DNA of 64,000 nt from an uncultured Acidobacteriota bacterium. GTDB lineage: Bacteria; Acidobacteriota; UBA6911; CAINFC01. The position numbers were made by a program, and so were the translations under genes. The stretch lies in NCBI GenBank assembly GCA_903847975.1, contig CAINFC010000230.1:1-64000 (forward strand), read 5' to 3'. The first letter of the stretch is position 1. Each line of letters starts with the position of its first letter. The notes under the pieces were generated by a model. The model did no database searches, was not told where the DNA came from, and saw only the letters and a program-made list of their open reading frames with translations. Of this stretch, positions 1-64,000 are shown one piece after another.

Positions 1-272
1 GCCACCTCAACGCCGCCGATGGTAACCGTCGAACTTCCCCGTGTGGCGCCAAAACCTTCCCCATAGAGGGTTATGAAGGCGCCGAGGTTGTCCTGGCCGC
101 CGGTGTTCGGGCCGCTGGTAATATCGGTGAAGAACAAAGCCGGTGCCGGTGCAGCGGCTGCCGAAGCATGGCCCGCTCCCGGCAGCAGAAGCAGGAACGG
201 AAGTCCCCACGGCAGGATCTGTCGATGAAAAGTCCCCCTGAAAAAATATGGAATCGCCTTTTCTCTAACCAT
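1..272 (-). CDS. IPT/TIG-domain secreted protein, N-terminal part only
   Basis: The reading frame starts at an ATG at 270-272 on the minus strand and runs off the left edge of the window without a stop, so only about 90 residues are visible. Residues 1-40 look like a signal peptide: several basic residues, a hydrophobic LPWGLPFLLLLPG core and an alanine-rich cleavage zone. The mature start (ALFFTDITSGPNTGGQDN, then GAFITLYGEGFG and a TVTIGGVEV strand) is the usual opening of an IPT/TIG immunoglobulin-like fold in secreted Acidobacteria proteins. Such proteins often continue into a right-handed beta-helix, but that part lies outside the window. Role unknown, probably extracellular. The start has only a weak G-rich ribosome site; an upstream start in the same frame cannot be excluded. 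Confidence 0.7.
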   Translation of the reverse strand, partial: MVREKAIPYFFRGTFHRQILPWGLPFLLLLPGAGHASAAAAPAPALFFTDITSGPNTGGQDNLGAFITLYGEGFGATRGSSTVTIGGVEV

Positions 273-735
273 GGAAGTGCCCCCCGAGGAAAAAAAGAAG
301 AAGGAGAAAACCCGGAACCCGCCATTTCCCTGACCCGCAGGAAACAGGCCCGAACATCCATTCGGTCCCCTCCTCTCTCATTCCATTTCCTCACGAAATC
401 GATCGGTGAGTGAAACAGGAATCAAAGTCCCATCGGTAAGGCGCCCAATCAGAAACAGGAATTCCGCCTGGCTACTGGAATTCGGCGGATGCGGCCGGCG
501 AGGTTGTAATTGCGAAAGAAAACGTTACGATGCTCCTTCTGCCTTCCCGTGGATTCAATGAATCCGCACGCTTCTAAACTGGCCCTGATTTTCTTATACT
601 ACCGTCCGGGAAGCGGGAAGTCAATAGACGTTTGCCACAATGAAGTATAGCAGGCCGGCGAAGACCGGGTGTGCTGCCTGTCTTGTAAAGAGAAAGAGCG
701 GTTCTCCATCAAGGAAGGAACTGCTTGCGGGCGGT
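273..735. other. Intergenic stretch without a convincing gene
   Basis: This holds the upstream region of the TIG-domain gene and the downstream region of the kinase gene, both on the minus strand. No open frame here has a family signature or a plausible ribosome site. A short inverted repeat (CCGCC/GGCGG around 466-493) is visible but has no T-tract, so it is not called a terminator. Confidence 0.5.
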
Positions 736-3588
736 CTAGGGCGCCAGGCGCTTGAGCTCTTCGAACCAGTTCTGCACGATCTGAATCCGGGTGGTCATCG
801 GTTCCCTGAACGTGTCCTCCCAGGCTTGGGAAATCTTCCTTTGGGGATCGCTTTTAATCCAGTATTCGAAATGAGCCCGCATTCTGGGATCTCGGGCCGC
901 GTTGGAACCCGCCTTGAAAGCGTCAGGAACCTCGGAGCCGGGAATCGGCTTTCCGCCATAAAAATGTCCCGGGAACAGAACCCGGGATCCATCCGGGTAC
1001 AGGTCGTACCCGCGGATCGGCACGGCGGAAGGAAAGAATCCATAATAGTCCAGGAGGACTTGAGGGGCCCCGAAGCGAGGACCGGCGGTGACGTCCACCG
1101 ACATAAGACGATATTGGGAGTCCAGGTAGACGATCTGCCGGCCGTCCCGCTTCCAGCACGGCATCGTTCCGCCGCTGCTGGAAATCTGAAATTTCTGCCG
1201 GCCGTCCGGAAAGGAGCGCATATATACTTCAAACTTTCCCGATTCATCCGAGTCATAAGCGATCCACTTCCCGTCCGGTGAAAAGTCCGGGTACCTCTCC
1301 GCAAAACGGGAGGCGATAAAAGGTTCCTCCTTCCTGCCCTTTATGTGAAATATCCAGACATCGTGCCTGGTTTCCGGGCTGCTGGCAACACAGGCGAGAT
1401 GTTCCCCGTCGGGAGACCAGGAGCTTGGCATAATTGCTTTCTCCTGATCGATCAGGACCTCCGGTTCTTCACTGGAGTCGGGGTTCATCCAGAGAAGCCG
1501 GTAATGACCTTTGGAATCAAGGCGGACAAAAGTTACCCGCCTGCCATCCGGTGTCCAGATGGGCCACGAGTTAAAATCGTTGACGACCAGCGGAGTTGTG
1601 ATCCTCCGTTCTGTCTCCAGAACCCAAATCTGATTTTTTTTACCGAGGGTCTGATAGATTACTTTCTTTCCGTCCGGTGAGAGCCGTGGAGCAAAATAGG
1701 GGGCACTGGCCGGCACCAGGGGCTGCATTACCCCTTCGGCACCGATAGACAGAAGCCAATTCTCATAGTCCCTATAGGGTCCGCCCGGGACGTAAGCCAA
1801 AGTGCCAGCTCCGGAAACGGATATCTGGCTGGCATATGAATTTGAACCGGAATTAGACGCATTGATCGCCTGCATTACATTGGGGAGCACTGGAACCGGC
1901 CTGCTTTTCAGCACCATTTGAGTAAGATCGAACAACACCGCGTATAGCGTGCCCTGGCGAATAAAGAGCAGATGGCCGGAATCGGCATAATGGGCATCCG
2001 CTCCTTCCTCCAGTAAAACCTTCCGCTGGCGCGATTTCAGTTCGATCGTTTCCAGGCGGGGATTGTCCCAGCGCGAGGGCGAGGTTTGGGTGCTGAAAAG
2101 AAGAGTGTCCAGGCCCGGAAGAAAATGCGGCTGCGCAAAATTAAGCTCCCCTTTGCCCAGATCCCGAGCGAGCAGAACCTCGGCCTGACCGCCCTCCGCG
2201 GGCACCATCTGCAGCTCTCGGCCTATGGAAAAAACGATCTTCCCCTTGCTGCCCCAGTCAACCCCCCAGGGGCGAACCACTTTATCGCAAAGGGTTACCG
2301 GGGTTCCGCCCTGGATCGGGACCTTTTTAAGCTGCTGATCGGCCCAGAAGCCCACCCACTGCCCGTCCGGGGAAAGGAAAGGGTCCTGCCCCTTCTCCGT
2401 CCCGGCGATGGGCAACGCCTCCCACCGGTCCAGCCGGCGTTGGTAGAGTTTCGAGTCTTTTTCCCCCGTGCCGCAGAACACCAGCGATTTACCGTCGGGC
2501 AATAATGCAATGGCCGTGCGGCTCGGGCGGGAAATCTCACCGCTGGCACCCAGCCAGAAGACCGGATCGAGCGAAACCTCGGCGCGCACCACGTCGGAGG
2601 AGGAGACCGCAGCGGAAAACCGCCAGAGAGGAGCAGTCACCAGGACGCCCAGCAGCAGCCCGGCTGCCAGACCGATCCAGACAGGCAGGCGGCTTTGCTT
2701 CGGAATCACGGTGCGCGGAGCGGGCTCCTGCAAGGCGGATTCGATTTCCAGCCGCGCGTCGCCGATATCCCGCAGCCGGCTTTTGGGGTTCTTGGCGAGA
2801 CACCGGCGCAGCAGCCGTTCGATCACCGCCGGGGTAGAACCGGGTAGCAGACCCCAATCGGGCTCCTCCTTGATCACCGCGGCCATCGTTTCGCTCAGGT
2901 CCTCCCCGTCGAAGGGCCGGCGCCCGGCCAGCATCTCGAAAAGCAGCACTCCGAAGGACCAGATGTCGGCGCGCTTGTCCACCGCCTTGCCCCGGGCCTG
3001 CTCCGGGGACATGTAGGCCGCCGTGCCCAGAATCACGCCGGGGGCCGTGGCGCTGAGGTTCAGGGTAGGGGAGTTGAGCAGCTCGTCCGGCTGGCTCCGC
3101 TCTTCCTGCATGGCCTTGGCCAGCCCGAAATCGAGCACCTTGACCCCTCTGTCGGAGGTCACCTTGACGTTGGCCGGCTTGAGATCGCGGTGGATCACCC
3201 CTTTTTCATGGGCGTATTCCAGAACTTCGGCGATCTGCCGGGCGATAGCGAGGATTTCTTCCAGAGATATCGGACTCGAGGACGACGTTCCCAACCGGTC
3301 CGCCAGGGTCGGCCCTTCCACCAGCTCCATGACCAGGGCTTTGGCGTTTCCGCTCTCCTCCAGCCCGTAAATGGCGGCAATCCCGGAGTGGTTGAGAGAA
3401 GCAAGCACTCGGGCCTCCCTCTCGAAGCGGGCCATGCGGTCCCGGTCGTTACCGAAGGAAGCCGGCAGCACTTTAACCGCCACGGCGCGGTTCAGCCGGG
3501 TGTCGAAGGCCCGGTAAACCTCCCCCATCCCACCCTTGCCGAGCAGGTCGATGATCTCATAGGAGCCCAGTCGAGTGCCGGTATCCAT
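736..3588 (-). CDS. Ser/Thr protein kinase with C-terminal TolB-like propeller
   Basis: A membrane-anchored Hanks-type kinase of 950 residues. From the chosen ATG the kinase domain covers residues 10-290: glycine loop GKGGMGEVY (17-25), ATP lysine K39, catalytic HRDLKPAN (133-140), DFG at 153-155 and SPEQARGK for the APE region. One transmembrane helix lies at about 302-325. The remaining ~600 residues carry repeated SPDGKW/PDGRR motifs typical of PD40/TolB beta-propeller blades, presumably a periplasmic or extracellular sensing domain. The ATG at 3588 was preferred over the one at 3630 because it follows an AAAGGCGG-like site and begins 15 residues before the first kinase strand. It is monocistronic as far as visible. 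The ligand and substrates cannot be told from sequence. Confidence 0.92.
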   Translation of the reverse strand: MDTGTRLGSYEIIDLLGKGGMGEVYRAFDTRLNRAVAVKVLPASFGNDRDRMARFEREARVLASLNHSGIAAIYGLEESGNAKALVMELVEGPTLADRLGTSSSSPISLEEILAIARQIAEVLEYAHEKGVIHRDLKPANVKVTSDRGVKVLDFGLAKAMQEERSQPDELLNSPTLNLSATAPGVILGTAAYMSPEQARGKAVDKRADIWSFGVLLFEMLAGRRPFDGEDLSETMAAVIKEEPDWGLLPGSTPAVIERLLRRCLAKNPKSRLRDIGDARLEIESALQEPAPRTVIPKQSRLPVWIGLAAGLLLGVLVTAPLWRFSAAVSSSDVVRAEVSLDPVFWLGASGEISRPSRTAIALLPDGKSLVFCGTGEKDSKLYQRRLDRWEALPIAGTEKGQDPFLSPDGQWVGFWADQQLKKVPIQGGTPVTLCDKVVRPWGVDWGSKGKIVFSIGRELQMVPAEGGQAEVLLARDLGKGELNFAQPHFLPGLDTLLFSTQTSPSRWDNPRLETIELKSRQRKVLLEEGADAHYADSGHLLFIRQGTLYAVLFDLTQMVLKSRPVPVLPNVMQAINASNSGSNSYASQISVSGAGTLAYVPGGPYRDYENWLLSIGAEGVMQPLVPASAPYFAPRLSPDGKKVIYQTLGKKNQIWVLETERRITTPLVVNDFNSWPIWTPDGRRVTFVRLDSKGHYRLLWMNPDSSEEPEVLIDQEKAIMPSSWSPDGEHLACVASSPETRHDVWIFHIKGRKEEPFIASRFAERYPDFSPDGKWIAYDSDESGKFEVYMRSFPDGRQKFQISSSGGTMPCWKRDGRQIVYLDSQYRLMSVDVTAGPRFGAPQVLLDYYGFFPSAVPIRGYDLYPDGSRVLFPGHFYGGKPIPGSEVPDAFKAGSNAARDPRMRAHFEYWIKSDPQRKISQAWEDTFREPMTTRIQIVQNWFEELKRLAP

Positions 3589-4168
3589 TCTGGCCGCCTT
3601 TCTCCCACAGTTCCCCGGTCGGAAGAACACCTGTTGCGGATTGATTCCACGCTGCGGAAAGCGATTCCCGCATGCCGTATAGAATTGGATTCTAACGGAT
3701 ACGCCTCACTCATTTCAAGGAGAGCAGGCGGCCGGGCAACCGGCCTTCGTACGGGTGGCTCACAAGCGGATTCCCGGCCGTGTCGCCCGGTGGCCGCGGG
3801 ACCCCTCCGGGGAGGCGGAACACGATCCGTTTGGGGACGATCCGAAAAGATTCCTTCGCAAAAAGTACGGGAAACACCCGAAAACAACCTTACACACGAA
3901 CGCTGTTTTGAGTACAGCCTTTAGGCTGCGCGCGGCGAGCAGAATTCCGCTGGTGCCGCGCAGGCTAAAGCTTGAACTCCGAACGAGAAGATTATTTGCG
4001 AAGCCATCGGAAAGATATGTCTCTCAAATTCAATTCTGATACCTGGTCCCGACAGGATTGCTTTTTCCTGCCTGCCTTGGACGGCGAAGGCAAATGAGTT
4101 TCTTTCAGAGGCAGTTTTCCCGTGATAAAGGAAGGCGTCCCTTCTCCCCTGACGCCCCCATTTATCGC
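3589..4168. other. Intergenic region carrying a hairpin repeat
   Basis: About 600 bases separate the kinase start from the PAP2 promoter. Apart from the inverted-repeat element annotated at 3910-3979 nothing gene-like is visible. Short open frames in this stretch have no recognisable product and no ribosome site. The stretch shares short words with the repeat block near 59.6 kb (for example the 'attcgcaaaa' type string), which suggests it is built partly from dispersed intergenic repeats. Confidence 0.5.
3910..3979 (+). repeat. Dispersed hairpin repeat, family A, copy 1
   Basis: A ~70-base imperfect inverted repeat. The left arm starts GAGTACAGCCTTTAGGCTGC and the right arm ends GGCTAAAGCTTGAACTC; reverse-complementing the right arm gives nearly the same string as the left. 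The centre contains GAGCAGAATTCCGCTGGT. The same unit, with the same centre, recurs at 59672-59737 and, in inverted orientation, at 49001-49050. It contains no coding potential. Confidence 0.75.
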
Positions 4169-4197
4169 TTGATTTGGCCGGTGCGGCGTCCTATACT
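4169..4197 (+). promoter_or_regulatory. Sigma70-type promoter for the PAP2 phosphatase
   Basis: TTGATT at 4169-4174 and TATACT at 4192-4197 are separated by 17 bases. Transcription would begin near 4204, which excludes the TTG at 4197 as start codon of the downstream gene. Confidence 0.55.
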
Positions 4198-4214
4198 TGC
4201 TAAGCGGCAAGGAG

Positions 4215-5012
4215 ATGAGTAAAAGCATTTACCTTGGGTCCGGGTTTTTCATCATGCAGAAAAAAGACAGCCAGGATTCCGTCCACCTCCCTCCGATCGA
4301 ATTTTCAAAAAACCAGCTTACCTATTTTGTGGTCGTTTCCATATCGCTTTGGACCATCGCCTTTTCCCTTTGGTTTCAGACCGGAATAGATCAATCCATT
4401 CTTTTTTATCTGAATGCCTATCACGTCAATTCGAACCTGGTAATGATAAACAGGCTTCTGACAGATTACGGGATGTCAGTCATCACCCTGGTATTTGCAG
4501 GATATCTGGCGCTTTCTTTTAAAATCGCCAATCTGGAAAATGGGAGACAAGCCTTTTTATTTTTCATCCTCTCCTTCGCTGTTTCCTCCATCGCCGGCGA
4601 TGTTCTGAAGGAAATCATCGACCGGACGCGGCCTTTCGTGCAATACAGGGGACAAATTCACAGCTTTTCCCGGGCAAGCTCCCCTTCCTTCCCTTCCGGA
4701 CATGCGACGAAGAGCATTTCCCTGGTTTTACCTTTTATTTTCTTTTGCCCCTATCAAGGCAGGATTCACAACCTCCTTAAATGGCTTTTAGGATTCCTGG
4801 CGCTGGGAGTCTGTTTTTCCCGTATGTTTTTAGCGGCTCACTTTTTCAGCGATATAGTTGCCGCAGCGGCGCTGGTTTTTACCTGTCTGCCTTTTTCGGC
4901 TATTCCAAGCAATCATATAGGGAAGCGTATGAAGCCGGCCCGATGGGCGACCGCTGCCAAGAGATGGATGTTGGTTTATCTCGCTTTATCGGTGTTACTG
5001 CATGTTCTCTAG
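4215..5012 (+). CDS. PAP2-family membrane phosphatase
   Basis: An integral membrane acid phosphatase of the type that removes phosphate from phosphatidic acid, undecaprenyl diphosphate or lipid A. All three PAP2 signature motifs are present: KEIIDRTRP (K132 to P140), PSFPSGHAT (158-166) and SRMFLAAHFFSD (S202, H209, D213). Five or six hydrophobic helices surround them, placing the active site at the outer face of the membrane. The length (265 residues) is normal. The start is uncertain: ATG 4215 sits directly after AAGGAG (no spacing) and ATG 4254 has no clear ribosome site; both are downstream of the predicted promoter. The lipid substrate is not deducible. The gene stands alone between a repeat-bearing intergenic region and a pseudogene cluster. 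Confidence 0.9.
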   Translation: MSKSIYLGSGFFIMQKKDSQDSVHLPPIEFSKNQLTYFVVVSISLWTIAFSLWFQTGIDQSILFYLNAYHVNSNLVMINRLLTDYGMSVITLVFAGYLALSFKIANLENGRQAFLFFILSFAVSSIAGDVLKEIIDRTRPFVQYRGQIHSFSRASSPSFPSGHATKSISLVLPFIFFCPYQGRIHNLLKWLLGFLALGVCFSRMFLAAHFFSDIVAAAALVFTCLPFSAIPSNHIGKRMKPARWATAAKRWMLVYLALSVLLHVL

Positions 5013-5137
5013 TACCAAGCCTCCGGCCGCTCCATAATACTCGCCTGCCTCTCGACCGACTGCCGATTCGCCCCGAAAGCCCCCTTCTTTCTTCCTTTAT
5101 GCTTGATTTCGCAGAAATTGGGCCGTATACTGGCGAA

Positions 5138-5482
5138 ATGGTAAGGAAACGTAGAAAAGCGACTTCCTATCCAACCCGGCCGCTGGAAGCGGCGGCGCGC
5201 CCGCTGCCTGCGGCGCCCACCGCGGCAAGCCCGTCGGCGGAGCGGGAATACGAACAAGGCGGAATGGTCTACCGCCGGCCGGGCAGGACAGATATCGGCC
5301 TGCACCGCTTTCACACGGACGAGAAGCGGCTGGAAGACAATTCCCGGGCACTGGAAACCTACAAGCAGGGGAGAGGCACGCAGGAAAAAGAACTGCGCGC
5401 CATGGCTGACCGGGTGCGCCGCATCGGTGACTCCTGGCTGCCCGCCGGGTACCGCCGGCTTGACCGGGAATGGCGCGTATAG
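5138..5482 (+). CDS. Unrecognised 114-residue frame, possibly a remnant
   Basis: An open frame from ATG 5138 to a TAG that overlaps the GGAGAG ribosome-site-like string of the following cytochrome fragment. The first 40 residues are low-complexity (alanine and proline rich); residues 45-114 look more like real protein, with a charged, probably helical stretch (EDNSRALETYKQGRGTQEKE) and an aromatic end. I do not recognise the family. Because the two sequences that follow are clear pseudogene fragments, this may be the third piece of the same decayed locus rather than a working gene. A short intact cytosolic protein is the alternative. Confidence 0.35.
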   Translation: MVRKRRKATSYPTRPLEAAARPLPAAPTAASPSAEREYEQGGMVYRRPGRTDIGLHRFHTDEKRLEDNSRALETYKQGRGTQEKELRAMADRVRRIGDSWLPAGYRRLDREWRV

Positions 5483-5491
5483 GAGAGAGTT

Positions 5492-5697
5492 GTGCCTGCA
5501 ATTCCTTTCCTCGCCGGCAGCTGCGGCCGCTGCCACGTCGTCTCCGTGCTGGAGTGGGGCGGATCGAAGCACTTCCGCGCCGGAACCGGTTGCACGCAGT
5601 GCCACGGCGTAAGCGAGGGGCACGTGGCGGACGAGCGGAATAACATCCGACCCGAGAAGATCCCACAAGGGGCGGCGATTGCGGGCTCCGCCGCCAC
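5492..5697 (+). pseudogene. Multiheme cytochrome c fragment
   Basis: From a GTG at 5492, behind GGAGAG, the frame encodes two CxxCH haem-binding motifs, CGRCH and CTQCH, in the context GSKHFRAGTGCTQCHGVSEG. This is typical of the paired-haem segments of periplasmic multihaem cytochromes (cytochrome c3/c554-like). Such proteins continue with more CxxCH motifs after a stretch like PEKIPQGAAIAG; here the frame runs instead into amidohydrolase sequence near 5698. No signal peptide is present. Only ~68 residues remain, so it is called a remnant. An unusual fusion protein is the less likely alternative because the amidohydrolase part is itself broken. Confidence 0.6.
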
Positions 5698-6437
5698 GGT
5701 CTGGCGAGCGGCCCGCATCGGCACCCGCATCGAAACCCGCACCCATTTTTACGATCCCACGCGCCCGCAGGCCGTCCCGTGGCCGAATCCCAAGGATCCT
5801 AGGCTGTACCGGCCGGTGCTGCCCGCCCACTTCCGCCGGATGACTCAGGAACGGGGCGATGTGCGCACAGGGGCCACGGAGGCCAGCCCCCGGGTGGAGG
5901 ACAACCAGTGGCTTCTCAACCCGGCGCGCGACGAACCGGCGATCGCCGGCATCGTCGGCAACCTGCGGCCGGGCGCAGCCGATTTCCAGGCCAACCTGAA
6001 ATGATTCGCGCGCAATCCCCTGTTTCGAGGCATCCGCGTGTACCCGCAGAATGCGCTTCGGGACCTTTCCTTCGACCGCCGGACGGATGCGTTGCGCGCT
6101 TCGGCCGGAAGGGACCTGCAGGTGGACCGGAACGGAGGGGCGGGTATTTATGAGGACGCGGTTCGCATCCCCGAAAAACGGCCGGCTCTCCGCATGGTCC
6201 TCGAGCACCTGCCTTATACCCGGGCTCGGGGTCCGGCACAGAAGGTCGCCGCCGAAGGATCGGATGGGGGCCTGCGTACGGGGCACAGGCCCCGGAGCGT
6301 CGGAGAAGTTCTACCTGCGAAACGCGGTGGCGGCCTGCGGGCTTCATTTCCGCTGCGTTTCGCCTTCGCATCATGGATCCCGGGAGCTGAATCGGCCGGC
6401 ACTGTGCCGGATAGAACATTTAAAAAGGTCGAGGTAA
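5698..6437 (+). pseudogene. Decayed TIM-barrel amidohydrolase (lactonase-like)
   Basis: The frame continuing from the cytochrome fragment matches the fuconolactonase-like amidohydrolase family: a metal-site strand followed by HFYDPTRPQAVPWP, then YRPVLPAHFRR, VEDNQWLLNPARDEPAIAG and VGNLRPG. The family's HxH metal motif reads RTH here, so the first histidine is lost. A TGA at 6002-6004 interrupts the frame where an arginine codon is expected (NLK stop FARNPLFRGIRV). The same frame then carries on through NGGAGIYED and RMVLEHLPY to ~6225. Beyond that homology shifts frame and most of the C-terminal half is missing, resuming with SEKFYLRNAVAA near the end. Lost residue, stop, frameshift and deletion together make this a pseudogene. 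Confidence 0.7.
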
Positions 6438-6438
6438 A

Positions 6439-9273
6439 ATGAGAATCAACCCAACCACCTGTCGTTCCGTATGGATGAGCCTGTTTTGTCTGCTTATTTC
6501 ATGGATGATGCCGGCGGCACGGGCGCAGAAGCTGGAGAACGATCGATACCGCGTCGAAGCCATGTCCAATCCCATTCGCCTGACAGTGACGCGGGTGGAT
6601 CAGGCGGGCGTGTCGGCCGTAATACGGCCGCGGCTGGAGGTGTTCTACTCGGAGCGGGACCCCGGTCTCGCCTATGCAGGATTGAGGAAGATCGAGGTGA
6701 CCTCGACGGCGGCCTGGCAGGTGGGCGATTCCAAGCAGCTCGAGCCGGACCTCTATCGTGCCATGAAGCCCCTGGCGGCAGAAGCAAAAGAAATCCGCAT
6801 TTTGCCGGGGCGGATAGAGGTAACCGTCGGCGAGAGCGGCCGGGTGACAGCGACGCTACCGGAGGGAAGCGCCCCCCCCGGAATCGAATGGCAATGGACA
6901 GCCCCAAAGGCCGGGTTTTACGCTGTCGCCTTCACCGGTCTCGGGGAGCAGGACCCCGAGGCCCTGGAGTTTTGCTATCAGCCGCTGGTGTGGTCCTGGC
7001 GCAGGTTCCCGGCGGGATCTTATGTGACCAGCGAACAGTTTGCAACCACGGCCGCCACCTTCCGGACCAGGGAGGGCATCACCGAAGGCCTGGCCGTTGT
7101 TCCTCTGCCTTATCGTTTCGCCAGGCTCGAGAACTCCCTGTTCGGGTTATTCCTGCGCTCCGAGTCCGGAGCGGCGCGACCGGCGGTTCTGGCGCCCCTG
7201 CCGGGGGGAGAGGGCTCCCGGAAGGAGGCCGGCGAGCAACTGTCGTTCCAGGCCGTTTATGTCCTCAGCGCCGGCGGTTGGCAAGCGGGCGTGAAGTTCC
7301 TGCTGAGGGACATCATCGGCCTGCGTAACGAGCGGGAAAACGCCACCGTATCGCTGAACCAGACGTTGGAAAACATGCTGGACTTCGGCATGGATGATGC
7401 CATTTCGGGCTGGGTGGCGGACAAGCGCGGGTTTGACTACCGCTTCGACGTGCCGGGTACGGTGAAGGTGGTAAGCTCTTTGCATGCGTTGGGGATGGCT
7501 CTGCTTACGGGCGAAAGCGAGATCTACCGGCGGCGCGCCCTGCCGTTAATGGAATATGTAATCAGCCGGGAGAAGTACCTGTGGGCGGAGAGCGATTCGA
7601 TCAAGTCCCAGAGCCCCTCGCACTTTCTGCGCGGCCCCTGCGTGGAGGTGGCCGAACTGGCCTCGCTGAGCGAGATGCTGGGCGGTAAATCGCCTGTTTT
7701 TCGGGAAGAGGCCAAAAGAATCTACGGGAAGACGCGCAAGCTCAACTTGAACACGGAAACCGGCGCGACCTGGCAGGATGCCCTGGCCATGTACCGGCTG
7801 ACGGGCAGCGCCGAATACCTCGAGAAGGCCCGCGCCTCCGCCGACCGGCAGATCGAAGAGCAGCTGGGAACGCTGCCCAGGGATTTTGAGACCAACCCGT
7901 CGCTGCGCGACAAGCAGTCCGCGTTTTACACCGATTACGGACCGAAGTGGTTTGACATCTTCGAGCTGTACGAGGTCACCAAAGATAAAAAGCATCTGGA
8001 CGCGGCGGCCGTCTCTGCCCGGCAGATGCTTCTGTGGCTGCGGTCCAACCCGATGGCACCCCCGGGGCTGGTGACGGTCAACAAGGGTGGGCGCGTGCCT
8101 GGGGTGTTCCGTTGGCGCAGAACCACCGAGAGCGAACGGGTGGAGATCGATTCCTCGATGGAAGCGCCGGAACAGCGGATCCCGGCCTGGCGGACCTCCC
8201 TGGTGGGATTGCCGCCGGAGCAGGGCTACACCTACGCCGGCGGAGGCCCGATCATGATCACCCACCATGCGGCCTGGATGCTGCGTCTGGCGCATCTCAC
8301 CGGGGAGGCGCTGTTTGCGGATGCGGCTTACAACGCCGTGCTGGGGCGCTATGCGAATTTCCCCGGCTACTATTTCACTTCGCTGGAGACCGACATCTAT
8401 CAGCGTCCGGAGTATCCGCTGCGCAGCTACCAGGATTTCAAGTACAACGCCCTGTTCTACAATCACATCTGGCCGCACATCGCCCTGGTTGCGGACTTTC
8501 TGATTTCAGACGCCTGGTACCGATCGCAGGGGAAGGTCGATTTCCCGTCGGCCTATGCACCGGGTTACGCCTACCTGACCAGCAAGGTATACGGGCACCG
8601 GCCGGGCAAAGCGTACGGTCAGGAGGGCGTTCTGCCCTGGCTGCCCAAGGGGGGAATCCGCATTTCGAGCATCAAGGTGAATTGGCTGCTGGGCGTGGCG
8701 GAGAACGACCTCTGGGTGTTTCTGATGAATACGGCGGCCCAGGAGATCATAGGGAAAGTGGAACTCGATGCCGGGGTGATCCCCTGGAATGCAGACGGAC
8801 GCTATCCGCTGCGAACCTACCCGGGAGACGCGGAGGCCGGCTGGTTGTCCGACGGTTCCTTTCCGGTAACCATCCCGGCAAGGGGATTCCGCGCGGTGCG
8901 AATTTCTGGATTGCGCGTCAACCCTGCGTTTCAGCGGAGACTGGCGATGGCCCCGAAGGTCAGGCAGGGTTATGACCGGATGGCAACGGGGGATGGCGCA
9001 TTGGGAACTCTGACCTCCATGCTGTTCCAGGCCGTCCCGGAATATACCGACTTCTATGTTTATTCCGACGCGACGGAGAAAGACGCCGCCCGTATGAAAC
9101 TCCACTATACCCTGGCCGGCGGCAGGCAAGGGACGATGGAGGACCGGGAGTATCCTTTTGAGTTCAGCCTGCGGTTGTCGGGCCCCGACCGGGAAATCCG
9201 GTTCGCGGTGGAGAGCGTGCGCCACGACGGAACCGGCATCCGCAGCCAGGAGCGGGCGTTGAGCTCGCCCTGA
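6439..9273 (+). CDS. Large secreted protein, possible alpha/alpha-toroid enzyme
   Basis: A 944-residue exported protein starting at an ATG with a GAGG site six bases upstream. Residues 1-31 form a signal peptide ending PAARAQ. Residues ~30-300 look like beta-sandwich sequence. Residues ~310-740 are helix-rich with regularly spaced aromatic and acidic motifs (DFGMDDAISGWVADKRGFDY, HAAWMLRLAHLTGEALF, YNALFYNHIWPHIALVADFL), the pattern of six-hairpin or alpha/alpha-barrel glycosidases and polysaccharide lyases. The C-terminus returns to beta-sheet. I cannot assign a catalytic residue or substrate; carbohydrate processing is an inference. It begins two bases after the end of the amidohydrolase pseudogene, suggesting a former operon. 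Confidence 0.75.
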   Translation: MRINPTTCRSVWMSLFCLLISWMMPAARAQKLENDRYRVEAMSNPIRLTVTRVDQAGVSAVIRPRLEVFYSERDPGLAYAGLRKIEVTSTAAWQVGDSKQLEPDLYRAMKPLAAEAKEIRILPGRIEVTVGESGRVTATLPEGSAPPGIEWQWTAPKAGFYAVAFTGLGEQDPEALEFCYQPLVWSWRRFPAGSYVTSEQFATTAATFRTREGITEGLAVVPLPYRFARLENSLFGLFLRSESGAARPAVLAPLPGGEGSRKEAGEQLSFQAVYVLSAGGWQAGVKFLLRDIIGLRNERENATVSLNQTLENMLDFGMDDAISGWVADKRGFDYRFDVPGTVKVVSSLHALGMALLTGESEIYRRRALPLMEYVISREKYLWAESDSIKSQSPSHFLRGPCVEVAELASLSEMLGGKSPVFREEAKRIYGKTRKLNLNTETGATWQDALAMYRLTGSAEYLEKARASADRQIEEQLGTLPRDFETNPSLRDKQSAFYTDYGPKWFDIFELYEVTKDKKHLDAAAVSARQMLLWLRSNPMAPPGLVTVNKGGRVPGVFRWRRTTESERVEIDSSMEAPEQRIPAWRTSLVGLPPEQGYTYAGGGPIMITHHAAWMLRLAHLTGEALFADAAYNAVLGRYANFPGYYFTSLETDIYQRPEYPLRSYQDFKYNALFYNHIWPHIALVADFLISDAWYRSQGKVDFPSAYAPGYAYLTSKVYGHRPGKAYGQEGVLPWLPKGGIRISSIKVNWLLGVAENDLWVFLMNTAAQEIIGKVELDAGVIPWNADGRYPLRTYPGDAEAGWLSDGSFPVTIPARGFRAVRISGLRVNPAFQRRLAMAPKVRQGYDRMATGDGALGTLTSMLFQAVPEYTDFYVYSDATEKDAARMKLHYTLAGGRQGTMEDREYPFEFSLRLSGPDREIRFAVESVRHDGTGIRSQERALSSP

Positions 9274-9364
9274 TTTGCCGAAATGAAGAGCGGCTGACCG
9301 CCCTTGGCCGTGGTCCGACCCCCGGGGAAACCGGATGGATCCCCGCAGCCGCCGGGCAGGAAGC

Positions 9365-10642
9365 TCACAAAGCGAAGCTGCGAATGACCTTCCGCAAGGC
9401 CTCCCCGATCTGCTCGCAGTGATGCGGCTCATAGGTGGGAAAGGCGAAGCAGGTAAAGGTATGGCTCTGGTGCCACAGGGCGTTGGGGACTTCCACCCGC
9501 GCATAATCCACGCTTTCCGGGGAGGTGTACTCGCTGGAGCGGAAGGGAAACCCGGAGCGCCCGAAGGCCCGCTTTTCACGAAAAGCGCGCTCGGTATGGC
9601 ATTGCGGCCAGAATACCTTCCAGCAGGGGGCGCCTTCGGCCTCCACGGCTTTGACGAATTCATGGATATCGCAGCCCATTTTCTCCATATCCAGCGAAAA
9701 AGCCATGACGTACCATCCGTTCCGGCGTGCGGGGGTATCGACCGGCCGGAACAGCACCAGAGGCTCGTCCGCCAGAGCATCCAGGATCACCTGGGCGTTG
9801 CGGCGCCTGCGGGGCAGATTCCAGCTGTCCATACGGTCGAGCTCCGCCAGTCCGATGGCGGACTGCATCTCGGTCATGCGGTAATTCCAGCCGACCTGGT
9901 TATGAATGTAGGAAAGCTTCTGCTCCATTTCCAGCAGGTTCAAACGGTCGCGCACATCGTAGCCGTGGTCCCGGAAACTGCGCGCCTCCCAGGCCAGCTC
10001 TTCGTCATCGGTGGTCACCATGCCCCCTTCTCCGCCGGTGGTGAAGGTCTTGTTCTGGCAGAAACTGCAACCGGCGATGTCCCCCAGGGTGCCCGTCTTC
10101 CGTCCCTTATAAGTACCCCCGAAGGCCTCGGCATTGTCTTCCACGACCAAGAGGCCGTGCTTTCGGGCCAGGGCCAGGATGGGATCCATATCGCACACGT
10201 TGCCGTACAGGTGAACCGGCATGATCGCCCGGGTCCTCTCGTTCACCAGCCGTTCGGCGGAAGCCACACTCAGGCAGTGATCCTCGCGATTCACGTCGGC
10301 GAAGCGCGGGATGGCGCCGGCCTGCACGATGGAAAAGCTGCTGGCAATAAACGTGTAACTGGGGACGATGACTTCGTCGCCCGGCCCGATCCCCAGAGCG
10401 GAAAGGCTGACGTGCAGGGCGGCTGTTCCCGTAGCCACGCTGACCGCATACCGGCTGCCCTGCCATGCGGCATAACGCTTTTCGAACTCCATGCCCTTCC
10501 GCCCCGTCCAGTAATTCACTTTTCCGGAACGTAGCGTCTCCTCTACCGAACGGATGGCCTCCTCATGGAATGCCGGCCAGGACGGCAGAGAATCCCGAAC
10601 CGCCCGGGGACCTCCGCGAATGGCTAATCGATTGGTGTCCAT
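9365..10642 (-). CDS. DegT/DnrJ/EryC1/StrS-family PLP aminotransferase
   Basis: A PLP-dependent sugar or cyclitol aminotransferase of 425 residues. Recognisable features in order: substrate entrance SGKVNYWTG (39-47), the PLP-phosphate region ATGTAALHVSLSALG (70-84), PGDEVIVPSYTF (87-98), the PLP-ring aspartate in VVEDNAEAFG (D169), and the Schiff-base lysine K198 in SFCQNKTFTTGGEGGM. Family members usually transfer an amino group from glutamate to a nucleotide-linked keto-sugar. There is no obvious sugar operon next to this copy, so the substrate is open. No strong ribosome site precedes the ATG; the start is chosen because the conserved N-terminal helix begins only a few residues later. Confidence 0.92.
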   Translation of the reverse strand: MDTNRLAIRGGPRAVRDSLPSWPAFHEEAIRSVEETLRSGKVNYWTGRKGMEFEKRYAAWQGSRYAVSVATGTAALHVSLSALGIGPGDEVIVPSYTFIASSFSIVQAGAIPRFADVNREDHCLSVASAERLVNERTRAIMPVHLYGNVCDMDPILALARKHGLLVVEDNAEAFGGTYKGRKTGTLGDIAGCSFCQNKTFTTGGEGGMVTTDDEELAWEARSFRDHGYDVRDRLNLLEMEQKLSYIHNQVGWNYRMTEMQSAIGLAELDRMDSWNLPRRRRNAQVILDALADEPLVLFRPVDTPARRNGWYVMAFSLDMEKMGCDIHEFVKAVEAEGAPCWKVFWPQCHTERAFREKRAFGRSGFPFRSSEYTSPESVDYARVEVPNALWHQSHTFTCFAFPTYEPHHCEQIGEALRKVIRSFAL

Positions 10643-10794
10643 ATTTTTTTTGAAGTCGGGAAAACACTCTTTTCGCAGATTCCCTCTTTCCCATTTTACG
10701 ATTCTCCGGTAAGCAGATCAAGGGAATATTCCCCCGGGCTTTTCCGGAACCTGCCCCGTCACCTGGCGGCAGGGTTTTTTTGACCGGCGTATCC

Positions 10795-10800
10795 TATAAT
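10795..10800 (+). promoter_or_regulatory. Consensus -10 element (TATAAT) before the GH18-like gene
   Basis: A perfect TATAAT lies 31 bases before the ATG at 10831. A TTGACC at 10780-10785 is only 9 bases away, too close to act as its -35 partner, so only the -10 box is claimed. Confidence 0.35.
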
Positions 10801-10830
10801 TAAAGCTCGCTGGAATTTTTTCGGGTTCTT

Positions 10831-13683
10831 ATGAAGGCAAAACACAGCAGAAAACAAAGCCTCTACCCGCGCCGGAGCATCCTGTTCGTACTGCTTTTCG
10901 CTTTCCGGGCGGCGACCGCGCAACCGCCGGATCCGGCCCCGCTGTCGATTCACGCCCTGGAATCGGCCCTGCACCGGGATGTGGTCCTTTCCCCGCGGCC
11001 GGGGAGGCAGGAACTATCGCCTCTTGCCCCGCGGGAAGCAGCCATCCGGACGCACACCGTGTTCGGGTTTTATCCCTACTGGGCTGCGGATTTTTCCCAG
11101 GTGCGGTTTGCCGACCTGACCCACCTGGCGGTCTTTTCCGTCGAAACCAACGGCTCCGGGCAGCTGGTAAACCTGCGCGGCTGGCCCAACGGCCCGCTGA
11201 TCGAAAAAGCCCACCAGAACGGAGTTCGGGTGGTGCTGGTGTGCACCCTGTTCGACGCCGCCCAGATCCAGAGCCTGCTTTCCTCCTCTTCCGCCCGGAC
11301 GGCGCTAATCGCCAACCTTCGCGACCAGGTTCTGCGGGGCGGAGCCGACGGGGTGAACATCGATTTCGAAGGGGTGCCCGGCGCGCAGAAAGCCAACCTG
11401 GTCGGCTTCATGAGCGAACTGGCGGCGGTCATAAGGGCGGCAGTCCCGGAGGCCCACATCTCCATCGACACCCCGGCCGTCGACTGGTCCAATGCCTATG
11501 ACTACCTGGCCCTGGCCCAGATCTGCGACGCGCTGATGATCATGGCCTACGACTACCACTACCGGGGATCGGCCGAACCCGGACCGGTGGCCCCGCTGTC
11601 TCCCAGCCCGGTGCTGGGCAGCCTCTGCGTCCGCTCCACCCTGTCCGCTTATCTGGCCCGGGTCGGGACGGCACTCAGCCGGAAGCTGATTCTGGGGGTT
11701 CCCTACTACGGCTACGATTGGCCCGCGGAAAGCGAAGCGCTCAACGCCCGGGCCCTGGGGAGCGCCGTCGCCAAATACTACAACGTGGCCTCGAAAGAAG
11801 CCGTTCTTTACGGCCGCCGCTGGGAAAGCCTTTCCGCGGTCCCCTGGTATGCCTACCGCACGACCCAGACCCACCAGGTCTGGTACGACGACCCGGAGAG
11901 CCTGGCGCGCAAATACGACCTTGTTTTCCAGCAAAACCTCCAGGGAATCGGCATCTGGGCCCTGACCTACGACAGCAACACCACCGAACTCTGGTCGCTG
12001 CTGGAAGAAACCTTCCTGCCCACCTCCCTGCCGGAGGCGCCTGAACTGGACGTCCCGGCGGTTTTTTTCGATACCCGCGGACTGCCGGCGGCCCTGCGGG
12101 CGCGCGGCTCCGTCGCCGCCGCCAGCTTTGAAATCTGCGTGGGAACCAAAGCCGGCGAGAAGGACATCGCCGATTTCCGGAACGTGGGACTCGGGCCGCA
12201 GCTGTTTTTGCAGGGCCCGACGCTCTCTTCCGGGAAAACGTACTACCTTACGGCCCGCAGCCTGGATCGCCGCGGCGTGGCCGGCCCTGCCGGATCTTCC
12301 GTCGCAGTGCGCCTCGACGCCACCCTGGCCGCAGAGAAAAAGGTCCTCCCGGGCTGGACTTCCACCCAGGAAGCCTTTACCGGCCTGGCAGCGGTGAACC
12401 GCACCGCGGACAACCAGGCGATCCTGGGGCGGGTGCGGAGTGCCGAGGGAGACAGAGAGGTGCTCTTTTCCTGGGTGCTCCCTCCGGGCCGCCAGCAGGC
12501 CCATGTGCTCAGCGAAACGGCATGGTTCGGGGGAGAAACCTCGGGTAAGGAAGGCTGGCTGGAAATTGCCCATCTGCCGGATTGCTTCCGTTCTCTTTTC
12601 CTCACCGGCGACACGGAGGCTTCCCGCTTCCTGGACGGAGGACCGTTGCAGGAAGCAGCCGCGGATTTGGTTTTTCCCGAACTCGACGGAGGAAGCGCCC
12701 TGCTGCACCTGGCCAATCCGAACCGGGAGGCGGCGACACTCCGCATGGTTCTGGAAAAGCCGGACGGGCTCCAGTCCGCAGCCATCCGGACGCTCTCAGG
12801 CGGGGAGCTGCTGACCGTCCGGGTTGCCGACCTGTTCCCGGAGCTGTCGGGCTCCCCGGGGGCTGCGCCCGGCGGGGCGTCCGTCCTGGGCGTGCCTTTC
12901 CTGCGGATCGCCGCCCGTCCGGCGGTGGCCGGCTCGATCACGCTGCGCCGCCAGCAGGACACCGCCGAGCTGTTTCCTGCCGACCCGGGCCGGGCGATTC
13001 TGCGCTCCGGAGTTTTTTCCTATGTACCCGCAGGAAGCGGTTACTGCGGCCTATCGTCCCTGGTTAATCCCGGCAGCACGGCTCTGACCGTCGAAATTTC
13101 CCGGGCAACAGGTGCGCCGGCACCCTCCATTCTCTGGAAGATTCCGCCCAATACGGGAGTCCGGGCCGATCTGACCGCCCTGTTCCCTCCCGGGACGGAC
13201 GAATCGGCGGCCATTGCTTTGCGCGTGACCCAGGGCGACGGCCTGATCGGCAATCTCCTGATCCTCAGCCAGGACGGCCGGCGGATGACCGCGTTGCCGC
13301 TCGAACCCGGGCCTTCCAGCCATTTTCTTTTCCCGCACCTCGCGCAGTCGCAGGGCTTCTGGACCGGGGTCAGCCTGGCCAACCCGGAAAAGGAACCCGT
13401 TGAAACCGTGCTGGAAGCGTTCGACGGCGGCGGCCTTTCCCTGGGAAAAGCGAGTCAGGCCCTGAATCCGGGCGAGCGGAAGACCGGCCTGGTCCATCAA
13501 TGGATCAAGGCCTCGGCGGGAATCTCCTCGGGACGGCTGGAAATCCGCGCCAGCCGGCCGTTCCTGGCAGCAGAAATTTTCGGATCGGACAGCCTCTCCT
13601 TTATCGCCGCGGTGGCCGGACGCGAGGAATCCGGACAGGCTAAGCTCGCAGCGCCCTTGCCAGCAGACGGCAGTTTTCCCTGA
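10831..13683 (+). CDS. Secreted GH18-like glycoside hydrolase with beta-sandwich tail
   Basis: A 950-residue exported protein. A basic N-terminus and hydrophobic stretch (SILFVLLFAFRAATA, to residue 30) form the signal peptide. Residues ~75-400 are a GH18 TIM barrel of the spore-peptidoglycan-hydrolase/chitinase kind: FGFYPYW opening strand, the catalytic DGVNIDFE (173-180, with E180 as the expected acid), and IMAYDYHY (237-244) on strand 6. GH18 enzymes cleave beta-1,4 bonds next to N-acetylglucosamine. Residues ~420-940 are several beta-sandwich-like modules with repeated LxNPxxxxxTVxLE motifs, probably for adhesion or substrate binding. The ATG has no good ribosome site. The 3' end overlaps the convergent gene by 44 bases. 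Confidence 0.85.
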   Translation: MKAKHSRKQSLYPRRSILFVLLFAFRAATAQPPDPAPLSIHALESALHRDVVLSPRPGRQELSPLAPREAAIRTHTVFGFYPYWAADFSQVRFADLTHLAVFSVETNGSGQLVNLRGWPNGPLIEKAHQNGVRVVLVCTLFDAAQIQSLLSSSSARTALIANLRDQVLRGGADGVNIDFEGVPGAQKANLVGFMSELAAVIRAAVPEAHISIDTPAVDWSNAYDYLALAQICDALMIMAYDYHYRGSAEPGPVAPLSPSPVLGSLCVRSTLSAYLARVGTALSRKLILGVPYYGYDWPAESEALNARALGSAVAKYYNVASKEAVLYGRRWESLSAVPWYAYRTTQTHQVWYDDPESLARKYDLVFQQNLQGIGIWALTYDSNTTELWSLLEETFLPTSLPEAPELDVPAVFFDTRGLPAALRARGSVAAASFEICVGTKAGEKDIADFRNVGLGPQLFLQGPTLSSGKTYYLTARSLDRRGVAGPAGSSVAVRLDATLAAEKKVLPGWTSTQEAFTGLAAVNRTADNQAILGRVRSAEGDREVLFSWVLPPGRQQAHVLSETAWFGGETSGKEGWLEIAHLPDCFRSLFLTGDTEASRFLDGGPLQEAAADLVFPELDGGSALLHLANPNREAATLRMVLEKPDGLQSAAIRTLSGGELLTVRVADLFPELSGSPGAAPGGASVLGVPFLRIAARPAVAGSITLRRQQDTAELFPADPGRAILRSGVFSYVPAGSGYCGLSSLVNPGSTALTVEISRATGAPAPSILWKIPPNTGVRADLTALFPPGTDESAAIALRVTQGDGLIGNLLILSQDGRRMTALPLEPGPSSHFLFPHLAQSQGFWTGVSLANPEKEPVETVLEAFDGGGLSLGKASQALNPGERKTGLVHQWIKASAGISSGRLEIRASRPFLAAEIFGSDSLSFIAAVAGREESGQAKLAAPLPADGSFP

Positions 13684-14533
13684 CCTGCTCGCTTTCCCTG
13701 GGGTACATGCCGACGACAAAACAATCGTAGGGTTTGGCGTAGCCGGCCGCCAGCCGCAAAGCTTTCTCCCTGTCTTCCGCCGTCCGGCAGAGCCGGCTGG
13801 CTCCGTACACTTTGAAAATCAGGCACTGCCGGGAGGTTTTCCTGACCCGCTCCAGCATCTTCTCGCGATCCGGGTCCCAGAACAGCTCTCCGGTCACCGG
13901 CTGGCCGGCCAGCCGGGAGGCCTCTTCCGGCGAGCGGCTCAGATTGTAAATACAGGCCATGTAAAAATCGAGGTCCCAGCCTTTGGATTCGACATAATCC
14001 ACGACCTCGGGAATGTGGGTCCCCAGACCGACCTGCACGCCCGTCTGGCGGATCCGCTTGAGCATCTCCCTGGTTTCTTCGATCTTTCCGGCGCGCCAGA
14101 ATTTGTCGGTCTGCGATCCGTGGTGGTAAATCCCGATGGGGTTCAGGGCAGCCATCGACTGGATGTGGCGCGGGATATCGGCCATCTCCGAGGCGGTCTG
14201 GGCAATCCACTGTATGCGGCCGCCCTCCAGGCGGTATTCCCGCAGCAGGCGCATGATGTGCCGGTCCCCGCGGGACTGCCAGGTGTTGATCCCGTTTTTC
14301 TCGCAGTTCCGGAGCAGGGTTTTGACGCGGGCCGCGGTGAAAAAGTCGGCCATCTGCCGGTCCAGCTGGGGGGAAACATGGGAATTCCCGCTGACCGGGT
14401 TCCCGCCGACAATGAGTCGCGACAGGCGGTGCTTCCCGAACGGCACCGCAGGCACGGAACCCCCAAAGGCTGACGGGGAGGCGGCCAGCGCCAGCGCCGG
14501 GGTCCGAAGGAGATCGCGTCGTCCCAGGTTCAT
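13640..14533 (-). CDS. Exported aldo/keto-reductase-like protein
   Basis: A 297-residue protein with a twin-arginine-like leader (NLGRRDLLRTPALALAASPSA), implying export in folded form. The rest resembles the NADP-linked oxidoreductase/aldo-keto-reductase TIM barrel: LSRLIVGGNPVSG at the first strand, a middle GLGTHIPEVVDY strand, and LIFKVYGASRLC near the end. Classical AKR residues (Asp-Tyr-Lys-His) are not clearly present; the histidine in GIYHHGSQTDKF occupies the expected fourth-strand region. Catalysis is therefore uncertain. GAGGAA precedes the ATG. The stop lies inside the last 44 bases of the GH18-like gene on the other strand. Confidence 0.7.
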   Translation of the reverse strand: MNLGRRDLLRTPALALAASPSAFGGSVPAVPFGKHRLSRLIVGGNPVSGNSHVSPQLDRQMADFFTAARVKTLLRNCEKNGINTWQSRGDRHIMRLLREYRLEGGRIQWIAQTASEMADIPRHIQSMAALNPIGIYHHGSQTDKFWRAGKIEETREMLKRIRQTGVQVGLGTHIPEVVDYVESKGWDLDFYMACIYNLSRSPEEASRLAGQPVTGELFWDPDREKMLERVRKTSRQCLIFKVYGASRLCRTAEDREKALRLAAGYAKPYDCFVVGMYPRESEQVRENCRLLARALRA

Positions 14534-14596
14534 TTTTCTATTCCTCGAAAAAGCTCAGCAAAATACCCGCCTCATCTCTCTTCCTGACCTTCCCAT

Positions 14597-14627
14597 CTTC
14601 CTGTGTAAGGGAAAGACTCGCAGGAAG
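14597..14627. repeat. Dispersed hairpin repeat, family B, copy 1
   Basis: CTTCCTGTG at 14597-14605 faces CGCAGGAAG at 14619-14627, giving a 9-base stem (one G-T pair) around a 13-base loop. The arms and the purine-rich flank (GGAAGGACGGG) match the elements at 37510-37540 and 53296-53326. It lies in the 194-base gap between two minus-strand genes; no T-tract follows, so it is not a typical terminator. Confidence 0.55.
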
Positions 14628-14727
14628 ACAGGGAAGGACGGGAAGAAAAACAGGAGCACCGTCGCGCATTCCTACCCCCCGGCTGCATGGGGGATTGATT
14701 TCGGATTCCGGAGGCAGGGCCGGCTGA

Positions 14728-15828
14728 TCATTTCCGCGCAGGCGCACCGGCGGCCGGGAAAGCCTCCGGGAGCCAGCGCAGCGCATTCCGGGCATATATT
14801 TTTTCCACCACTTCCCCCGGGAGCTTCAGCCCCTGGAATTTACCGTTCACCTTGGCCACTTCCATCCACTCGTCGGTCACCCAGTACTGCCAGTCGCTCA
14901 GCCACATTTTTTTCAGGGATTCCTTGTCCCGGGCGGCCTGGGTCGTCTCGCGAAACGCGGAGTCGGTGCCGTACAGGATCCGGTCCTGGTAGCGGAGGAA
15001 AAACTGGCGTACCTTTTCCCTGTCCCGCAGTGTCTGGTGCTGGAGACTCCCGATGCGCGCCGCCAGATCCACCACCGCCCGCGGGTAGCGGTCCAGCCAT
15101 TTCGCCAGCAGCTCCACGTTCCACTCCAGGCTGGCCAGGTGGCAGCCCAGAAAGCGCAATCCGGGGTGCCGGTCCAGCATCCGGTCCCGGGCGGCCAGCT
15201 GGTCTTCGTAGGACGGCATCTCCGGATGCAGGTACATGTGGTATTTCGGATTGTTCCTGAAATAGTTCCGGTCGTTGTTGGTGGTCATCTGCTCCAGCGG
15301 CAGCCAGCAGTTGCGCGGCTCGCCGAGGTGGGCAATCAGCGGGATCCGCTTCTCCTCCAGGTAACGAAAGACATGCTGGAGCCGGGGATCGTCGATCATC
15401 ACCAGCCGCCCCTGCCGGTCGCGGAATTCCATGCCTATGTTTTTCCAGGCTTTGACCGCCACGGAGCCCTGGGCTCTGCATTTCTCGATCCACTGGATGG
15501 TTTTTTCCAGCCAGCCCGGCTCGTCGATCCCTTCCAGGCTGAAGGTACCCACGTAAGCAATCTTTTCCGGGTAGCGGCGATGCAGCGAAGCGAGCAGCTC
15601 CTCCTGACGGAAGACGTCCGCCCAGGTCCCTTTTTCCACTTCGATACTGAGAAAACGAAATCGGGATTCCCCGGCCAAGTCAAGATTGTACGGACTTCCC
15701 GTGGCAAAATGGGCATGCATATCGATTTTTTCGACCTTGTCGAAATCCGCCATCCCGTACTCCTTCCCTTGAGCGAAGGACGGCTGCAGCAGAATCGCAG
15801 ACAGAAAAGCTGAAATCAACCACTTCAT
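14728..15828 (-). CDS. Secreted metal-dependent amidohydrolase
   Basis: A 366-residue TIM-barrel hydrolase with a signal peptide (ISAFLSAILLQPSFAQG). Metal-binding and catalytic motifs of the amidohydrolase_2 family are intact: IDMHAHF (HxH), KAWKNIGMEF on the strand that carries the usual lysine, LIAHLGEP, LGCHLASLEWN and the aspartate in LYGTDSAF. The family hydrolyses or decarboxylates cyclic or aromatic carboxylates; the substrate here is unknown. AAGGAG sits six bases before the ATG. The periplasmic location and the neighbouring exported reductase-like protein suggest a shared catabolic role, which is inference. It is an intact relative, not a copy, of the decayed amidohydrolase at 5.7-6.4 kb. 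Confidence 0.88.
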   Translation of the reverse strand: MKWLISAFLSAILLQPSFAQGKEYGMADFDKVEKIDMHAHFATGSPYNLDLAGESRFRFLSIEVEKGTWADVFRQEELLASLHRRYPEKIAYVGTFSLEGIDEPGWLEKTIQWIEKCRAQGSVAVKAWKNIGMEFRDRQGRLVMIDDPRLQHVFRYLEEKRIPLIAHLGEPRNCWLPLEQMTTNNDRNYFRNNPKYHMYLHPEMPSYEDQLAARDRMLDRHPGLRFLGCHLASLEWNVELLAKWLDRYPRAVVDLAARIGSLQHQTLRDREKVRQFFLRYQDRILYGTDSAFRETTQAARDKESLKKMWLSDWQYWVTDEWMEVAKVNGKFQGLKLPGEVVEKIYARNALRWLPEAFPAAGAPARK

Positions 15829-15902
15829 CGGCAGCTCCTTGGGTTTGTTCCCGCATTCGACGGGAAAATTCTCTTCCAGATCCGGCCCCGGAATATTATA
15901 TA

Positions 15903-17303
15903 ATGAGCGGGAAGCTGGATATAGCCACTGAATTCATTTTCCGGCCGGATCCAGGCAAGGAAAGAAAAAACGATCTGCAAAAACGAGCTGTGACACCCAA
16001 GAACGACCCCACCCCACCCGCTGGCCCGCCCACGCCACGGAAACAGGAAGCACGACGCCTGCGCGATCTTACTCCGCAGCAGTGGCGGACCGGATGGGCC
16101 GCCTGGCTGGGATGGATGTTCGACGGCCTGGACATGCACCTCTACACCCTGGTAGCCGCGCCTTTTGTGATGCAGCTGCTCCAGGCCCAGGCCACCAGCG
16201 ATCGGGCGGTGACCGAAAAAAGCTCCTGGATCCAGGCCGCCTTCCTGGTGGGATGGGCGCTGGGCGGAGGCTTTTTCGGACGGTTGGGGGACCTGTTGGG
16301 GCGCAGCCGCGCCCTGAGCCTGACCATCCTGACCTACGCCATTTTTACCGGGCTGTCTTCCTTTGTACAGAACTGGTGGCAGCTGCTGATCTTCCGGTTT
16401 CTCACCGCTCTCGGCATCGGGGGCGAGTGGGCCGTTGGATCCGCACTGCTCACCGAGACCTGGCCCAAAGCCTGGCGGCCCTGGATTGCGGCGGTGCTGC
16501 AGACCGGCGTGAACATCGGCGTATTTATCGCCTGCGGAACCGTCTTCCTGTTGGCCGACGCCAATCCCCGCTATGTTTTCCTGGTCGGCATCCTGCCCGC
16601 CCTGATGGTCTTCTGGATCCGGCGCTACGTTCCCGAGCCGGAGGAATGGCACCAGGCCAAGTCCGGCGCCCATCACCAGGAACCCAGCGTGCTGGAGCTG
16701 TTCCGAGGACCGGTGCGGCGCATCACCCTGCTGACCATCGTAGTTTGCGCCACATCGCTGTCGGCCTGGTGGGCTTTCATGTTCTGGAACCAGCAGCACC
16801 TGCGCAACCTCCTGGTGGACGCCGGGTTTGCGGTTGCCCCGCGGGAAAGGATGGTCAGCGCCGCGTTTTTTCTGACCATTGGCGTTTCCATTTTCGGCAA
16901 CTTTTTCGCCGGCGCCCTGGCCCGCTTTCTGGGATACCGGCGCGCCGTCGCCCTGATGTGCCTGGGTTTTTTCCTGGCCATGACCGGAACCTACTGCACC
17001 CATCGCGACCACTGGTCGCTGCTTTACTGGATTCCCTGGGTCGGATTCTTCTCCGGAGTGTTCGGCCTTTTCACCATGTATCTGCCGCCGCTCTTTCCCA
17101 CCCTGCTGCGAACCACCGGGGCCGGATTCTGCTACAATATCGGCCGGGTGGCAGCCGCCGGGGGAACTGTTTTCTTCGGTCTGTTTTCGCAGGTGGGCAA
17201 TTTTCGCGAGGCCCTGTTTTATGCCGGTTTTCTGTTCATTCCCGCCATGCTGGTCGCCCTGCTGCTGCCGGAACCGCCGGACCTGAGCCCGGATAATTCC
17301 TAG
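15903..17303 (+). CDS. Major facilitator superfamily transporter
   Basis: A 12-helix MFS permease of about 430-466 residues, resembling the sugar/organic-acid:proton symporter branch (SHS-like). Visible signatures: WLGWMFDGLDMHLYTL in the first helix (the aspartate motif of aromatic-acid/sialate transporters), GWALGGGFFGRLGDLLGRSRAL (loop 2-3 GxxxDxxGR/K motif), and RFLTALGIGGEWAVGSALL in helix 4. The first ~50 residues are hydrophilic and proline-rich. The ATG at 15903 overlaps an AT-rich -10-like string (TATAAT 15898-15903), so translation may really begin downstream, for example at the GTG near 15990. Substrate unknown; an organic acid would fit the adjacent amidohydrolase. Confidence 0.88.
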   Translation: MSGKLDIATEFIFRPDPGKERKNDLQKRAVTPKNDPTPPAGPPTPRKQEARRLRDLTPQQWRTGWAAWLGWMFDGLDMHLYTLVAAPFVMQLLQAQATSDRAVTEKSSWIQAAFLVGWALGGGFFGRLGDLLGRSRALSLTILTYAIFTGLSSFVQNWWQLLIFRFLTALGIGGEWAVGSALLTETWPKAWRPWIAAVLQTGVNIGVFIACGTVFLLADANPRYVFLVGILPALMVFWIRRYVPEPEEWHQAKSGAHHQEPSVLELFRGPVRRITLLTIVVCATSLSAWWAFMFWNQQHLRNLLVDAGFAVAPRERMVSAAFFLTIGVSIFGNFFAGALARFLGYRRAVALMCLGFFLAMTGTYCTHRDHWSLLYWIPWVGFFSGVFGLFTMYLPPLFPTLLRTTGAGFCYNIGRVAAAGGTVFFGLFSQVGNFREALFYAGFLFIPAMLVALLLPEPPDLSPDNS

Positions 17304-17304
17304 C

Positions 17305-17321
17305 GGAATCCGGCGGATTCC
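17305..17321 (+). other. Perfect short hairpin between MFS gene and asnA
   Basis: GGAATCC, a GGC loop, then GGATTCC: a perfect 7-base stem immediately after the MFS stop codon and 34 bases before asnA. No T-tract follows, so it could be an mRNA-stabilising hairpin, a weak factor-dependent terminator or chance. Confidence 0.35.
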
Positions 17322-17354
17322 AATTCCACGCCAACTATTTACGAGGAGATTTCT

Positions 17355-18377
17355 GTGGGAACTCATTACATTCAATTCGGTAGCATGAACAACTATTCCC
17401 CTTCCCTGAGCCTCCGGGAAACGGAGCGGGCCATCAAATTCATCAAGGACCACTTCGAGCGGGAACTGGCGGCCGCCCTCCACCTGGAGCGGGTCAGCGC
17501 TCCTCTTTTTGTGATCCCCGAATCGGGGCTCAATGACGATCTGAACGGCGTGGAGCGCAAGGTTTCTTTCGACGTCAAATCGCTCGAAGGCCAGACGGTG
17601 GAGGTGGTGCAGTCGCTGGCCAAGTGGAAGCGGAACGCCCTGGGGCGCTACGGATTTGCCATCGGCGAAGGGCTCTACACGGACATGAACGCCATCCGCC
17701 GCGATGAGACTTTGAGCAACCTGCATTCCGTCTACGTCGACCAGTGGGACTGGGAGATGGCCATCCGCAAGGAAGACCGCAACATGGACTTCCTCAAGGA
17801 GGTGGTCGGCCGGATCTACCAGGTGATCCGCAATTCGGAGATCCACATCTGCCGGCAGTACCCGGCCATTACCCCGATTCTGCCGCATACCATTTATTTT
17901 ATAACCAGCCAGGACCTCGAGGACCTTTACCCGGAACTCACACCCAAGGAGCGGGAAAACCGGATTACGGAGCAGTACGGGGCGGTCTTTGTCTCCCAGA
18001 TCGGCGGCACGCTGCGCTCCGGGATGCGGCATGACGGCCGGGCCCCCGACTACGACGACTGGGAGCTGAACGGCGACATCCTGCTCTGGTTCCCGGTTCT
18101 GGGCTGCGCCCTGGAGATCTCCTCCATGGGAATCCGGGTGGACGAAAATTCGCTGGTCCGGCAGCTGCAGCGGGCCGAATGCGAAAGCCGCATCCATCTT
18201 CCCTTTCACCAGGCGATCCTCAACCGCCGGCTACCCTACACCATCGGCGGCGGACTGGGGCAGTCGCGCCTCTGCATGTACTTCCTGCGGAAGGCGCATG
18301 TCGGAGAGGTGCAGGCTTCGGTCTGGCCGGAAGAGCTGCAATCCGAATTCGAATCGCAGGGAATTCAGTTACTGTAA
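17355..18377 (+). CDS. asnA: Aspartate-ammonia ligase (asparagine synthetase A)
   Basis: Makes asparagine from aspartate, ammonia and ATP (via aspartyl-AMP) in the cytosol. The 340 residues are the usual AsnA length, and its class II aminoacyl-tRNA-synthetase-like core is recognisable: [61 protein letters not shown] and the final [22 protein letters not shown]. The start is a GTG preceded by GAGGAG seven bases upstream; no ATG with a comparable site exists. Ten bases separate its stop from asnS, so the two are almost certainly co-transcribed: one makes asparagine, the next charges it to tRNA. Confidence 0.96.
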
Positions 18378-18387
18378 GGAGAAAACT

Positions 18388-19779
<1,392 letters not shown>

Positions 19780-19841
19780 TCCTTTTACCTGAGAGTTTTA
19801 TTGTTTCCGTCACACAAAGAGAAAACAAATTAAACACCAGG

Positions 19842-19870
19842 TTGACAACTCAAAAAAAACAAGCTATGAT
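19842..19870 (+). promoter_or_regulatory. Strong sigma70-type promoter
   Basis: TTGACA at 19842-19847, exactly 17 bases, TATGAT at 19865-19870, in an A-rich context. Transcription would start near 19877, leaving a ~68-base A/T-rich leader ending in AAAGGAG before the ATG at 19945. Together with the clean terminator after the gene this marks a probably highly expressed single-gene unit. Confidence 0.75.
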
Positions 19871-19944
19871 CATGTTATAAACGCAATAAATATTACTTCT
19901 TAAGAGAATAGCAAAGCAAAATATATTCCTTTAAAGGAGAAAAA

Positions 19945-21342
19945 ATGAAACCCAAAAACTTTCCCTTGGTTACGCTTCTGCTTTTGCTTTTTGCCAGTTT
20001 GAGCGTTTGGGCTCAGCTGGGGGACACGGATGTGTCATCTTTTACTGTCCAGAATCTTTCCGGCTCGACGGCCACGATTGACGTCACTTTTTACGCGGAA
20101 AACGGTACGTCATACCATCCATCCTTTTTGGATGCCGCAAACACTGTGGCTAACCCTATTTCTTTAGCCAACGGATTGTCGAAGCAAATTAATGTTTCGC
20201 AGATTAGCACCAGTTCTCTTCCTGCTGGCCGTTACGCTGTTGTGCTTTCCTCCGATGTGCAAATTTTTGCACAAGCCGGACTTGGGGGGGACACTGCAAC
20301 CTTGCGGTTCAGTGGTGCCTATATCGGGTTTTCCTCAGGAGCAACTACGGTATATCTTCCTTCCGTAGCCTACAACTACTATGGCTGGTACAGCATGGTC
20401 ACTGTCCAGAATATTGGCTCTTCCGCAACTAAAGTCACCGCCACTTTCACTTGTGCTAGCGGGACTACAGGTACATTGGAGTTGGCATCCCTTCCGGCAA
20501 ACTCTTCCGTAACTTGGCCGTTTAAGACCACAACGCCAACCGGTTTTACTGCAGGAAGCACTCAGTGCGACGGATCCGCGAAGATTGAATCTACCGGTAT
20601 CGGAAGCAATGCGGCACAGCCGATTGTGGTAATCAACAACCAGAACCAACCGGGTACCGGAGCTACCAATTCCTTCGAAGGCTCTTCCACCGGAGCTACA
20701 AAACTTTATGTAACCAGCCTGAGCAACAATTTTTACGGATGGAGCTCCGCCTTGACGATCCGGAAACTCCTCGCCGGAAACACTACTGTGACAGTGGATT
20801 ACAGCGGCGCCTGGCCAAACAGCACCTGCAATCTTACAGATGCGGTGCCGTCTTGTAAGCTAGTCATGCCGGCAATCCAGCCAACAACCGGACGTTATTC
20901 CGCCGTTCTGACCACCAATAACAGCTATCCTCTCTTGGCCATCATCGGGACGACTAACGGAGGTCTTTCCGGAGCCGTTCGGGCTATCGACAGCAGCACA
21001 GCAACCAATACGGTAGCGGCTCCCAATGTGGCCAAGAGTTACTATGGTTGGGGTTCCGCAATCACCTGCCAGAACGTGAGCACGACTCCGACCACGCTGC
21101 ACGTCGAATACGCTGGATACGCAGCCAACGCCTACAATACGGCTACCACCTTGAATGAGGGGGAAAGCACCCAGATTGTGCTTTCCACGGAGAGCTTCCT
21201 GCCGGCATCCGGCTGGCAGGGCGGAGTCACGGTTACAGCCAATGCCGCAGGCGCCTTAATTGGCTGCGTCGTGGGCAACACCAACTCCGGAAGTGCCAAG
21301 GCGGGTGACTGGACCGTCTCCTACAACGCATTTAACAAATAG
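19945..21342 (+). CDS. Exported YGW-repeat protein of unknown function
   Basis: A 465-residue exported protein. Signal peptide 1-24 ends SVWA before QLGD. The mature part is poor in charged residues and rich in Ser, Thr, Asn, Gly and Ala. Three units share the pattern (Y/F)YGWxSxxTxxN followed ~10 residues later by TxTxxY: residues 145-170, 263-286 and 366-389; a degenerate first unit lies at 30-50. This looks like tandem beta-sandwich domains of an S-layer, adhesin or extracellular scaffold. AAAGGAG lies six bases before the ATG. Strong promoter, strong ribosome site and terminator all suggest abundance. It borders the polysaccharide island and has the same lower GC content. No family name can be given. 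Confidence 0.85.
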   Translation: MKPKNFPLVTLLLLLFASLSVWAQLGDTDVSSFTVQNLSGSTATIDVTFYAENGTSYHPSFLDAANTVANPISLANGLSKQINVSQISTSSLPAGRYAVVLSSDVQIFAQAGLGGDTATLRFSGAYIGFSSGATTVYLPSVAYNYYGWYSMVTVQNIGSSATKVTATFTCASGTTGTLELASLPANSSVTWPFKTTTPTGFTAGSTQCDGSAKIESTGIGSNAAQPIVVINNQNQPGTGATNSFEGSSTGATKLYVTSLSNNFYGWSSALTIRKLLAGNTTVTVDYSGAWPNSTCNLTDAVPSCKLVMPAIQPTTGRYSAVLTTNNSYPLLAIIGTTNGGLSGAVRAIDSSTATNTVAAPNVAKSYYGWGSAITCQNVSTTPTTLHVEYAGYAANAYNTATTLNEGESTQIVLSTESFLPASGWQGGVTVTANAAGALIGCVVGNTNSGSAKAGDWTVSYNAFNK

Positions 21343-21365
21343 CGGCCAACCTTTCTTCTTCTCAT

Positions 21366-21400
21366 AAAAAAGCCTCCCGTTCTGGGAGGCTTTTTTATTT
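21366..21400. terminator. Bidirectional intrinsic terminator
   Basis: AGCCTCCC (21371-21378), loop GTTCT, GGGAGGCT (21384-21391), preceded by AAAAA and followed by TTTTTTATTTTTTT. The symmetric A- and T-tracts let it work for the YGW-repeat gene on the plus strand and for the methyltransferase gene ending at 21395 on the minus strand. Confidence 0.93.
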
Positions 21401-22390
21401 TTTTCTGGCAATAAAGGTTACATTGGTTGCCAATTTGAATCGGTCCATCATCCACAGAAACGGGAATAGCAGCAGCCTTGAAAAGAGCGAATCATATGTC
21501 CTTTTGAAAGTCTTGCTTAACCACGGCATGGACTGCTCCCAGGATTGTGACCAAAAATCCAGATTATGCCTCAATTGAGAGTAGCTTCCCGCAATGCATT
21601 TTTCCGTTAGGATTTGAAAGCCGTTTTTCACGAGGATATCACGGATTACTTTTCTGGGGAAAATGTGAAGGTGTCTTGGAAGGTCCCAACCGGACCAGAA
21701 GCGGCCGAATAAGCGGGCATCCCAGGCCTCGGGATTGGGCACCGTAAACGCTAGAATTCCTTTTCTTTTCAGGAAAAAACTGGCCCTCCGGATATCAGCC
21801 AATGGATCCTCTAGGTGCTCCAGAACACACCACATCACAACCGCATCCAAGGATTCCTCATGGTGACTTACGTCTTCAAATTTCCCGACATGAACCGGAA
21901 TTTCCAGCGTGTTGCGAGTATACCGGGCTGCGGCTTCATTCGGTTCCACCGCATAAAGGTCCCATCGCGAGAAGCGTTTTAATTCCCGTAAAAACGCTCC
22001 CGTTCCGCAACCGACTTCGAGCAATCGCCCGCCTGGTTGAAAGCGCTCAATCAACCTCCGCCTTTTCAAGTTCCCAAAGGACTTTATTTTCCCGTTCAAC
22101 CGGAAAAGCCATGCGGTCCACTTTTTATCGGAAAGCGGCCGACATGGATGCGTAAAACGATAGGAAATGTAGTCTTCCGGGTAGTAGGTCTTTAAGTCAG
22201 ACCACGGCATGAGAGGATTCTGAAGGTAGGTCCTGCAATTTTTGCATTGTACCAGGCAAAACTCTCCCGGGATTCTGTTGAGACGATCCGGTCCCTGAAA
22301 GACCAGGTCGAAATCCTGGGCCCGGCACCAGATACAGGGTCTGTATTTCCCAGGAAGATCCTTCCTAAACTGAGGCTCGGCCGTACTCAT
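21395..22390 (-). CDS. Zinc-ribbon SAM-dependent methyltransferase
   Basis: A 331-residue methyltransferase. Residues ~15-60 hold two cysteine pairs (CIWC and CKNC) forming a small zinc ribbon, followed by the Rossmann methyltransferase core: motif I LLEVGCGTGAFLRELKRF, acidic strand-2 end LYAVEPNEAA, and motif IV VVMWCVLEHLEDPL. This architecture (Methyltransf_23 with N-terminal ribbon) is common in polysaccharide clusters, where the enzymes methylate sugars. The ATG at 22390 overlaps the stop of the upstream gene (ATGA), pointing to translational coupling; the longer in-frame extension to 22456 would lie inside that gene. It ends directly at a bidirectional terminator, so it is the last gene of the minus-strand operon. 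Confidence 0.88.
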   Translation of the reverse strand: MSTAEPQFRKDLPGKYRPCIWCRAQDFDLVFQGPDRLNRIPGEFCLVQCKNCRTYLQNPLMPWSDLKTYYPEDYISYRFTHPCRPLSDKKWTAWLFRLNGKIKSFGNLKRRRLIERFQPGGRLLEVGCGTGAFLRELKRFSRWDLYAVEPNEAAARYTRNTLEIPVHVGKFEDVSHHEESLDAVVMWCVLEHLEDPLADIRRASFFLKRKGILAFTVPNPEAWDARLFGRFWSGWDLPRHLHIFPRKVIRDILVKNGFQILTEKCIAGSYSQLRHNLDFWSQSWEQSMPWLSKTFKRTYDSLFSRLLLFPFLWMMDRFKLATNVTFIARKK

Positions 22391-23379
22391 TTTCGTTTTA
22401 AAAACTGAGTCAGCCGAACCATTTGTGAAAGGGGAAAAACATCCTTGCGCAGCCAAACCAGCGAGCGACGAAAGTAGTAGGCGTACCGGATCACCCGGGA
22501 ATCTTCACGCAGAGACTGAATCATTCCTTCCGTGATGATTTGCCCATTGTGGCAATGGTCTCCCTGGTTGACCAGACGAATTTCATGGACATTTCCCGAG
22601 CCGGGAAGAGGTATGTAATGGAGCGTTTTCAATCGACTTCGATCGATAACCCAGATTCCGCCATCATCCCAAAAGCGGCGGTTTCGCGAGCTGTGTGCGG
22701 ATTTGCCCACGAAAATATATTGGTCAGAGGAGGATAATCCTCGGGTAAAAACCGGCTGCTGATCCGGCTGCCACAACAGCCGGTTTTGCTGCACCTCATG
22801 CAGCGTACCGGCTTTTGAATTACAGATTACCTGGCCGTATTCGCATTCCCAAACATTATGGGCCCAATTCGCTCCGCATTCACGGGAGCCAAGGACATTA
22901 AGTTCCGGCCAGGAAAGCTGGAAGATCCGAGAAGGTTTTTCGTAGTTGTGAGCGACTACCAGCACCTTGTCTTTCTCGCGGTGAACGCTGTTGAAGTGAT
23001 TCCCAAATCGTCCCTTGTTTTTATTATCAAACCTTAACTCATTCAGAAAAACATCTCTTTGAAAAACGGCATTTTCGTCAAATACCGATATGCAATTCCT
23101 GCCGGTGTTGGTCACCAGCAGAGAATCACCGACCCATTCAACCTGGTGAGGCTGGCTCAGCGTCCGTTCCGATTGCTGCCGTAGGCCTTTTCCGGAAAAT
23201 ATTTTTACCCTGCCGGCAGTGGTAGTCAACGCTATGGAATCGTTTTTTGAGCTAATCCCGTAATAATAGCCGTCTCCCAGGCGCACAATTTCAGTCTGCC
23301 CAGACATGGGATCAACCTTAAAAATGTGCAGGGGAGTGCTGACCAAAAGGTAGGTTTTAGGGAAACCGGAAGGCATCAT
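22387..23379 (-). CDS. Predicted beta-propeller protein in the polysaccharide cluster
   Basis: A 330-residue protein without signal peptide. The sequence is mostly short beta strands with repeating TLxxP, DDGGIWVIDRSRLKTL and HEIR(L)V segments, and several His-containing turns (QPHQVEWVGDSLLVTNTG, HNVWECEYG, HEIRLVNQGDHCHNG) spaced ~45-60 residues apart, as in six-bladed NHL/gluconolactonase-type propellers. I cannot name the family or a reaction. It is tightly packed between the flippase (no gap) and the methyltransferase (ATGA overlap), so it is probably translated with them and serves the same surface-glycan pathway, either binding sugar or acting as an epimerase-like or lactonase-like enzyme. 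Confidence 0.65.
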   Translation of the reverse strand: MMPSGFPKTYLLVSTPLHIFKVDPMSGQTEIVRLGDGYYYGISSKNDSIALTTTAGRVKIFSGKGLRQQSERTLSQPHQVEWVGDSLLVTNTGRNCISVFDENAVFQRDVFLNELRFDNKNKGRFGNHFNSVHREKDKVLVVAHNYEKPSRIFQLSWPELNVLGSRECGANWAHNVWECEYGQVICNSKAGTLHEVQQNRLLWQPDQQPVFTRGLSSSDQYIFVGKSAHSSRNRRFWDDGGIWVIDRSRLKTLHYIPLPGSGNVHEIRLVNQGDHCHNGQIITEGMIQSLREDSRVIRYAYYFRRSLVWLRKDVFPLSQMVRLTQFLKRK

Positions 23380-24882
23380 TTAGGCTACTCTTTCTTCCAA
23401 AGAATTTTGGATCTGGCGGATTTCATCCACTAAATCCGATTTTTTCAGCAAAGACAAGAAAAAAAAGCTATAAACACTCAAAACCACTGGCAAAACAAGC
23501 ATCATTCGGCTCAATTCGGACATCTGGGGAAGCATTGGGCTGATTCCTATCAAGGTGAAAAAGGTAACCGTGGCCGGTTTTAGAACCTTGAAAAAACTCC
23601 TGCCAAATGGATGGATTCGGAAATGAGTAAAAACTTGAATAAGTCGAAGCAGGTTGAAAAAAGACAAAGCAATCGCCGCGGCACATGCCGCTCCCAAGGC
23701 ACCAAAGCGAGGAATAAAATACCAATCCAGGCTCAATGAAAGAAGAATAGTAAGGAATATATCCAATAAATTCAAACGATTATGCCGGGTCATTATCAAG
23801 AATTGACCCGCCGGACCCGTGATCAGATAAGAAAGCTGAGCCATTGCCATAACGCGTAGAACCGCTGTCCCCTGCCGGTAAGCAGGAGCAAAAATGGCCA
23901 GGACCGTCGGCGCTTCAACGAAAACTATTATCCAAAAGGGAAGAGTAATCAGCAATTGGCAATACGTTACGACCTGATACAGTGAACCAAAGGAATCCAG
24001 ACGATTCCTTCCGAACAGCTCCGCGATATAGGGGGCCAACACAGTGGTAATGGCAATGAAAAAAACCAACAGGACGGAAGCAACTCTGTAGGAGATGGAA
24101 AATAGTCCGACTTCCTCACTGGTAGCAAGCCATCCAAGCATGAATATTTCCGTAAAATTGTTCATATTATTTAGCAGGGAGGCCCCTAACATCGGCCCGG
24201 AAAAGCCCCAAATATCCCTATAGATTCTTTTTCCAACAATATTTACCGGCCACTTTATCCCATGGGCAATAATAACTATAACCACTATGGCCCCCAGAAC
24301 AAAGCCGAGGTTGTAAGCCTTTCCGCCCAGCGCCAGGTCGCCCCCTGAGACCCGAATTGCGGTTGCAAAGGCTGCCAGCCGGATCGCGGGTACCAGCATC
24401 TGTTCCACCCATACGGCCGGCCACATTTTTTTATACCCCAGTAAAATGGCCGCCCCCAAACGTGTGAGGACAAAACAGGGCAATCCCAGCGTGAGCACCT
24501 GAAGAACAGGAATTAGCTCCGGCTTGTGAAAAACTCCGCGGGCAAGGCTGGGGATGCCCGCCAGAAATAAAGGCAGGGCTACGGCCCACCCTCCCACAGA
24601 AATAGCGAGGGCACTACGGATCGCTCCCGTTTCGCTCCCACGATCCTGCCTTGCGGAAAAAAAGGGGATATAGTAGACCATGGACCGGTCTAAGCCGAAG
24701 GTCAGGATTAATCCCAGGAACGCCGAAAAGGTGAGAGCCAGATTAAAAGTACCTACCTCAGCCAAAGAGCAGGTTCGCACCAGGACGACCTGCAGCAAAA
24801 TGTTGACACCGGTTTGAAACACTGTCCCAACAATTTGACTGCCGCTGCCTAAGGCAAGTTCCTTCAGACTTGTATTTTTCAA
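23380..24882 (-). CDS. Polysaccharide flippase (Wzx/MATE-like)
   Basis: A 500-residue integral membrane protein with about 12-14 hydrophobic segments, of the oligosaccharide flippase/polysaccharide biosynthesis family that moves undecaprenyl-linked glycans to the periplasmic side. The N-terminal GSGSQIVGTVFQTGVNILL and the charged RTCSLAEVGTFNLALTFSAF segment are typical, as is the second half with YRQGTAVLRVMAMAQLSYLI. The frame opens with TTG at 24882; no ATG occurs near the conserved N-terminus and no good ribosome site is visible, so the start is provisional. It lies 31 bases after the lipoprotein gene and directly abuts the propeller gene, within one minus-strand operon. Confidence 0.88.
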   Translation of the reverse strand: MKNTSLKELALGSGSQIVGTVFQTGVNILLQVVLVRTCSLAEVGTFNLALTFSAFLGLILTFGLDRSMVYYIPFFSARQDRGSETGAIRSALAISVGGWAVALPLFLAGIPSLARGVFHKPELIPVLQVLTLGLPCFVLTRLGAAILLGYKKMWPAVWVEQMLVPAIRLAAFATAIRVSGGDLALGGKAYNLGFVLGAIVVIVIIAHGIKWPVNIVGKRIYRDIWGFSGPMLGASLLNNMNNFTEIFMLGWLATSEEVGLFSISYRVASVLLVFFIAITTVLAPYIAELFGRNRLDSFGSLYQVVTYCQLLITLPFWIIVFVEAPTVLAIFAPAYRQGTAVLRVMAMAQLSYLITGPAGQFLIMTRHNRLNLLDIFLTILLSLSLDWYFIPRFGALGAACAAAIALSFFNLLRLIQVFTHFRIHPFGRSFFKVLKPATVTFFTLIGISPMLPQMSELSRMMLVLPVVLSVYSFFFLSLLKKSDLVDEIRQIQNSLEERVA

Positions 24883-24913
24883 AGCAATGGGAGCGCTCGG
24901 ACAACCGGATTTG

Positions 24914-25450
24914 TCAGGGAACCTGAATCGTATCCAATTCGATGGTTGTATTAAGGTCGGCCGCGGTGACGTTCACCAGTACATAATCGCTCTTTTTCCA
25001 TTTCCGGGCTGGCACCTGCTGTCCGGTCGTGGCAATGATCACCACGGCATACAGGCCAGGATCGACATTACTGAAGGAAAATTCCCCGATGGTTTCATCT
25101 ACTTCGGCCTGGATCGCATCTTCCGCCTTGAACTCCGGGACGGTGACTATATTCCTGGCTTGATCGAGACGGACGAGGTAAACGCCTTCCTTTTTAGGAG
25201 AGACCATCATGAAATTCGTGAGAAACAGAATTCCGTGAATGGTGGCCTTGCCGGGATTGGATTGCCTGAAGGTCCTCTTCCCTTCCGCGGCGACCGGTTT
25301 TGCGATTTCGGTTTCAATACTTGCCTCCGAAGCCGCGACCGGTACCTGGCTGACTGTCGGGGGGCCTACTTTCTTTTTCGAAGCCGCACTGCAACCCATG
25401 GTTACCAGAATGCTCGTCACAAGAAACAAAAATGCCCAATATTTTTTCAT
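24914..25450 (-). CDS. Small lipoprotein with a carboxypeptidase-regulatory-like fold
   Basis: A 178-residue exported lipoprotein: hydrophobic leader (FLFLVTSILVTMGC) with the lipobox cysteine at residue 20, a ~45-residue low-complexity linker, then a beta-rich domain containing ATIHGILFL...KKEGVYLVRLD and GEFSFSNVDPGLYAVVI. The pair 'TIxGxL...FxFxxVxPGxYxVVI' is the hallmark of the carboxypeptidase-D regulatory-like (transthyretin-type) beta-sandwich. Role unknown; its place between the fused flavoenzyme-glycosyltransferase gene (34 bases away) and the flippase suggests a periplasmic accessory of glycan assembly or display. Confidence 0.75.
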   Translation of the reverse strand: MKKYWAFLFLVTSILVTMGCSAASKKKVGPPTVSQVPVAASEASIETEIAKPVAAEGKRTFRQSNPGKATIHGILFLTNFMMVSPKKEGVYLVRLDQARNIVTVPEFKAEDAIQAEVDETIGEFSFSNVDPGLYAVVIIATTGQQVPARKWKKSDYVLVNVTAADLNTTIELDTIQVP

Positions 25451-25484
25451 TGTTTATTGCTCTTCCCGTTGTCCGTTCCCTGAA

Positions 25485-27683
25485 TTATTTGCCGGCAGAG
25501 TCCATTCCGGGAATTTGCCCCAAAGGTTTCTGCAGCCCCTCCATGATTCCAAGCCGAAAGTGCTTCCAGTACTTCCCGTTTCTTTTAAAAACAAATTCCC
25601 GCAGCACCATATAACCGATATGGATGGCCAGAGAAAGCAAAACAGGATGTCCGTGGCGACGATAAAAGCGAACGGAACTTGCCGCCCAGGTGCGCCAGAA
25701 AAGAGGAGAAGTCGGCCCCTGGGTGGTCCTGGAAATTTTATGCCACATTTTGGCTGTGGGTACATAGCGAATCAGCATTCCGCAGGCACGGATCCGCTCA
25801 GAGAAATCCCAGTCATCAAAAATAAAAAAGTATCCCGGATCAAATAACCCCGCCTTTTCGAATGCCGCCTTCCGGATGAGCAAGCCGCAGCTCGGCGCAT
25901 AATCCAGATCCCGAGGTTCGTCGGCCGCGTTTTTTCTACGGCTGGTCATTAATATCGCCGGCGGAAACCGACGGTACTCGCCCCCGCAGGACCAAACTTC
26001 ATTTTCCGTACCATAACAGAGAACCTTTGGCATCAGAATGCCTATCTGTGCATCCTGTTTGGCAATGTCGAGCAGGCAATCCAGCAGGTCCGGAGGGACC
26101 ACCGTGTCATTATTCAACATGAAGATAAAATCGGCGCCGTCATTCAGAGCATATTGAAAACCCACGTTATAGCCAGATGGAACGCCAAGATTTTGAAAAT
26201 TTTCGATCACCGTGACCTCGGGAAACTCCTTGCGTACAAGGTTGGAAGTCCCATCGGTGGATCCATTATCGACCAATACAATCCTGAACCGGGGATACGC
26301 CAGCCTGGCAACCGAGGCCAGGCATTCCTGGGTGTCTCCATAATTATTGAAGGAAAGGATTACAACGTGTATTAAAGGGAACGGTTGGCATTGGACCAGG
26401 GGAGCCGTCACTGGCATCATTACCTCCAGGGGCTGCATTCGGCCGGCAATCAGGGCCACCGTTTCTGCAGCCTGAGAAAAGTTGTCATCCACCTCCCGAT
26501 GGCGAAATTCTGAGGCCCGACCCAGAAGGTAGAGGTTATCATATCGGTTAAAAAAGCTCTGAGCGTCTGAGAGAACCTGGTTGTACTTTCGCTGATAAAC
26601 GGGATAGGCATGGTTCTCTCGGATCACCATCGAATCAAGTAATTTGCCTTCCGGAAGAAATTTCACCCGGACCAAATCCTCTATAACCTTGCCAACGGGA
26701 TCATGGTGTTTTTGCGTCACTTCTGCGCAAATTACAGTGCTGTCCGGAGGCTTATCCAGCTGACTCATGTTTTTAAATTCTACCAGGCGGTTGATGGCGA
26801 TATCATCGTCGATGAAATACACCCAGTGGTTATTCGAAACCATCGGCTGGCCAATGTGCAAATAAACGGCATCCACTTTTTGAAAGGCCAAGTCGACCGG
26901 GTGGCCCAGCAGTCGCCCGGTCACCGTAATGGGCAGCGTGGAAATGAAGTGATCGGCGGCGATTTGATGAACCTGACCCTGGCGTTCTACTTCCATGCTG
27001 AAGACCTTCGTGTTTTCATACGTCAGCCCACGCAGCCGGGAATTCAATAAAACCTTATCCTGGATCTCCGCATAGAGCCGGTCGACGATCGCCCCGTAAG
27101 CCCCGTGCAAGGGATAATAAAAATATTGAAATTTGTTTTTTGTGTTTTCAAAGAATTTATCCAGCGGATTGGCAAGGCGAACTTTTTGCTGCCCCCAGAG
27201 GGAGGAAACCTCCGCTCCGGATATGCCGAACAGCTTTTCGGTATAGGGACGAAAAAAAAGCTCATAAAGATACCGCCCATAGCGAGACACAACGAAATTT
27301 TCAAAATTATCCTGGGGAAGATGCCTGTTCCGGATGAGGAAGGATCCCAGCATTTGTAAATTCCGAGGAAGGCTCTGTCGTCGCACCAGCTCCAGCACGT
27401 CGAGGGGATCCCTCATCGGCTTTCCTTGGAGATACAGGGCGCTGCGTCGAATATGCCGCCCCATGGGCACCAGGTTGAGAAGTTGGGAAAGAATATGTTC
27501 ATCATGGGTAAAAAGGCGGTGGGCGGCAAAATCGCAGGGGAAACCATTCCACGGGAAGCTTCGGGCAAGACCGCCGACATAAGGCTGCTGCTCAATCACC
27601 ACAAAATCGATCCCGCGCTGCTTCAACAGGAATCCCGCGCTGATTCCGGCAATACCGGCCCCTAGAATTGCGACCTTAGACAT
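25485..27683 (-). CDS. Flavoenzyme (UGM/amine-oxidase-like) fused to GT2 glycosyltransferase
   Basis: A 732-residue two-domain protein. Residues 1-420 form an FAD-binding NAD(P)-binding-like oxidoreductase: dinucleotide fold VAILGAGIAGISAGFLLKQ (4-22), the VGGLARSF flavin segment (37-44), HRLFTHDEHI (55-64), and a C-terminal NLYLLGRASEFRHREVDDN (383-401) flavin cap, closest in style to UDP-galactopyranose mutase and related protoporphyrinogen-oxidase-like sugar enzymes. Residues ~437-690 are a GT2 glycosyltransferase: HVVILSFNNYGDTQECLASV, VDNGSTDGTS, and the FMLNNDT metal/nucleotide motif (521-527). Fusion suggests that the sugar is converted (for example to furanose form) and transferred by one polypeptide. 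Both halves look intact. AGGA precedes the ATG. Confidence 0.88.
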   Translation of the reverse strand: MSKVAILGAGIAGISAGFLLKQRGIDFVVIEQQPYVGGLARSFPWNGFPCDFAAHRLFTHDEHILSQLLNLVPMGRHIRRSALYLQGKPMRDPLDVLELVRRQSLPRNLQMLGSFLIRNRHLPQDNFENFVVSRYGRYLYELFFRPYTEKLFGISGAEVSSLWGQQKVRLANPLDKFFENTKNKFQYFYYPLHGAYGAIVDRLYAEIQDKVLLNSRLRGLTYENTKVFSMEVERQGQVHQIAADHFISTLPITVTGRLLGHPVDLAFQKVDAVYLHIGQPMVSNNHWVYFIDDDIAINRLVEFKNMSQLDKPPDSTVICAEVTQKHHDPVGKVIEDLVRVKFLPEGKLLDSMVIRENHAYPVYQRKYNQVLSDAQSFFNRYDNLYLLGRASEFRHREVDDNFSQAAETVALIAGRMQPLEVMMPVTAPLVQCQPFPLIHVVILSFNNYGDTQECLASVARLAYPRFRIVLVDNGSTDGTSNLVRKEFPEVTVIENFQNLGVPSGYNVGFQYALNDGADFIFMLNNDTVVPPDLLDCLLDIAKQDAQIGILMPKVLCYGTENEVWSCGGEYRRFPPAILMTSRRKNAADEPRDLDYAPSCGLLIRKAAFEKAGLFDPGYFFIFDDWDFSERIRACGMLIRYVPTAKMWHKISRTTQGPTSPLFWRTWAASSVRFYRRHGHPVLLSLAIHIGYMVLREFVFKRNGKYWKHFRLGIMEGLQKPLGQIPGMDSAGK

Positions 27684-27787
27684 ATTCCTGCTTCCCAGGA
27701 CTTAACCTAAAAATCATGGAGGCTATTATGGCTTGAAATTGGGAGATTGGCATCAAATCCTTTTTAATCCTCAAGGGAGCTTCCGGT

Positions 27788-28516
27788 TCATTGAGCTTTC
27801 CGGGCCTGACTGTTTTTTATCAAATGAGCCGCAACGATTCCCGGCTGATCATTCGCAAGGGAATCAAGCCGGGTAGAGTCCAAAAGGCTTTGATAAATAT
27901 CGTGGTCGGCTCGAATCGCGAAGTCAATCCAGGAAATCAGCTCGAAATGTGGGATCAGCTTCTGCTTTAACTGAGCTTCCCGTATCTCTACCGGTTCGGT
28001 AGGCCGGGGATCGTGATTTACCTCGAGAATGAGCAGCAGGTGAGCCGACGGTTTCAAGACGCGAATTATCTCTGAGAGGGCGGTATCGACATGATCGACA
28101 TGGTCCAGCGAATTAAAACTGGAAACAAGGTCGAAGGACGCGTCCCTAAACGGAATTCCTTCAACTAAACCATTGACATAGTTCATTTTATGAAGATGAA
28201 TACCGAGCTTCCAGTATCGGCACACCTCCGGGTCCAGTCCAATTCTCAACAACGCCGTATTCGCCCATTCCAGGCTGCCACAGGGCCCGCAGCCGATATC
28301 CAAAACTTTCTTATTTTCATACCAGCTGCTTTTAAGCCCAAAAAAGTCTGTAAAAAAATATGGAAAGTGTCCGTTATGCAGGCCTTTCTTTTTATAGAGC
28401 TTTCTCCAAAAACGATATTCCAAGTACCCTTTCAGCTTCCTTTGGAGCAACCAGGGGATAAAGGGCAAGACTGCGGCATAAATCGGTTTTACAAGGCTTT
28501 TGATCTTTGGGTGCAT
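27788..28516 (-). CDS. Class I SAM-dependent methyltransferase
   Basis: A 242-residue cytosolic methyltransferase of the Methyltransf_11 type. Motif I is KKVLDIGCGPCGSLEWA, the strand-2 acidic end is GLDPEVCRYW, and motif IV is FDLVSSFNSLDHVDHVDTAL, followed by RVLKPSAHLLLILEV. The substrate is probably a glycan or a glycolipid intermediate, given its neighbours. It is first in the minus-strand operon and is preceded by a good promoter at 28570-28597; the gene order then runs methyltransferase, fused flavoenzyme-GT2, lipoprotein, flippase, propeller, zinc-ribbon methyltransferase. The ATG lacks a clear ribosome site. Confidence 0.88.
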   Translation of the reverse strand: MHPKIKSLVKPIYAAVLPFIPWLLQRKLKGYLEYRFWRKLYKKKGLHNGHFPYFFTDFFGLKSSWYENKKVLDIGCGPCGSLEWANTALLRIGLDPEVCRYWKLGIHLHKMNYVNGLVEGIPFRDASFDLVSSFNSLDHVDHVDTALSEIIRVLKPSAHLLLILEVNHDPRPTEPVEIREAQLKQKLIPHFELISWIDFAIRADHDIYQSLLDSTRLDSLANDQPGIVAAHLIKNSQARKAQ

Positions 28517-28569
28517 GAATCGGAATATCAGCTGGTTGATGCAAAAATTATTTCTCGCTTTGCGTTAAT

Positions 28570-28597
28570 ATTTTAAAGAATATTCGAAAGTTGTCAA
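28570..28597 (-). promoter_or_regulatory. Sigma70-type promoter of the minus-strand polysaccharide operon
   Basis: Read on the minus strand: TTGACA (28597-28592), 16 bases, TAAAAT (28575-28570). Start of transcription would be near 28563, leaving a ~47-base leader before the ATG at 28516. The divergent GT4 gene begins 99 bases on the other side, so this 180-base gap is the control region between the two arms of the cluster. Confidence 0.65.
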
Positions 28598-28695
28598 CCC
28601 ACTCACCTGTTCCGCTTGAACATCACCTACGAAAATTCCTCTCCCTCTTTTTCATGAACTGGTGCAAAATTCAGGGACAACTTTGGAGAATCGTC

Positions 28696-29880
28696 ATGCG
28701 GATTTGCTATTTTGGCACCTATCGACCGGAATATATGCGCAATCAGATTAATATGGCCGCCCTGCAGAAAATGGGAGTGGATATCTTCAAATGCCATCAA
28801 CCGCTTTGGCGAACGGATATGGAACGGATACAGGTGGTAGTGGGCGGATGGAAAAACCCATTATTCTGGATGCGTTTATTCACCGTGTATGTCAGACTGA
28901 TCTGGCAGTATCTTCGGGTTCCCGATCACGACCTGGTAATCCTTGGATATCCGGGGCACCTGGATGTTTTTATAGCGAAAGCTCTGACTCTGCTTCGCCG
29001 CAAGCCCCTTGTCTGGGATGTAATTCTTTCGGTGGTTCAGGTTTCACGGGAAAGAGGATTAAACGATGTTGTTCCCTTTTCCCTGAAACTTCTCCGTTTC
29101 GTCGAGGGTATCGCCATACGACTCCCTGATTTATGCATCCTGGACACCCCTTTTTATGTCGAGTGGTTTCAAAACGAATATCATCTGAGTCCAACCGGGG
29201 TGCCTTTTGAATATCTCCTCATTGGCGCCGATGACCGTTTTTTCCGGGAAGCTGCGGCGCCGACAATGCCCGAACAACATTCTTCTTCCGGCCGTCTGCG
29301 GCGAGTCATTTACTCCGGATCCTTCATTCCGAATCATGGGGTGCCGACCATTCTTGAAGCGGCTCGTCTTTTAACGGATGATCCAACCATTCAATTTGTC
29401 TTCATTGGTTCAGGGATAGGGAAAAAGGCGGCCCAAGTCATGGCAGAAAGCTATCGACTTGACAATGTCACTTTCATTGATTGGCTGGACAAGTCGGAAT
29501 TGATCGAGCAATTGAGACAGGCCGATATCATCCTGGGCGCTTTTGGCAATACCACCCACTCGCGTATCACGATCCATAACAAGATTTTCGAAGGAATGGC
29601 ACTCGGAAAACCAGTATTAACGGGAGATTCTCCTGCCGTTCGAAAATTTCTGCTCCCGGATGACAACGTTGTGATTTGTCCACAGGCGGACCCGAAGGCA
29701 TTGGCCTGCTCGATTCGGCAGCTGATTGCCAACCCGGAGCGGAGATATAAGATCGGCCTTCGGGCTCGAAAGTCATTTCTTGAAAAATTTACCCTGGAAG
29801 AAGTCGGGAGGAATTACCTGGAAATTCTGAACAGGCACTTCCATTTGCCGATGAAGTCATACATTTCTGATAAGTTATGA
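28696..29880 (+). CDS. GT4-family glycosyltransferase
   Basis: A 394-residue GT-B glycosyltransferase. The N-terminal fold starts MRICYFGTYRPEYMRNQINM; the C-terminal nucleotide-sugar domain shows RRVIYSGSFIPNHGVPTILE (donor-phosphate loop), FIGSGIGKKAAQVM, and HNKIFEGMALGKPVLTGDSPA with the E in FEGMALG matching the conserved retaining-GT4 glutamate (E-x7-E region). The start at 28696 was chosen since GGAGA lies eight bases upstream and the Rossmann strand follows immediately; the frame is open further upstream from a TTG but that extension is unlike the family. Its last codon overlaps the next gene's ATG (ATGA), so it is coupled to the second GT4. Confidence 0.88.
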   Translation: MRICYFGTYRPEYMRNQINMAALQKMGVDIFKCHQPLWRTDMERIQVVVGGWKNPLFWMRLFTVYVRLIWQYLRVPDHDLVILGYPGHLDVFIAKALTLLRRKPLVWDVILSVVQVSRERGLNDVVPFSLKLLRFVEGIAIRLPDLCILDTPFYVEWFQNEYHLSPTGVPFEYLLIGADDRFFREAAAPTMPEQHSSSGRLRRVIYSGSFIPNHGVPTILEAARLLTDDPTIQFVFIGSGIGKKAAQVMAESYRLDNVTFIDWLDKSELIEQLRQADIILGAFGNTTHSRITIHNKIFEGMALGKPVLTGDSPAVRKFLLPDDNVVICPQADPKALACSIRQLIANPERRYKIGLRARKSFLEKFTLEEVGRNYLEILNRHFHLPMKSYISDKL

Positions 29881-31124
29881 GTCTTCGAATCCTGTACCTG
29901 CTGACCCAGGACCTGGAGAGTCCCAGCGGCCTGGGACGCTATGCCCCTTTAGCACAGGAACTGGCCCGTCGAGGCCACCGGGTAACCATCGCGACCTTAC
30001 ATTCCGATTACTCCCGTCTCAAAGAAAAAAAGTGCATTCAGGAAAGACTTGAAATTCGCTATGTTGCTCCTATGCACGTGAAAAAACAGCAGGACAGGAA
30101 AACATATTATTCCCCGTGGCAATTGCTGGGAGTGACTGCATGGGCATCGGTCGCACTCCTTCGTGCTGTATCCCAAATCCCCGCGGATATTATACATATC
30201 GGCAAGCCGCACCCGATGAATAGCCTTGCAGGTTTGCTGGGGAAGTTCCTGAAGGGCGCTTCAACGCAGATCTACCTGGACTGCGACGATTATGAAGCCG
30301 GAGTGGGCTTTTTCGCCAGGCCCTGGCAAAAAAAAGTCATTCAATTATTTGAAAATCGAGTACCTCTGCACGTCGACTATGTAACGACCCACACCGATTT
30401 CATGCAGCTCTTTCTGCAGCGTCTGGGGGTTTCCCAAAGCCGTATTTTTTATTTACCCAATGGAGTGGATCGCCGACGATTTCTTCCACCGGACCCTGAG
30501 GAAGTCGGGAAACTTAGGCATCAATTGGGATTAGCCGAACGGAAGGTGGTACTTTTTGTCGGAAGTCTAAGTCGTCCGGGGCATCCCGTGGATCTGCTTC
30601 TTCGCGCTTTTGCCAGGGTCCATTCCGCGCAACCCCAATCCGTCCTGTTGCTGGTGGGCGGCGGTGAAGATTTCCAGAACCTACGAGCCGAAATTGGCCG
30701 GACAGGTCTTGGTGCCAGCGTCATTATGGCAGGACGTGTACCCCCTTCCCAAACCGTGCTTTACTACCATCTCGGCGATGTATCTGTCGACCCGGTTCTC
30801 GAAGATGGTGCCGCTAAGGGACGCTGCCCTCTGAAACTATTCGAGAGTTGGGCCTGTTCCGTTCCCTATGTCAGTGCTGATGTTGGTGACCGCCGAAAGC
30901 TTCTGGGGGATCCGCCCTGCGGATTGCTCACGAAGCCTGCCGACCCATGTGCTTTGGCGGATGCCATTTTAAAGATTCTGCGCCATCCGGACCTTGGTCA
31001 AAATCTTTGTCAGCTGGGACGGAGACAAGTGGAATCATTCTACTGGGATCGGTTGGCAGAACAAATGGAGGCAATATATCAGAAGAACCAGCGGAGCCGT
31101 TTGGCAAGGGAACAGGGTTTCTAA
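29877..31124 (+). CDS. GT4-family glycosyltransferase
   Basis: A 415-residue retaining GT-B glycosyltransferase. N-terminal acceptor domain: LRILYLLTQDLESPSGLGRYAPLAQELARRGH with the glycine-rich SGLGRY turn typical of GT4. C-terminal donor domain: RKVVLFVGSLSRPGHPVDLLLRAFARV, LLLVGGGEDFQNL, and CPLKLFESWACSVPYVSADVGD where K and E of KLFES correspond to the nucleotide-sugar contacts. The ATG at 29877 overlaps the preceding stop (ATGA). Donor and acceptor are unknown. Second gene of the plus-strand arm of the polysaccharide island. Confidence 0.9.
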   Translation: MSLRILYLLTQDLESPSGLGRYAPLAQELARRGHRVTIATLHSDYSRLKEKKCIQERLEIRYVAPMHVKKQQDRKTYYSPWQLLGVTAWASVALLRAVSQIPADIIHIGKPHPMNSLAGLLGKFLKGASTQIYLDCDDYEAGVGFFARPWQKKVIQLFENRVPLHVDYVTTHTDFMQLFLQRLGVSQSRIFYLPNGVDRRRFLPPDPEEVGKLRHQLGLAERKVVLFVGSLSRPGHPVDLLLRAFARVHSAQPQSVLLLVGGGEDFQNLRAEIGRTGLGASVIMAGRVPPSQTVLYYHLGDVSVDPVLEDGAAKGRCPLKLFESWACSVPYVSADVGDRRKLLGDPPCGLLTKPADPCALADAILKILRHPDLGQNLCQLGRRQVESFYWDRLAEQMEAIYQKNQRSRLAREQGF

Positions 31125-31154
31125 CGAATTATGCAAATGACAGGAAGCGGACAC

Positions 31155-32744
31155 ATGGAAAGTCGTCCCAAACCCCCAACCCTGAAATTGGCGCAACTGG
31201 GTTTCATTTTCCTTTTGGGACTCCTTCTTCGAATCTGGGGCACTGACTTTTCTTTGCCCTATCTGCATCACCCCGATGAAGGAGCTGTGGTCATGCCCGC
31301 ACTGAGAGTCCTGGCGACAGGAGATTGTCGCCCCTTTCGCCTGGATTATGGTTCGATTTATATCTATAGTATCACGGCGCTATCCGTTCCCTACTATCTT
31401 TACGGCTATTGGCTTGGCTACTTTAAAAGCACAGCAGACATTCCTATTTTCACTTCCTTCAATGACGTCTGCCGATACCCTTTTCCGAAATTTTACCTTC
31501 TTCCGCGCCTATTGACCGCTATCATCGGCAGTCTGTCCATTCTGGTGGTTTTTTTACTTGCGCGGCGCATTACCTCCGAACAAGGGGCTTTGGCATCCAG
31601 TCTTTTCCTTGCCCTGGAACCGCTCCATGTGCGGAACTCCCATTTTGCCACGACGGATGTCCCGATGACATTTCTCGTGCTTTTAGCCATAAACAGGATG
31701 CTGGCCTTTCAAGAGAGCGGAAAAAGAGATGACTTCCTCTGGGCCGGATTCTTTTGCGGCCTTGCCGCTTCCACCAAATTCACTGCCGGACTTTTGTGCC
31801 TTGGCCTTGTTTGGGCTCACATTTTCCGATCCCGGACGCCAAAGGATCTGATCGATAGAAGAATCATTCTCGGAGGGGTGGCAACAGCCGGTGCCTTTTT
31901 GCTGGGTACTCCCTATGCAATGGATTTTTCATATTTCCTGAATTGGCTTACCAGCAACTCAAATTATTATGCGAATGGCCTGGGGAAGATGGAGGAGCCG
32001 TCCTCCTTTCTCTATTACTGCAAAACGCTCTGGGATTCAAATGCTCTGCCTATTCTGACGGTTGCCATCCCCGGTGTTTATTCCTTGGCAGCCAAGTGAT
32101 GGAAAAAAGCCCTGCTGTTCCTTTTCTTTCCGGTCGCGCATCTTACGCTGTTTTCCCTCCAGGCGGCACATTATTCGAGACACCTGGTTCCCTTCGTGCC
32201 CTTTCTGGCTATCGGTGCGGGAGCAGGAATAATTCACGTAAAGGAGCAGTTTTCAAGACGGTTTTTGGTCCGAAAATCCTTGTTCGCCTGCTCTGCAGGC
32301 TTGGCGGTATTATTGCTTTCCTTGCCTTGGCTGGCAGGGTCTATTCAAACCAGCTTCCTTCTAGGTCGGGAGGATGTTCGAACGGTTGCCCTCAATTGGT
32401 ACCTGAAAACAATACCCCCCGGCCTGAAAACTGCATCGGATTGGATGGGGCCTTCTTTCAGCTGTATTCCAAATCAGATTTATCGAAGCTGGAATCCGGG
32501 GGAACATGATGCGCAATGGTATGTCGATAATGGTTTTTCTTACCTGGTTTTGAGTGAAGCTCTTGTGAAAGACCCGAACCGAACGATCCTGGCCGCTGAA
32601 AATTACCGTCAATTTTTCATCAAATTTGCCATCATGAAGGAATTTTCGGGACCCCAATTGGGCTTCGCCGATCGGAAAATATGGATTTTTCGTGTTCCAA
32701 GCCAGCTCGCCCCCACTAGCAGAAAAAACAGTCCGCTAGGGTAA
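31155..32744 (+). pseudogene. GT39-like membrane glycosyltransferase with one in-frame TGA
   Basis: A polyprenyl-phosphate-sugar:acceptor transferase of the GT39/ArnT-like superfamily, ~528 residues if read through. First helix LGFIFLLGLLLRIWGTDF is followed by the catalytic-loop HHPDEGAVV (the DE pair), then a run of transmembrane helices. A TGA at 32097-32099 (AAG TGA TGG) stops the frame after ~314 codons, but the same frame continues with WKKALLFLFFPVAHLTLF, more helices and a soluble C-terminal domain for another 215 codons to a TAG at 32742-32744. No frameshift is present. The likely lost residue is arginine (CGA). ATG 31155 follows AGGAAG by seven bases. The alternatives are a recent nonsense mutation, read-through, or a sequencing error. 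Confidence 0.78.
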
Positions 32745-34832
32745 CCGAACTTTTTCACCATGGTTTTCAACGGCCGGCAGCGATAGGGTCAGCCGCGCCA
32801 TGAACTCCTTCAGGGACAACGAGAAAAGGCCGTCGCTGGCGGTTCCTCCCAGCAGCACACCCTGGGGCTCCGGCTTGATCCACAAGCTGCAAAGCTTTAT
32901 TTTCCAGCCCGGATAGCGGTGCCACGAGGCGCCCTGGTCGGTGGAATAGACCAAGCCATCCGTATAATTATCGGTGGCCAGAAGGACAGATACCACCTCG
33001 CCCTTCCGTTCCTGGCCTCTGCCTGCCGACGGCAGCGGAAAGCAGGCCATCAGGGCGGCATCCACCCCGCCCAGATCGTCAGACACCCTTTCCCAGGTCT
33101 CTCCACGGTCGGTGCTGCGGAAAATCCCCAGGCGGGTGCCCAGCAGCCAGGGCCCCGCATCCTCAAACGGGCAGACCATCGATTGCACCGGAACCTCCGG
33201 CAGCCCCTGGCGGGAAATTCGCCAGGTTTTCCCAAGATCTTCGCTGACCTGAACGCGTCCCATGGCTCCCGCAAGTAAGTATATCTTCCCCTGGGATGTA
33301 GAAGCCAGCGAGAAGATGGGGCTGTTGCCCTCCGAACCGGTTTGGAATGGCTCCAACCGCCAGTTCAGGCCATCCTCGGATAGGAACAGCCCTTCCTGGC
33401 CGGCGGCCAGGACCAAGCCATAGGAGCGGATTGGAGCATAGAATAAGGCGTTGATTCGGCCCCGCACCTGGGCGGAAGGGAGCTTGCGCCAGGCCTCGCC
33501 GGCCTCTTCCCGGAGAAAAAGTCCATCCGAGGTCCCTGCCAGAGTGGCTTCCCGGGGGCTGCTGAGCCTGAGGAGCGCAAAAACCTCCTCCGGAACTTCT
33601 GACGGATTCAGCTTTTCCTTGCTCCAGTTTTGCCCGTGATCCCGGGTGGTATAGGCCCCGCCCTCCCGGTAGTCGTCCGGCATGCCGATGGTAATTTCCG
33701 CCGGCTTCCAGACATCGGAGCTGATCGCGGAAATCCGATGGTGGATGATTCCCTTGTTGCTTGGCTGAAAGGAAATACCGCCGTCGTCACTTTTCACCAC
33801 CCCGTCGTCTTCGACTGCCAGAAAGATAACCTTTTTATCGGAAGGATGAACAACAATATCGTGAATGATCTTTTTGTCGCCGAAACAGAACGTCCAGCTT
33901 TTTCCCGCATCGACACTTCGGTAAAGACCGCTGCTGGAACCGGCGTAAAGCACCGAGCCATCCGCGGAAGCCCCCAGGCTGATCACCCGCCGGCTCATCC
34001 ACTGGAAATTCCCTTTTTGATTCAAGAGGGTCCGCCTCCAGGATTCGCCTCCGTCCGTGCTCCGGTAAATTCCAGAGCAGGCAGTCAGCAGGATTGTTTT
34101 CCCGGAGGAATCCAGGCTCAGGACCCGGAAGACATCCGAATCCGGATTGATCCCCTTGCTGGTTAACTCCCAGTTCTGTCCCCCGTCCGTGCTGGCATAA
34201 AGGAGCCTTCTTGTCCCCGCCAGAAGGCGCTCCGGCTGATTCGGGTCAAACCACATGGTTTTAACGCCGTTGTCCAGAGAGCCGCTGCCTTCCAACAGGC
34301 CCCAGCTCGCCCCCCGGTCTTCGGAGCGGAGAATTCCTTCGAGTGTGACCAGGTGCCACCGGCTCGGATTGCCTGGAGAAAGCAGCAGATCCCGGACGCC
34401 CGCGCCTTCCTGGCGATGAAACAGCTCCGTCCAGGTGGAACCGGCATCTCCGGAATACAGCACGATGCCTCCCGAGGACCTGCGCAGCCAGGCGACCACC
34501 CAAAGCGAACCGGGGAAACGAGAATCCGTCACGATCCTCTGAACGACGGCTTCCTCCTCCTCCAGGCCTGTTTCCAGGCGTTCCCAGGACTGGCCCCCGT
34601 TGGAGCTCTTATAAAGGCCGCCTTCATCGGTACCGGCGAAAAGAATCTCCGGTTTTTCCGGCAAAAGAGCGACGGAGCGGATGTCCCCGCCCGGCGGGCC
34701 GAGCCACTGAACCGGCGGCAGCTGATTCTGAGCCGGCAAGTCACAGCAAAGGAAAACCAGAAAAAGGAACAGCCCCCGAGGGACAAGATCCGATTGTTTT
34801 CCGCGGCAGCGGTTCGAGAGATATGGCGTCAT
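32736..34832 (-). CDS. Secreted BNR-repeat (sialidase-like propeller) protein
   Basis: A ~698-residue exported beta-propeller protein. After a leader (LVPRGLFLFLVFLCCDLPAQ) come at least nine blades with the BNR/Asp-box pattern SxDGGxSW or SxDxGxTW: SSNGGQSWERL, SGDAGSTWTEL, SEDRGASWGLL, STDGGQNWELT, STDGGESWRRT, SVDAGKSWTFC, TTRDHGQNWSK, SEDLGKTWRIS, STDRGETWERV and STDQGASWHRY. Such proteins (VPS10/YCF48-like) may bind glycans or act as sialidase-type folds; catalytic residues cannot be identified. ATG at 34832 is preferred over 34919, which would add a proline-rich extension ahead of the leader. Its stop region overlaps the end of the GT39-like gene by nine bases in convergent orientation. 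Confidence 0.85.
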   Translation of the reverse strand: MTPYLSNRCRGKQSDLVPRGLFLFLVFLCCDLPAQNQLPPVQWLGPPGGDIRSVALLPEKPEILFAGTDEGGLYKSSNGGQSWERLETGLEEEEAVVQRIVTDSRFPGSLWVVAWLRRSSGGIVLYSGDAGSTWTELFHRQEGAGVRDLLLSPGNPSRWHLVTLEGILRSEDRGASWGLLEGSGSLDNGVKTMWFDPNQPERLLAGTRRLLYASTDGGQNWELTSKGINPDSDVFRVLSLDSSGKTILLTACSGIYRSTDGGESWRRTLLNQKGNFQWMSRRVISLGASADGSVLYAGSSSGLYRSVDAGKSWTFCFGDKKIIHDIVVHPSDKKVIFLAVEDDGVVKSDDGGISFQPSNKGIIHHRISAISSDVWKPAEITIGMPDDYREGGAYTTRDHGQNWSKEKLNPSEVPEEVFALLRLSSPREATLAGTSDGLFLREEAGEAWRKLPSAQVRGRINALFYAPIRSYGLVLAAGQEGLFLSEDGLNWRLEPFQTGSEGNSPIFSLASTSQGKIYLLAGAMGRVQVSEDLGKTWRISRQGLPEVPVQSMVCPFEDAGPWLLGTRLGIFRSTDRGETWERVSDDLGGVDAALMACFPLPSAGRGQERKGEVVSVLLATDNYTDGLVYSTDQGASWHRYPGWKIKLCSLWIKPEPQGVLLGGTASDGLFSLSLKEFMARLTLSLPAVENHGEKVRLP

Positions 34833-34940
34833 GCGTGCGGATCCGGTGGGTTTCGCCAACCGGCCTGATGGCGGATATTGTAACCAGCGAGGCGCCGGAG
34901 GGAGGAAACCAGGTTCCATCGCCTCGCCGTCCCCAGGGTG

Positions 34941-37058
34941 TCAGGGAATGAAGAGCTCCAGTTCCACCCGCCTGTTTTTCTTCCGGTTGGCGAGGGTGGT
35001 ATTGGGAGCAATGGGTTTGGACGTACCGCCGTTTTTGACGGTCAGGCGGGATGCATCGATATGATGGCTGACGGTCAAGTACTTTTTGACCGCCTCGGCC
35101 CGTTCCTGCGCGGAGCTTTCCGCAATGGCCCGCGATCCGAATTCGTCGCTATAGCCGGTTATCACGGCCCGGATGCGTGGATCGCTCTGCATTTTCAGCG
35201 CCACGTCATCCAGGCGGCCCTTGGCAATATTGTCCACCCGCAGCGGATCCATTTGCAGCTGGATTCGCTCGCGGACGTGAATGAGGCAGGTGTGCACTGC
35301 AGAACCCTTATGGTTGTCCAGAGCCCGCACCGTGATTACATAGCTGCCTACGGCCAGACCCTGGGCGCGAAATACGATCTGATCCCCGGCTTTTTCCAGA
35401 ATGCCGGCGCTGGCCGACCACTCGAGGGTGATCGGATCATTCTCCGGATCGCTGACTACGGCCCGAACCACGGTCTTGTCTCCGCTGAGCAGATCCGCCC
35501 GGTCCAGCTCACAGCGGACCACGGGTGGCCTGTTGGCCAGTTCGGGTTCTTTCACCGTGACCACCGCCCTGCTTTGGGCCGTAGCGTCGCCGTCGCTGAC
35601 GGTGACCAACACGGTGTAATCCCCTGGATTTCTTCCCGTGGAGCCGAAGGTCAGTTCCTGGTTGTTGGCCGTAACCTTTTCTCCCTCGATGGTCCATTCA
35701 TAGCGCAACGGATCCTGATCGGGGTCCGAGGCAATCGCCTTCAGAAGGGCGCTTTCTCCCTGGGTAACCGTTGTCCGCTCCGGCTGGATCTGTACCACCG
35801 GCGGTTTGTTACGCTTGAGCACGGTTATCTGCTTGGAACAGGTCCCGGTGTCACCGCGGTTGTCTTTTGCCGTGACCGTAACTGTATAGGTGCCCGGGGT
35901 TATGTTCTCCGCATGAAAAACAATATTGGGCCCTTCCCCTTCCAGCCGTCCGCCGGTCGTCGACCAGGTGTAAGTAAGCCGGCTGTTGTAGTCGGCATCT
36001 ATGCCGTGGGCGCTAAGCTGGGTGGTATCTTCCTGGAGAATCTGGCTGGATTTCACGTTGCAGCTGACGACAGGAACCGCATTCTTGCGCTTCTGGTAGG
36101 CGACCTGGACCGTGAAGCCATGATGATCTTCGGAATATGTGTTCTGGGCAGGATCGGTATCGGTAGAGTTGATGAAATGGCGATATCCGCCGCCGACGAA
36201 TAACCAGTCCGTCGGGAAAAAGCGCACCCCGCCGAACAGATCGACCGGATTGATCGGGCCGGCAATGGGGGTTCCCTGACCGACATACGTCGTATTGTTG
36301 ACCTCAAAAACACCCTGAAACCGCCCCTTGTTCGGAGCATTCAAACCGAAACCCAGCCGCAGCGAATCGCGAAGATCCAGTGTCATGCGGTCATTGGCTC
36401 CCGGGTTGCCCACGAAAGTGTAGCCGACATTCGTATGAGTACCTACCGGTCCGAAATGCTTGGAAACGATCACATCCATACCGCCATCCAGCTCCCCCGT
36501 TCCCCTTCCGCGCCGGAGGGCCTGCGGATTTCGGGCACTTGGGATTTTCAAGAATCCACGGAAGGCCAGACCGATCGGCTCGCCGCGCTCTTCCGACAGC
36601 ACATTGAACTTCATGCCGGTCAGAAAGTCGCCGAACCCATTACCGAATCCACGGTTCATAAAGGGAAAATCGTGATTAAAGCGATAGCGCCAGGGCAGAT
36701 CGTAACCCAGAGGCCTGGTCGGAGGAGGAAGATATTTCCCATCCAGGTCGACGGACTGGTTAAAATTGGCAACGGCAAACAATTCCCATCGATCTAGAAC
36801 CCCCATGGTGAAAGAAACCGGGTTGACGCTGACATCGATGTCGCCGGGATCGCGATCATAATTGTGATACCCGACAGTCACCGCGAATTCTCCCTTTTTC
36901 AAGGTATCTGCCGTGAAAATAGTGAAAAGCCCCGTGCTTCCGTATATTGTTGAGGAGAATGGTCCGCGGGACATTTCCGCCTGCTGGGCTCTCAGCGAGC
37001 AGAGCATGAATAAAATCATCATGCCGGTGAGCAGGCTATTTTGTTTTGGGATTTTCAT
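34941..37058 (-). CDS. Outer-membrane protein with PKD-like domains and OmpA C-terminus
   Basis: A 705-residue outer-membrane protein. Signal peptide 1-25 (LLTGMMILFMLCSLRAQQ). Residues ~30-300 have alternating aromatic beta strands (AVTVGYHNYDRD, FAVANFNQSVDL, GGGYRHFINST) consistent with a barrel. Three PKD-like Ig domains follow, with repeated NxPPVVxxxxxRxxVxxGExxxLxAxxSDPDxDPLxYxWT and the GxYxVxVTVxDxxG ending. The C-terminal ~120 residues are OmpA-like: ITGYSDEFGSRAIAESSAQ, AVKKYL and NRKKNRRVELEL bind peptidoglycan. It therefore tethers the outer membrane to the cell wall. The ATG at 37058 has AAGGAGG eight bases upstream; a promoter lies at 37126-37155. Confidence 0.93.
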   Translation of the reverse strand: MKIPKQNSLLTGMMILFMLCSLRAQQAEMSRGPFSSTIYGSTGLFTIFTADTLKKGEFAVTVGYHNYDRDPGDIDVSVNPVSFTMGVLDRWELFAVANFNQSVDLDGKYLPPPTRPLGYDLPWRYRFNHDFPFMNRGFGNGFGDFLTGMKFNVLSEERGEPIGLAFRGFLKIPSARNPQALRRGRGTGELDGGMDVIVSKHFGPVGTHTNVGYTFVGNPGANDRMTLDLRDSLRLGFGLNAPNKGRFQGVFEVNNTTYVGQGTPIAGPINPVDLFGGVRFFPTDWLFVGGGYRHFINSTDTDPAQNTYSEDHHGFTVQVAYQKRKNAVPVVSCNVKSSQILQEDTTQLSAHGIDADYNSRLTYTWSTTGGRLEGEGPNIVFHAENITPGTYTVTVTAKDNRGDTGTCSKQITVLKRNKPPVVQIQPERTTVTQGESALLKAIASDPDQDPLRYEWTIEGEKVTANNQELTFGSTGRNPGDYTVLVTVSDGDATAQSRAVVTVKEPELANRPPVVRCELDRADLLSGDKTVVRAVVSDPENDPITLEWSASAGILEKAGDQIVFRAQGLAVGSYVITVRALDNHKGSAVHTCLIHVRERIQLQMDPLRVDNIAKGRLDDVALKMQSDPRIRAVITGYSDEFGSRAIAESSAQERAEAVKKYLTVSHHIDASRLTVKNGGTSKPIAPNTTLANRKKNRRVELELFIP

Positions 37059-37125
37059 GGAAATCCTCCTTAATTGCCGGTCTTCCTTCCCAGAATGATT
37101 CATCTTATGGATTCCTGATGCTTCG

Positions 37126-37155
37126 AGTATAAGCGCTGCCCCACTCCTTTGTCAA
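37126..37155 (-). promoter_or_regulatory. Sigma70-type promoter of the OmpA/PKD gene
   Basis: On the minus strand TTGACA (37155-37150) and TATACT (37131-37126) are 18 bases apart. Transcription would start near 37119, 60 bases before the ATG at 37058. Confidence 0.65.
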
Positions 37156-37646
37156 TATAATTATAAAAGATTTTTCTAATATCAATGGTTATTTATACCA
37201 CAACAGTAAATGTATTTTATTAAGATAAAATTCCGACCTTTTTCTTCTTTTCCCATCTTCCCATGTTCGAATGCATCCTTATGTTCTTCCTTCCCGTATA
37301 GAGACTTGGGTTCGTACCGAATGGGCAAAAGAGCGGATACCGTACCGTTGCGCTGGGCCGTGGCTTGGTGAGGCTCCGCGTAAACCGGCACAGGACCGTT
37401 ATGTCGAGGCAGGAGTGCGGCAAAGGCACGTCAGAGGTGACCCGGCAATAAGTCCCCTCCCCATCCGAAAGGAGATGATTGTTTCTTTCTGGCTTCCCGA
37501 TCTTCCCGTCTTCCTGTGAAATGATTGGGCACACAGGAAGAAAGGCGGAAGGACTTGCCGAAGGCAGAAGCGATGCTGCCGACACTTCCGTCAGCATCTT
37601 CTTGCCGGGCCGTCGGAAAAGAAAGAAGGAAGGGTGAGCGGCGGAT
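37156..37646. other. Intergenic stretch with AT-rich part and family B repeat
   Basis: A ~490-base gap between two minus-strand genes. The first ~100 bases are strongly AT-rich (upstream of the OmpA promoter). The rest contains the family B hairpin (37510-37540) and, around 37601-37618, the phrase GCCGGGCCGTCGGAAAAG, which recurs with minor change at ~53210 and ~59610. No credible gene was found; the short frames present have no ribosome site and no familiar product. Confidence 0.5.
37510..37540. repeat. Dispersed hairpin repeat, family B, copy 2
   Basis: CTTCCTGTG (37510-37518) and CACAGGAAG (37532-37540) make a perfect 9-base stem around a 13-base loop (AAATGATTGGGCA). Similarity to copy 3 extends outwards from about 37450 (CCCCATCCGAAA) to 37556, so the mobile or conserved unit is roughly 100 bases. 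Confidence 0.65.
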
Positions 37647-38555
37647 CTACAGTTCGGCGAACTGGGTCATCCGATGGAACTCATGGTAACGTTCCGTTAT
37701 TTCCGGAAAGGTCAGCTCCGTCAACCGGTTCAAGCCGAACTTCTCCACACAGAAGGACGCCATGACGGATCCGCACACGGCGGCTTTCTTCAGGCTTTCG
37801 AAATCATCGGTATCGGCACCAGCCAGGTATCCCATAAAGCCACCGGCGAACGAATCCCCGGCACCTGTGGGGTCCATGACCTCTTCGACCGGGAAAGCCG
37901 GAACAAAAAAACGCATCCCGGGACCCACCAGGCAGATCCCGTTTTCCCCGCGCTTCATGACCAGAATACGCGGTCCGAGAGCCAGGACCTTCCGGATCGC
38001 CTCGGGAAGAACCTCCGTCCCCGCCAGCTCGCAGGTTTCCTGGTCATTGATAATCAGGATATCGATCTGCTTCAGGGTCTCGAGCAGGGCGGCTCTCTCC
38101 CCGCTGATCCAGTAGTTCATTGTATCGCAGGCCACCAGGCGCGGCCGGTGTACCTGCTGGAGCACATTGGACTGCAGACCGGGATGGATGTTCCCCAGAA
38201 AGAGGTACTCGCTCCGGGCGTAGTCAGGCGGAATTTTAGGGGAAAAATCGGCAAAAACGTTCAGCTGGGTATCGAGGGTGGTTCGGTAGTTCATATTTCG
38301 GCTGTATTCGCCGGCCCAGCGGAAGGTCTTCCCCGGAACCCTCTCCAACCCCCGCAGATCGACTCCCTTGGAGCTGAAAACCTGGAGATTGCTTTCTGGA
38401 AAATCGGACCCGACAACCGCTACCAGCCGAACCTCTGTGAAATAGCTGGCCGCCACGGAAAAATAGGAGGCGGATCCTCCCAGTATTTCGGGGGCATCCC
38501 CGAATGGAGTTTTGATGGAATCGAAAGCAACGGACCCAACAACCAGAACCGACAT
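37647..38555 (-). CDS. PfkB-family carbohydrate/nucleoside kinase
   Basis: A 302-residue ribokinase-fold kinase that phosphorylates a sugar or nucleoside hydroxyl with ATP. Motifs: SVAFDSIKTPFG and LGGSASYFSVAASYF at the substrate side (PfkB signature 1 region), DILIINDQETCELAG in the middle, and the catalytic DPTGAGDSFAGGFMGYLAG (signature 2, with the aspartate of GAGD as base). The ATG at 38555 has GGGGG six bases upstream and starts directly at the first strand, so it is preferred over the frame opening at 38582. It follows methylthioadenosine phosphorylase by 23 bases. A role in purine or methylthioribose salvage (for instance adenosine or ribose kinase) is inferred from that pairing. Confidence 0.9.
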   Translation of the reverse strand: MSVLVVGSVAFDSIKTPFGDAPEILGGSASYFSVAASYFTEVRLVAVVGSDFPESNLQVFSSKGVDLRGLERVPGKTFRWAGEYSRNMNYRTTLDTQLNVFADFSPKIPPDYARSEYLFLGNIHPGLQSNVLQQVHRPRLVACDTMNYWISGERAALLETLKQIDILIINDQETCELAGTEVLPEAIRKVLALGPRILVMKRGENGICLVGPGMRFFVPAFPVEEVMDPTGAGDSFAGGFMGYLAGADTDDFESLKKAAVCGSVMASFCVEKFGLNRLTELTFPEITERYHEFHRMTQFAEL

Positions 38556-38578
38556 CGTTATCCCCCTTCTTTTGGCGA

Positions 38579-39454
38579 TCAATCAGCTCGTTTCTGCAGG
38601 TATTTATCCAGAATCGGCTTAAGCTTTTGTATGGTTTCCGCAGTAACAATGCCGAGGTCCGTCAGGAGCGAGGACCGCAGGGCACTCTGGCAGCAGCAGG
38701 CCGCCGGCTCCGCCAGCCGGCCGATGGCGCTTCGCAGGATGCTCCGGGCATTCTCCGCATTCTTATGCAGATTGGAAATCAGCATTTCCGTGGTCACCGG
38801 TTCCTCTTCCGTATGCCAGCAGTCGTAGTCGGTAACCATCGCCAGCGTGGCATAGCAAATCTCCGCCTCCCTGGCCAGCTTGGCTTCCTGCAGATTGGTC
38901 ATGCCGATCACATCCATTCCCCACGACCGGTAGACGTGGGATTCCGCTTTGGTGGAAAAGGCCGGCCCTTCCATGCACAGATAGGTGCCTCCTTTTTTCA
39001 CGGGAATGCCTGCCTGGGCGGCACATTCGGAAACCTTTTGCACCATGTCGGCACAGATCGGTTCGGCAAAGGAGATGTGGGCTACCAGGCCCTCTCCGAA
39101 AAAGGTGGAAATCCGCCCGCGGGTCCGGTCGAAAAACTGATCCGGCATGACGATATCGAGAGGGCGGTGCTCCAGTTTCAGGGAACCCACGGCGCTCACG
39201 GCAATAATCCGCTCCACTCCCAGGGATTTGAAAGCCCAGATGTTGGCGCGAAAATTCAATTCCGATGGCAGAATTCGGTGGCCCCGGCCATGCCGGGCTA
39301 AGAAAGCAACCGGTACCCCCTCCAGGTCGCCGAGCAGAAAGGCGTCCGAGGGCGCTCCGTATGGTGTTTCCACAGCCATTTCACGCTGGTTTTGAAGACC
39401 TGCCATTCCATATAAACCGCTTCCGCCGATAATCCCAATTCGCGCATGAATCAT
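38579..39454 (-). CDS. mtnP: S-methyl-5'-thioadenosine phosphorylase
   Basis: Splits methylthioadenosine, the by-product of polyamine and quorum-signal synthesis, with phosphate into adenine and 5-methylthioribose-1-phosphate. The 291 residues show the trimeric PNP/MTAP family layout: IGIIGGSGLYGM (phosphate loop), RHGRGHRILPSELNFRANIW, DQFFDRTRGRISTFF, GGTYLCMEGPAFSTKAES, and DVIGMTNLQEAKLAREAEIC then MVTDYDCWH. The DYDCWH aspartate supports 6-amino purine use (MTA) rather than inosine/guanosine. AGGAG precedes the ATG by six bases. It is probably co-transcribed with the PfkB kinase. No mtnA/B/C genes are visible in the window, so the fate of the sugar product is open. Confidence 0.93.
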   Translation of the reverse strand: MIHARIGIIGGSGLYGMAGLQNQREMAVETPYGAPSDAFLLGDLEGVPVAFLARHGRGHRILPSELNFRANIWAFKSLGVERIIAVSAVGSLKLEHRPLDIVMPDQFFDRTRGRISTFFGEGLVAHISFAEPICADMVQKVSECAAQAGIPVKKGGTYLCMEGPAFSTKAESHVYRSWGMDVIGMTNLQEAKLAREAEICYATLAMVTDYDCWHTEEEPVTTEMLISNLHKNAENARSILRSAIGRLAEPAACCCQSALRSSLLTDLGIVTAETIQKLKPILDKYLQKRAD

Positions 39455-39530
39455 GAAGTTTCTCCTGTCCTCAATCTAGGCTTTCCGGTGTCTGACCCGT
39501 TCGGCTGACCGGCCAACGACTGCGGATACG

Positions 39531-39830
39531 TTATTTCCAGTCCTTGTCGTCATCGTCGTAGTAGTCGTCGTCGTCGTAATCCTCGTCGTAATCGCTATCG
39601 TATTCTTCTTCGTAATCCTCATCCCCGTCGTAATCTTCTTCGTCGTCTATTTCGTCATCCTCGTATTCGTCGTCTTCGTCATCCAGATCCAATACAGCCA
39701 GCTCGATCGGATTTGTGTCCGTTATTTCCAGTTCCGCATTGCACTCAGGGCAGGTAAATATGTCACCTTTCTCATACCCTTCAAATTCTTCATTATCCAT
39801 TTCCGTATCACATCCCGGACAATTCGGCAT
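39531..39830 (-). CDS. LysW-like zinc-ribbon protein with long acidic tail
   Basis: A 99-residue small protein. Residues 1-45 match the LysW/ArgW amino-group-carrier layout: CPGC (C4, C7), a short acid-rich stretch, CPECNAELEI (C27, C30) and TDTNPIELAVL in the place of the usual (D)P(I/L)ELA segment. Residues 48-99 are almost entirely Asp, Glu and Tyr, ending DDDDKDWK. True LysW ends EDWGE, where the terminal glutamate carries the substrate; here that glutamate is missing, though DW is kept. So it is a relative but probably not a working amino-acid carrier. The ATG at 39830 has GGAGG seven bases upstream; an in-frame TTG six bases earlier is less likely. No lysX/argX neighbour is present. Confidence 0.75.
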   Translation of the reverse strand: MPNCPGCDTEMDNEEFEGYEKGDIFTCPECNAELEITDTNPIELAVLDLDDEDDEYEDDEIDDEEDYDGDEDYEEEYDSDYDEDYDDDDYYDDDDKDWK

Positions 39831-40043
39831 GATCAAACCTCCATTATCGATACGTGGTTAAGAGATTTTAGATCCTATAAAACGGAGCTAATTATTACCA
39901 TGGCGTAAAAACAGAGTCAATTGGTTTTTGCTCGAAAACATAGTCTATTTATAGCGCACAAAAGCAGGAATGCAAGCCTTTCCCGGTAGGATCGGCTTAT
40001 TTTTATGCTAATATCTTAACTTGGATGGAAAGGCGACACAATT

Positions 40044-41183
40044 ATGAACCGTAATTACTCCCTTGCTGGCCCCCGCCCGGACCATACGCCGGAGCGGGCC
40101 GATTTTCGGAACGGTCGGATGATCTCCCGGTTGTTCCTGGTTTTCCTGGCTGTCATCCTGCTTTCCGGAACCGGGTCCGCCCAGAACGCCGGAGGTGCGG
40201 CCGAGAAGAAAGAGAGCCAGGAACAGGCTCCACCCCCAAAAAATCCGCCGGGCCGTCCTCCGCGGGTGGAGGAACCCGAACCGGAAATCAAGGGTCGGGC
40301 ACAGATTTCCGTGGACGTGTCCCTGGTCAACGTGGACGTGACGGTTCGCGACAAAAAAGGCAATCTGATCACCGGTTTGCAGGAATCGAACTTCGTCCTT
40401 TATGAGGACGGGGTACGACAGCAGGTCAGGAATTTTGCCGCCGTGGAAGCTCCGATCACCGTGGTTCTCCTGATCGAATTCAGCCGCCAGGTCGACTGGC
40501 TGATTCGCGATGTCCTCGAAGCCGCCTACGGATTTATCCGTACCTTGCGCAAGGATGACTGGTGCGCCATTATCGGCTACGACATGCGTCCCACGATCAT
40601 CACCGACTTCACCCAGAACAAACAGGAGCTGTACGACGGCATGCGCCGCTTCAACTTTCCGGCCTTCTCGGAAAGCAATCTGGCCGACGCCCTGTATGAC
40701 TCCCTGGACCGCGTGCAGGAAATGGACCGGCGCGTGGCCGTGGTGCTGCTCAGCACCGGGCTGGACACCTTCAGCAAAATTACCTACCAGCAGGTCATGG
40801 ACAAAGCCAAGGCTTCCAACGCCCCGATCTACACCCTGAGCATGGGGCAGACGCTCCGGATCTGGCTCGATGCCAGAGGGTACCTCTCCCCGGAGCAGAG
40901 GCTGGATTTCCTGCAATCGGACAACCGCCTCCGGACTTTTGCCAAACTCAGCGGCGGACTGTATTTCGAACCCCGTTTCGTTACCGAGTACCCCTCCATT
41001 TTTCAGACCATTTCCGCTTTCCTGCGAAACCAGTACAGCATTACCTACGTATCCAGCAACACGGCCAAGGATGGCAAGTACAGAAAAATCAAGGTGGATG
41101 CATCTGCAGACATCGATCGGGACGGCAAACCGGACAAGCTGACCCTGAGTTACCGGGAGGGATACGTCGCCCCGAAGCCCTGA
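40044..41183 (+). CDS. VWFA-related exported protein (Acidobacteria type)
   Basis: A 379-residue exported protein with the VWFA-related domain common in Acidobacteria (TIGR03436-like). A leader with a hydrophobic core (LFLVFLAVILLSGTGSAQ) starts after residue ~28; the ATG at 40044 has GAAAGG upstream, and an internal ATG (MISRL) is an alternative start that shortens the n-region. After a proline/glutamate-rich linker come the conserved VNVDVTVRDKKGNLITGL and FVLYEDGVRQQVRNF strands, then the VWA core ITVVLLIEFSR, where the MIDAS DxSxS is degenerate, and ITYVSSNTAKDGKYRKIKVD near the end. Function unknown, probably protein-protein interaction in the periplasm. It is seven bases before metG. 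Confidence 0.9.
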   Translation: MNRNYSLAGPRPDHTPERADFRNGRMISRLFLVFLAVILLSGTGSAQNAGGAAEKKESQEQAPPPKNPPGRPPRVEEPEPEIKGRAQISVDVSLVNVDVTVRDKKGNLITGLQESNFVLYEDGVRQQVRNFAAVEAPITVVLLIEFSRQVDWLIRDVLEAAYGFIRTLRKDDWCAIIGYDMRPTIITDFTQNKQELYDGMRRFNFPAFSESNLADALYDSLDRVQEMDRRVAVVLLSTGLDTFSKITYQQVMDKAKASNAPIYTLSMGQTLRIWLDARGYLSPEQRLDFLQSDNRLRTFAKLSGGLYFEPRFVTEYPSIFQTISAFLRNQYSITYVSSNTAKDGKYRKIKVDASADIDRDGKPDKLTLSYREGYVAPKP

Positions 41184-41190
41184 GAACGCT

Positions 41191-42873
41191 ATGAAAACAC
41201 GATACCTCGTTACCAGCGCCCTGCCCTACGCCAACGGTCCTTTGCATCTCGGCCATATTGCCGGTGCCTATCTGCCCGCCGATATTTTCGTCCGCTTCAA
41301 GCGCCTTTGCGGCGAGGAGGTCCTCTTTATCTGCGGAACGGACGAGCACGGCGTGCCGGTCACCATTCGCGCCGAACAGGAGGGAAAAACGCCCCAGCAG
41401 GTCGTGGACTTTTACCACGCCCAGATGAAAAGCAGCTTTGAACACCTGGGGATCGGTTTCGATAATTTTTCCAGGACTTCCCTCCCCGTTCACCACGCCA
41501 TGTCCCAGGCCTTTTTCCTGCGGCTTCTGGAAATCGGGGCGGTGCACCCCAAGACGGAAGAGCAATACCACTGCACCCGCTGCAGCCGTTTTCTTCCGGA
41601 CCGCTATATCCATGGAGAATGCCCCTACTGCCACGACCTGCGCGCCCGCGGCGACCAGTGCGAAGCCTGCGGGAAATGGCTGGACCCCAAGCAGATCGTG
41701 GGCCCGCGGTGCGCCCTTTGCGGCTCCACCCCGGTGATTACCGGCACCCGGCACTGGTTTCTCCGCCTGGGCCTCTTCCAGGAAAAGCTGCGAAACTGGC
41801 TGGATTCCAAAACGCAGTGGAAGGACAACGTCAAGGAGTTCTGTGCCGGCTGGTTCCGGGAAGGCCTGGGAGACCGGGCCATCACCCGCGACATTGACTG
41901 GGGCATCAAAGTCCCTCTACCGGACACAGACGGAAAGGTTCTGTACGTCTGGTTCGATGCACCGATCGGCTATATCAGCTCGACCGTGGAATGGAGTTTG
42001 AAACAGGGAAAGCCGGACCTCTGGAAGGACTACTGGCAGAACCCGGAAACCCGACTGATCCATTTCATCGGCAAGGACAACATCGTTTTCCACGCCATGG
42101 TCTGGCCCGCCGTGCTGATGGGCCAGGAGAATTACGTTCTTCCCAGCGAAATCCCGGCCAACGAATTCCTGACCATCGAAGGGGACAAGCTCTCCACCAG
42201 CCGGAACTGGGCCATCTGGGTGGATGAATACCTGGCCGAGTTTCCTCCGGATCCTCTCCGCTACTGCCTGGCAGCCAATGCACCGGAGAACAAGGATTCC
42301 GATTTTTCCTGGAAGGAATTTCAAAACCGGAACAACAGCGAGCTGGCGGACATCCTCGGAAATTTCGTCAACCGTACCCTCAGCTTCCTGCAGAAGTACC
42401 AGGACAACAAGGCTCCGGGAATCCATTCGCCCGATGAAGCGGATCGGCAGGCCCTGGGCATGATTGAGGAGGTCACCCGCAAGGCAGGAGAGGCTTTTGC
42501 CGGCTTTGAAGTGCGGCGGGGCGTGCGGGAATTGATGGAGCTGCCCCGCTGCGGCAATAAATACTTCGCGGACAAACAGCCCTGGGCAACCCGAAAGACG
42601 GATCCCATGCAATGCGAGACAACCCTTGCCGTCTGCCTGAAAATGATTACCGCCCTGGCCGTTCTGATGGAGCCGGTGTTGCCTTTTGCCGCCGCTGACT
42701 TGAAACGCCAGCTGGCCCAGGACGACCTGTTCGCCGGGATCCTCTGGGAGGACATCCCCAAACTGGCCATACCCCCGGGAAAGCCACTGGGAAGCCCGGG
42801 AATCCTGTTCCGAAAAATCGAGGACAGCACCATCCAGGCTCAGCTGGATAAGCTTCACGCCATGAAAAAATGA
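41191..42873 (+). CDS. metG: Methionyl-tRNA synthetase
   Basis: Class I synthetase that charges tRNA(Met). HLGH at residues 19-22 is the HIGH motif; KLSTS at 333-337 (context EGDKLSTSRNWAIW) replaces KMSKS, a variant known in this family. Four CxxC pairs between residues ~128 and 180 (CTRC, CPYC, CEAC, CALC) form the double zinc knuckle. The C-terminal helical anticodon domain is present, but there is no EMAP/OB tRNA-binding extension: the protein stops at 560 residues, which is normal for the short form. It follows the VWFA gene by seven bases, so shared transcription is likely. Confidence 0.96.
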   Translation: MKTRYLVTSALPYANGPLHLGHIAGAYLPADIFVRFKRLCGEEVLFICGTDEHGVPVTIRAEQEGKTPQQVVDFYHAQMKSSFEHLGIGFDNFSRTSLPVHHAMSQAFFLRLLEIGAVHPKTEEQYHCTRCSRFLPDRYIHGECPYCHDLRARGDQCEACGKWLDPKQIVGPRCALCGSTPVITGTRHWFLRLGLFQEKLRNWLDSKTQWKDNVKEFCAGWFREGLGDRAITRDIDWGIKVPLPDTDGKVLYVWFDAPIGYISSTVEWSLKQGKPDLWKDYWQNPETRLIHFIGKDNIVFHAMVWPAVLMGQENYVLPSEIPANEFLTIEGDKLSTSRNWAIWVDEYLAEFPPDPLRYCLAANAPENKDSDFSWKEFQNRNNSELADILGNFVNRTLSFLQKYQDNKAPGIHSPDEADRQALGMIEEVTRKAGEAFAGFEVRRGVRELMELPRCGNKYFADKQPWATRKTDPMQCETTLAVCLKMITALAVLMEPVLPFAAADLKRQLAQDDLFAGILWEDIPKLAIPPGKPLGSPGILFRKIEDSTIQAQLDKLHAMKK

Positions 42874-42979
42874 ACACCACCCGGAGGGAAGCGCCCTATC
42901 ACTTTCCCGGCTATTTATGGTATAAACACACCATCCAAATACTATTGACGAATTATGATTGATGATCCAAGGAGAAATC

Positions 42980-43279
42980 ATGGCTGATAACATGGAAGCA
43001 CTGGGAATGATTGAAACCAAAGGGTTTGTTGCTATGGTCGAAGCCTCTGACGCCATGGTGAAAGCCGCCAAGGTCACCCTGATCGGTTATGAAAAAATAG
43101 GTTCGGGCTATGTCACCGCGATCGTACGCGGAGATGTCGCCGCCGTCAAGGCCGCTACGGACGCGGGCGCGGCGGCCGCTCGCCGCGTTGGCGAACTGGT
43201 CAGCGTGCATGTCATCCCCAGACCGCATTCCAATCTGGATGAGCGTCTCCCGATCAACATCAAGTCGGGCGGAAAATAG
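42980..43279 (+). CDS. BMC-H microcompartment shell hexamer protein (PduA/EutM-like)
   Basis: A 99-residue single-BMC-domain protein that forms hexagonal tiles of a bacterial microcompartment shell. The whole sequence follows the PduA pattern: [24 protein letters not shown] (edge contact lysine K15 region), [20 protein letters not shown], with GSG forming the pore, and [16 protein letters not shown], then VHVIPRPH. The pore loop is G-S-G followed by tyrosine, where PduA has leucine. The ATG at 42980 has AAGGAG six bases upstream; an upstream in-frame TTG lacks a site. It opens a run of four shell genes, 107 bases after metG. Confidence 0.95.
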
Positions 43280-43283
43280 ACCC

Positions 43284-43547
43284 ATGATCCTGGGTAGAGT
43301 CGCCGGGACGGTCGTCGCCACGCGCAAGGATGAGAAGCTTCAGGGAAAGAAGCTGCTGATTGTGCGCACCCTGGATCCCGAAACCCGAAAGGAGTCGGGG
43401 TACGTGGTGGCGATCGATACCGTGCAGGCCGGGCGCGGGGATATCGTACTCTGCGTCAGCGGCAGCTCTGCCCGAATGGCTTCGGGTTTGAAAGACCATC
43501 CGGTCGATACGGCTATCGTGGGAGTCGTCGACCTGATCGAAATTTAA
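43284..43547 (+). CDS. BMC-P shell vertex protein (EutN/CcmL-like), copy 1
   Basis: An 87-residue pentameric vertex protein of the EutN/CcmL/PduN family. Signatures: MILGRVAGTVVATRKDEKL at the N-terminus, LQGKKLLIVRTLD, VVAIDTVQAGRGDIVLCV, the GSSARMA loop at the pore and DTAIVGVVDLIEI at the end. It starts four bases after the BMC-H gene; the ATG's own ribosome site is weak (GGAAAA), so translational coupling is likely. This is the most canonical of the three BMC-P copies. Confidence 0.94.
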   Translation: MILGRVAGTVVATRKDEKLQGKKLLIVRTLDPETRKESGYVVAIDTVQAGRGDIVLCVSGSSARMASGLKDHPVDTAIVGVVDLIEI

Positions 43548-43612
43548 TCTTGCATTCGGGACCCCCGTCGGGTTGGATTTGCTGCCATGCCTGCCGGGGT
43601 CACGGGTAGCCT

Positions 43613-43891
43613 ATGCGATTGGCGCAGGTCGTAGGTACAGTGGTATCTTCCGTAAAAAATGAACCCCTGGTGGGCAAGAAAATTCTTTTGCTCAAACACC
43701 TGGATCGCCAGGGGCAGGTTACCGGAAGCGCCTTTGTCGCTCTGGACGCGGTCGGCGCCGGCGTCGGAGAAAATGTGTTTTACGTCCGCAGCAAGGAGGC
43801 CGCCTTCCCCTTTTTTCCCCAGGAAGCGCCCACGGACGCCACCATCGTCGGAATTGTGGACCGGATTCACCATCCGCAGCCGCCATCATGA
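43613..43891 (+). CDS. BMC-P shell vertex protein, divergent copy 2
   Basis: A 92-residue EutN/CcmL-family protein. It keeps the opening MRLAQVVGTVVSSVKNEPL, the LVGKKILLLKHLD strand, FVALDAVGAGVGENVFYV and the ending TDATIVGIVDRIHH. It lacks the GSSAR pore loop of copy 1; that position reads RSKEAAFPFFPQEAPT, with extra aromatic residues. It may therefore have a special role at the shell vertex or cargo interface. It starts 65 bases after copy 1 and its stop overlaps the ATG of copy 3 (ATGA). Confidence 0.93.
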   Translation: MRLAQVVGTVVSSVKNEPLVGKKILLLKHLDRQGQVTGSAFVALDAVGAGVGENVFYVRSKEAAFPFFPQEAPTDATIVGIVDRIHHPQPPS

Positions 43892-44157
43892 TACTGGGAC
43901 GCGTCACAGGAAATGTAGTTGCCTCCCAGAAATACCGGGATTATGAGGCAACCAAGCTGCTGATCGTTCAGCCGATCGAGCTGGACGGCAGCGACTGGGG
44001 CGAAGAGGTGGTCGCGGTGGATGGCGTGGACGCAGGTCCCGGGGACCGCGTCCTCCTGGTGCAGGACGGGTTCGCCGCTTCGATGGCCGCCGGTAAATCC
44101 ATGGCGGCTATCGATATGGCGGTGATCGGGGTTGTGGATGAAGTAAAATTTTTCTAA
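43888..44157 (+). CDS. BMC-P shell vertex protein, copy 3
   Basis: An 89-residue EutN/CcmL-family pentamer protein: MILGRVTGNVVASQKYRDY, ATKLLIVQPIELDGSDWGEE (longer acidic loop than copy 1), VVAVDGVDAGPGDRVLLVQD, GFAASMAAG at the pore loop and DMAVIGVVDEVKFF at the C-terminus. Translationally coupled to copy 2 by an ATGA overlap. Eleven bases separate its stop from the dehydrogenase gene. Shells need only about a dozen pentamers; three different BMC-P genes beside one BMC-H is a composition also seen in some sugar-degrading microcompartments of Planctomycetes and Verrucomicrobia (established knowledge). Confidence 0.94.
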   Translation: MILGRVTGNVVASQKYRDYEATKLLIVQPIELDGSDWGEEVVAVDGVDAGPGDRVLLVQDGFAASMAAGKSMAAIDMAVIGVVDEVKFF

Positions 44158-44168
44158 AGCGAAATATT

Positions 44169-45164
44169 ATGACTTCCCCTGCCAGCCATGCTGTTCCCCA
44201 CATCATCGCCACCCGGCAGATTCCTGAGGAAGCATACCGGCTGCTGGCTCGCACCGGAAAAGTTCACCAGCCGCCCGGGATAGAGACATGGCCTCCCGAA
44301 AAACTGAAAAGTATCCTGAAAACGGCAGTAGCCCTCATTTGCTTTCCCGGCGACCGGATCGATGAGGAGATCATCGCCTCCGGACCGCGGCTGAAGGTCA
44401 TTGCCTGCGGCTCCGCAAGCTTCGGCAATGTCGACACCTCCTATGCCCAGGCGTGCGGCATCTGGGTGACCAATACCCCGGACATCATGACCGACGCCAC
44501 TGCCGATCTGGCTTTCGGCCTGCTGCTTTCGGCTGCCCGGCACATCGTCGCCGCCGACCGTTTTCTGCGTCAGGGCAACTTCCGCGGGTGGGATTACTTC
44601 CTCTTCCACGGAGTGCAGCTGTCCGGAAAGGTCCTCGGAATCGTCGGCATGGGGCGAATCGGCCAGGCAGTGGCGGAGCGGGCCAAAGGATTCGGCCTGA
44701 AAATCCTTTACAGCAACCGCATGAAGCTGACTGCGGAGCGGGAGCGGGAGCTGGGCGCACGCTATGTGTCTTTCGGCCAGCTGCTGCGCCGATCGGATTT
44801 CATTTCCCTGCACGTCCCGCTGACCAGCACCACCCATCACCTGATCGGAACCCCGCAGCTGGAGGTTATGAAAAAAGGAGCCATATTGATTAACACCTCG
44901 CGCGGCGGAGTGGTCAGCGAGAAAGCTCTGGCCTGGGCCCTGAAAACCGGGAGAATTGCCGCCGCGGGCCTGGACGTTTACGAGCAGGAAACTTCCCTGG
45001 AGCGCGAGCTGCTGGACCTGGACAACGTGATCCTTCTTCCTCATATCGGCAGCGCCACCGAGGAGGCCCGCCGGGAAACCGCCATGGCGGTCGTCCGGGA
45101 TGTTCTCTCGGTCCTGCGCGGAAAGCGCCCCCGGCACCCTGTTGTCGTACCGGAAAAACCTTGA
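44169..45164 (+). CDS. D-isomer-specific 2-hydroxyacid dehydrogenase
   Basis: A 331-residue NAD(P)-dependent reductase of 2-oxoacids such as glyoxylate, hydroxypyruvate or pyruvate. The dinucleotide loop is GIVGMGRIGQAVAERAKGFG (157-176), the catalytic arginine lies in INTSRGGVVSEKAL (R245), the glutamate in YEQETSLE and the histidine in LLPHIGSATEEARRE (H292). The length fits the family, so an added encapsulation peptide is not obvious, although the first ~12 residues are extra relative to the first strand. It lies 11 bases behind the shell genes and may be cargo that recycles NADH, or simply a glyoxylate/phosphoglycerate dehydrogenase. Ribosome site weak. Confidence 0.92.
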   Translation: MTSPASHAVPHIIATRQIPEEAYRLLARTGKVHQPPGIETWPPEKLKSILKTAVALICFPGDRIDEEIIASGPRLKVIACGSASFGNVDTSYAQACGIWVTNTPDIMTDATADLAFGLLLSAARHIVAADRFLRQGNFRGWDYFLFHGVQLSGKVLGIVGMGRIGQAVAERAKGFGLKILYSNRMKLTAERERELGARYVSFGQLLRRSDFISLHVPLTSTTHHLIGTPQLEVMKKGAILINTSRGGVVSEKALAWALKTGRIAAAGLDVYEQETSLERELLDLDNVILLPHIGSATEEARRETAMAVVRDVLSVLRGKRPRHPVVVPEKP

Positions 45165-45214
45165 CAATTCGAAGCGAACCTCCCCCTCAACGATTTTATT
45201 ACCTGAGAAAGCCC

Positions 45215-46264
45215 ATGAGCGCCACCCATTATCAACAGGCCGGAGTCGACCTGGAAAAGGCCGCTGCCGTGAAAAGGACGATTCTGCAGCATGTTCAGCG
45301 AACCCACACCAAGAATGTTATTCCGGCTCCCGGAGGCTTTGGCGGCCTTTTTAGTCTCGACGGCCTGGACTCGCAGGAAACCGTTCTGGTCAGCAGCGCC
45401 GACGGGGTGGGAACCAAGCTGAAAATCGCCTTTGCCACCGGGCGCCACAGCACCGTCGGACGGGACCTGGTGGCCCACTGCGTCAACGATATTCTTACCC
45501 AGGGAGCCTCTCCTCTGTTTTTTCTGGACTACCTTGCCGCTTCTGATCTGGATCCGGAAGTAGCCTCCCAGATCATTCAAGGACTTGCCGAGGAATGCCG
45601 GGTCAACGGGTGCGCTCTGATCGGCGGGGAAACCGCTCAGATGCCCGGCTTTTATCAGAGCGGAGAATACGACCTCGCCGGATTCATCGTCGGCTCGGTA
45701 TCGCGGAAGCGCCTGATCGGGCCGGCCCGGATTCAGAGCGGCAGCTTTCTGGTAGGCCTGGCTTCCAGCGGACTGCACACCAACGGCTATTCGCTGGCTC
45801 GAAGGATTCTGCTGGAAAAAGGCGGTCTGCGGCTGGAGGATCCCTTCCCCGATTCCTCCCGCTCGGTAGCCGACGAGCTTTTGCAGGTTCATCGCAGCTA
45901 TTACCCCGTATTGGAGCCGCTGCTCGGCCGCCAGTGCGTCCTGGCAGCCGCCCACATCACCGGGGGCGGAATCACGGAAAACCTGCCCCGGGTCCTGCCC
46001 GCCGGTTTCTGCGCCCACGTCTACCGGGGCAGCTGGCCGGTCCTTCCCGTATTCGAGGTCCTTGCCACAATGGGGCAGGTGGAAACGGAAGAGATGTACC
46101 GGGTATTCAATATGGGCATCGGCATGATCCTGGTGATAGCTCCGGAAAAGCTGGCCGTCGCCCAGGACCTTTTAAAGAAGGCAGGGGAGCCGCACTACAT
46201 GATCGGGGAAGTGGTCCGGGGCGACACCCGGGTGATTTACGATCGGGCTCAGAATCCGGCATGA
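45215..46264 (+). CDS. purM: Phosphoribosylformylglycinamidine cyclo-ligase
   Basis: ATP-dependent ring closure of FGAM to AIR, step five of purine synthesis. The 349 residues have the PurM layout: MSATHYQQAGVDLEKA at the N-terminus, NVIPAPGGFGGLF, LVSSADGVGTKLKIAF, GRDLVAHCVNDILTQGASPL, CALIGGETAQMPGFY (catalytic/metal region), and HITGGGITENLPRVLP. The ATG at 45215 is used because it starts the conserved N-terminus; the frame is open 18 codons further upstream without a ribosome site. It overlaps purN by four bases (ATGA), a standard purMN pair. Confidence 0.96.
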   Translation: MSATHYQQAGVDLEKAAAVKRTILQHVQRTHTKNVIPAPGGFGGLFSLDGLDSQETVLVSSADGVGTKLKIAFATGRHSTVGRDLVAHCVNDILTQGASPLFFLDYLAASDLDPEVASQIIQGLAEECRVNGCALIGGETAQMPGFYQSGEYDLAGFIVGSVSRKRLIGPARIQSGSFLVGLASSGLHTNGYSLARRILLEKGGLRLEDPFPDSSRSVADELLQVHRSYYPVLEPLLGRQCVLAAAHITGGGITENLPRVLPAGFCAHVYRGSWPVLPVFEVLATMGQVETEEMYRVFNMGIGMILVIAPEKLAVAQDLLKKAGEPHYMIGEVVRGDTRVIYDRAQNPA

Positions 46265-46914
46265 TCGGAAAGCGTCGGAAAGGCCCTGGGGAGCTTTCAG
46301 GCCCGGGAAATTCCCGCCGGCTGGGTATCCTCCTGTCCGGCCGGGGGTCGAATTTCCAGGCGATATGCCAGGCCATCCGCAGGGGGGAGCTGAAGGCGGA
46401 AATTGCCTGCGTCATCAGTAATGTCGAAAACGCCCCCGGTCTGGAATTCGCCCGAAACCAGGGGCTGCCCTCTTTTTTCCTGGATCATCGCCAGAGCAGC
46501 CGCGAGGAATTCGACGGCCGGATGATTCAGCTTCTTCGCGACCATCGGGTCGATCTGGTCTGCCTCGCCGGTTTCATGCGGCTTCTTTCGCCACGTTTTG
46601 TCGAAACCTTCCCGAACCGCATTCTCAATATTCATCCCTCCCTTCTGCCGGCCTTTCCCGGGCTCCATGCCCAGCGCCAGGCGCTGGAATACGGCGTCAA
46701 GTATTCCGGCTGCACCGTGCATTTCGTCGATTGCGGACTGGACTCCGGGCCGATCATCCTCCAGGCGGTTGTTCCCGTGAAAGACGGCGATACCGAGGAG
46801 TCCCTGTCCGCCAGAATCCTGGCCGAAGAGCACAGGCTCTACTGCCGCGCCATCCGGGCAGTGCTCCGGGGCCGGCACCGGCTCACCGGCAAGAGATTCA
46901 TCCGGGAGCTCTGA
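46261..46914 (+). CDS. purN: Phosphoribosylglycinamide formyltransferase
   Basis: Transfers a formyl group from 10-formyltetrahydrofolate to GAR, step three of purine synthesis. In 217 residues the GART fold is clear: RLGILLSGRGSNFQAI (GAR phosphate loop), VISNVENAPGLEFA, LAGFMRLLSPRF, and the catalytic LNIHPSLLPAFPGLHAQRQA with the Asn-His pair, then CTVHFVDCGLDSGPII, where the family's catalytic aspartate sits. The first ~20 residues before RLGILL are basic and extra. The ATG is coupled to the purM stop. The ORF is open far upstream in this frame, but that part lies over purM. Confidence 0.95.
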   Translation: MIGKRRKGPGELSGPGNSRRLGILLSGRGSNFQAICQAIRRGELKAEIACVISNVENAPGLEFARNQGLPSFFLDHRQSSREEFDGRMIQLLRDHRVDLVCLAGFMRLLSPRFVETFPNRILNIHPSLLPAFPGLHAQRQALEYGVKYSGCTVHFVDCGLDSGPIILQAVVPVKDGDTEESLSARILAEEHRLYCRAIRAVLRGRHRLTGKRFIREL

Positions 46915-47013
46915 AGCCGTTTACGTTCCGTTTCCCCTGCTGCCTCCCCCTCCGCAGGAAATTTCCGGCTGTTTAAGTTATATTATGAAGGATAAATATT
47001 TGAGGTAAGTAAC

Positions 47014-47907
47014 ATGATAAAAAGAATGTTTCTTTTTCTGGCAACCAATATCGCCGTGCTTCTGGTCCTGTCGTTTGCCGTGCGGCTCCTGGGCGTGGAC
47101 CGCTTTCTGGGGGGTTCCGGCATTCAGCTCATGCCCCTGCTGGTCCTGGCCTCCATTATGGGATTTGCGGGAAGCTTCATTTCCCTGGCCATCTCCAAGT
47201 GGATGGCCAAAAGCGCCTATGGGATCCAGGTAATCGAGAATCCTTCCGGAGCAACGGAACAGTGGCTCTACAATACCGTCCAGCAGCAGAGCAAGCTGGC
47301 CAACATTCCCATGCCGGAAGTTGGCATTTACGATAGCCCGGAGGCCAATGCCTTTGCCACCGGGCCCAGCAGGAAAAATTCCATCGTGGCCGTCAGCACC
47401 GGATTGCTGCAGCAGATGTCCCGCACCCAGGTGGAGGGAGTCCTGGCTCACGAAGTCTCCCATATCGCCAACGGCGACATGGTTACCATGACTCTCATCC
47501 AGGGGATCGTCAACACCTTCGTGATTTTTCTTTCCCGGCTGGTGGGCTACTTTCTCGACCGGGTGGTTTTCAAAAACGAAGAGAGAATCGGTATGGGCTA
47601 CTACCTCGGGGTGATGATTTCCCAGGTGGTTTTCGGCATCCTGGCCAGCATCGTGGTTCTTTCCTTCTCACGGAAGCGGGAATTTGCCGCGGATGCCGAT
47701 GCGGCCCGGCTTTGGGGCAAAAGCTCCATGATCGAAGCCCTCGAGCAGCTGGTGCGGATCACTTCCCGGGGCACGGTGCTCGACGACCGCTCCAAGGCGC
47801 TGGCCTCCTTCAAGATTCATCATGGCCAGCGCAGGGGACTGGCCGCGCTGCTGGCCTCCCACCCGCCGCTGGAAGACCGTATTGAGGCGCTGCGCCGCCT
47901 CCCCTAG
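47014..47907 (+). CDS. htpX: Membrane zinc metalloprotease HtpX
   Basis: Stress-associated protease that degrades misfolded inner-membrane proteins. The 297 residues show two N-terminal transmembrane helices (LATNIAVLLVLSFAVRLLG; LMPLLVLASIMGFAGSFISL), the cytosolic zinc site HEVSHIANGD (H146, E147, H150), two further helices, and the third-ligand region REFAADADAARLWG, then SHPPLEDRIEAL at the end. All are as in E. coli HtpX. GAGGT lies seven bases before the ATG. The 99-base gap upstream contains no hairpin with a T-tract. Confidence 0.96.
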   Translation: MIKRMFLFLATNIAVLLVLSFAVRLLGVDRFLGGSGIQLMPLLVLASIMGFAGSFISLAISKWMAKSAYGIQVIENPSGATEQWLYNTVQQQSKLANIPMPEVGIYDSPEANAFATGPSRKNSIVAVSTGLLQQMSRTQVEGVLAHEVSHIANGDMVTMTLIQGIVNTFVIFLSRLVGYFLDRVVFKNEERIGMGYYLGVMISQVVFGILASIVVLSFSRKREFAADADAARLWGKSSMIEALEQLVRITSRGTVLDDRSKALASFKIHHGQRRGLAALLASHPPLEDRIEALRRLP

Positions 47908-47918
47908 GAACAGCACCG

Positions 47919-48425
47919 ATGACCCGAAAATACCTGATCCGGGATGCCTGGGCCCTGGCTCTGCTGGTGATCGGCGGCAGCGCCTGCGGACTGCTCTATA
48001 ACCGCCGGTTGCTGCAGGAAACCTTTTTCTCCGGGCCCGGGCCCGCAGCCGCCCCGGCAGCCATGGAGGAGGGGATCAAGGATATCAGCCTGGCAGAAGC
48101 CAAATCTCATTTCGACCGGAAATCGGCTCTTTTTGTCGATGCCCGACGGGATCTCTTCTACCGCCAGGAGCGCATCTCCTCCGCAGTCTGCCTGCCGTTT
48201 TCCCAGTACGAAAAATATGAGGGGGCTTTCGAAAAGCAGGTGGCCAAGGATACAGCCATGATTCTCTACTGCAGCGGCTACGGCTGCGAGGACAGCCACC
48301 AGCTGGCCAAACGGCTGCAGGAAAAAGGATATCGGCGCATGGCGGTCTTCTACGGCGGCTTTCCGGAATGGAAGCAGGCCGGGTATCCGACCGAAAGCTC
48401 CCCGGCGGCTCCTCCTCCTCCCTGA
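47919..48425 (+). CDS. Membrane-anchored rhodanese-like protein
   Basis: A 168-residue protein with one N-terminal transmembrane anchor (ALALLVIGGSACGLLYN) and a periplasmic rhodanese domain: LFVDARRDLFYRQERI, the SSAVCLPFSQYE turn, and the active-site loop YCSGYGCEDS with catalytic cysteine C118, then GFPEWKQAGYP. Rhodaneses move sulfane sulfur or act in redox relay. A second cysteine (C123) in the loop is notable. It begins 11 bases after htpX and is followed 10 bases later by a MauE-like gene, suggesting one unit for thiol or sulfur handling at the membrane. Confidence 0.88.
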   Translation: MTRKYLIRDAWALALLVIGGSACGLLYNRRLLQETFFSGPGPAAAPAAMEEGIKDISLAEAKSHFDRKSALFVDARRDLFYRQERISSAVCLPFSQYEKYEGAFEKQVAKDTAMILYCSGYGCEDSHQLAKRLQEKGYRRMAVFYGGFPEWKQAGYPTESSPAAPPPP

Positions 48426-48435
48426 AGACGGACTT

Positions 48436-48882
48436 ATGAAGCGAAAGAACCTTTTCCACCTCCTGGCCCGGATCGCATTGGGCGGCATTTTTGTAGTCTC
48501 CGGTTTCCTGAAAATACCGAGCGCGCTGGATTTTGCCCACAATGTGGCCAGCTACCAGATTCTTCCCCACGCGGCCAACATCCTGGCTGCGGCGACCCTC
48601 CCCTGGATCGAGCTGTTCTGCGGTCTGCTGCTGGTGGTTGGGTACCGGGTCCGGGCCTGCGCTTTCTTCACTTTCGCCCTGATGCTGCTGTTCCTGGCTT
48701 CGATGGGCTCCGCCATCTGGCGCGGGCTGGAAATCGACTGCGGCTGCTTCCAGCCGGGGAAAAGCGAGGTCCCCACGCCGCTCTGGGTTTCCGTGGTGCG
48801 CGACCTGGGCTTCCTGGCGCTTTCCGTATGGGTTCTCTGGGCCTATCGCCGCGGCGAAGACCGATTGCCCCCGGCATCCTAG
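48436..48882 (+). CDS. DoxX/MauE-family membrane protein
   Basis: A 148-residue protein with four transmembrane helices: ARIALGGIFVVSGFLKI, ANILAAATLPWIELFCGLLLVVG, CAFFTFALMLLFLASMGSAIW and LGFLALSVWVLWAYR. The conserved motif IDCGCFQ between helices three and four is the hallmark of the MauE-like subgroup, which supports disulfide chemistry in the periplasm. Together with the rhodanese just upstream it suggests quinone-linked thiol oxidation, an inference only. It is the last gene of the htpX cluster; a family A repeat follows after ~120 bases. Confidence 0.87.
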   Translation: MKRKNLFHLLARIALGGIFVVSGFLKIPSALDFAHNVASYQILPHAANILAAATLPWIELFCGLLLVVGYRVRACAFFTFALMLLFLASMGSAIWRGLEIDCGCFQPGKSEVPTPLWVSVVRDLGFLALSVWVLWAYRRGEDRLPPAS

Positions 48883-49000
48883 ACGCCTTCCTCATCTCGC
48901 TCCGGAAGGGTTGTCCCGTCCGAACACCTTTGGGCACCTTCCTCTTTGTTGCAAAAAGTCCGGAATCGACCCGCAACCATCTCCCAAAAAAAATCTGTAT

Positions 49001-49050
49001 GGAGTACAAGCTGGCGTGGCACAAGCGGAATTCCACTCGCTGCGCGCACA
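49001..49050 (-). repeat. Dispersed hairpin repeat, family A, copy 3 (partial, inverted)
   Basis: GGAGTACAAGCTGGCGTGGC ACAAGCGGAATTCCACTCGC TGCGCGCAC reads as the reverse complement of the repeat at 59672-59737 with a few changes. Only about 50 of the ~66 bases are preserved; the far arm is replaced by unrelated sequence. It lies in the gap between the MauE-like gene and the second kinase. Confidence 0.6.
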
Positions 49051-49159
49051 CGGAATCCTATACGCTATACGGTTTTGTTTTGTGGGCCCTTTTTCGGGTG
49101 TGGTTGGAAAGAGGCCTTTCCCCGACGGAAATCAGCCGGCAAGTCGCGGCGCGCCGGCG

Positions 49160-51130
49160 TCAGGGCTGCTGCTTCAGGAAATTCTGCAGCAGCGATTCGT
49201 AGGCCTTGCGCAGCTGCTCCTTATCCGCCTGCCCTTCCGCTTCATAGTTGATTTCCCGGCCGGCCTTGAGCTGCAGGCTCAGCCGGAAGCGCCCCGATGC
49301 ATCCCGCCAGTTGAGCCGGCCCACTTCCCCCAGCGGCACCTTGCTGTAATGATTCCCTTTCTGAGGAAAATATTCCAGGCTGTCGGTGGTGATGATCAGC
49401 GTACCCTGGCACCCGCCCACGAGGTGGTCGTGGGTGACCGGAATTCGCCAGACTGTCGGTAAAAGCGCAGAGGTATCGGCTTTCCTGTCATCGGTGGCAG
49501 AGGCCGGGGCGGAAGCCGCGTTGGATTTGGGGTCCACCGTGGTTGGCGGAGCGGCCGGCTCGGAGGTCGTGGTCACCGGGACGGACCCCGACGATGCCGA
49601 GGATCCGCCCTTACCGGCAGGTCCTTTGGGACTGTTTTGCGGAGCAATGATCACCTGGATAGGACTCTTGCCCTTGCCCGCTGCTCCTGCCTTGCTTTCT
49701 GCCACTGCAGCCAGGGTTGTGGTCGGAGCCGTGGTGGTGCTGCTGCTTTCTTCCGCCGCCGGCAAAGTGGAAGTGGAAAGCTCGGCACCGGAGGAAACCG
49801 CTTCGGTGACCGGAGGCTGGTTCTGGGCCGCGTCCTCTTCCTTTCCACGGCCGGGCCCCCACAGGACCGCAGCGATGACGATGGCCAGAACCAGGACCAG
49901 CCCGCCCAGCACCGGCACCAGAGTTTTCGGAGACAGCCCGGGGGAAACGGGAGCGGGTGCCTCCGCCAAATCAGCAGAGGCCGTCGGGCTCTCCTCCGCT
50001 TCCGCGGCCAGGGGAGCAGGTGCCTTGGAAGAAGCAACCGGTACGGCAGCGGGATGCGGCAATGGCGCGATCGGAGCCGGGGCACGCCTCGCCGGAGTGG
50101 GCGTCGGAGCCGGGACCGGGGCCGGAGGAGCGGAAGCGATCGGAGCGACCGGCGGCGGGCCGATCGGACCGGAAGCCGCGGCAGTGCGAGCCGGGCCGGA
50201 CGGGGCCGCAGCCGTCGGGACGGCAGGCGCTGCCTGCCTGGGAACGGATTTAAGCTCCAGGGAGATCGTGGACTCCTCCTCCAGGTCCGCCAGAGCCTGC
50301 TTGGGCTGGGAAACCAGCAGGGCGGACAGCTCCTTTTCCATGGCCGCACAGTCGGAGTAGCGGTCTTCCGGCCTCTTGGCCATAGCCTTGAACAGAATCC
50401 CATCCATCTGCGGGGGAAAGAGCGTCGAATCGATTTTCAGAGGAGCGTACGGCTCGTGCATGATTTTGTAAATGACCGTCGTCGGATGTTCCCCTTCGAA
50501 CGGCAAACGCCCGGCCAGAATCTGGTACAGGACCACCCCGGCAGAAAAAATATCGGAACGGCGATCGACCTTCTCCCCGGTAATCTGCTCCGGAGACATG
50601 TAGCTGGGGGTACCCAGGACGTGGCCGACATTGGTGAGCTGGGAAGAGTCCAGCTTGGCGATACCGAAATCCACCAGCTTGACCACGTCATTGTCAGTCA
50701 CCATGATGTTTCCCGGCTTGATGTCCCGGTGGATGATGTTGTGCTTGTGAGCGTAACCAAGGCCGCTCAGCACCTGGGTCATGAGCCGCACCACCCGGTC
50801 CAGCGGCAGCGGGAACTCGCGCTTGAGCAGGGATCCCAGCGTCTGCCCTTCGATGAACTCCATGGCAATAAAGGGGGCACCCTCCGCCTCGCCGACGTCA
50901 TAGATGACCGCGATGTTTCCGTGCATCAGCCGTCCCGCGGCCTGGGCCTCACGCAGGAAGCGCTGCGTGTATTCCTGCTGGGTAACGTTGGTAAAAGCAC
51001 CCAGAGATTTCATCAGCTTGATGGCTACCATCCGGCCGATGACCGGATCCTGGGCCAGATAAGCAACGCTCTGCCCGCCTTGCCCGAGCTCTCGAATGAT
51101 TTCGTATCGTCCTGCCTTTTGGATACTCAT
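49160..51130 (-). CDS. Ser/Thr protein kinase with linker, TM helix and C-terminal domain
   Basis: A 656-residue Hanks-type kinase. Kinase domain, residues ~8-275: glycine loop GQGGQSVAY (the usual M-G is replaced by Q-S), VAIKLM, HRDIKPGNIM, DFGIAK and SPEQITGEKVDRRSDIFS. A ~120-residue Pro/Ala-rich linker follows, then one transmembrane helix (LVPVLGGLVLVLAIVIAAVLWG), a Ser/Thr/Ala/Pro-rich low-complexity segment, and a ~115-residue beta-rich terminal domain (RIPVTHDHLVGGCQGTLIIT, KVPLGEVGRLNW) that looks like a PH/bacterial PH-like fold. The start ATG has no good ribosome site. Ligand and substrates unknown. Confidence 0.92.
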   Translation of the reverse strand: MSIQKAGRYEIIRELGQGGQSVAYLAQDPVIGRMVAIKLMKSLGAFTNVTQQEYTQRFLREAQAAGRLMHGNIAVIYDVGEAEGAPFIAMEFIEGQTLGSLLKREFPLPLDRVVRLMTQVLSGLGYAHKHNIIHRDIKPGNIMVTDNDVVKLVDFGIAKLDSSQLTNVGHVLGTPSYMSPEQITGEKVDRRSDIFSAGVVLYQILAGRLPFEGEHPTTVIYKIMHEPYAPLKIDSTLFPPQMDGILFKAMAKRPEDRYSDCAAMEKELSALLVSQPKQALADLEEESTISLELKSVPRQAAPAVPTAAAPSGPARTAAASGPIGPPPVAPIASAPPAPVPAPTPTPARRAPAPIAPLPHPAAVPVASSKAPAPLAAEAEESPTASADLAEAPAPVSPGLSPKTLVPVLGGLVLVLAIVIAAVLWGPGRGKEEDAAQNQPPVTEAVSSGAELSTSTLPAAEESSSTTTAPTTTLAAVAESKAGAAGKGKSPIQVIIAPQNSPKGPAGKGGSSASSGSVPVTTTSEPAAPPTTVDPKSNAASAPASATDDRKADTSALLPTVWRIPVTHDHLVGGCQGTLIITTDSLEYFPQKGNHYSKVPLGEVGRLNWRDASGRFRLSLQLKAGREINYEAEGQADKEQLRKAYESLLQNFLKQQP

Positions 51131-51177
51131 GGCTGGAATTTTAACCTTTCCCTACTTCGCCCGGAATATCGGAAATA

Positions 51178-52089
51178 CTATTTTTTATTAGGCCGGTAGC
51201 AGTCCGGCACGAAATTCTGATCGGTAATCGGCGGCCGAACATAACCTTTCTCCGTGGGGCGGGGAGGCAGCTCGACCGGCTTGGGTGTCAGGTCTTGGTA
51301 AGGAATCCGGCCCAGCAGATGGCGGATGCAGTTCAGCCGGGCGGCCTTCTTGTTGTCGGCATGGACCACGAACCAGGGAGCCTGCTTGATATCCGTGCAG
51401 GCCATCATCTGATCCTTGGCCCGGGAGTAATCCTGCCACCGCAGCCGCGACTGCATGTCCATCGGGCTCAGCTTCCAGCGCTTGGTCGGATCCTGCATGC
51501 GGGATTGAAACCGCCGCTCCTGCTCTTCGTTGCTCACCGAGAACCAGTACTTGACGAGAATGATCCCGGAGCGGATCAGCATGCGCTCAAACTCCGGGCA
51601 GGAGTGCAGGAATTCGCGGTACTCCTCCTCGCTGCAGAAGCCCATCACCCGCTCCACCCCGGCCCGGTTGTACCAGCTGCGGTCGAACAGCGCCATCTCT
51701 CCGGCCGCGGGAAGGTGGGCCGCATAGCGCTGGAAATACCACTGCGTTTTTTCCCTCTCGGTCGGCGCCGCCAGGGCCACCACCCGACAGATACGCGGGT
51801 TCATGCACTGGGTAATTCTCTTGATCACCCCTCCTTTGCCGGCGGCGTCCCTGCCCTCAAAAAGAACCACCACCTTCAGCCCTTCGTGCCGGATCCATTC
51901 CTGCAGCTTGATCAGCTCGAGGTGCAGGCGCCGGAGCTCCTTCTCATAAAATTTCTTCTTCATCTTGTCCGGACCGGCCGCGGCGTCCTCCCTGGCATCC
52001 GGTGCCGGGCAACCGGCCGCTTCCGGCCTGACCTCCGGTTTCTTTCCGGGCTTTTCCTTACGGGGGCGATCCTTCTTTTTCCTGCTCAC
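51178..52089 (-). CDS. ppk2: Polyphosphate kinase 2 family enzyme
   Basis: Uses polyphosphate to phosphorylate nucleoside mono- or diphosphates (or the reverse). The 303 residues show the PPK2 core: LEGRDAAGKGG-type Walker A (FEGRDAAGKGGVIKRI), RYAAHLPAAGEMALFDRSWYNRAGVERVMGF with the Walker B aspartate and lid arginine, and RSGIILVKYWFSVS then SPMDMQSRLRWQDYSRAKDQM. The N-terminal ~50 residues are very basic and probably disordered. A GTG start at 52089 is chosen since AGGAGG lies five bases upstream; the longer frame to 52125 lacks a site. It follows the kinase gene on the same strand, 48 bases away, and would be transcribed before it. Confidence 0.93.
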   Translation of the reverse strand: MSRKKKDRPRKEKPGKKPEVRPEAAGCPAPDAREDAAAGPDKMKKKFYEKELRRLHLELIKLQEWIRHEGLKVVVLFEGRDAAGKGGVIKRITQCMNPRICRVVALAAPTEREKTQWYFQRYAAHLPAAGEMALFDRSWYNRAGVERVMGFCSEEEYREFLHSCPEFERMLIRSGIILVKYWFSVSNEEQERRFQSRMQDPTKRWKLSPMDMQSRLRWQDYSRAKDQMMACTDIKQAPWFVVHADNKKAARLNCIRHLLGRIPYQDLTPKPVELPPRPTEKGYVRPPITDQNFVPDCYRPNKK

Positions 52090-52277
52090 GGGCACCTCCT
52101 CTTGCTTCTCCACCTGGCAGCGCAAAGGCGCTTTTCACCGTATGGCGTATAATTACCTGGTGATGTTCGCCTTTCCCGATAGCTTAGTTCTTTCTTTCGC
52201 AGAAGGCAAGGGGCAGCCGAGCCTTTCCTCCGGATTCCTTCGGAGACCGCCGGCACTTGGAGGGGAGAATCATTTCC

Positions 52278-53192
52278 ATGGCTAATATACTGATTGCCGG
52301 AGGCAGCGGACTGATCGGGCAGCGCCTCAGCCAGAGGCTTTTGCAGGAGGGCCATGCGGTGGCCTGGCTCTCCCGGCGCCCGCACCCATCGCCCCGGAAT
52401 TACGTGTGGGACTACCGCCGCGAAATCCTCGATCCGCAGGCCGTCGAGTTCGCCGACTACCTGATCCACCTGGCGGGCCATAACCTCTCCGAAGGCCGCT
52501 GGACGGCGCAACGCAAGAAGGAGATCCTCGACAGCCGGGTGCAATCGACACTTTTTCTTGGCCGTCGCTGGAAGGAAAGCGGGCGTCCTCTGAAGGGCTA
52601 CCTGGCGGCATCTGCGGTGGGCTTTTACGGCGGCGTCACCACACAGAAGGTTTTTACCGAGGAGGATCCTCCGGGCACCGATTTTCTGGCGGAGGTCTGC
52701 CGCGCATGGGAAACGGCCATCGGTCAGCTGGCCGACCTGCCCACCCGTGTGGTTGTGCTTCGGACCGGCGTGGCCCTCAGCCCTGCGGGCGGCATGCTCC
52801 CCAAAGTGCTTCTTCCCACACGGCTGGGTCTGGCGACCGCCTTCGGCACCGGAAGGCAGGTCCTGCCATGGATTCACCTGGACGACCTCTGCGGCATCTA
52901 CCTTCAGGCCTTGCAAAACCCCGGGATGCGGGGAATCTACAACGCCGTGGCTCCCCAGCCGGTCTGCGGCGGAGAGTTCATGGAAATACTTTCGCGCCAC
53001 CTTCGTCGTCCCTTCTGGCTACCCAACGTTCCTGCCTTTTTACTTCGGGCGGCGCTGGGGGAGATGTCCGTACTACTCCTGGAGGGGAGCCGGATTTCCT
53101 CCGCCCGGATCGAGCAGAGCGGCTTTTCCTTCCGCTTTCCGGATCTGCCTTCCGCACTTCGGGACCTGATTCCCGCGGGCGGCCGGACTTGA
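52278..53192 (+). CDS. TIGR01777-family NAD(P)-binding epimerase-like protein
   Basis: A 304-residue extended short-chain dehydrogenase-like protein of the SDR39U1/YfcH type. ANILIAGGSGLIGQRLSQRLLQ is the nucleotide-binding loop (GGSGLIG); DYLIHLAGHNLSEGRWTAQRKKEI and SAVGFYGG are typical of this group, and IHLDDLCGIYLQAL lies near the end. A DUF1731-like C-terminal segment (VPAFLLRAALGEMSVLLLEG) completes it. The reaction of this family is not established. The ATG follows GGAGGGGAG at a good distance. It reads divergently from ppk2. Confidence 0.93.
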   Translation: MANILIAGGSGLIGQRLSQRLLQEGHAVAWLSRRPHPSPRNYVWDYRREILDPQAVEFADYLIHLAGHNLSEGRWTAQRKKEILDSRVQSTLFLGRRWKESGRPLKGYLAASAVGFYGGVTTQKVFTEEDPPGTDFLAEVCRAWETAIGQLADLPTRVVVLRTGVALSPAGGMLPKVLLPTRLGLATAFGTGRQVLPWIHLDDLCGIYLQALQNPGMRGIYNAVAPQPVCGGEFMEILSRHLRRPFWLPNVPAFLLRAALGEMSVLLLEGSRISSARIEQSGFSFRFPDLPSALRDLIPAGGRT

Positions 53193-53241
53193 CCCCGCCG
53201 CCGCTTTTTGCCGGGCCATCAGAAAAGACAAGTTCGTAAAA

Positions 53242-53352
53242 AGTCCCTCGCCCCATCCGAAATGCCCTGATTTCTTCTTTCTTCCTGATCCCCCTCTTCC
53301 TGCGAAATGATTGGGCTCACAGGAAGAAAGGAAGAGCCGGAAGAAAAGCGGA
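53242..53352. repeat. Dispersed hairpin repeat, family B, copy 3
   Basis: The core CTTCCTGCG (53296-53304) / CACAGGAAG (53318-53326) is a 9-base stem with one mismatch and the same loop (AAATGATTGGGCT) as copy 2. Flanks (CCCCATCCGAAATG at 53251, AAGAAAGGAAGAGCCGGAAG after the stem) also match copy 2. The gap between the TIGR01777 gene and the diguanylate cyclase gene holds nothing else. Confidence 0.65.
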
Positions 53353-53416
53353 AGGAATGGCCGGAAGGAGATGTTGCCTTTCGAGCCCGGCCGTCATTTT
53401 TTCGGCCGGGTAAAGG

Positions 53417-54898
53417 TCAGGATTCGGAAGGCGACTTTTTCTTTTTCCCCAGCGCAGCCCGCAGTACGCTGTTTTCCTGTTCCATGTCGGTCAGCTCCTT
53501 GATTTTCTCCTTGAGCTGCAGAATTTCCTGACGCAGCCGGTTGTGATCGGCGCTCAGGCGGCCTTTGATGTCTTCGAAGTAGGTGCAGCGGTTCCGACCG
53601 TCTTCCTTGCTGGCGTATAGCGCCTGGTCCGCCCGGTCGATGGCGTCCATCACCGAGTTCATGTGCACCTCGAATTCCGCAACGCCGCTGGAAATGGTCA
53701 CCCGGTATTCCTGGCCGGAGATCATAAAAGGGGTTTCCTGGATCCGCCGGCGCAGGCTTTCCATTTTTTCGAGCGTGGCCTCCTTGTCGTGGCCGTAAAA
53801 AACGGCACAAAACTCCTCCCCGCCGTAGCGGTAGGCATTGGGCACCCCTTCCTTGATCAGGGCAGCGGTCTTCTTCAGGATCTCATCTCCTACGGCGTGA
53901 CCATAGGTGTCGTTCAGCCGCTTGAAGCGGTCGATGTCGATCATGGCCACGTAAAGTTTCTTCTGGCCCTGCTTGAACTGCTTGAAGAGCTTGCCCATCT
54001 GCTCATTGAGCTTTCGCTTGTTGTTGAGCTGGGTCAGGTCGTCGATGTAGACTTTTCGGGCCAGCTGGCGGTCGTGATTCGATTGGATGACCCGGGCCAG
54101 GACGGGCATCATCCAGGCAACATCGGTTTTCCACTGCGCCTTGTCGAAGCCCGCGGTGATGGGCCGCTGGATGCGGCAGTGGCCGATCTGGCGGCCTTCG
54201 ACCACCAGGGGCATTTCCAGGATGGCCTCCTGAACCTCGCGGATCTGGACCTCATGGACCGACTCCGGCAGCGCGGGCTTTTCTTCTTCCTTGTTGTAGA
54301 TAAAAACCTTGCCGTCGGTTTTCAGCTCCGTGGCCAGGAACTGGTCGTCATCCAGCAGGAATACCTCCATCTGCTCCACATCCAGAAAAGAGAGAATCCT
54401 CTTGATCGCCTCTTCAAACGAGGCCAGCATGATCTGAATCGCCTGCTGGCCCTGTCTCCAGCGATCCTCCAGGTGCTCCACTTCCCGGACGTGGTCCACC
54501 TGGCTGTCGATCAGCTCGGCCTGCATCCGCTGCAGTCCGGCCACCTCGCAGAGCGCCTTCTGCGCTTCCGCCGTGGAATAGCGATAGAGCTCGGTAAGAA
54601 CCGCCAGCCGCTGAATGATCCCGGCAAAGTGCCGCCGGTTCTGCGCCAGCCGGGCGCTCAGGGAATCGGGATCCAGGGCCCGCAGGCCCTCGGCACCGAT
54701 GGCCTCCTGGATCTGCTGCCGGTACTTTTGCGGAAGGGAGGAGCGGCACTCCTCGACAACCTTATCTTCCAGGCGCGACAGGCGCTCCCGAAAGGAGCGG
54801 ATCGCTTCCGGATTTTGAGCCGATGAGCGGACCCGCGATTTGATCTCCTCCGCCACTCCCTCCACGATCATTCGGGCCTTGTCTTGATCCGCACTCAT
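53417..54898 (-). CDS. Diguanylate cyclase (GGDEF) with N-terminal sensing region
   Basis: Makes cyclic di-GMP from two GTP. The 493 residues end in a GGDEF domain (~285-445): DDLTQLNNKRKLNEQMGKLF, MIDIDRFKRLNDTYGHAVGDEIL, RYGGEEFCAVF (signature GGEEF at 359-363), and RVTISSGVAEFE. A coiled-coil ends the protein (HNRLRQEILQLKEKIKELTDME). The first ~280 residues are cytosolic; the first half is helical and residues ~150-280 may be GAF-like. No RxxD inhibitory site is visible in its usual place (five residues before GGEEF), so product inhibition may be absent. No transmembrane segment. GGAG touches the ATG directly. Confidence 0.93.
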   Translation of the reverse strand: MSADQDKARMIVEGVAEEIKSRVRSSAQNPEAIRSFRERLSRLEDKVVEECRSSLPQKYRQQIQEAIGAEGLRALDPDSLSARLAQNRRHFAGIIQRLAVLTELYRYSTAEAQKALCEVAGLQRMQAELIDSQVDHVREVEHLEDRWRQGQQAIQIMLASFEEAIKRILSFLDVEQMEVFLLDDDQFLATELKTDGKVFIYNKEEEKPALPESVHEVQIREVQEAILEMPLVVEGRQIGHCRIQRPITAGFDKAQWKTDVAWMMPVLARVIQSNHDRQLARKVYIDDLTQLNNKRKLNEQMGKLFKQFKQGQKKLYVAMIDIDRFKRLNDTYGHAVGDEILKKTAALIKEGVPNAYRYGGEEFCAVFYGHDKEATLEKMESLRRRIQETPFMISGQEYRVTISSGVAEFEVHMNSVMDAIDRADQALYASKEDGRNRCTYFEDIKGRLSADHNRLRQEILQLKEKIKELTDMEQENSVLRAALGKKKKSPSES

Positions 54899-55007
54899 CT
54901 CCGGGAAACCGCTTTTTGGTTGAATTGAGCTTATCAGGTAAATGCTTTCTGAATACCGCCATGATTGTAAGGTGCGACACCGGGAAAGTCAACGCCGCCT
55001 GGTCCGG

Positions 55008-55036
55008 TTGATTCTGTGCGGCGATTCCGCTACAAT
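55008..55036 (+). promoter_or_regulatory. Sigma70-type promoter, near-leaderless
   Basis: TTGATT (55008-55013), 17 bases, TACAAT (55031-55036). The expected start of transcription (~55043) is only about four bases from the ATG at 55047, so the mRNA would be practically leaderless. Confidence 0.55.
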
Positions 55037-55046
55037 CCCTACCGCT

Positions 55047-55655
55047 ATGTTTGGCCTGAACCGTGGTGAAACGGCGCTGCTCCAAAAACTTCGCCGGCCG
55101 GAGCAAGTGCAGCTCTTTCTGGATGAGGAGATCGCTTACAATAAGGAAAAGGACGGCGAAACCTGCCGCTCCGTCCGCCGGGTGCTGCGCGACCGGCTGG
55201 CCCATTGCCTGGAAGGAGCCTTCCTGGCTGCCGCCGCCCTGCGAATCCAAGGCCGGCCGCCTCTGCTGATCGACCTGGAAGCGACACGCGACGACGACCA
55301 CGTACTGGCGGTTTTTCAGTACCGGAGCCACTGGGGTGCGATCGCCAAGTCCAATTACAGCGGCCTGCGCTTTCGGGAGCCCGTGTACCGGACACTCCGG
55401 GAACTGGCCATGAGCTATTTCGAACACTATTACAACCTGCAGGGGGAAAAGAGCCTGCGCCGCTATTCCCGTACGATTCCCCTCGACCGGCTGGACCACC
55501 TCGGCTGGATGACTTCCGAACAGGATGTCTGGGAAATTGCTTACCGCATCGCGGCAGCCCGGCATTACCGCCTGCTCAGTGCACCGCACATCCGGAATCT
55601 GAGTCCTATGGACCGGCGCCTGTTCCATGCCGGCCAGCTGGGCTCGGCAGAATAA
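55047..55655 (+). CDS. Uncharacterised protein, possibly transglutaminase-like
   Basis: A 202-residue cytosolic protein. I do not recognise it with certainty. HCLEGAFLAAAALRIQGRPP (cysteine at the start of a helix), DDDHVLAVFQYRSHWGAIAK (histidine on a strand) and a later aspartate give an order of Cys-His-Asp like that of transglutaminase/papain-type folds, and many of the flanking residues look conserved (SNYSGLRFREPVYRTLRELAMSYF). The start was moved from the frame opening at 54942 to ATG 55047 because the promoter lies between them. No ribosome site, consistent with a leaderless message. Its nearest neighbour is a divergent diguanylate cyclase. Confidence 0.65.
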   Translation: MFGLNRGETALLQKLRRPEQVQLFLDEEIAYNKEKDGETCRSVRRVLRDRLAHCLEGAFLAAAALRIQGRPPLLIDLEATRDDDHVLAVFQYRSHWGAIAKSNYSGLRFREPVYRTLRELAMSYFEHYYNLQGEKSLRRYSRTIPLDRLDHLGWMTSEQDVWEIAYRIAAARHYRLLSAPHIRNLSPMDRRLFHAGQLGSAE

Positions 55656-55745
55656 AAGCGGTTCGCCTGGTGCCGGGTGGCCTGGCGACCAGCGGAAAAA
55701 TCACGGGAAGGTCGGGATGTGCAGGAGGAAAAGGAAAGGGGATCG

Positions 55746-56345
55746 TTACTTTTTTTTCCTGCCCGCCTCGCGGGACTTTATGTCTTCGGGGGAAATATAG
55801 GTAGCCTGAATGGAAACCAGGGCATCCGAGGGCTTCATCCAGCCCCTTTTCACCCAGAGGTCGGCAAAACGAGGCTCCGGCCAGATATTTTCCGGCTGGA
55901 AGTCCACGCTCTCCACCGGCCAGATAAGGCCTCCGCCCCGATTCGGCTCCGACCAGCCGAATTCTATCTCCCGCCCGCACTGGGCACAGCGCACATAATA
56001 GGCGACATCCTCTTCCTGGCTTTCCTTCCTGGCTTCCACCTGGAGGTCCCCTTCGGAAGCTTCGTTGAAACAGTCCGGGCAGAAAATATCGAATTCCTGA
56101 TTGCGGGTAGCGATTTTTTCGATTTTGTCGGTCTCTTCGAGGGTGTAGTGATGGCTTTCGTGCAGGGTGCCCACGCTCTGGTAGAAGGCCCGCTCGATGC
56201 ATTCCCGGGTGGCCGCCGGCCTGGCTTTGCCGCAGCGGCAGGGGTAGGATTCGAGGTAGGAAAAACCGCTCAGGAATTCCTTGATTACATCAAAATGGGT
56301 ATGACCGCATTCGATGCAGCGGTAGAGTTTCGACCTGCTTTTCAT
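55746..56345 (-). CDS. Small multi-zinc-ribbon protein
   Basis: A 199-residue cytosolic protein with several zinc ligands: YRCIECGHTHFD with PCRCGKAR (first ribbon, residues ~7-42), FCPDCFNEAS (~90) and VRCAQCGREIEFGW (~120), a total of four CxxC-type pairs. The C-terminus is aromatic- and proline-rich (IWPVESVDFQPENIWPEP). No family could be named; nucleic-acid or protein binding is possible. ATG 56345 is preferred to the frame opening at 56399, because the earlier residues are low-complexity and the first ribbon begins at once. It lies 67 bases downstream of the TPR gene on the same strand. Confidence 0.65.
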   Translation of the reverse strand: MKSRSKLYRCIECGHTHFDVIKEFLSGFSYLESYPCRCGKARPAATRECIERAFYQSVGTLHESHHYTLEETDKIEKIATRNQEFDIFCPDCFNEASEGDLQVEARKESQEEDVAYYVRCAQCGREIEFGWSEPNRGGGLIWPVESVDFQPENIWPEPRFADLWVKRGWMKPSDALVSIQATYISPEDIKSREAGRKKK

Positions 56346-56412
56346 GGCGGCCGGAGCTCCGCGGCCCGCCCGGCATCCCGAACAGGCCGCGGAGTTCATT
56401 CCCTTGGGGCGA

Positions 56413-57939
56413 TTACTGGCTGCGCTTGCTCATCACGACCAGCACCGACTTGACGTTGTCCAGCCGGGCGGCGTCTTTACCGAGCTGCAGGTACCGGTTG
56501 AGAACTTCCTTGGCCAGCTTGTCGTTCTTCTTGCTGAAATAGAGCGACATGCCGTACTCGTAGGCGGCATCGACATGATTCGGATTGACTTTCAGAGCCT
56601 TCTCCCAGGCCAGCTCGGCCACTTCCGAATTTCCCTGCTTGGAAAGAGCCTGACCCAGATTGAACAGGGCCTGGTCCGGGGGCACACTGCCGGCGGCCCG
56701 GGGATCCGCGTAAACGTTCAGGGCCTCTTCATACCTTTTTTCCGTCAGGTAAAACTGGGCGAGAGCTTTCTGAAGGTCCGGCACGTCCGGGGCCATTTCA
56801 ATGGCTTTCTTGAAAGAATCGACGGCCTTGTCCGACTGCTTCAGCTTGCCATAGGTCCGGCCGATCTGGGCCAGGATGGTCGGCTGGTTCTTTTTGGGGA
56901 CCAGGGGGAGCGCTTCCTCGTACTTTTTCAGGGCGCCGTTGAAATCCTCCGCCTGATACATCTTGTCTCCTTCTTCCAGCATGGCCTTAGCCTTCAGGAG
57001 GACCTCGTTGTCCTGGATCTCCTTGATTTTTTTCTTCAGATCCTGGTAGTCCTTTTCCGCAGGCTTGAGTTCCACCGCCTTGTCGGCGGATTTCATGGCC
57101 TCGTCATACCGCTTGGCGTTGGCATGAGCCAGGCTGATATTGTAATAGAGGTCAGCGTCATTGGGCTCCATCTTGAGAGCCTCCTGGTACTTGCCGATGG
57201 CCTCATCGAACTTGCGCTCCTGGGAGAACTTTTCCCCTTCGGAACGAAGCTTGAAGCCGGGAAGCTTATCCAGCAGGAACTGGGCGTCCTTCTGCCGCGC
57301 GGCGTAAGGATTTTCCCCGCCGGCCTGCCCCTGCATGGGCATCTGGGCCAGAGCCGAAGCGACGGCGATGGTCTTTTTCAGGGGCGGCACGGTGTCATCG
57401 AACTTTTTCTGCTGCAGCAGGGCAATCGCCAGGTTGTAGTTGCTGTCCGGGTTGGTGGGATAAATCTTCAGCGATTCGCGAATCGGCTTTTCGCCGTCGG
57501 CAAACTTCCCGGCCTGCAGCAGCTTGACCCCTTCTTCCAGCAGCTGGTAGGCTTTCTGGTTCACAGCCTGATCCTCAAAATAAAGCTTGGCGGTAGGATC
57601 CCCGGCCGCAAACCGCAATTCGACCGACTGCTTTCCGCCCCCCTTGAAAGCAAAAAATTCGTCATAAGTCGGGGCAAATCCGGTCTGGCGGGCCACCACG
57701 CGATACACGCCATCGTCCAGCTTCTTGAAAAGAGCCACGCCGGTCTTGTCGCTCTTGGCGTCCTTCATCTTTGGACTGGTAATGGGTGCGGCAATGACTT
57801 TTACCCCGGCCAGCGCCTGCCCGTCCGGACCGACGCACTTGACCTCCAGGGAATTGTCTTGACAAAAAACGGGCATGACCATGGCGAAAGCCAATAGTAA
57901 CATCATGCCGACGGCAAATCGGGAGCGGATAATCTTCAT
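56413..57939 (-). CDS. Exported TPR-repeat protein
   Basis: A 508-residue exported protein. Signal peptide 1-26 (VGMMLLLAFAMVMPVFCQD). Residues ~28-115 form a carboxypeptidase-regulatory-like beta-sandwich (LEVKCVGPDGQALAGVKVIA, DGVYRVVARQTGF). From ~120 on there are about nine tetratricopeptide repeats with the W/L-G-Y-A-F-A-P pattern: YPTNPDSNYNLAIALLQQKK, EPNDADLYYNISLAHANAKR, APDVPDLQKALAQFYLTEKR, NPNHVDAAYEYGMSLYFSKK. TPR proteins hold complexes together. Its partners are unknown. AGGAAC precedes the ATG. Confidence 0.92.
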   Translation of the reverse strand: MKIIRSRFAVGMMLLLAFAMVMPVFCQDNSLEVKCVGPDGQALAGVKVIAAPITSPKMKDAKSDKTGVALFKKLDDGVYRVVARQTGFAPTYDEFFAFKGGGKQSVELRFAAGDPTAKLYFEDQAVNQKAYQLLEEGVKLLQAGKFADGEKPIRESLKIYPTNPDSNYNLAIALLQQKKFDDTVPPLKKTIAVASALAQMPMQGQAGGENPYAARQKDAQFLLDKLPGFKLRSEGEKFSQERKFDEAIGKYQEALKMEPNDADLYYNISLAHANAKRYDEAMKSADKAVELKPAEKDYQDLKKKIKEIQDNEVLLKAKAMLEEGDKMYQAEDFNGALKKYEEALPLVPKKNQPTILAQIGRTYGKLKQSDKAVDSFKKAIEMAPDVPDLQKALAQFYLTEKRYEEALNVYADPRAAGSVPPDQALFNLGQALSKQGNSEVAELAWEKALKVNPNHVDAAYEYGMSLYFSKKNDKLAKEVLNRYLQLGKDAARLDNVKSVLVVMSKRSQ

Positions 57940-58100
57940 AAAAGTTCCTGTACCATCAGGCGCTCAGCCTGAAAATAAAGCACCTCCAGGCCCTCCGGGG
58001 ACCGCAGGTTCGGTTATGTATTCTTGCGTCACGCAGGTATTTTAAAGCCTGGCCGATTTCAAGTCAAAGAGAAATTTAAATTTAGGCTGACAGACGGCAA

Positions 58101-59228
58101 TCAGATATCCACCCAGCAATGCTCTTCCGCGGCGCGGCCGATGGCCTCCATAACCGCACAGCCTTCGGCCGCCTCCCCCGCCGACACCAGCGGCACTTCC
58201 TTGCGGCCGGCCACCGCATCCAGGAAAAGGTCCAGGGGGTGAGACCATGCGGCTGGAAACTTGTTCCAGGCCCGTCGTCCGTCCGCCCCCTCGACGGCAT
58301 CGGATTGAAAATAGAAGCGGTCCTTCTGCTTGTAGGCGCAGCCCGTGGTTCCACCGATGTATATCGGCATGGGATTGTCGCGGTCCAGCCATCCGGCGGC
58401 CAGCACCGCCAGAAGCCCGTTTTTAAACTCCAGGATCGCCTCCCCGTTCTGATTGCCGTCCTCCGGACTTCCGCTCAACGTCTGAAACCGCCCGGTCACC
58501 CGCGCAGGCTTCCCGAACCACCAGAGCAGCAGGTCCAGTCCGTGCATGCCGATATCGCCGAATCCCCCGAAGCCGGCCTGTTTCCGGTCGGTCATCCACC
58601 CGTACTCCCTGGCAAACATCCCTTCCAGGCTGCCGGCGTTGGAAACACAGATTCGCACCCGGGTGATTTTCCCGAAAACCCCTTTCTTCAGCTGCTCGCG
58701 CAGGAAAAGAGAAACCGGCTCGCCGCGCATGAAATACCCGGTCTGGAAAAGAACCCCGGATCGGGCCACGGCTGCCGCCATGGCCGCGGCGTCTTCCCGG
58801 CCTGTCCCCAGAGGCTTTTCGACGAAAACAGGCTTTCCCGCGGCAGCCGCTTCCAGCACCAGCTCCCGGTGGCGGACCGTCTCCGAAAGGAGGACCGCAG
58901 CTGCAATGGCAGGATCCGACCAGATTTCCCGCCGGTCCGCACAGATCCGGGCGCTGCCGGCTTGCGCCGCCGCAGCCTCGGCCCGGCCACGATCGAAATC
59001 CCACACATGGGTCACGGCCATATCGGTGCGGGCCGCAATCAGCTTGAGGAATGCCGGAGTGTGGATGTGGGCGGCTCCTACCAGGGCGATTTTCAAGACT
59101 CCGGCCGCCGGCTCCGCCCCTTTTTCCGGTTTTGCAACCGCGGTTTCCTGATCCGGTTCGAAGCGGCGAAGCCAGGTTCCGCCGGCGGCGGTCAACATCA
59201 TTTCCCGCCGGTTCCAGTTTGCTTTCAT
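58101..59228 (-). CDS. Exported Gfo/Idh/MocA-family oxidoreductase
   Basis: A 375-residue NAD(P)-dependent sugar oxidoreductase with a twin-arginine-like leader (NRREMMLTAAGGTWLRR), so probably exported folded with its cofactor. KIALVGAAHIHTPAFLKLIA is the Rossmann loop in a variant form: G-A-A-H replaces the usual GxGxxG. VEKPLG (136-141) is the conserved EKP motif, and GGFGDIGMHGLDLLLWWFG carries the histidine region of the second domain. Family members oxidise or reduce sugar hydroxyls, often also acting as N-acetylgalactosaminidases. GAGGAG lies seven bases before the ATG. Substrate unknown. Confidence 0.9.
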   Translation of the reverse strand: MKANWNRREMMLTAAGGTWLRRFEPDQETAVAKPEKGAEPAAGVLKIALVGAAHIHTPAFLKLIAARTDMAVTHVWDFDRGRAEAAAAQAGSARICADRREIWSDPAIAAAVLLSETVRHRELVLEAAAAGKPVFVEKPLGTGREDAAAMAAAVARSGVLFQTGYFMRGEPVSLFLREQLKKGVFGKITRVRICVSNAGSLEGMFAREYGWMTDRKQAGFGGFGDIGMHGLDLLLWWFGKPARVTGRFQTLSGSPEDGNQNGEAILEFKNGLLAVLAAGWLDRDNPMPIYIGGTTGCAYKQKDRFYFQSDAVEGADGRRAWNKFPAAWSHPLDLFLDAVAGRKEVPLVSAGEAAEGCAVMEAIGRAAEEHCWVDI

Positions 59229-59418
59229 TTCATTTCTCCTCGATCCATATAATCATAATAATAAGGAATGGTCTTCCAGTGCATGGCACGATGTTAGGGG
59301 TTCCCGGCCCGCTTGTCAAGCCGGCCCGATGGCTGATCCCTTCCGGGCCGCTCTTCCCGACGCACCCGGAAACGTTACTTTTTCCGGATCCTCCGGGAAC
59401 ACGAAGGCGCAAAAAGGG

Positions 59419-59600
59419 TTCTCGCGGAAGCCCTGCAGGGGCTTCGGATCGCACAACCCTGTAAGGGTTGCGCATAATCCGGCAAGGCCAGGTGTTTGCG
59501 CAGCCCTTTCAGGGCTGGGTTCAAACAAATCCGCCTACCCGGGGTAGCGCCTCTGCGGCGCAACCCCGGGCTGTGATCCGGAACCCCTTTAGGGTTCCTC
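59419..59600. repeat. Palindrome-cluster repeat, family C, copy 1
   Basis: About 180 bases built of short palindromes set close together: GCCCTGCAGGGGC, AACCCTGTAAGGGTT, AGCCCTTTCAGGGCT, CTACCCGGGGTAG and GAACCCCTTTAGGGTTC. The whole block recurs at 59776-60010 in the same orientation with an insertion of ~35 bases. It contains several false short frames but nothing with a gene-like signature. Confidence 0.85.
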
Positions 59601-59671
59601 TTCTTTTTGCCGGGCGATCAGAGAAATTCTCACGAGTCGATCCGGATCCGATTCGCAAAAATAATCCGCAT

Positions 59672-59737
59672 GGAGTTCCACCTTTAAGTGGCGCGCTGCG
59701 AGCAGGATTCCGCTTGTGGCTCGCAAGCTTGAACTCC
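59672..59737 (+). repeat. Dispersed hairpin repeat, family A, copy 2
   Basis: A 66-base inverted repeat lying between the two family C copies: arms GGAGTTC...GCGAGC and GCTCGCAAGCTTGAACTCC, centre AGGATTCCGCTTGTG. It matches 3910-3979 along its length. Confidence 0.75.
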
Positions 59738-59775
59738 AAACGGATTTCGTTAGGGAGATCGTTACGGATCGAGGA

Positions 59776-60010
59776 TTCTCGCGGAAGCCCTGCAGGGGCT
59801 TCGGATCGCAGCCCGGGGTTGGCGCGCTTCGCGCCTACCCCGGGTAGGGATCTTCGGATTGCACAACCCTGTAAGGGTTGCGCATAATCCGGCAAGGCCA
59901 GGTGTTTGCGCAGCCCTTTCAGGGCTGGGTTCAAGCAAATCCGCCTACCCGGGGTAGCGCCTCTGCGGCGCAAACCCCCGGGCTGTAATCCGGAACCCCT
60001 TTGGGGTTCT
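59776..60010. repeat. Palindrome-cluster repeat, family C, copy 2
   Basis: Direct repeat of 59419-59600, ~95% alike by eye, with an extra palindrome inserted near 59811 (GCCCGGGGTTGGCGCGCTTC... to ...CTACCCCGGG). Downstream it ends at GAACCCCTTTGGGGTTC. Between 59229 and 60078 there is no credible gene. Confidence 0.85.
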
Positions 60011-60078
60011 CCGGATTTTTTTCAGCTTCATCAGGGAAGACTATTTGATAAGTCATCCGGGAAGACGACCGGCGCGGA

Positions 60079-62013
60079 TTATTTTGTCGGGATGCCGGGT
60101 GCTTTGAACCAGGCCGAGAGAAAATCGCTCATCTTCCCGTCATACACCGCGCGGCAGATATCGGCCCAGGTGTGCTGGTCGCTGACAGCATAATAGACGT
60201 AGGTTTTCCCATCCAGCTCGATCAGGTCGGGGTCGGAGTTGTTAATGCCGTCGGTACGCTCGTCGGGGCGCAGCACCGGGTTGGCGGCGCTCAGCTCCCA
60301 TTTCCGCAGATCGCGCGAGCGGGCGGCATAAACCTCGAAGTGCCAGCGCGGCTTGCGGTACTCCGTATAAAGGACGTAGTAAAAGCCGCCGGAAAAGCGA
60401 ATACCCGGGCAGGCGGCATACCGGTCGGCGCCCAGAACAGCCCCCTCTTCTTTTGCCCATTTCCGCAGATCGCGAGAGCGCGCAAACTTGACGGTAAATG
60501 CCGGCCATGCCGGATCGTTGGATTCGTAGGCCATCACGAACCCGTCCTTGCCGCGGCAGACGGATGAATTGAAGAGATGTTCCTTCCCCTCCTGACGGAT
60601 CACCACCTCCGATTCCCAATGCGCGAGATCGGAAGAGGAAAACCGGGTTACGTCGTTCCAATTGTTGTTTTCGAACCGGGAGGCAAAAACATGGAGCTTC
60701 CCCCGGTCCACGATAGCGCTGGCCAGGCTGTGCCCTTTCCCGAAGCGCGCCAGCTCCCGGCCGGTTTCCGCATCATTCAGCGTCAGCGAGTAGTCCTCGA
60801 CGGTACCGCCGCTTGCCGGCCGCACCGAATAGAGCAGGCAGAGGCGCCCCTTCCAGAGGACCGGGGTCACCTCGCACATGTCCTTTCGCACGACCCCCTC
60901 CCTGCGCAGGGCGGGACGCGTATCGGGCGCATGCGGGGGGGCAAGCGAAGAGAAGACATCGGCCGGCCAATGATCCAGCCGCAGAAAACCCTTGGGCACT
61001 TCCTGCTGGAACTGGACGTACGCCTTGCAATCGCCCCTGGTGGTGTACTTCAGGTCGCCCGCAGAACCCTTATCCACCTTGACCCCGAACACCTTGTAGC
61101 CCATCAGCGTGCTGTCCTCGAAGTCCACGGCAAAGTGCTTTCCGGCCTGCACGCTCTGGACGATGCCGTCGGTGGGCGTGCCCTGGGGCTGAGAAAAATT
61201 AAGGGTGATCAGTTGGCTGCGGCGCACCAGGGCCCGGGTGAAAGTCTTAAACCCGTAGTTTCCCCCTTTCAGGGAGCACTGCGGGCCGACCATTACGCAA
61301 TCCTCGAAAACCACGTCGGGGCGATCCGGCATGGTCTGGTTTTCCACCCGGACGTAAGCGCCCGAAGTATCCCCCCACCAGTCCAGAGCCCAGAGATGGC
61401 AGCGCCGGAAGGTGATCGGCTCTTCAGGCCGGGAAAGGCAGTTGCCGACCCCGCCACCGAAAGCTCGGCCCAGGGAGACGCAGTCCTCCACGATCACCGT
61501 GAACGGCTCGACCTTGTCGGTGGTATCGAAAAAAATGCCGCCATCCCCGCCGGTGGCGTACAGGCGGCTGAGACGCCAGCGGTCCCAGCCGATGGCCGAA
61601 AAGGTAGGCTCCTTATGCTCCCGGGACCAGCCCTGCTTGTAGGCGCGGATGTTCCCCCACCAGTCGTACGCCTTGAACCCCCGCTCCGGGTCGCCGGAAT
61701 CCATGATCACCCACCCGGAGATCCCCGATCCCAGGGAACCGTCCCAGTCGCCGATCATCTGGTTATAGGCCCCATGGGCCCCGCGGAAAGCCGGTTTCAG
61801 ATTCGCTTCCATATAAGTGTCGGGCCGGACCAGCACGCGGTGACCGCCGCGATCGTCCGGCACCGCATCGAGCGCCGCCTGGATGGTACGATAAGCTGTC
61901 CTCCAGGACCGCCCGTCGGTGTTGTCCCCCAGCTTGGAGACATAGAGATCGGTTCCTCCCGCAGCGCGAAAGGGAACCAGGATCAGAAACAGAAAAGTCA
62001 TCCGCCAGCGCAT
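60079..62013 (-). CDS. Exported beta-helix protein with glycosidase-like propeller
   Basis: A 644-residue exported protein. Signal peptide 1-19 (FLFLILVPFRAAGG). Residues ~20-330 begin TDLYVSKLGDNTDGRSWRTA, the opening of pectate-lyase-like right-handed beta-helices, with later strand-turn repeats (FTVIVEDCVSLGRAFGGGVG, ITFRRCHLWALDWWG, DVVFEDCVMVG). Residues ~375-630 look like a five-bladed propeller of the GH43/GH32-like type, with ...SRDLRKWAKEEGAV, CPGIRFSGGFYYVLYTEY and the SDPDLIELDGKTYVYYA blade. So it may bind and cut a plant or bacterial polysaccharide, but catalytic residues could not be fixed. The ATG has GGAGGG eight bases upstream. Confidence 0.82.
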   Translation of the reverse strand: MRWRMTFLFLILVPFRAAGGTDLYVSKLGDNTDGRSWRTAYRTIQAALDAVPDDRGGHRVLVRPDTYMEANLKPAFRGAHGAYNQMIGDWDGSLGSGISGWVIMDSGDPERGFKAYDWWGNIRAYKQGWSREHKEPTFSAIGWDRWRLSRLYATGGDGGIFFDTTDKVEPFTVIVEDCVSLGRAFGGGVGNCLSRPEEPITFRRCHLWALDWWGDTSGAYVRVENQTMPDRPDVVFEDCVMVGPQCSLKGGNYGFKTFTRALVRRSQLITLNFSQPQGTPTDGIVQSVQAGKHFAVDFEDSTLMGYKVFGVKVDKGSAGDLKYTTRGDCKAYVQFQQEVPKGFLRLDHWPADVFSSLAPPHAPDTRPALRREGVVRKDMCEVTPVLWKGRLCLLYSVRPASGGTVEDYSLTLNDAETGRELARFGKGHSLASAIVDRGKLHVFASRFENNNWNDVTRFSSSDLAHWESEVVIRQEGKEHLFNSSVCRGKDGFVMAYESNDPAWPAFTVKFARSRDLRKWAKEEGAVLGADRYAACPGIRFSGGFYYVLYTEYRKPRWHFEVYAARSRDLRKWELSAANPVLRPDERTDGINNSDPDLIELDGKTYVYYAVSDQHTWADICRAVYDGKMSDFLSAWFKAPGIPTK

Positions 62014-62151
62014 TGCCTACCCTCCGGAACAAGTGAATTTCACCCGAAGGAAGATTACCGGTTCCCGCCCGGGACGTCAATCCGGGATCGCATTTCCGCC
62101 TCGCGCGTTCAATGGCGCAGACACGCCGCGGGAGAACCGCTTCTCTTTCCA

Positions 62152-62180
62152 TTGACACCGTCGCATGGCATCTGTAAAAT
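62152..62180 (+). promoter_or_regulatory. Sigma70-type promoter of the TonB-receptor gene
   Basis: TTGACA (62152-62157), 17 bases, TAAAAT (62175-62180). Start of transcription near 62187, leaving a ~76-base leader with GGAGGAG before ATG 62263. Confidence 0.7.
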
Positions 62181-62262
62181 CAAGATTCGTAAAGGACCGC
62201 TGCTTCCCGTTCTTCCGGGTTGCAGGAGATCCGTATCCATTTCGCAATGGAGGAGAGTGAAC

Positions 62263-64000
62263 ATGAAACGCTTTGCCGCACTGCTTATCCTGCTGATTTT
62301 TCCCATCCTGGTCGACTATTCCTTCGGCCAGACGGCCCAGGTCAACGGCCGGGTAATCGATCCTTCCGGAGCTGCCGTTCCGGGAGTGCAGATCACCATC
62401 CGCAATGTGGCCACCGGCACGGAGCGGGAATCGGTTACCAATGACGTGGGACTCTATACCATTCCTCTCTTGCAGCCGGGGACCTACGACATCAGCCTTT
62501 TATTCCCGGGCTTCAAGCCCATTTCGCAGAAAGGGATCACCCTGGCCGTCGATCAGAAAGCGGAGCTGAATTTCACCCTGGAGGTCGGCGGGGTCACCGA
62601 GCAGGTCGAAGTGCGGGCCTCGGTCAGCCACCTGAACACGGTGGAGGCATCCCAGGGACAAGTCATCGACAACCAGCGCATCGTGGAGATGCCGCTCAAC
62701 GGACGGCAGTACATTGACCTGGCGCTGATGTCGGGCGGCGCGGTGCAGTCCACACCCGGTTCGCGGATCGGCGGATTCTCCTCCGGCGGGCAGCGCGTCA
62801 GCCAGAACAACTACCTGATGGACGGCATCGATAACAATTCCGTGGAGCTGGCTGCCGCAGGACGGCGCGCCGAAATGGTGCAGCCCTCCATCGATGCCAT
62901 CCAGGAGTTCAAGGTCCAGACCAACGCCTATTCCGCCGAATTCGGACGCGGCATGGGAGGCGTCGTCAATCTGACCATCAAGAGCGGGACCAACGATATT
63001 CACGGCGCGGCCTTCGAGTTTGTGCGCAACGAAATCTTCGACGCCCGGAACTTTTTCACTCCGGTCGGCACCGCCAAGCCGCCCTTCAAGCGCAACCAGT
63101 ATGGGATGGCGATCGGCGGCCCGGTGGTGATACCGGGACTCTACAACGGCCGCAACCGGACTTTCTTCTTTTTCGACTTTGAAAGCACCCGCATCCGGGA
63201 AACCAGTACCATTGCCAACACCATCCCGACCTTAAAGATGCGCAGCGGCGACTTCTCCGAGCTGCCTTCCACCAAGAAGATCCTCGACCCCTCCACGGGG
63301 CAGCAGTTTCCCGGCAACGTCATCCCCGCTTCGCGCTTCGACCCGGTGGCACAGAAGCTGATGCAGCTTTATCCCGCGCCGCAGAACAGCAACCTGGCCA
63401 ACAACTTTACCTATCTCTCGCCCCGTATTCAGGATGTCGACAAGTGGGACGTGCGCATGGACCAGAACTTCGGCACCCGGGACAGCATTTTCTACCGGCT
63501 GAGCCGGCACGGCACCAATCTGCCCGACACCCCCAATCTGCCGGCCCCGGCCTACGGCACCAACAACCTCGACTACATCACCCAGGGCTACAACATGGGT
63601 CTGGGGTGGAACCACGTCTTTTTCCCGAACCTGATCATGAGCAGTCGGGCCGGGTGGAACTACACCCGGTTCAAGCGGGACAACCCGGCATCGGCCAAGG
63701 GTCATAATTTCAACAAGGAGTACGGGATTCCCGGAGCGACGGAAATCCCCGACGGCGGCTTTTCCATCATGAGCATCACCGGCTACCGCGGCGTGGGGAT
63801 CGGGCCGAACAACCCGGTGGACCGCAACTCCCAGAACCGGCAGCTGAGCTCCGACCTGACCTGGCTCAAAGGAAGGCACAGCCTGAAGGGAGGAATTTCC
63901 CTGCTGCGCTCCCAGAACCCGATCTACAACATCCGCAACACGCTGGGCACCTACACCTTCAACGGAGCCTATTCGGGAGACGGGGCGGCGGACTTCCTGC
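62263..64000 (+). CDS. TonB-dependent receptor, Oar-like, C-terminus cut by window end
   Basis: About 579 codons are visible and no stop is reached. Signal peptide 1-22 (FAALLILLIFPILVDYSFGQ). Residues ~25-105 are a carboxypeptidase-regulatory-like domain (AQVNGRVIDPSGAAVPGVQI, TNDVGLYTIPLLQPGTYDIS). The plug follows (EMPLNGRQYIDLALMSGG, NYLMDGIDNN, IQEFKVQTNAYSAEFGRGMG), then barrel strands (GAAFEFVRNEIFDARNFF, NRTFFFFDFESTR, DKWDVRMDQNFG). This Oar-like layout belongs to the large outer-membrane receptors abundant in Acidobacteria; ~1,000 residues would be expected. GGAGGAG precedes the ATG. Substrate (oligosaccharide or peptide) unknown; position next to the beta-helix protein fits glycan uptake. 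Confidence 0.93.
   Translation, partial: MKRFAALLILLIFPILVDYSFGQTAQVNGRVIDPSGAAVPGVQITIRNVATGTERESVTNDVGLYTIPLLQPGTYDISLLFPGFKPISQKGITLAVDQKAELNFTLEVGGVTEQVEVRASVSHLNTVEASQGQVIDNQRIVEMPLNGRQYIDLALMSGGAVQSTPGSRIGGFSSGGQRVSQNNYLMDGIDNNSVELAAAGRRAEMVQPSIDAIQEFKVQTNAYSAEFGRGMGGVVNLTIKSGTNDIHGAAFEFVRNEIFDARNFFTPVGTAKPPFKRNQYGMAIGGPVVIPGLYNGRNRTFFFFDFESTRIRETSTIANTIPTLKMRSGDFSELPSTKKILDPSTGQQFPGNVIPASRFDPVAQKLMQLYPAPQNSNLANNFTYLSPRIQDVDKWDVRMDQNFGTRDSIFYRLSRHGTNLPDTPNLPAPAYGTNNLDYITQGYNMGLGWNHVFFPNLIMSSRAGWNYTRFKRDNPASAKGHNFNKEYGIPGATEIPDGGFSIMSITGYRGVGIGPNNPVDRNSQNRQLSSDLTWLKGRHSLKGGISLLRSQNPIYNIRNTLGTYTFNGAYSGDGAADFL

Follow-up and report, generated by a model that had tools for sequence, protein, structure and literature searches.

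An exported four-unit protein beside an acidobacterial polysaccharide island, a divergent variant of a widespread tetrad family and candidate glycan binder

The window, the whole 64,000-nucleotide stretch of DNA analysed here from an uncultured Acidobacteriota bacterium, contains a gene for an exported-looking protein with recurring YGW motifs next to a set of polysaccharide genes. What kind of protein is this, and what might it do beside such an island? An earlier note on the sequence described a strongly expressed exported protein of unknown family, possibly a major surface-layer or sheath protein. The features that bear on these questions are collected in Table 1.

Table 1. Features of the exported-protein gene and its surroundings, in window coordinates
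Feature	Position	Strand	Basis or remark
GH18 enzyme with canonical C-terminal tetrad of the same module	10831..13683	+	host-like GC3, 78%
Promoter-like TTGACA-17-TATGAT, 11/12 consensus bases	19842..19870	+	consensus match only
Ribosome-binding site AAAGGAG, 5 bases before ATG	19933..19939	+	read directly
Gene of the exported four-unit protein	19945..21342	+	ORF; 465 aa plus stop
Signal peptide, residues 1-23	19945..20013	+	cleavage after V-W-A, by eye
Unit D1: no strand 1, no YGW, hallmark asparagine kept (FTVQN)	20014..20343	+	
Unit D2: YGW at 20380-20388, hallmark asparagine kept, cysteines 170 and 208	20344..20694	+	
Unit D3: YGW at 20734-20742, lysine for asparagine, cysteines 295 and 304	20695..21000	+	
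Unit D4: YGW at 21043-21051, hallmark asparagine kept, cysteines 375 and 441	21001..21339	+	modelled beta-sandwich
Intrinsic terminator	21364..21398	+	shares bases with the stop codon of the convergent methyltransferase gene
Polysaccharide island, low GC3 (52-58%): methyltransferases, Wzx-like flippase, type 1 and type 2 glycosyltransferases, PMT_2-type glycosyltransferase	21395..32099		

The open reading frame is exactly where the earlier note had placed it, and the near-consensus promoter, the strong ribosome-binding site and the good terminator that it named were all found again. Sites as promoter-like as this one (11/12 consensus bases) occur four times in the window, both strands and the gene's own site counted. 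The terminator probably serves both this gene and the convergent methyltransferase gene. Strong expression, in contrast, finds no backing in codon usage: the codon adaptation index of the gene is 0.449 (reference tuf/fusA/rpsG/rpsL), and 55 of 500 random synonymous versions of similar GC3 reach it. The four upstream genes have indices of 0.63-0.70 and the island genes 0.40-0.51, with the exported-protein gene among the latter. Recent transfer would be another explanation for the low index.

The protein has a single hydrophobic segment (residues 8-26), which ends in V-W-A before a Q and is not followed by a lipobox cysteine. By eye, this N-terminus reads as an ordinary signal peptide, in agreement with the export proposed earlier, and what remains after its removal is four tandem units, D1-D4, and nothing else. 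There are three YGW motifs (residues 146, 264 and 367), against about 0.03 expected from the composition of the mature protein, which makes this roughly a 5-in-a-million event. The corresponding units D2, D3 and D4 resemble one another pairwise with z scores of 7.5, 6.2 and 10.9, and none of 500 shuffles reached the score of any pair, so the three YGW units of the earlier note stand; it overlooked a fourth. This unit, D1 (residues 24-133), has no YGW, resembles D2 (z 3.1) and D4 (z 3.9), shows no likeness to D3 in the shuffle comparison (z 0.1), and groups with D2-D4 in the unit tree (support 0.85). Since D1-D4 form a clade of their own, the origin of the tetrad probably lies in duplication within the lineage and not in enzyme-borne tetrads, a tentative reading of short and divergent sequences. 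We also considered whether a spare strand of D4 completes the strand that D1 lacks, and discarded the idea: D4 stops at its own last strand.

Searches with the complete protein returned no believable full-length relative in 60 relatives or 396 phylum genomes, none in phages, plasmids or viral contigs, and none among genome contigs by single-sequence or profile search. No Pfam or NCBIfam model exceeded its cut-off and the PDB sequences gave no convincing match; a clear enzyme-family match, which the earlier note had named as an outcome that would count against it, was found in none of the three. Discarded matches include one on the opposite strand of an RND-type pump (L003), broken frames in and beside unrelated ORFs (L008) and a short alignment (L002, 35% over 43 residues, E 0.18). 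An NCBIfam thioredoxin reductase (E 0.05) and a PDB chitinase (E 0.057) were set aside as chance or too weak.

A profile built from D2-D4 was more informative. It matched only itself in the 38 genomes of the class, and across the 396 phylum genomes it gave weak matches in six others. Five of these six (L013-L017) fall in long ORFs that look exported and contain two or four units apiece, QYGWRTKLTIRN-type sequences among them; the sixth (L018) is a short unrelated frame and was discarded. One match from the full-length search (L004) was retained, as the matched ORF bears such units. Two of the exported-looking ORFs (L015 and L016) have two units, the first with YGW itself, followed by a WD40-like propeller.

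Eight units from the L013-L017 and L004 ORFs were combined into a profile (A4) that contains no window sequence. The D2-D4 profile aligns with it at 95% in hhalign (E 2e-8). A4 alone finds 91 places in the own genome at E <= 1, among them D2 (E 2.4e-6) and the GH18 protein of the window, a result of incomplete independence as the A4 rows were picked through similarity to D2-D4. For this reason we iterated on 17 own-genome proteins with the exported tetrad protein left out, reaching a model of 63 units. D2 scores 25.8 bits against A4 (maximum in 2000 shuffles 8.6) and 15.0 bits against the 63-unit model (maximum in 2000 shuffles 9.3), while D4 and D1 alone, at 9.0 and 8.3 bits, are not above the shuffles of the latter (maximum 9.3). 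Taken together, D1-D4 align with the 63 units at an hhalign score of 25.8, against a column-shuffled maximum of 13.3 (n=30). The exported protein is therefore very probably a member, although a very divergent one, of the tetrad family of its class. The label of an unknown family no longer holds: profile comparisons place the unit in a widespread tetrad module, itself a relative of ASRT/TM1070, and the protein is a divergent stand-alone variant of a widespread, poorly modelled family.

The module is about 105 residues long and mostly C-terminal on secreted proteins of the own genome. By sequence reading its bearers include subtilases, a thermolysin-type protease, hydrolases and a metallophosphatase, and Pfam confirms a GH18 enzyme and a cohesin-bearing protein. 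Thirteen of the 17 proteins have four units, and the other four have 3, 3, 3 and 2. The hallmark is the asparagine that ends strand 2, present in 63/63 own-genome units and in three of the four units of the exported protein (D1, D2 and D4). At the position of the YGW tryptophan, 41 of the 63 units have an aromatic residue (Y, F or W), and thus YGW-x-S is this protein's form of a family-wide aromatic-x-[ST] signature. The gene of the cohesin-plus-tetrad secreted protein (4065-6455 of L086, own genome C204) is the immediate neighbour of the rpsL-rpsG-fusA-tuf cluster and has the same orientation.

A survey profile made of 18 of the 63 units detects the module at E <= 1e-5 in 92 of the 396 phylum genomes, including 38/38 of the class. 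The nearest Pfam model is DUF5719 (PF18986), and most units have no above-cut-off Pfam model: two of the 18 units match DUF5719 below the cut-off (best E 0.0015), the model exceeds its cut-off at a few of 42 places in the own genome, and on the exported-protein gene it reaches E 0.3 only. Two canonical module relatives matched nothing in the viral contigs. In another genome (G151), an ORF that starts at base 1 (L094) encodes WxFAEGxTxxxFQTFLxxxNP repeats and is touched weakly by both PF07100 and the unit model; it might connect the tetrad module with DUF5719-like repeats. The portions available to us of the literature on YGW repeats, DUF5719, the Acidobacteria surface layer and Ig-like secreted proteins contain nothing on the tetrad module.

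The earlier note had proposed structure prediction of one repeat. AlphaFold, run on D4 with the other three units as alignment (four sequences), gives a beta-sandwich with pLDDT 68 and pTM 0.64; the full-length model has a pLDDT of 38 and is uninformative. Foldseek returned no match to the D4 model at E <= 0.001, nor did the viral structure library at the same threshold. In VIA-align the best solved match is TM1070 (1nc7; Z 11.1, rmsd 3.2, 103 residues), followed by ASRT (2ii7; Z 9.7, rmsd 2.8, 92 residues) and by further ASRT entries. The next different fold is a carbohydrate-binding module at Z 7.5, and the modules of this kind in the list (Z <= 7.5) were set aside, as they may reflect a common arrangement only. 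On this model the units are likely to adopt a TM1070-type fold.

The link to ASRT at the sequence level runs through the class module. In hhalign, the 63 units score 30.5 against four ASRT orthologues (shuffled maximum 11.7, n=30), and D1-D4 compared directly with the ASRT sequences score 12.3, within the shuffles (maximum 13.3). When the unit model is applied to four ASRT loci, the ASRT gene is the best match each time (E 3e-4, 7e-4, 0.05 and 0.35). The Pfam model PF07100 finds 11 places in 297 genomes. Four are over the cut-off and are true ASRT genes; of the seven below it, five coincide with units, one lies in a locus that has units elsewhere (L098) and one in a locus that has none (L097). 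The Pfam scan of the exported protein gave no PF07100 match at E <= 10, and the own genome has none at E <= 0.01. Against the PDB sequences, A4 finds ASRT at E 0.42 only, and ASRT is not among the matches of profiles A2, A9 and A1. Those profiles produced other candidates that were rejected: HemS with A2 (E 0.018), taken as chance because no other result backs it, a copper nitrite reductase with A9 (E 0.17), likewise taken as chance, and a VP4 fragment, the sole match of A1 (E 0.29).

TM1070 and ASRT are treated as one family in the paper that defined the ASRAH superfamily (De Souza, Iyer and Aravind 2009, PMC2739507). In the sections available to us, that paper describes three families, and the expansion of the tetrad module is not among their contents; its marks of the superfamily are a tryptophan in strand 1, an asparagine ending strand 2, and clefts in the TM1070 tetramer. 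Extracellular versions are described there as dyads or tetrads, and sugar binding is argued from their contexts, for example actinobacterial surface lipoproteins beside a glycosyltransferase. Among the listed papers that use the name ASRAH, it is apparently the only one on the domain, judged from titles and abstract openings.

In the exported protein, strand 1 of D2-D4 reads TVYLP, KLYVT and TVAAP, without the ASRAH tryptophan, and D1 has no strand 1; the tryptophan of YGW stands at the start of strand 2. The asparagine that ends strand 2 is found in three of four units, and the units form a tandem tetrad. In place of the ASRT-like SHE-x-x-C-x-x-N of strand 2, D2 has WYSMVTVQN and D4 has WGSAITCQN, neither with the histidine nor with a cysteine in register. 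Because the asparagine and the tetrad are present and the tryptophan is absent, we do not file the protein under ASRAH as published. The tetrad family of the class, to which we assign it, is related to the superfamily, and we think that the exported protein works like one of the superfamily's members.

The island begins directly downstream, as the earlier note had recognized in placing the gene at its border. GC3 is 57.4% in the exported-protein gene, 52.2-57.9% in seven island genes and 77.0-80.9% in the four upstream genes, and by composition and position the gene belongs with the island, although it is convergent to the first island gene, a methyltransferase, and has its own promoter and terminator. 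Between methyltransferase and flippase the island encodes a DUF4915-like protein that matches below threshold (22387-23379). At its far side, two large adjoining genes (32736-37103) encode a BNR/sortilin-type propeller protein and a PKD-OmpA protein. The gene with the PMT_2/PMT match (31131-32099) ends at an in-frame TGA (32097-32099), after which the same frame is open for about 210 codons, to about 32744; either the gene is broken or was recently lost, or the sequence contains an error.

The family relation is fairly secure and the fold likely, and from them we infer a function. After export and cleavage of the signal peptide, four beta-sandwich units would remain. TM1070 is a homotetramer with one cleft per subunit, so that the tandem tetrad would probably fold into a one-chain pseudo-tetramer. 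Its clefts may hold sugar, in which case the protein would act outside the cytoplasm as a multivalent, non-catalytic sugar or glycan binder; we consider the chances of sugar or glycan binding to be about even. The most likely partner would be the glycan made by the adjoining island, because the gene shares its composition, although as an identification of the ligand this is doubtful. To our knowledge, no bound sugar has been described for any tandem extracellular ASRAH version. An exported, stand-alone tetrad that binds sugars or glycans without catalysis and coats or retains the island glycan at the cell surface is our best explanation, and one that may well be correct.

This explanation competes with a structural role close to the one first suggested, in which the units would be spacers packed side by side or end to end in a surface layer or sheath, with no ligand. 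The protein is stand-alone, exported, made of repeats alone, rich in S, T and N and low in charge (7.7% DEKR, against a mean of 14.1% in the own-genome module units), and the cysteine pairs of D2, D3 and D4 could form one disulphide per unit, all of which would suit a coat. Against this, codon usage bears no mark of abundance, no surface-layer anchoring domain is matched in Pfam or NCBIfam, other copies of the module in this genome are accessory to secreted enzymes, and no result points to a surface layer or sheath. A ligand-free coat is therefore unlikely. The same composition allows another reading, namely a carrier glycoprotein that is decorated by the glycosyltransferases of the island, one of them PMT_2-type, and displays the glycan covalently. 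S and T make up 26.2% of the protein, compared with 17.3% (sd 3.6) in the own-genome module units, there are nine N-x-S/T sites, and the gene has its composition in common with the island that carries the PMT_2/PMT match. However, exported beta proteins are commonly S/T-rich, and the PMT_2-type gene is broken by its in-frame TGA, which makes a carrier role quite improbable. A generic Ig-like adhesion module of CARDB type, with protein ligands instead of sugar, is very improbable, since the CARDB match (residues 152-206, E 0.014), itself chance or too weak, has 16.1 bits against a Pfam cut-off of 22.7 (PF07705) and covers a strand pair of a kind common to many beta-sandwiches, and the profile evidence for the tetrad module is much stronger.

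If the glycan-binding explanation is preferred, its consequences extend beyond this locus. What looked like an orphan gene can now be tested as a lectin-like candidate, for which a fold and an adjoining source of the ligand are likely. The class tetrad module is itself thought to bind sugars, and a large share of the secreted enzymes of the class may bear an unannotated sugar-binding tail, because the module is present in 38/38 class and 92/396 phylum genomes and is mostly below cut-off in Pfam. More speculatively, a large and mostly unmodelled ASRT-related branch might be the general glycan-binding tetrad of these enzymes, and the gene described here an island-borne, free-standing version that binds the polysaccharide of its own island; we hold this broader picture to be rather improbable. 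If it is true, every such glycan island brings its own dedicated surface lectin.

Three known systems can be set beside the protein. ASRT and TM1070 (PF07100; 2ii7, 1nc7) provide the best fold matches of the D4 model and share the conserved asparagine ending strand 2, but they are cytosolic, single-domain homotetramers with a strand-1 tryptophan and a histidine/cysteine cleft, whereas the exported protein consists of four tandem units and has neither. The extracellular ASRAH versions, compared here by their description in the available parts of PMC2739507 (amidase tetrads of Chloroflexi and actinobacterial lipoproteins), share export, the arrangement in dyads or tetrads and adjoining glycosyltransferases; the exported protein differs in having no amidase domain, lipobox, WhiB linkage or strand-1 tryptophan. 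The tetrad module of the class agrees in unit length, strand pattern, the aromatic-x-[ST]...N signature, the number of four units and export. It is usually found on enzymes, whereas the exported protein stands alone, with units that form their own clade, are poorer in charged residues and, in three cases, carry YGW and two cysteines each.
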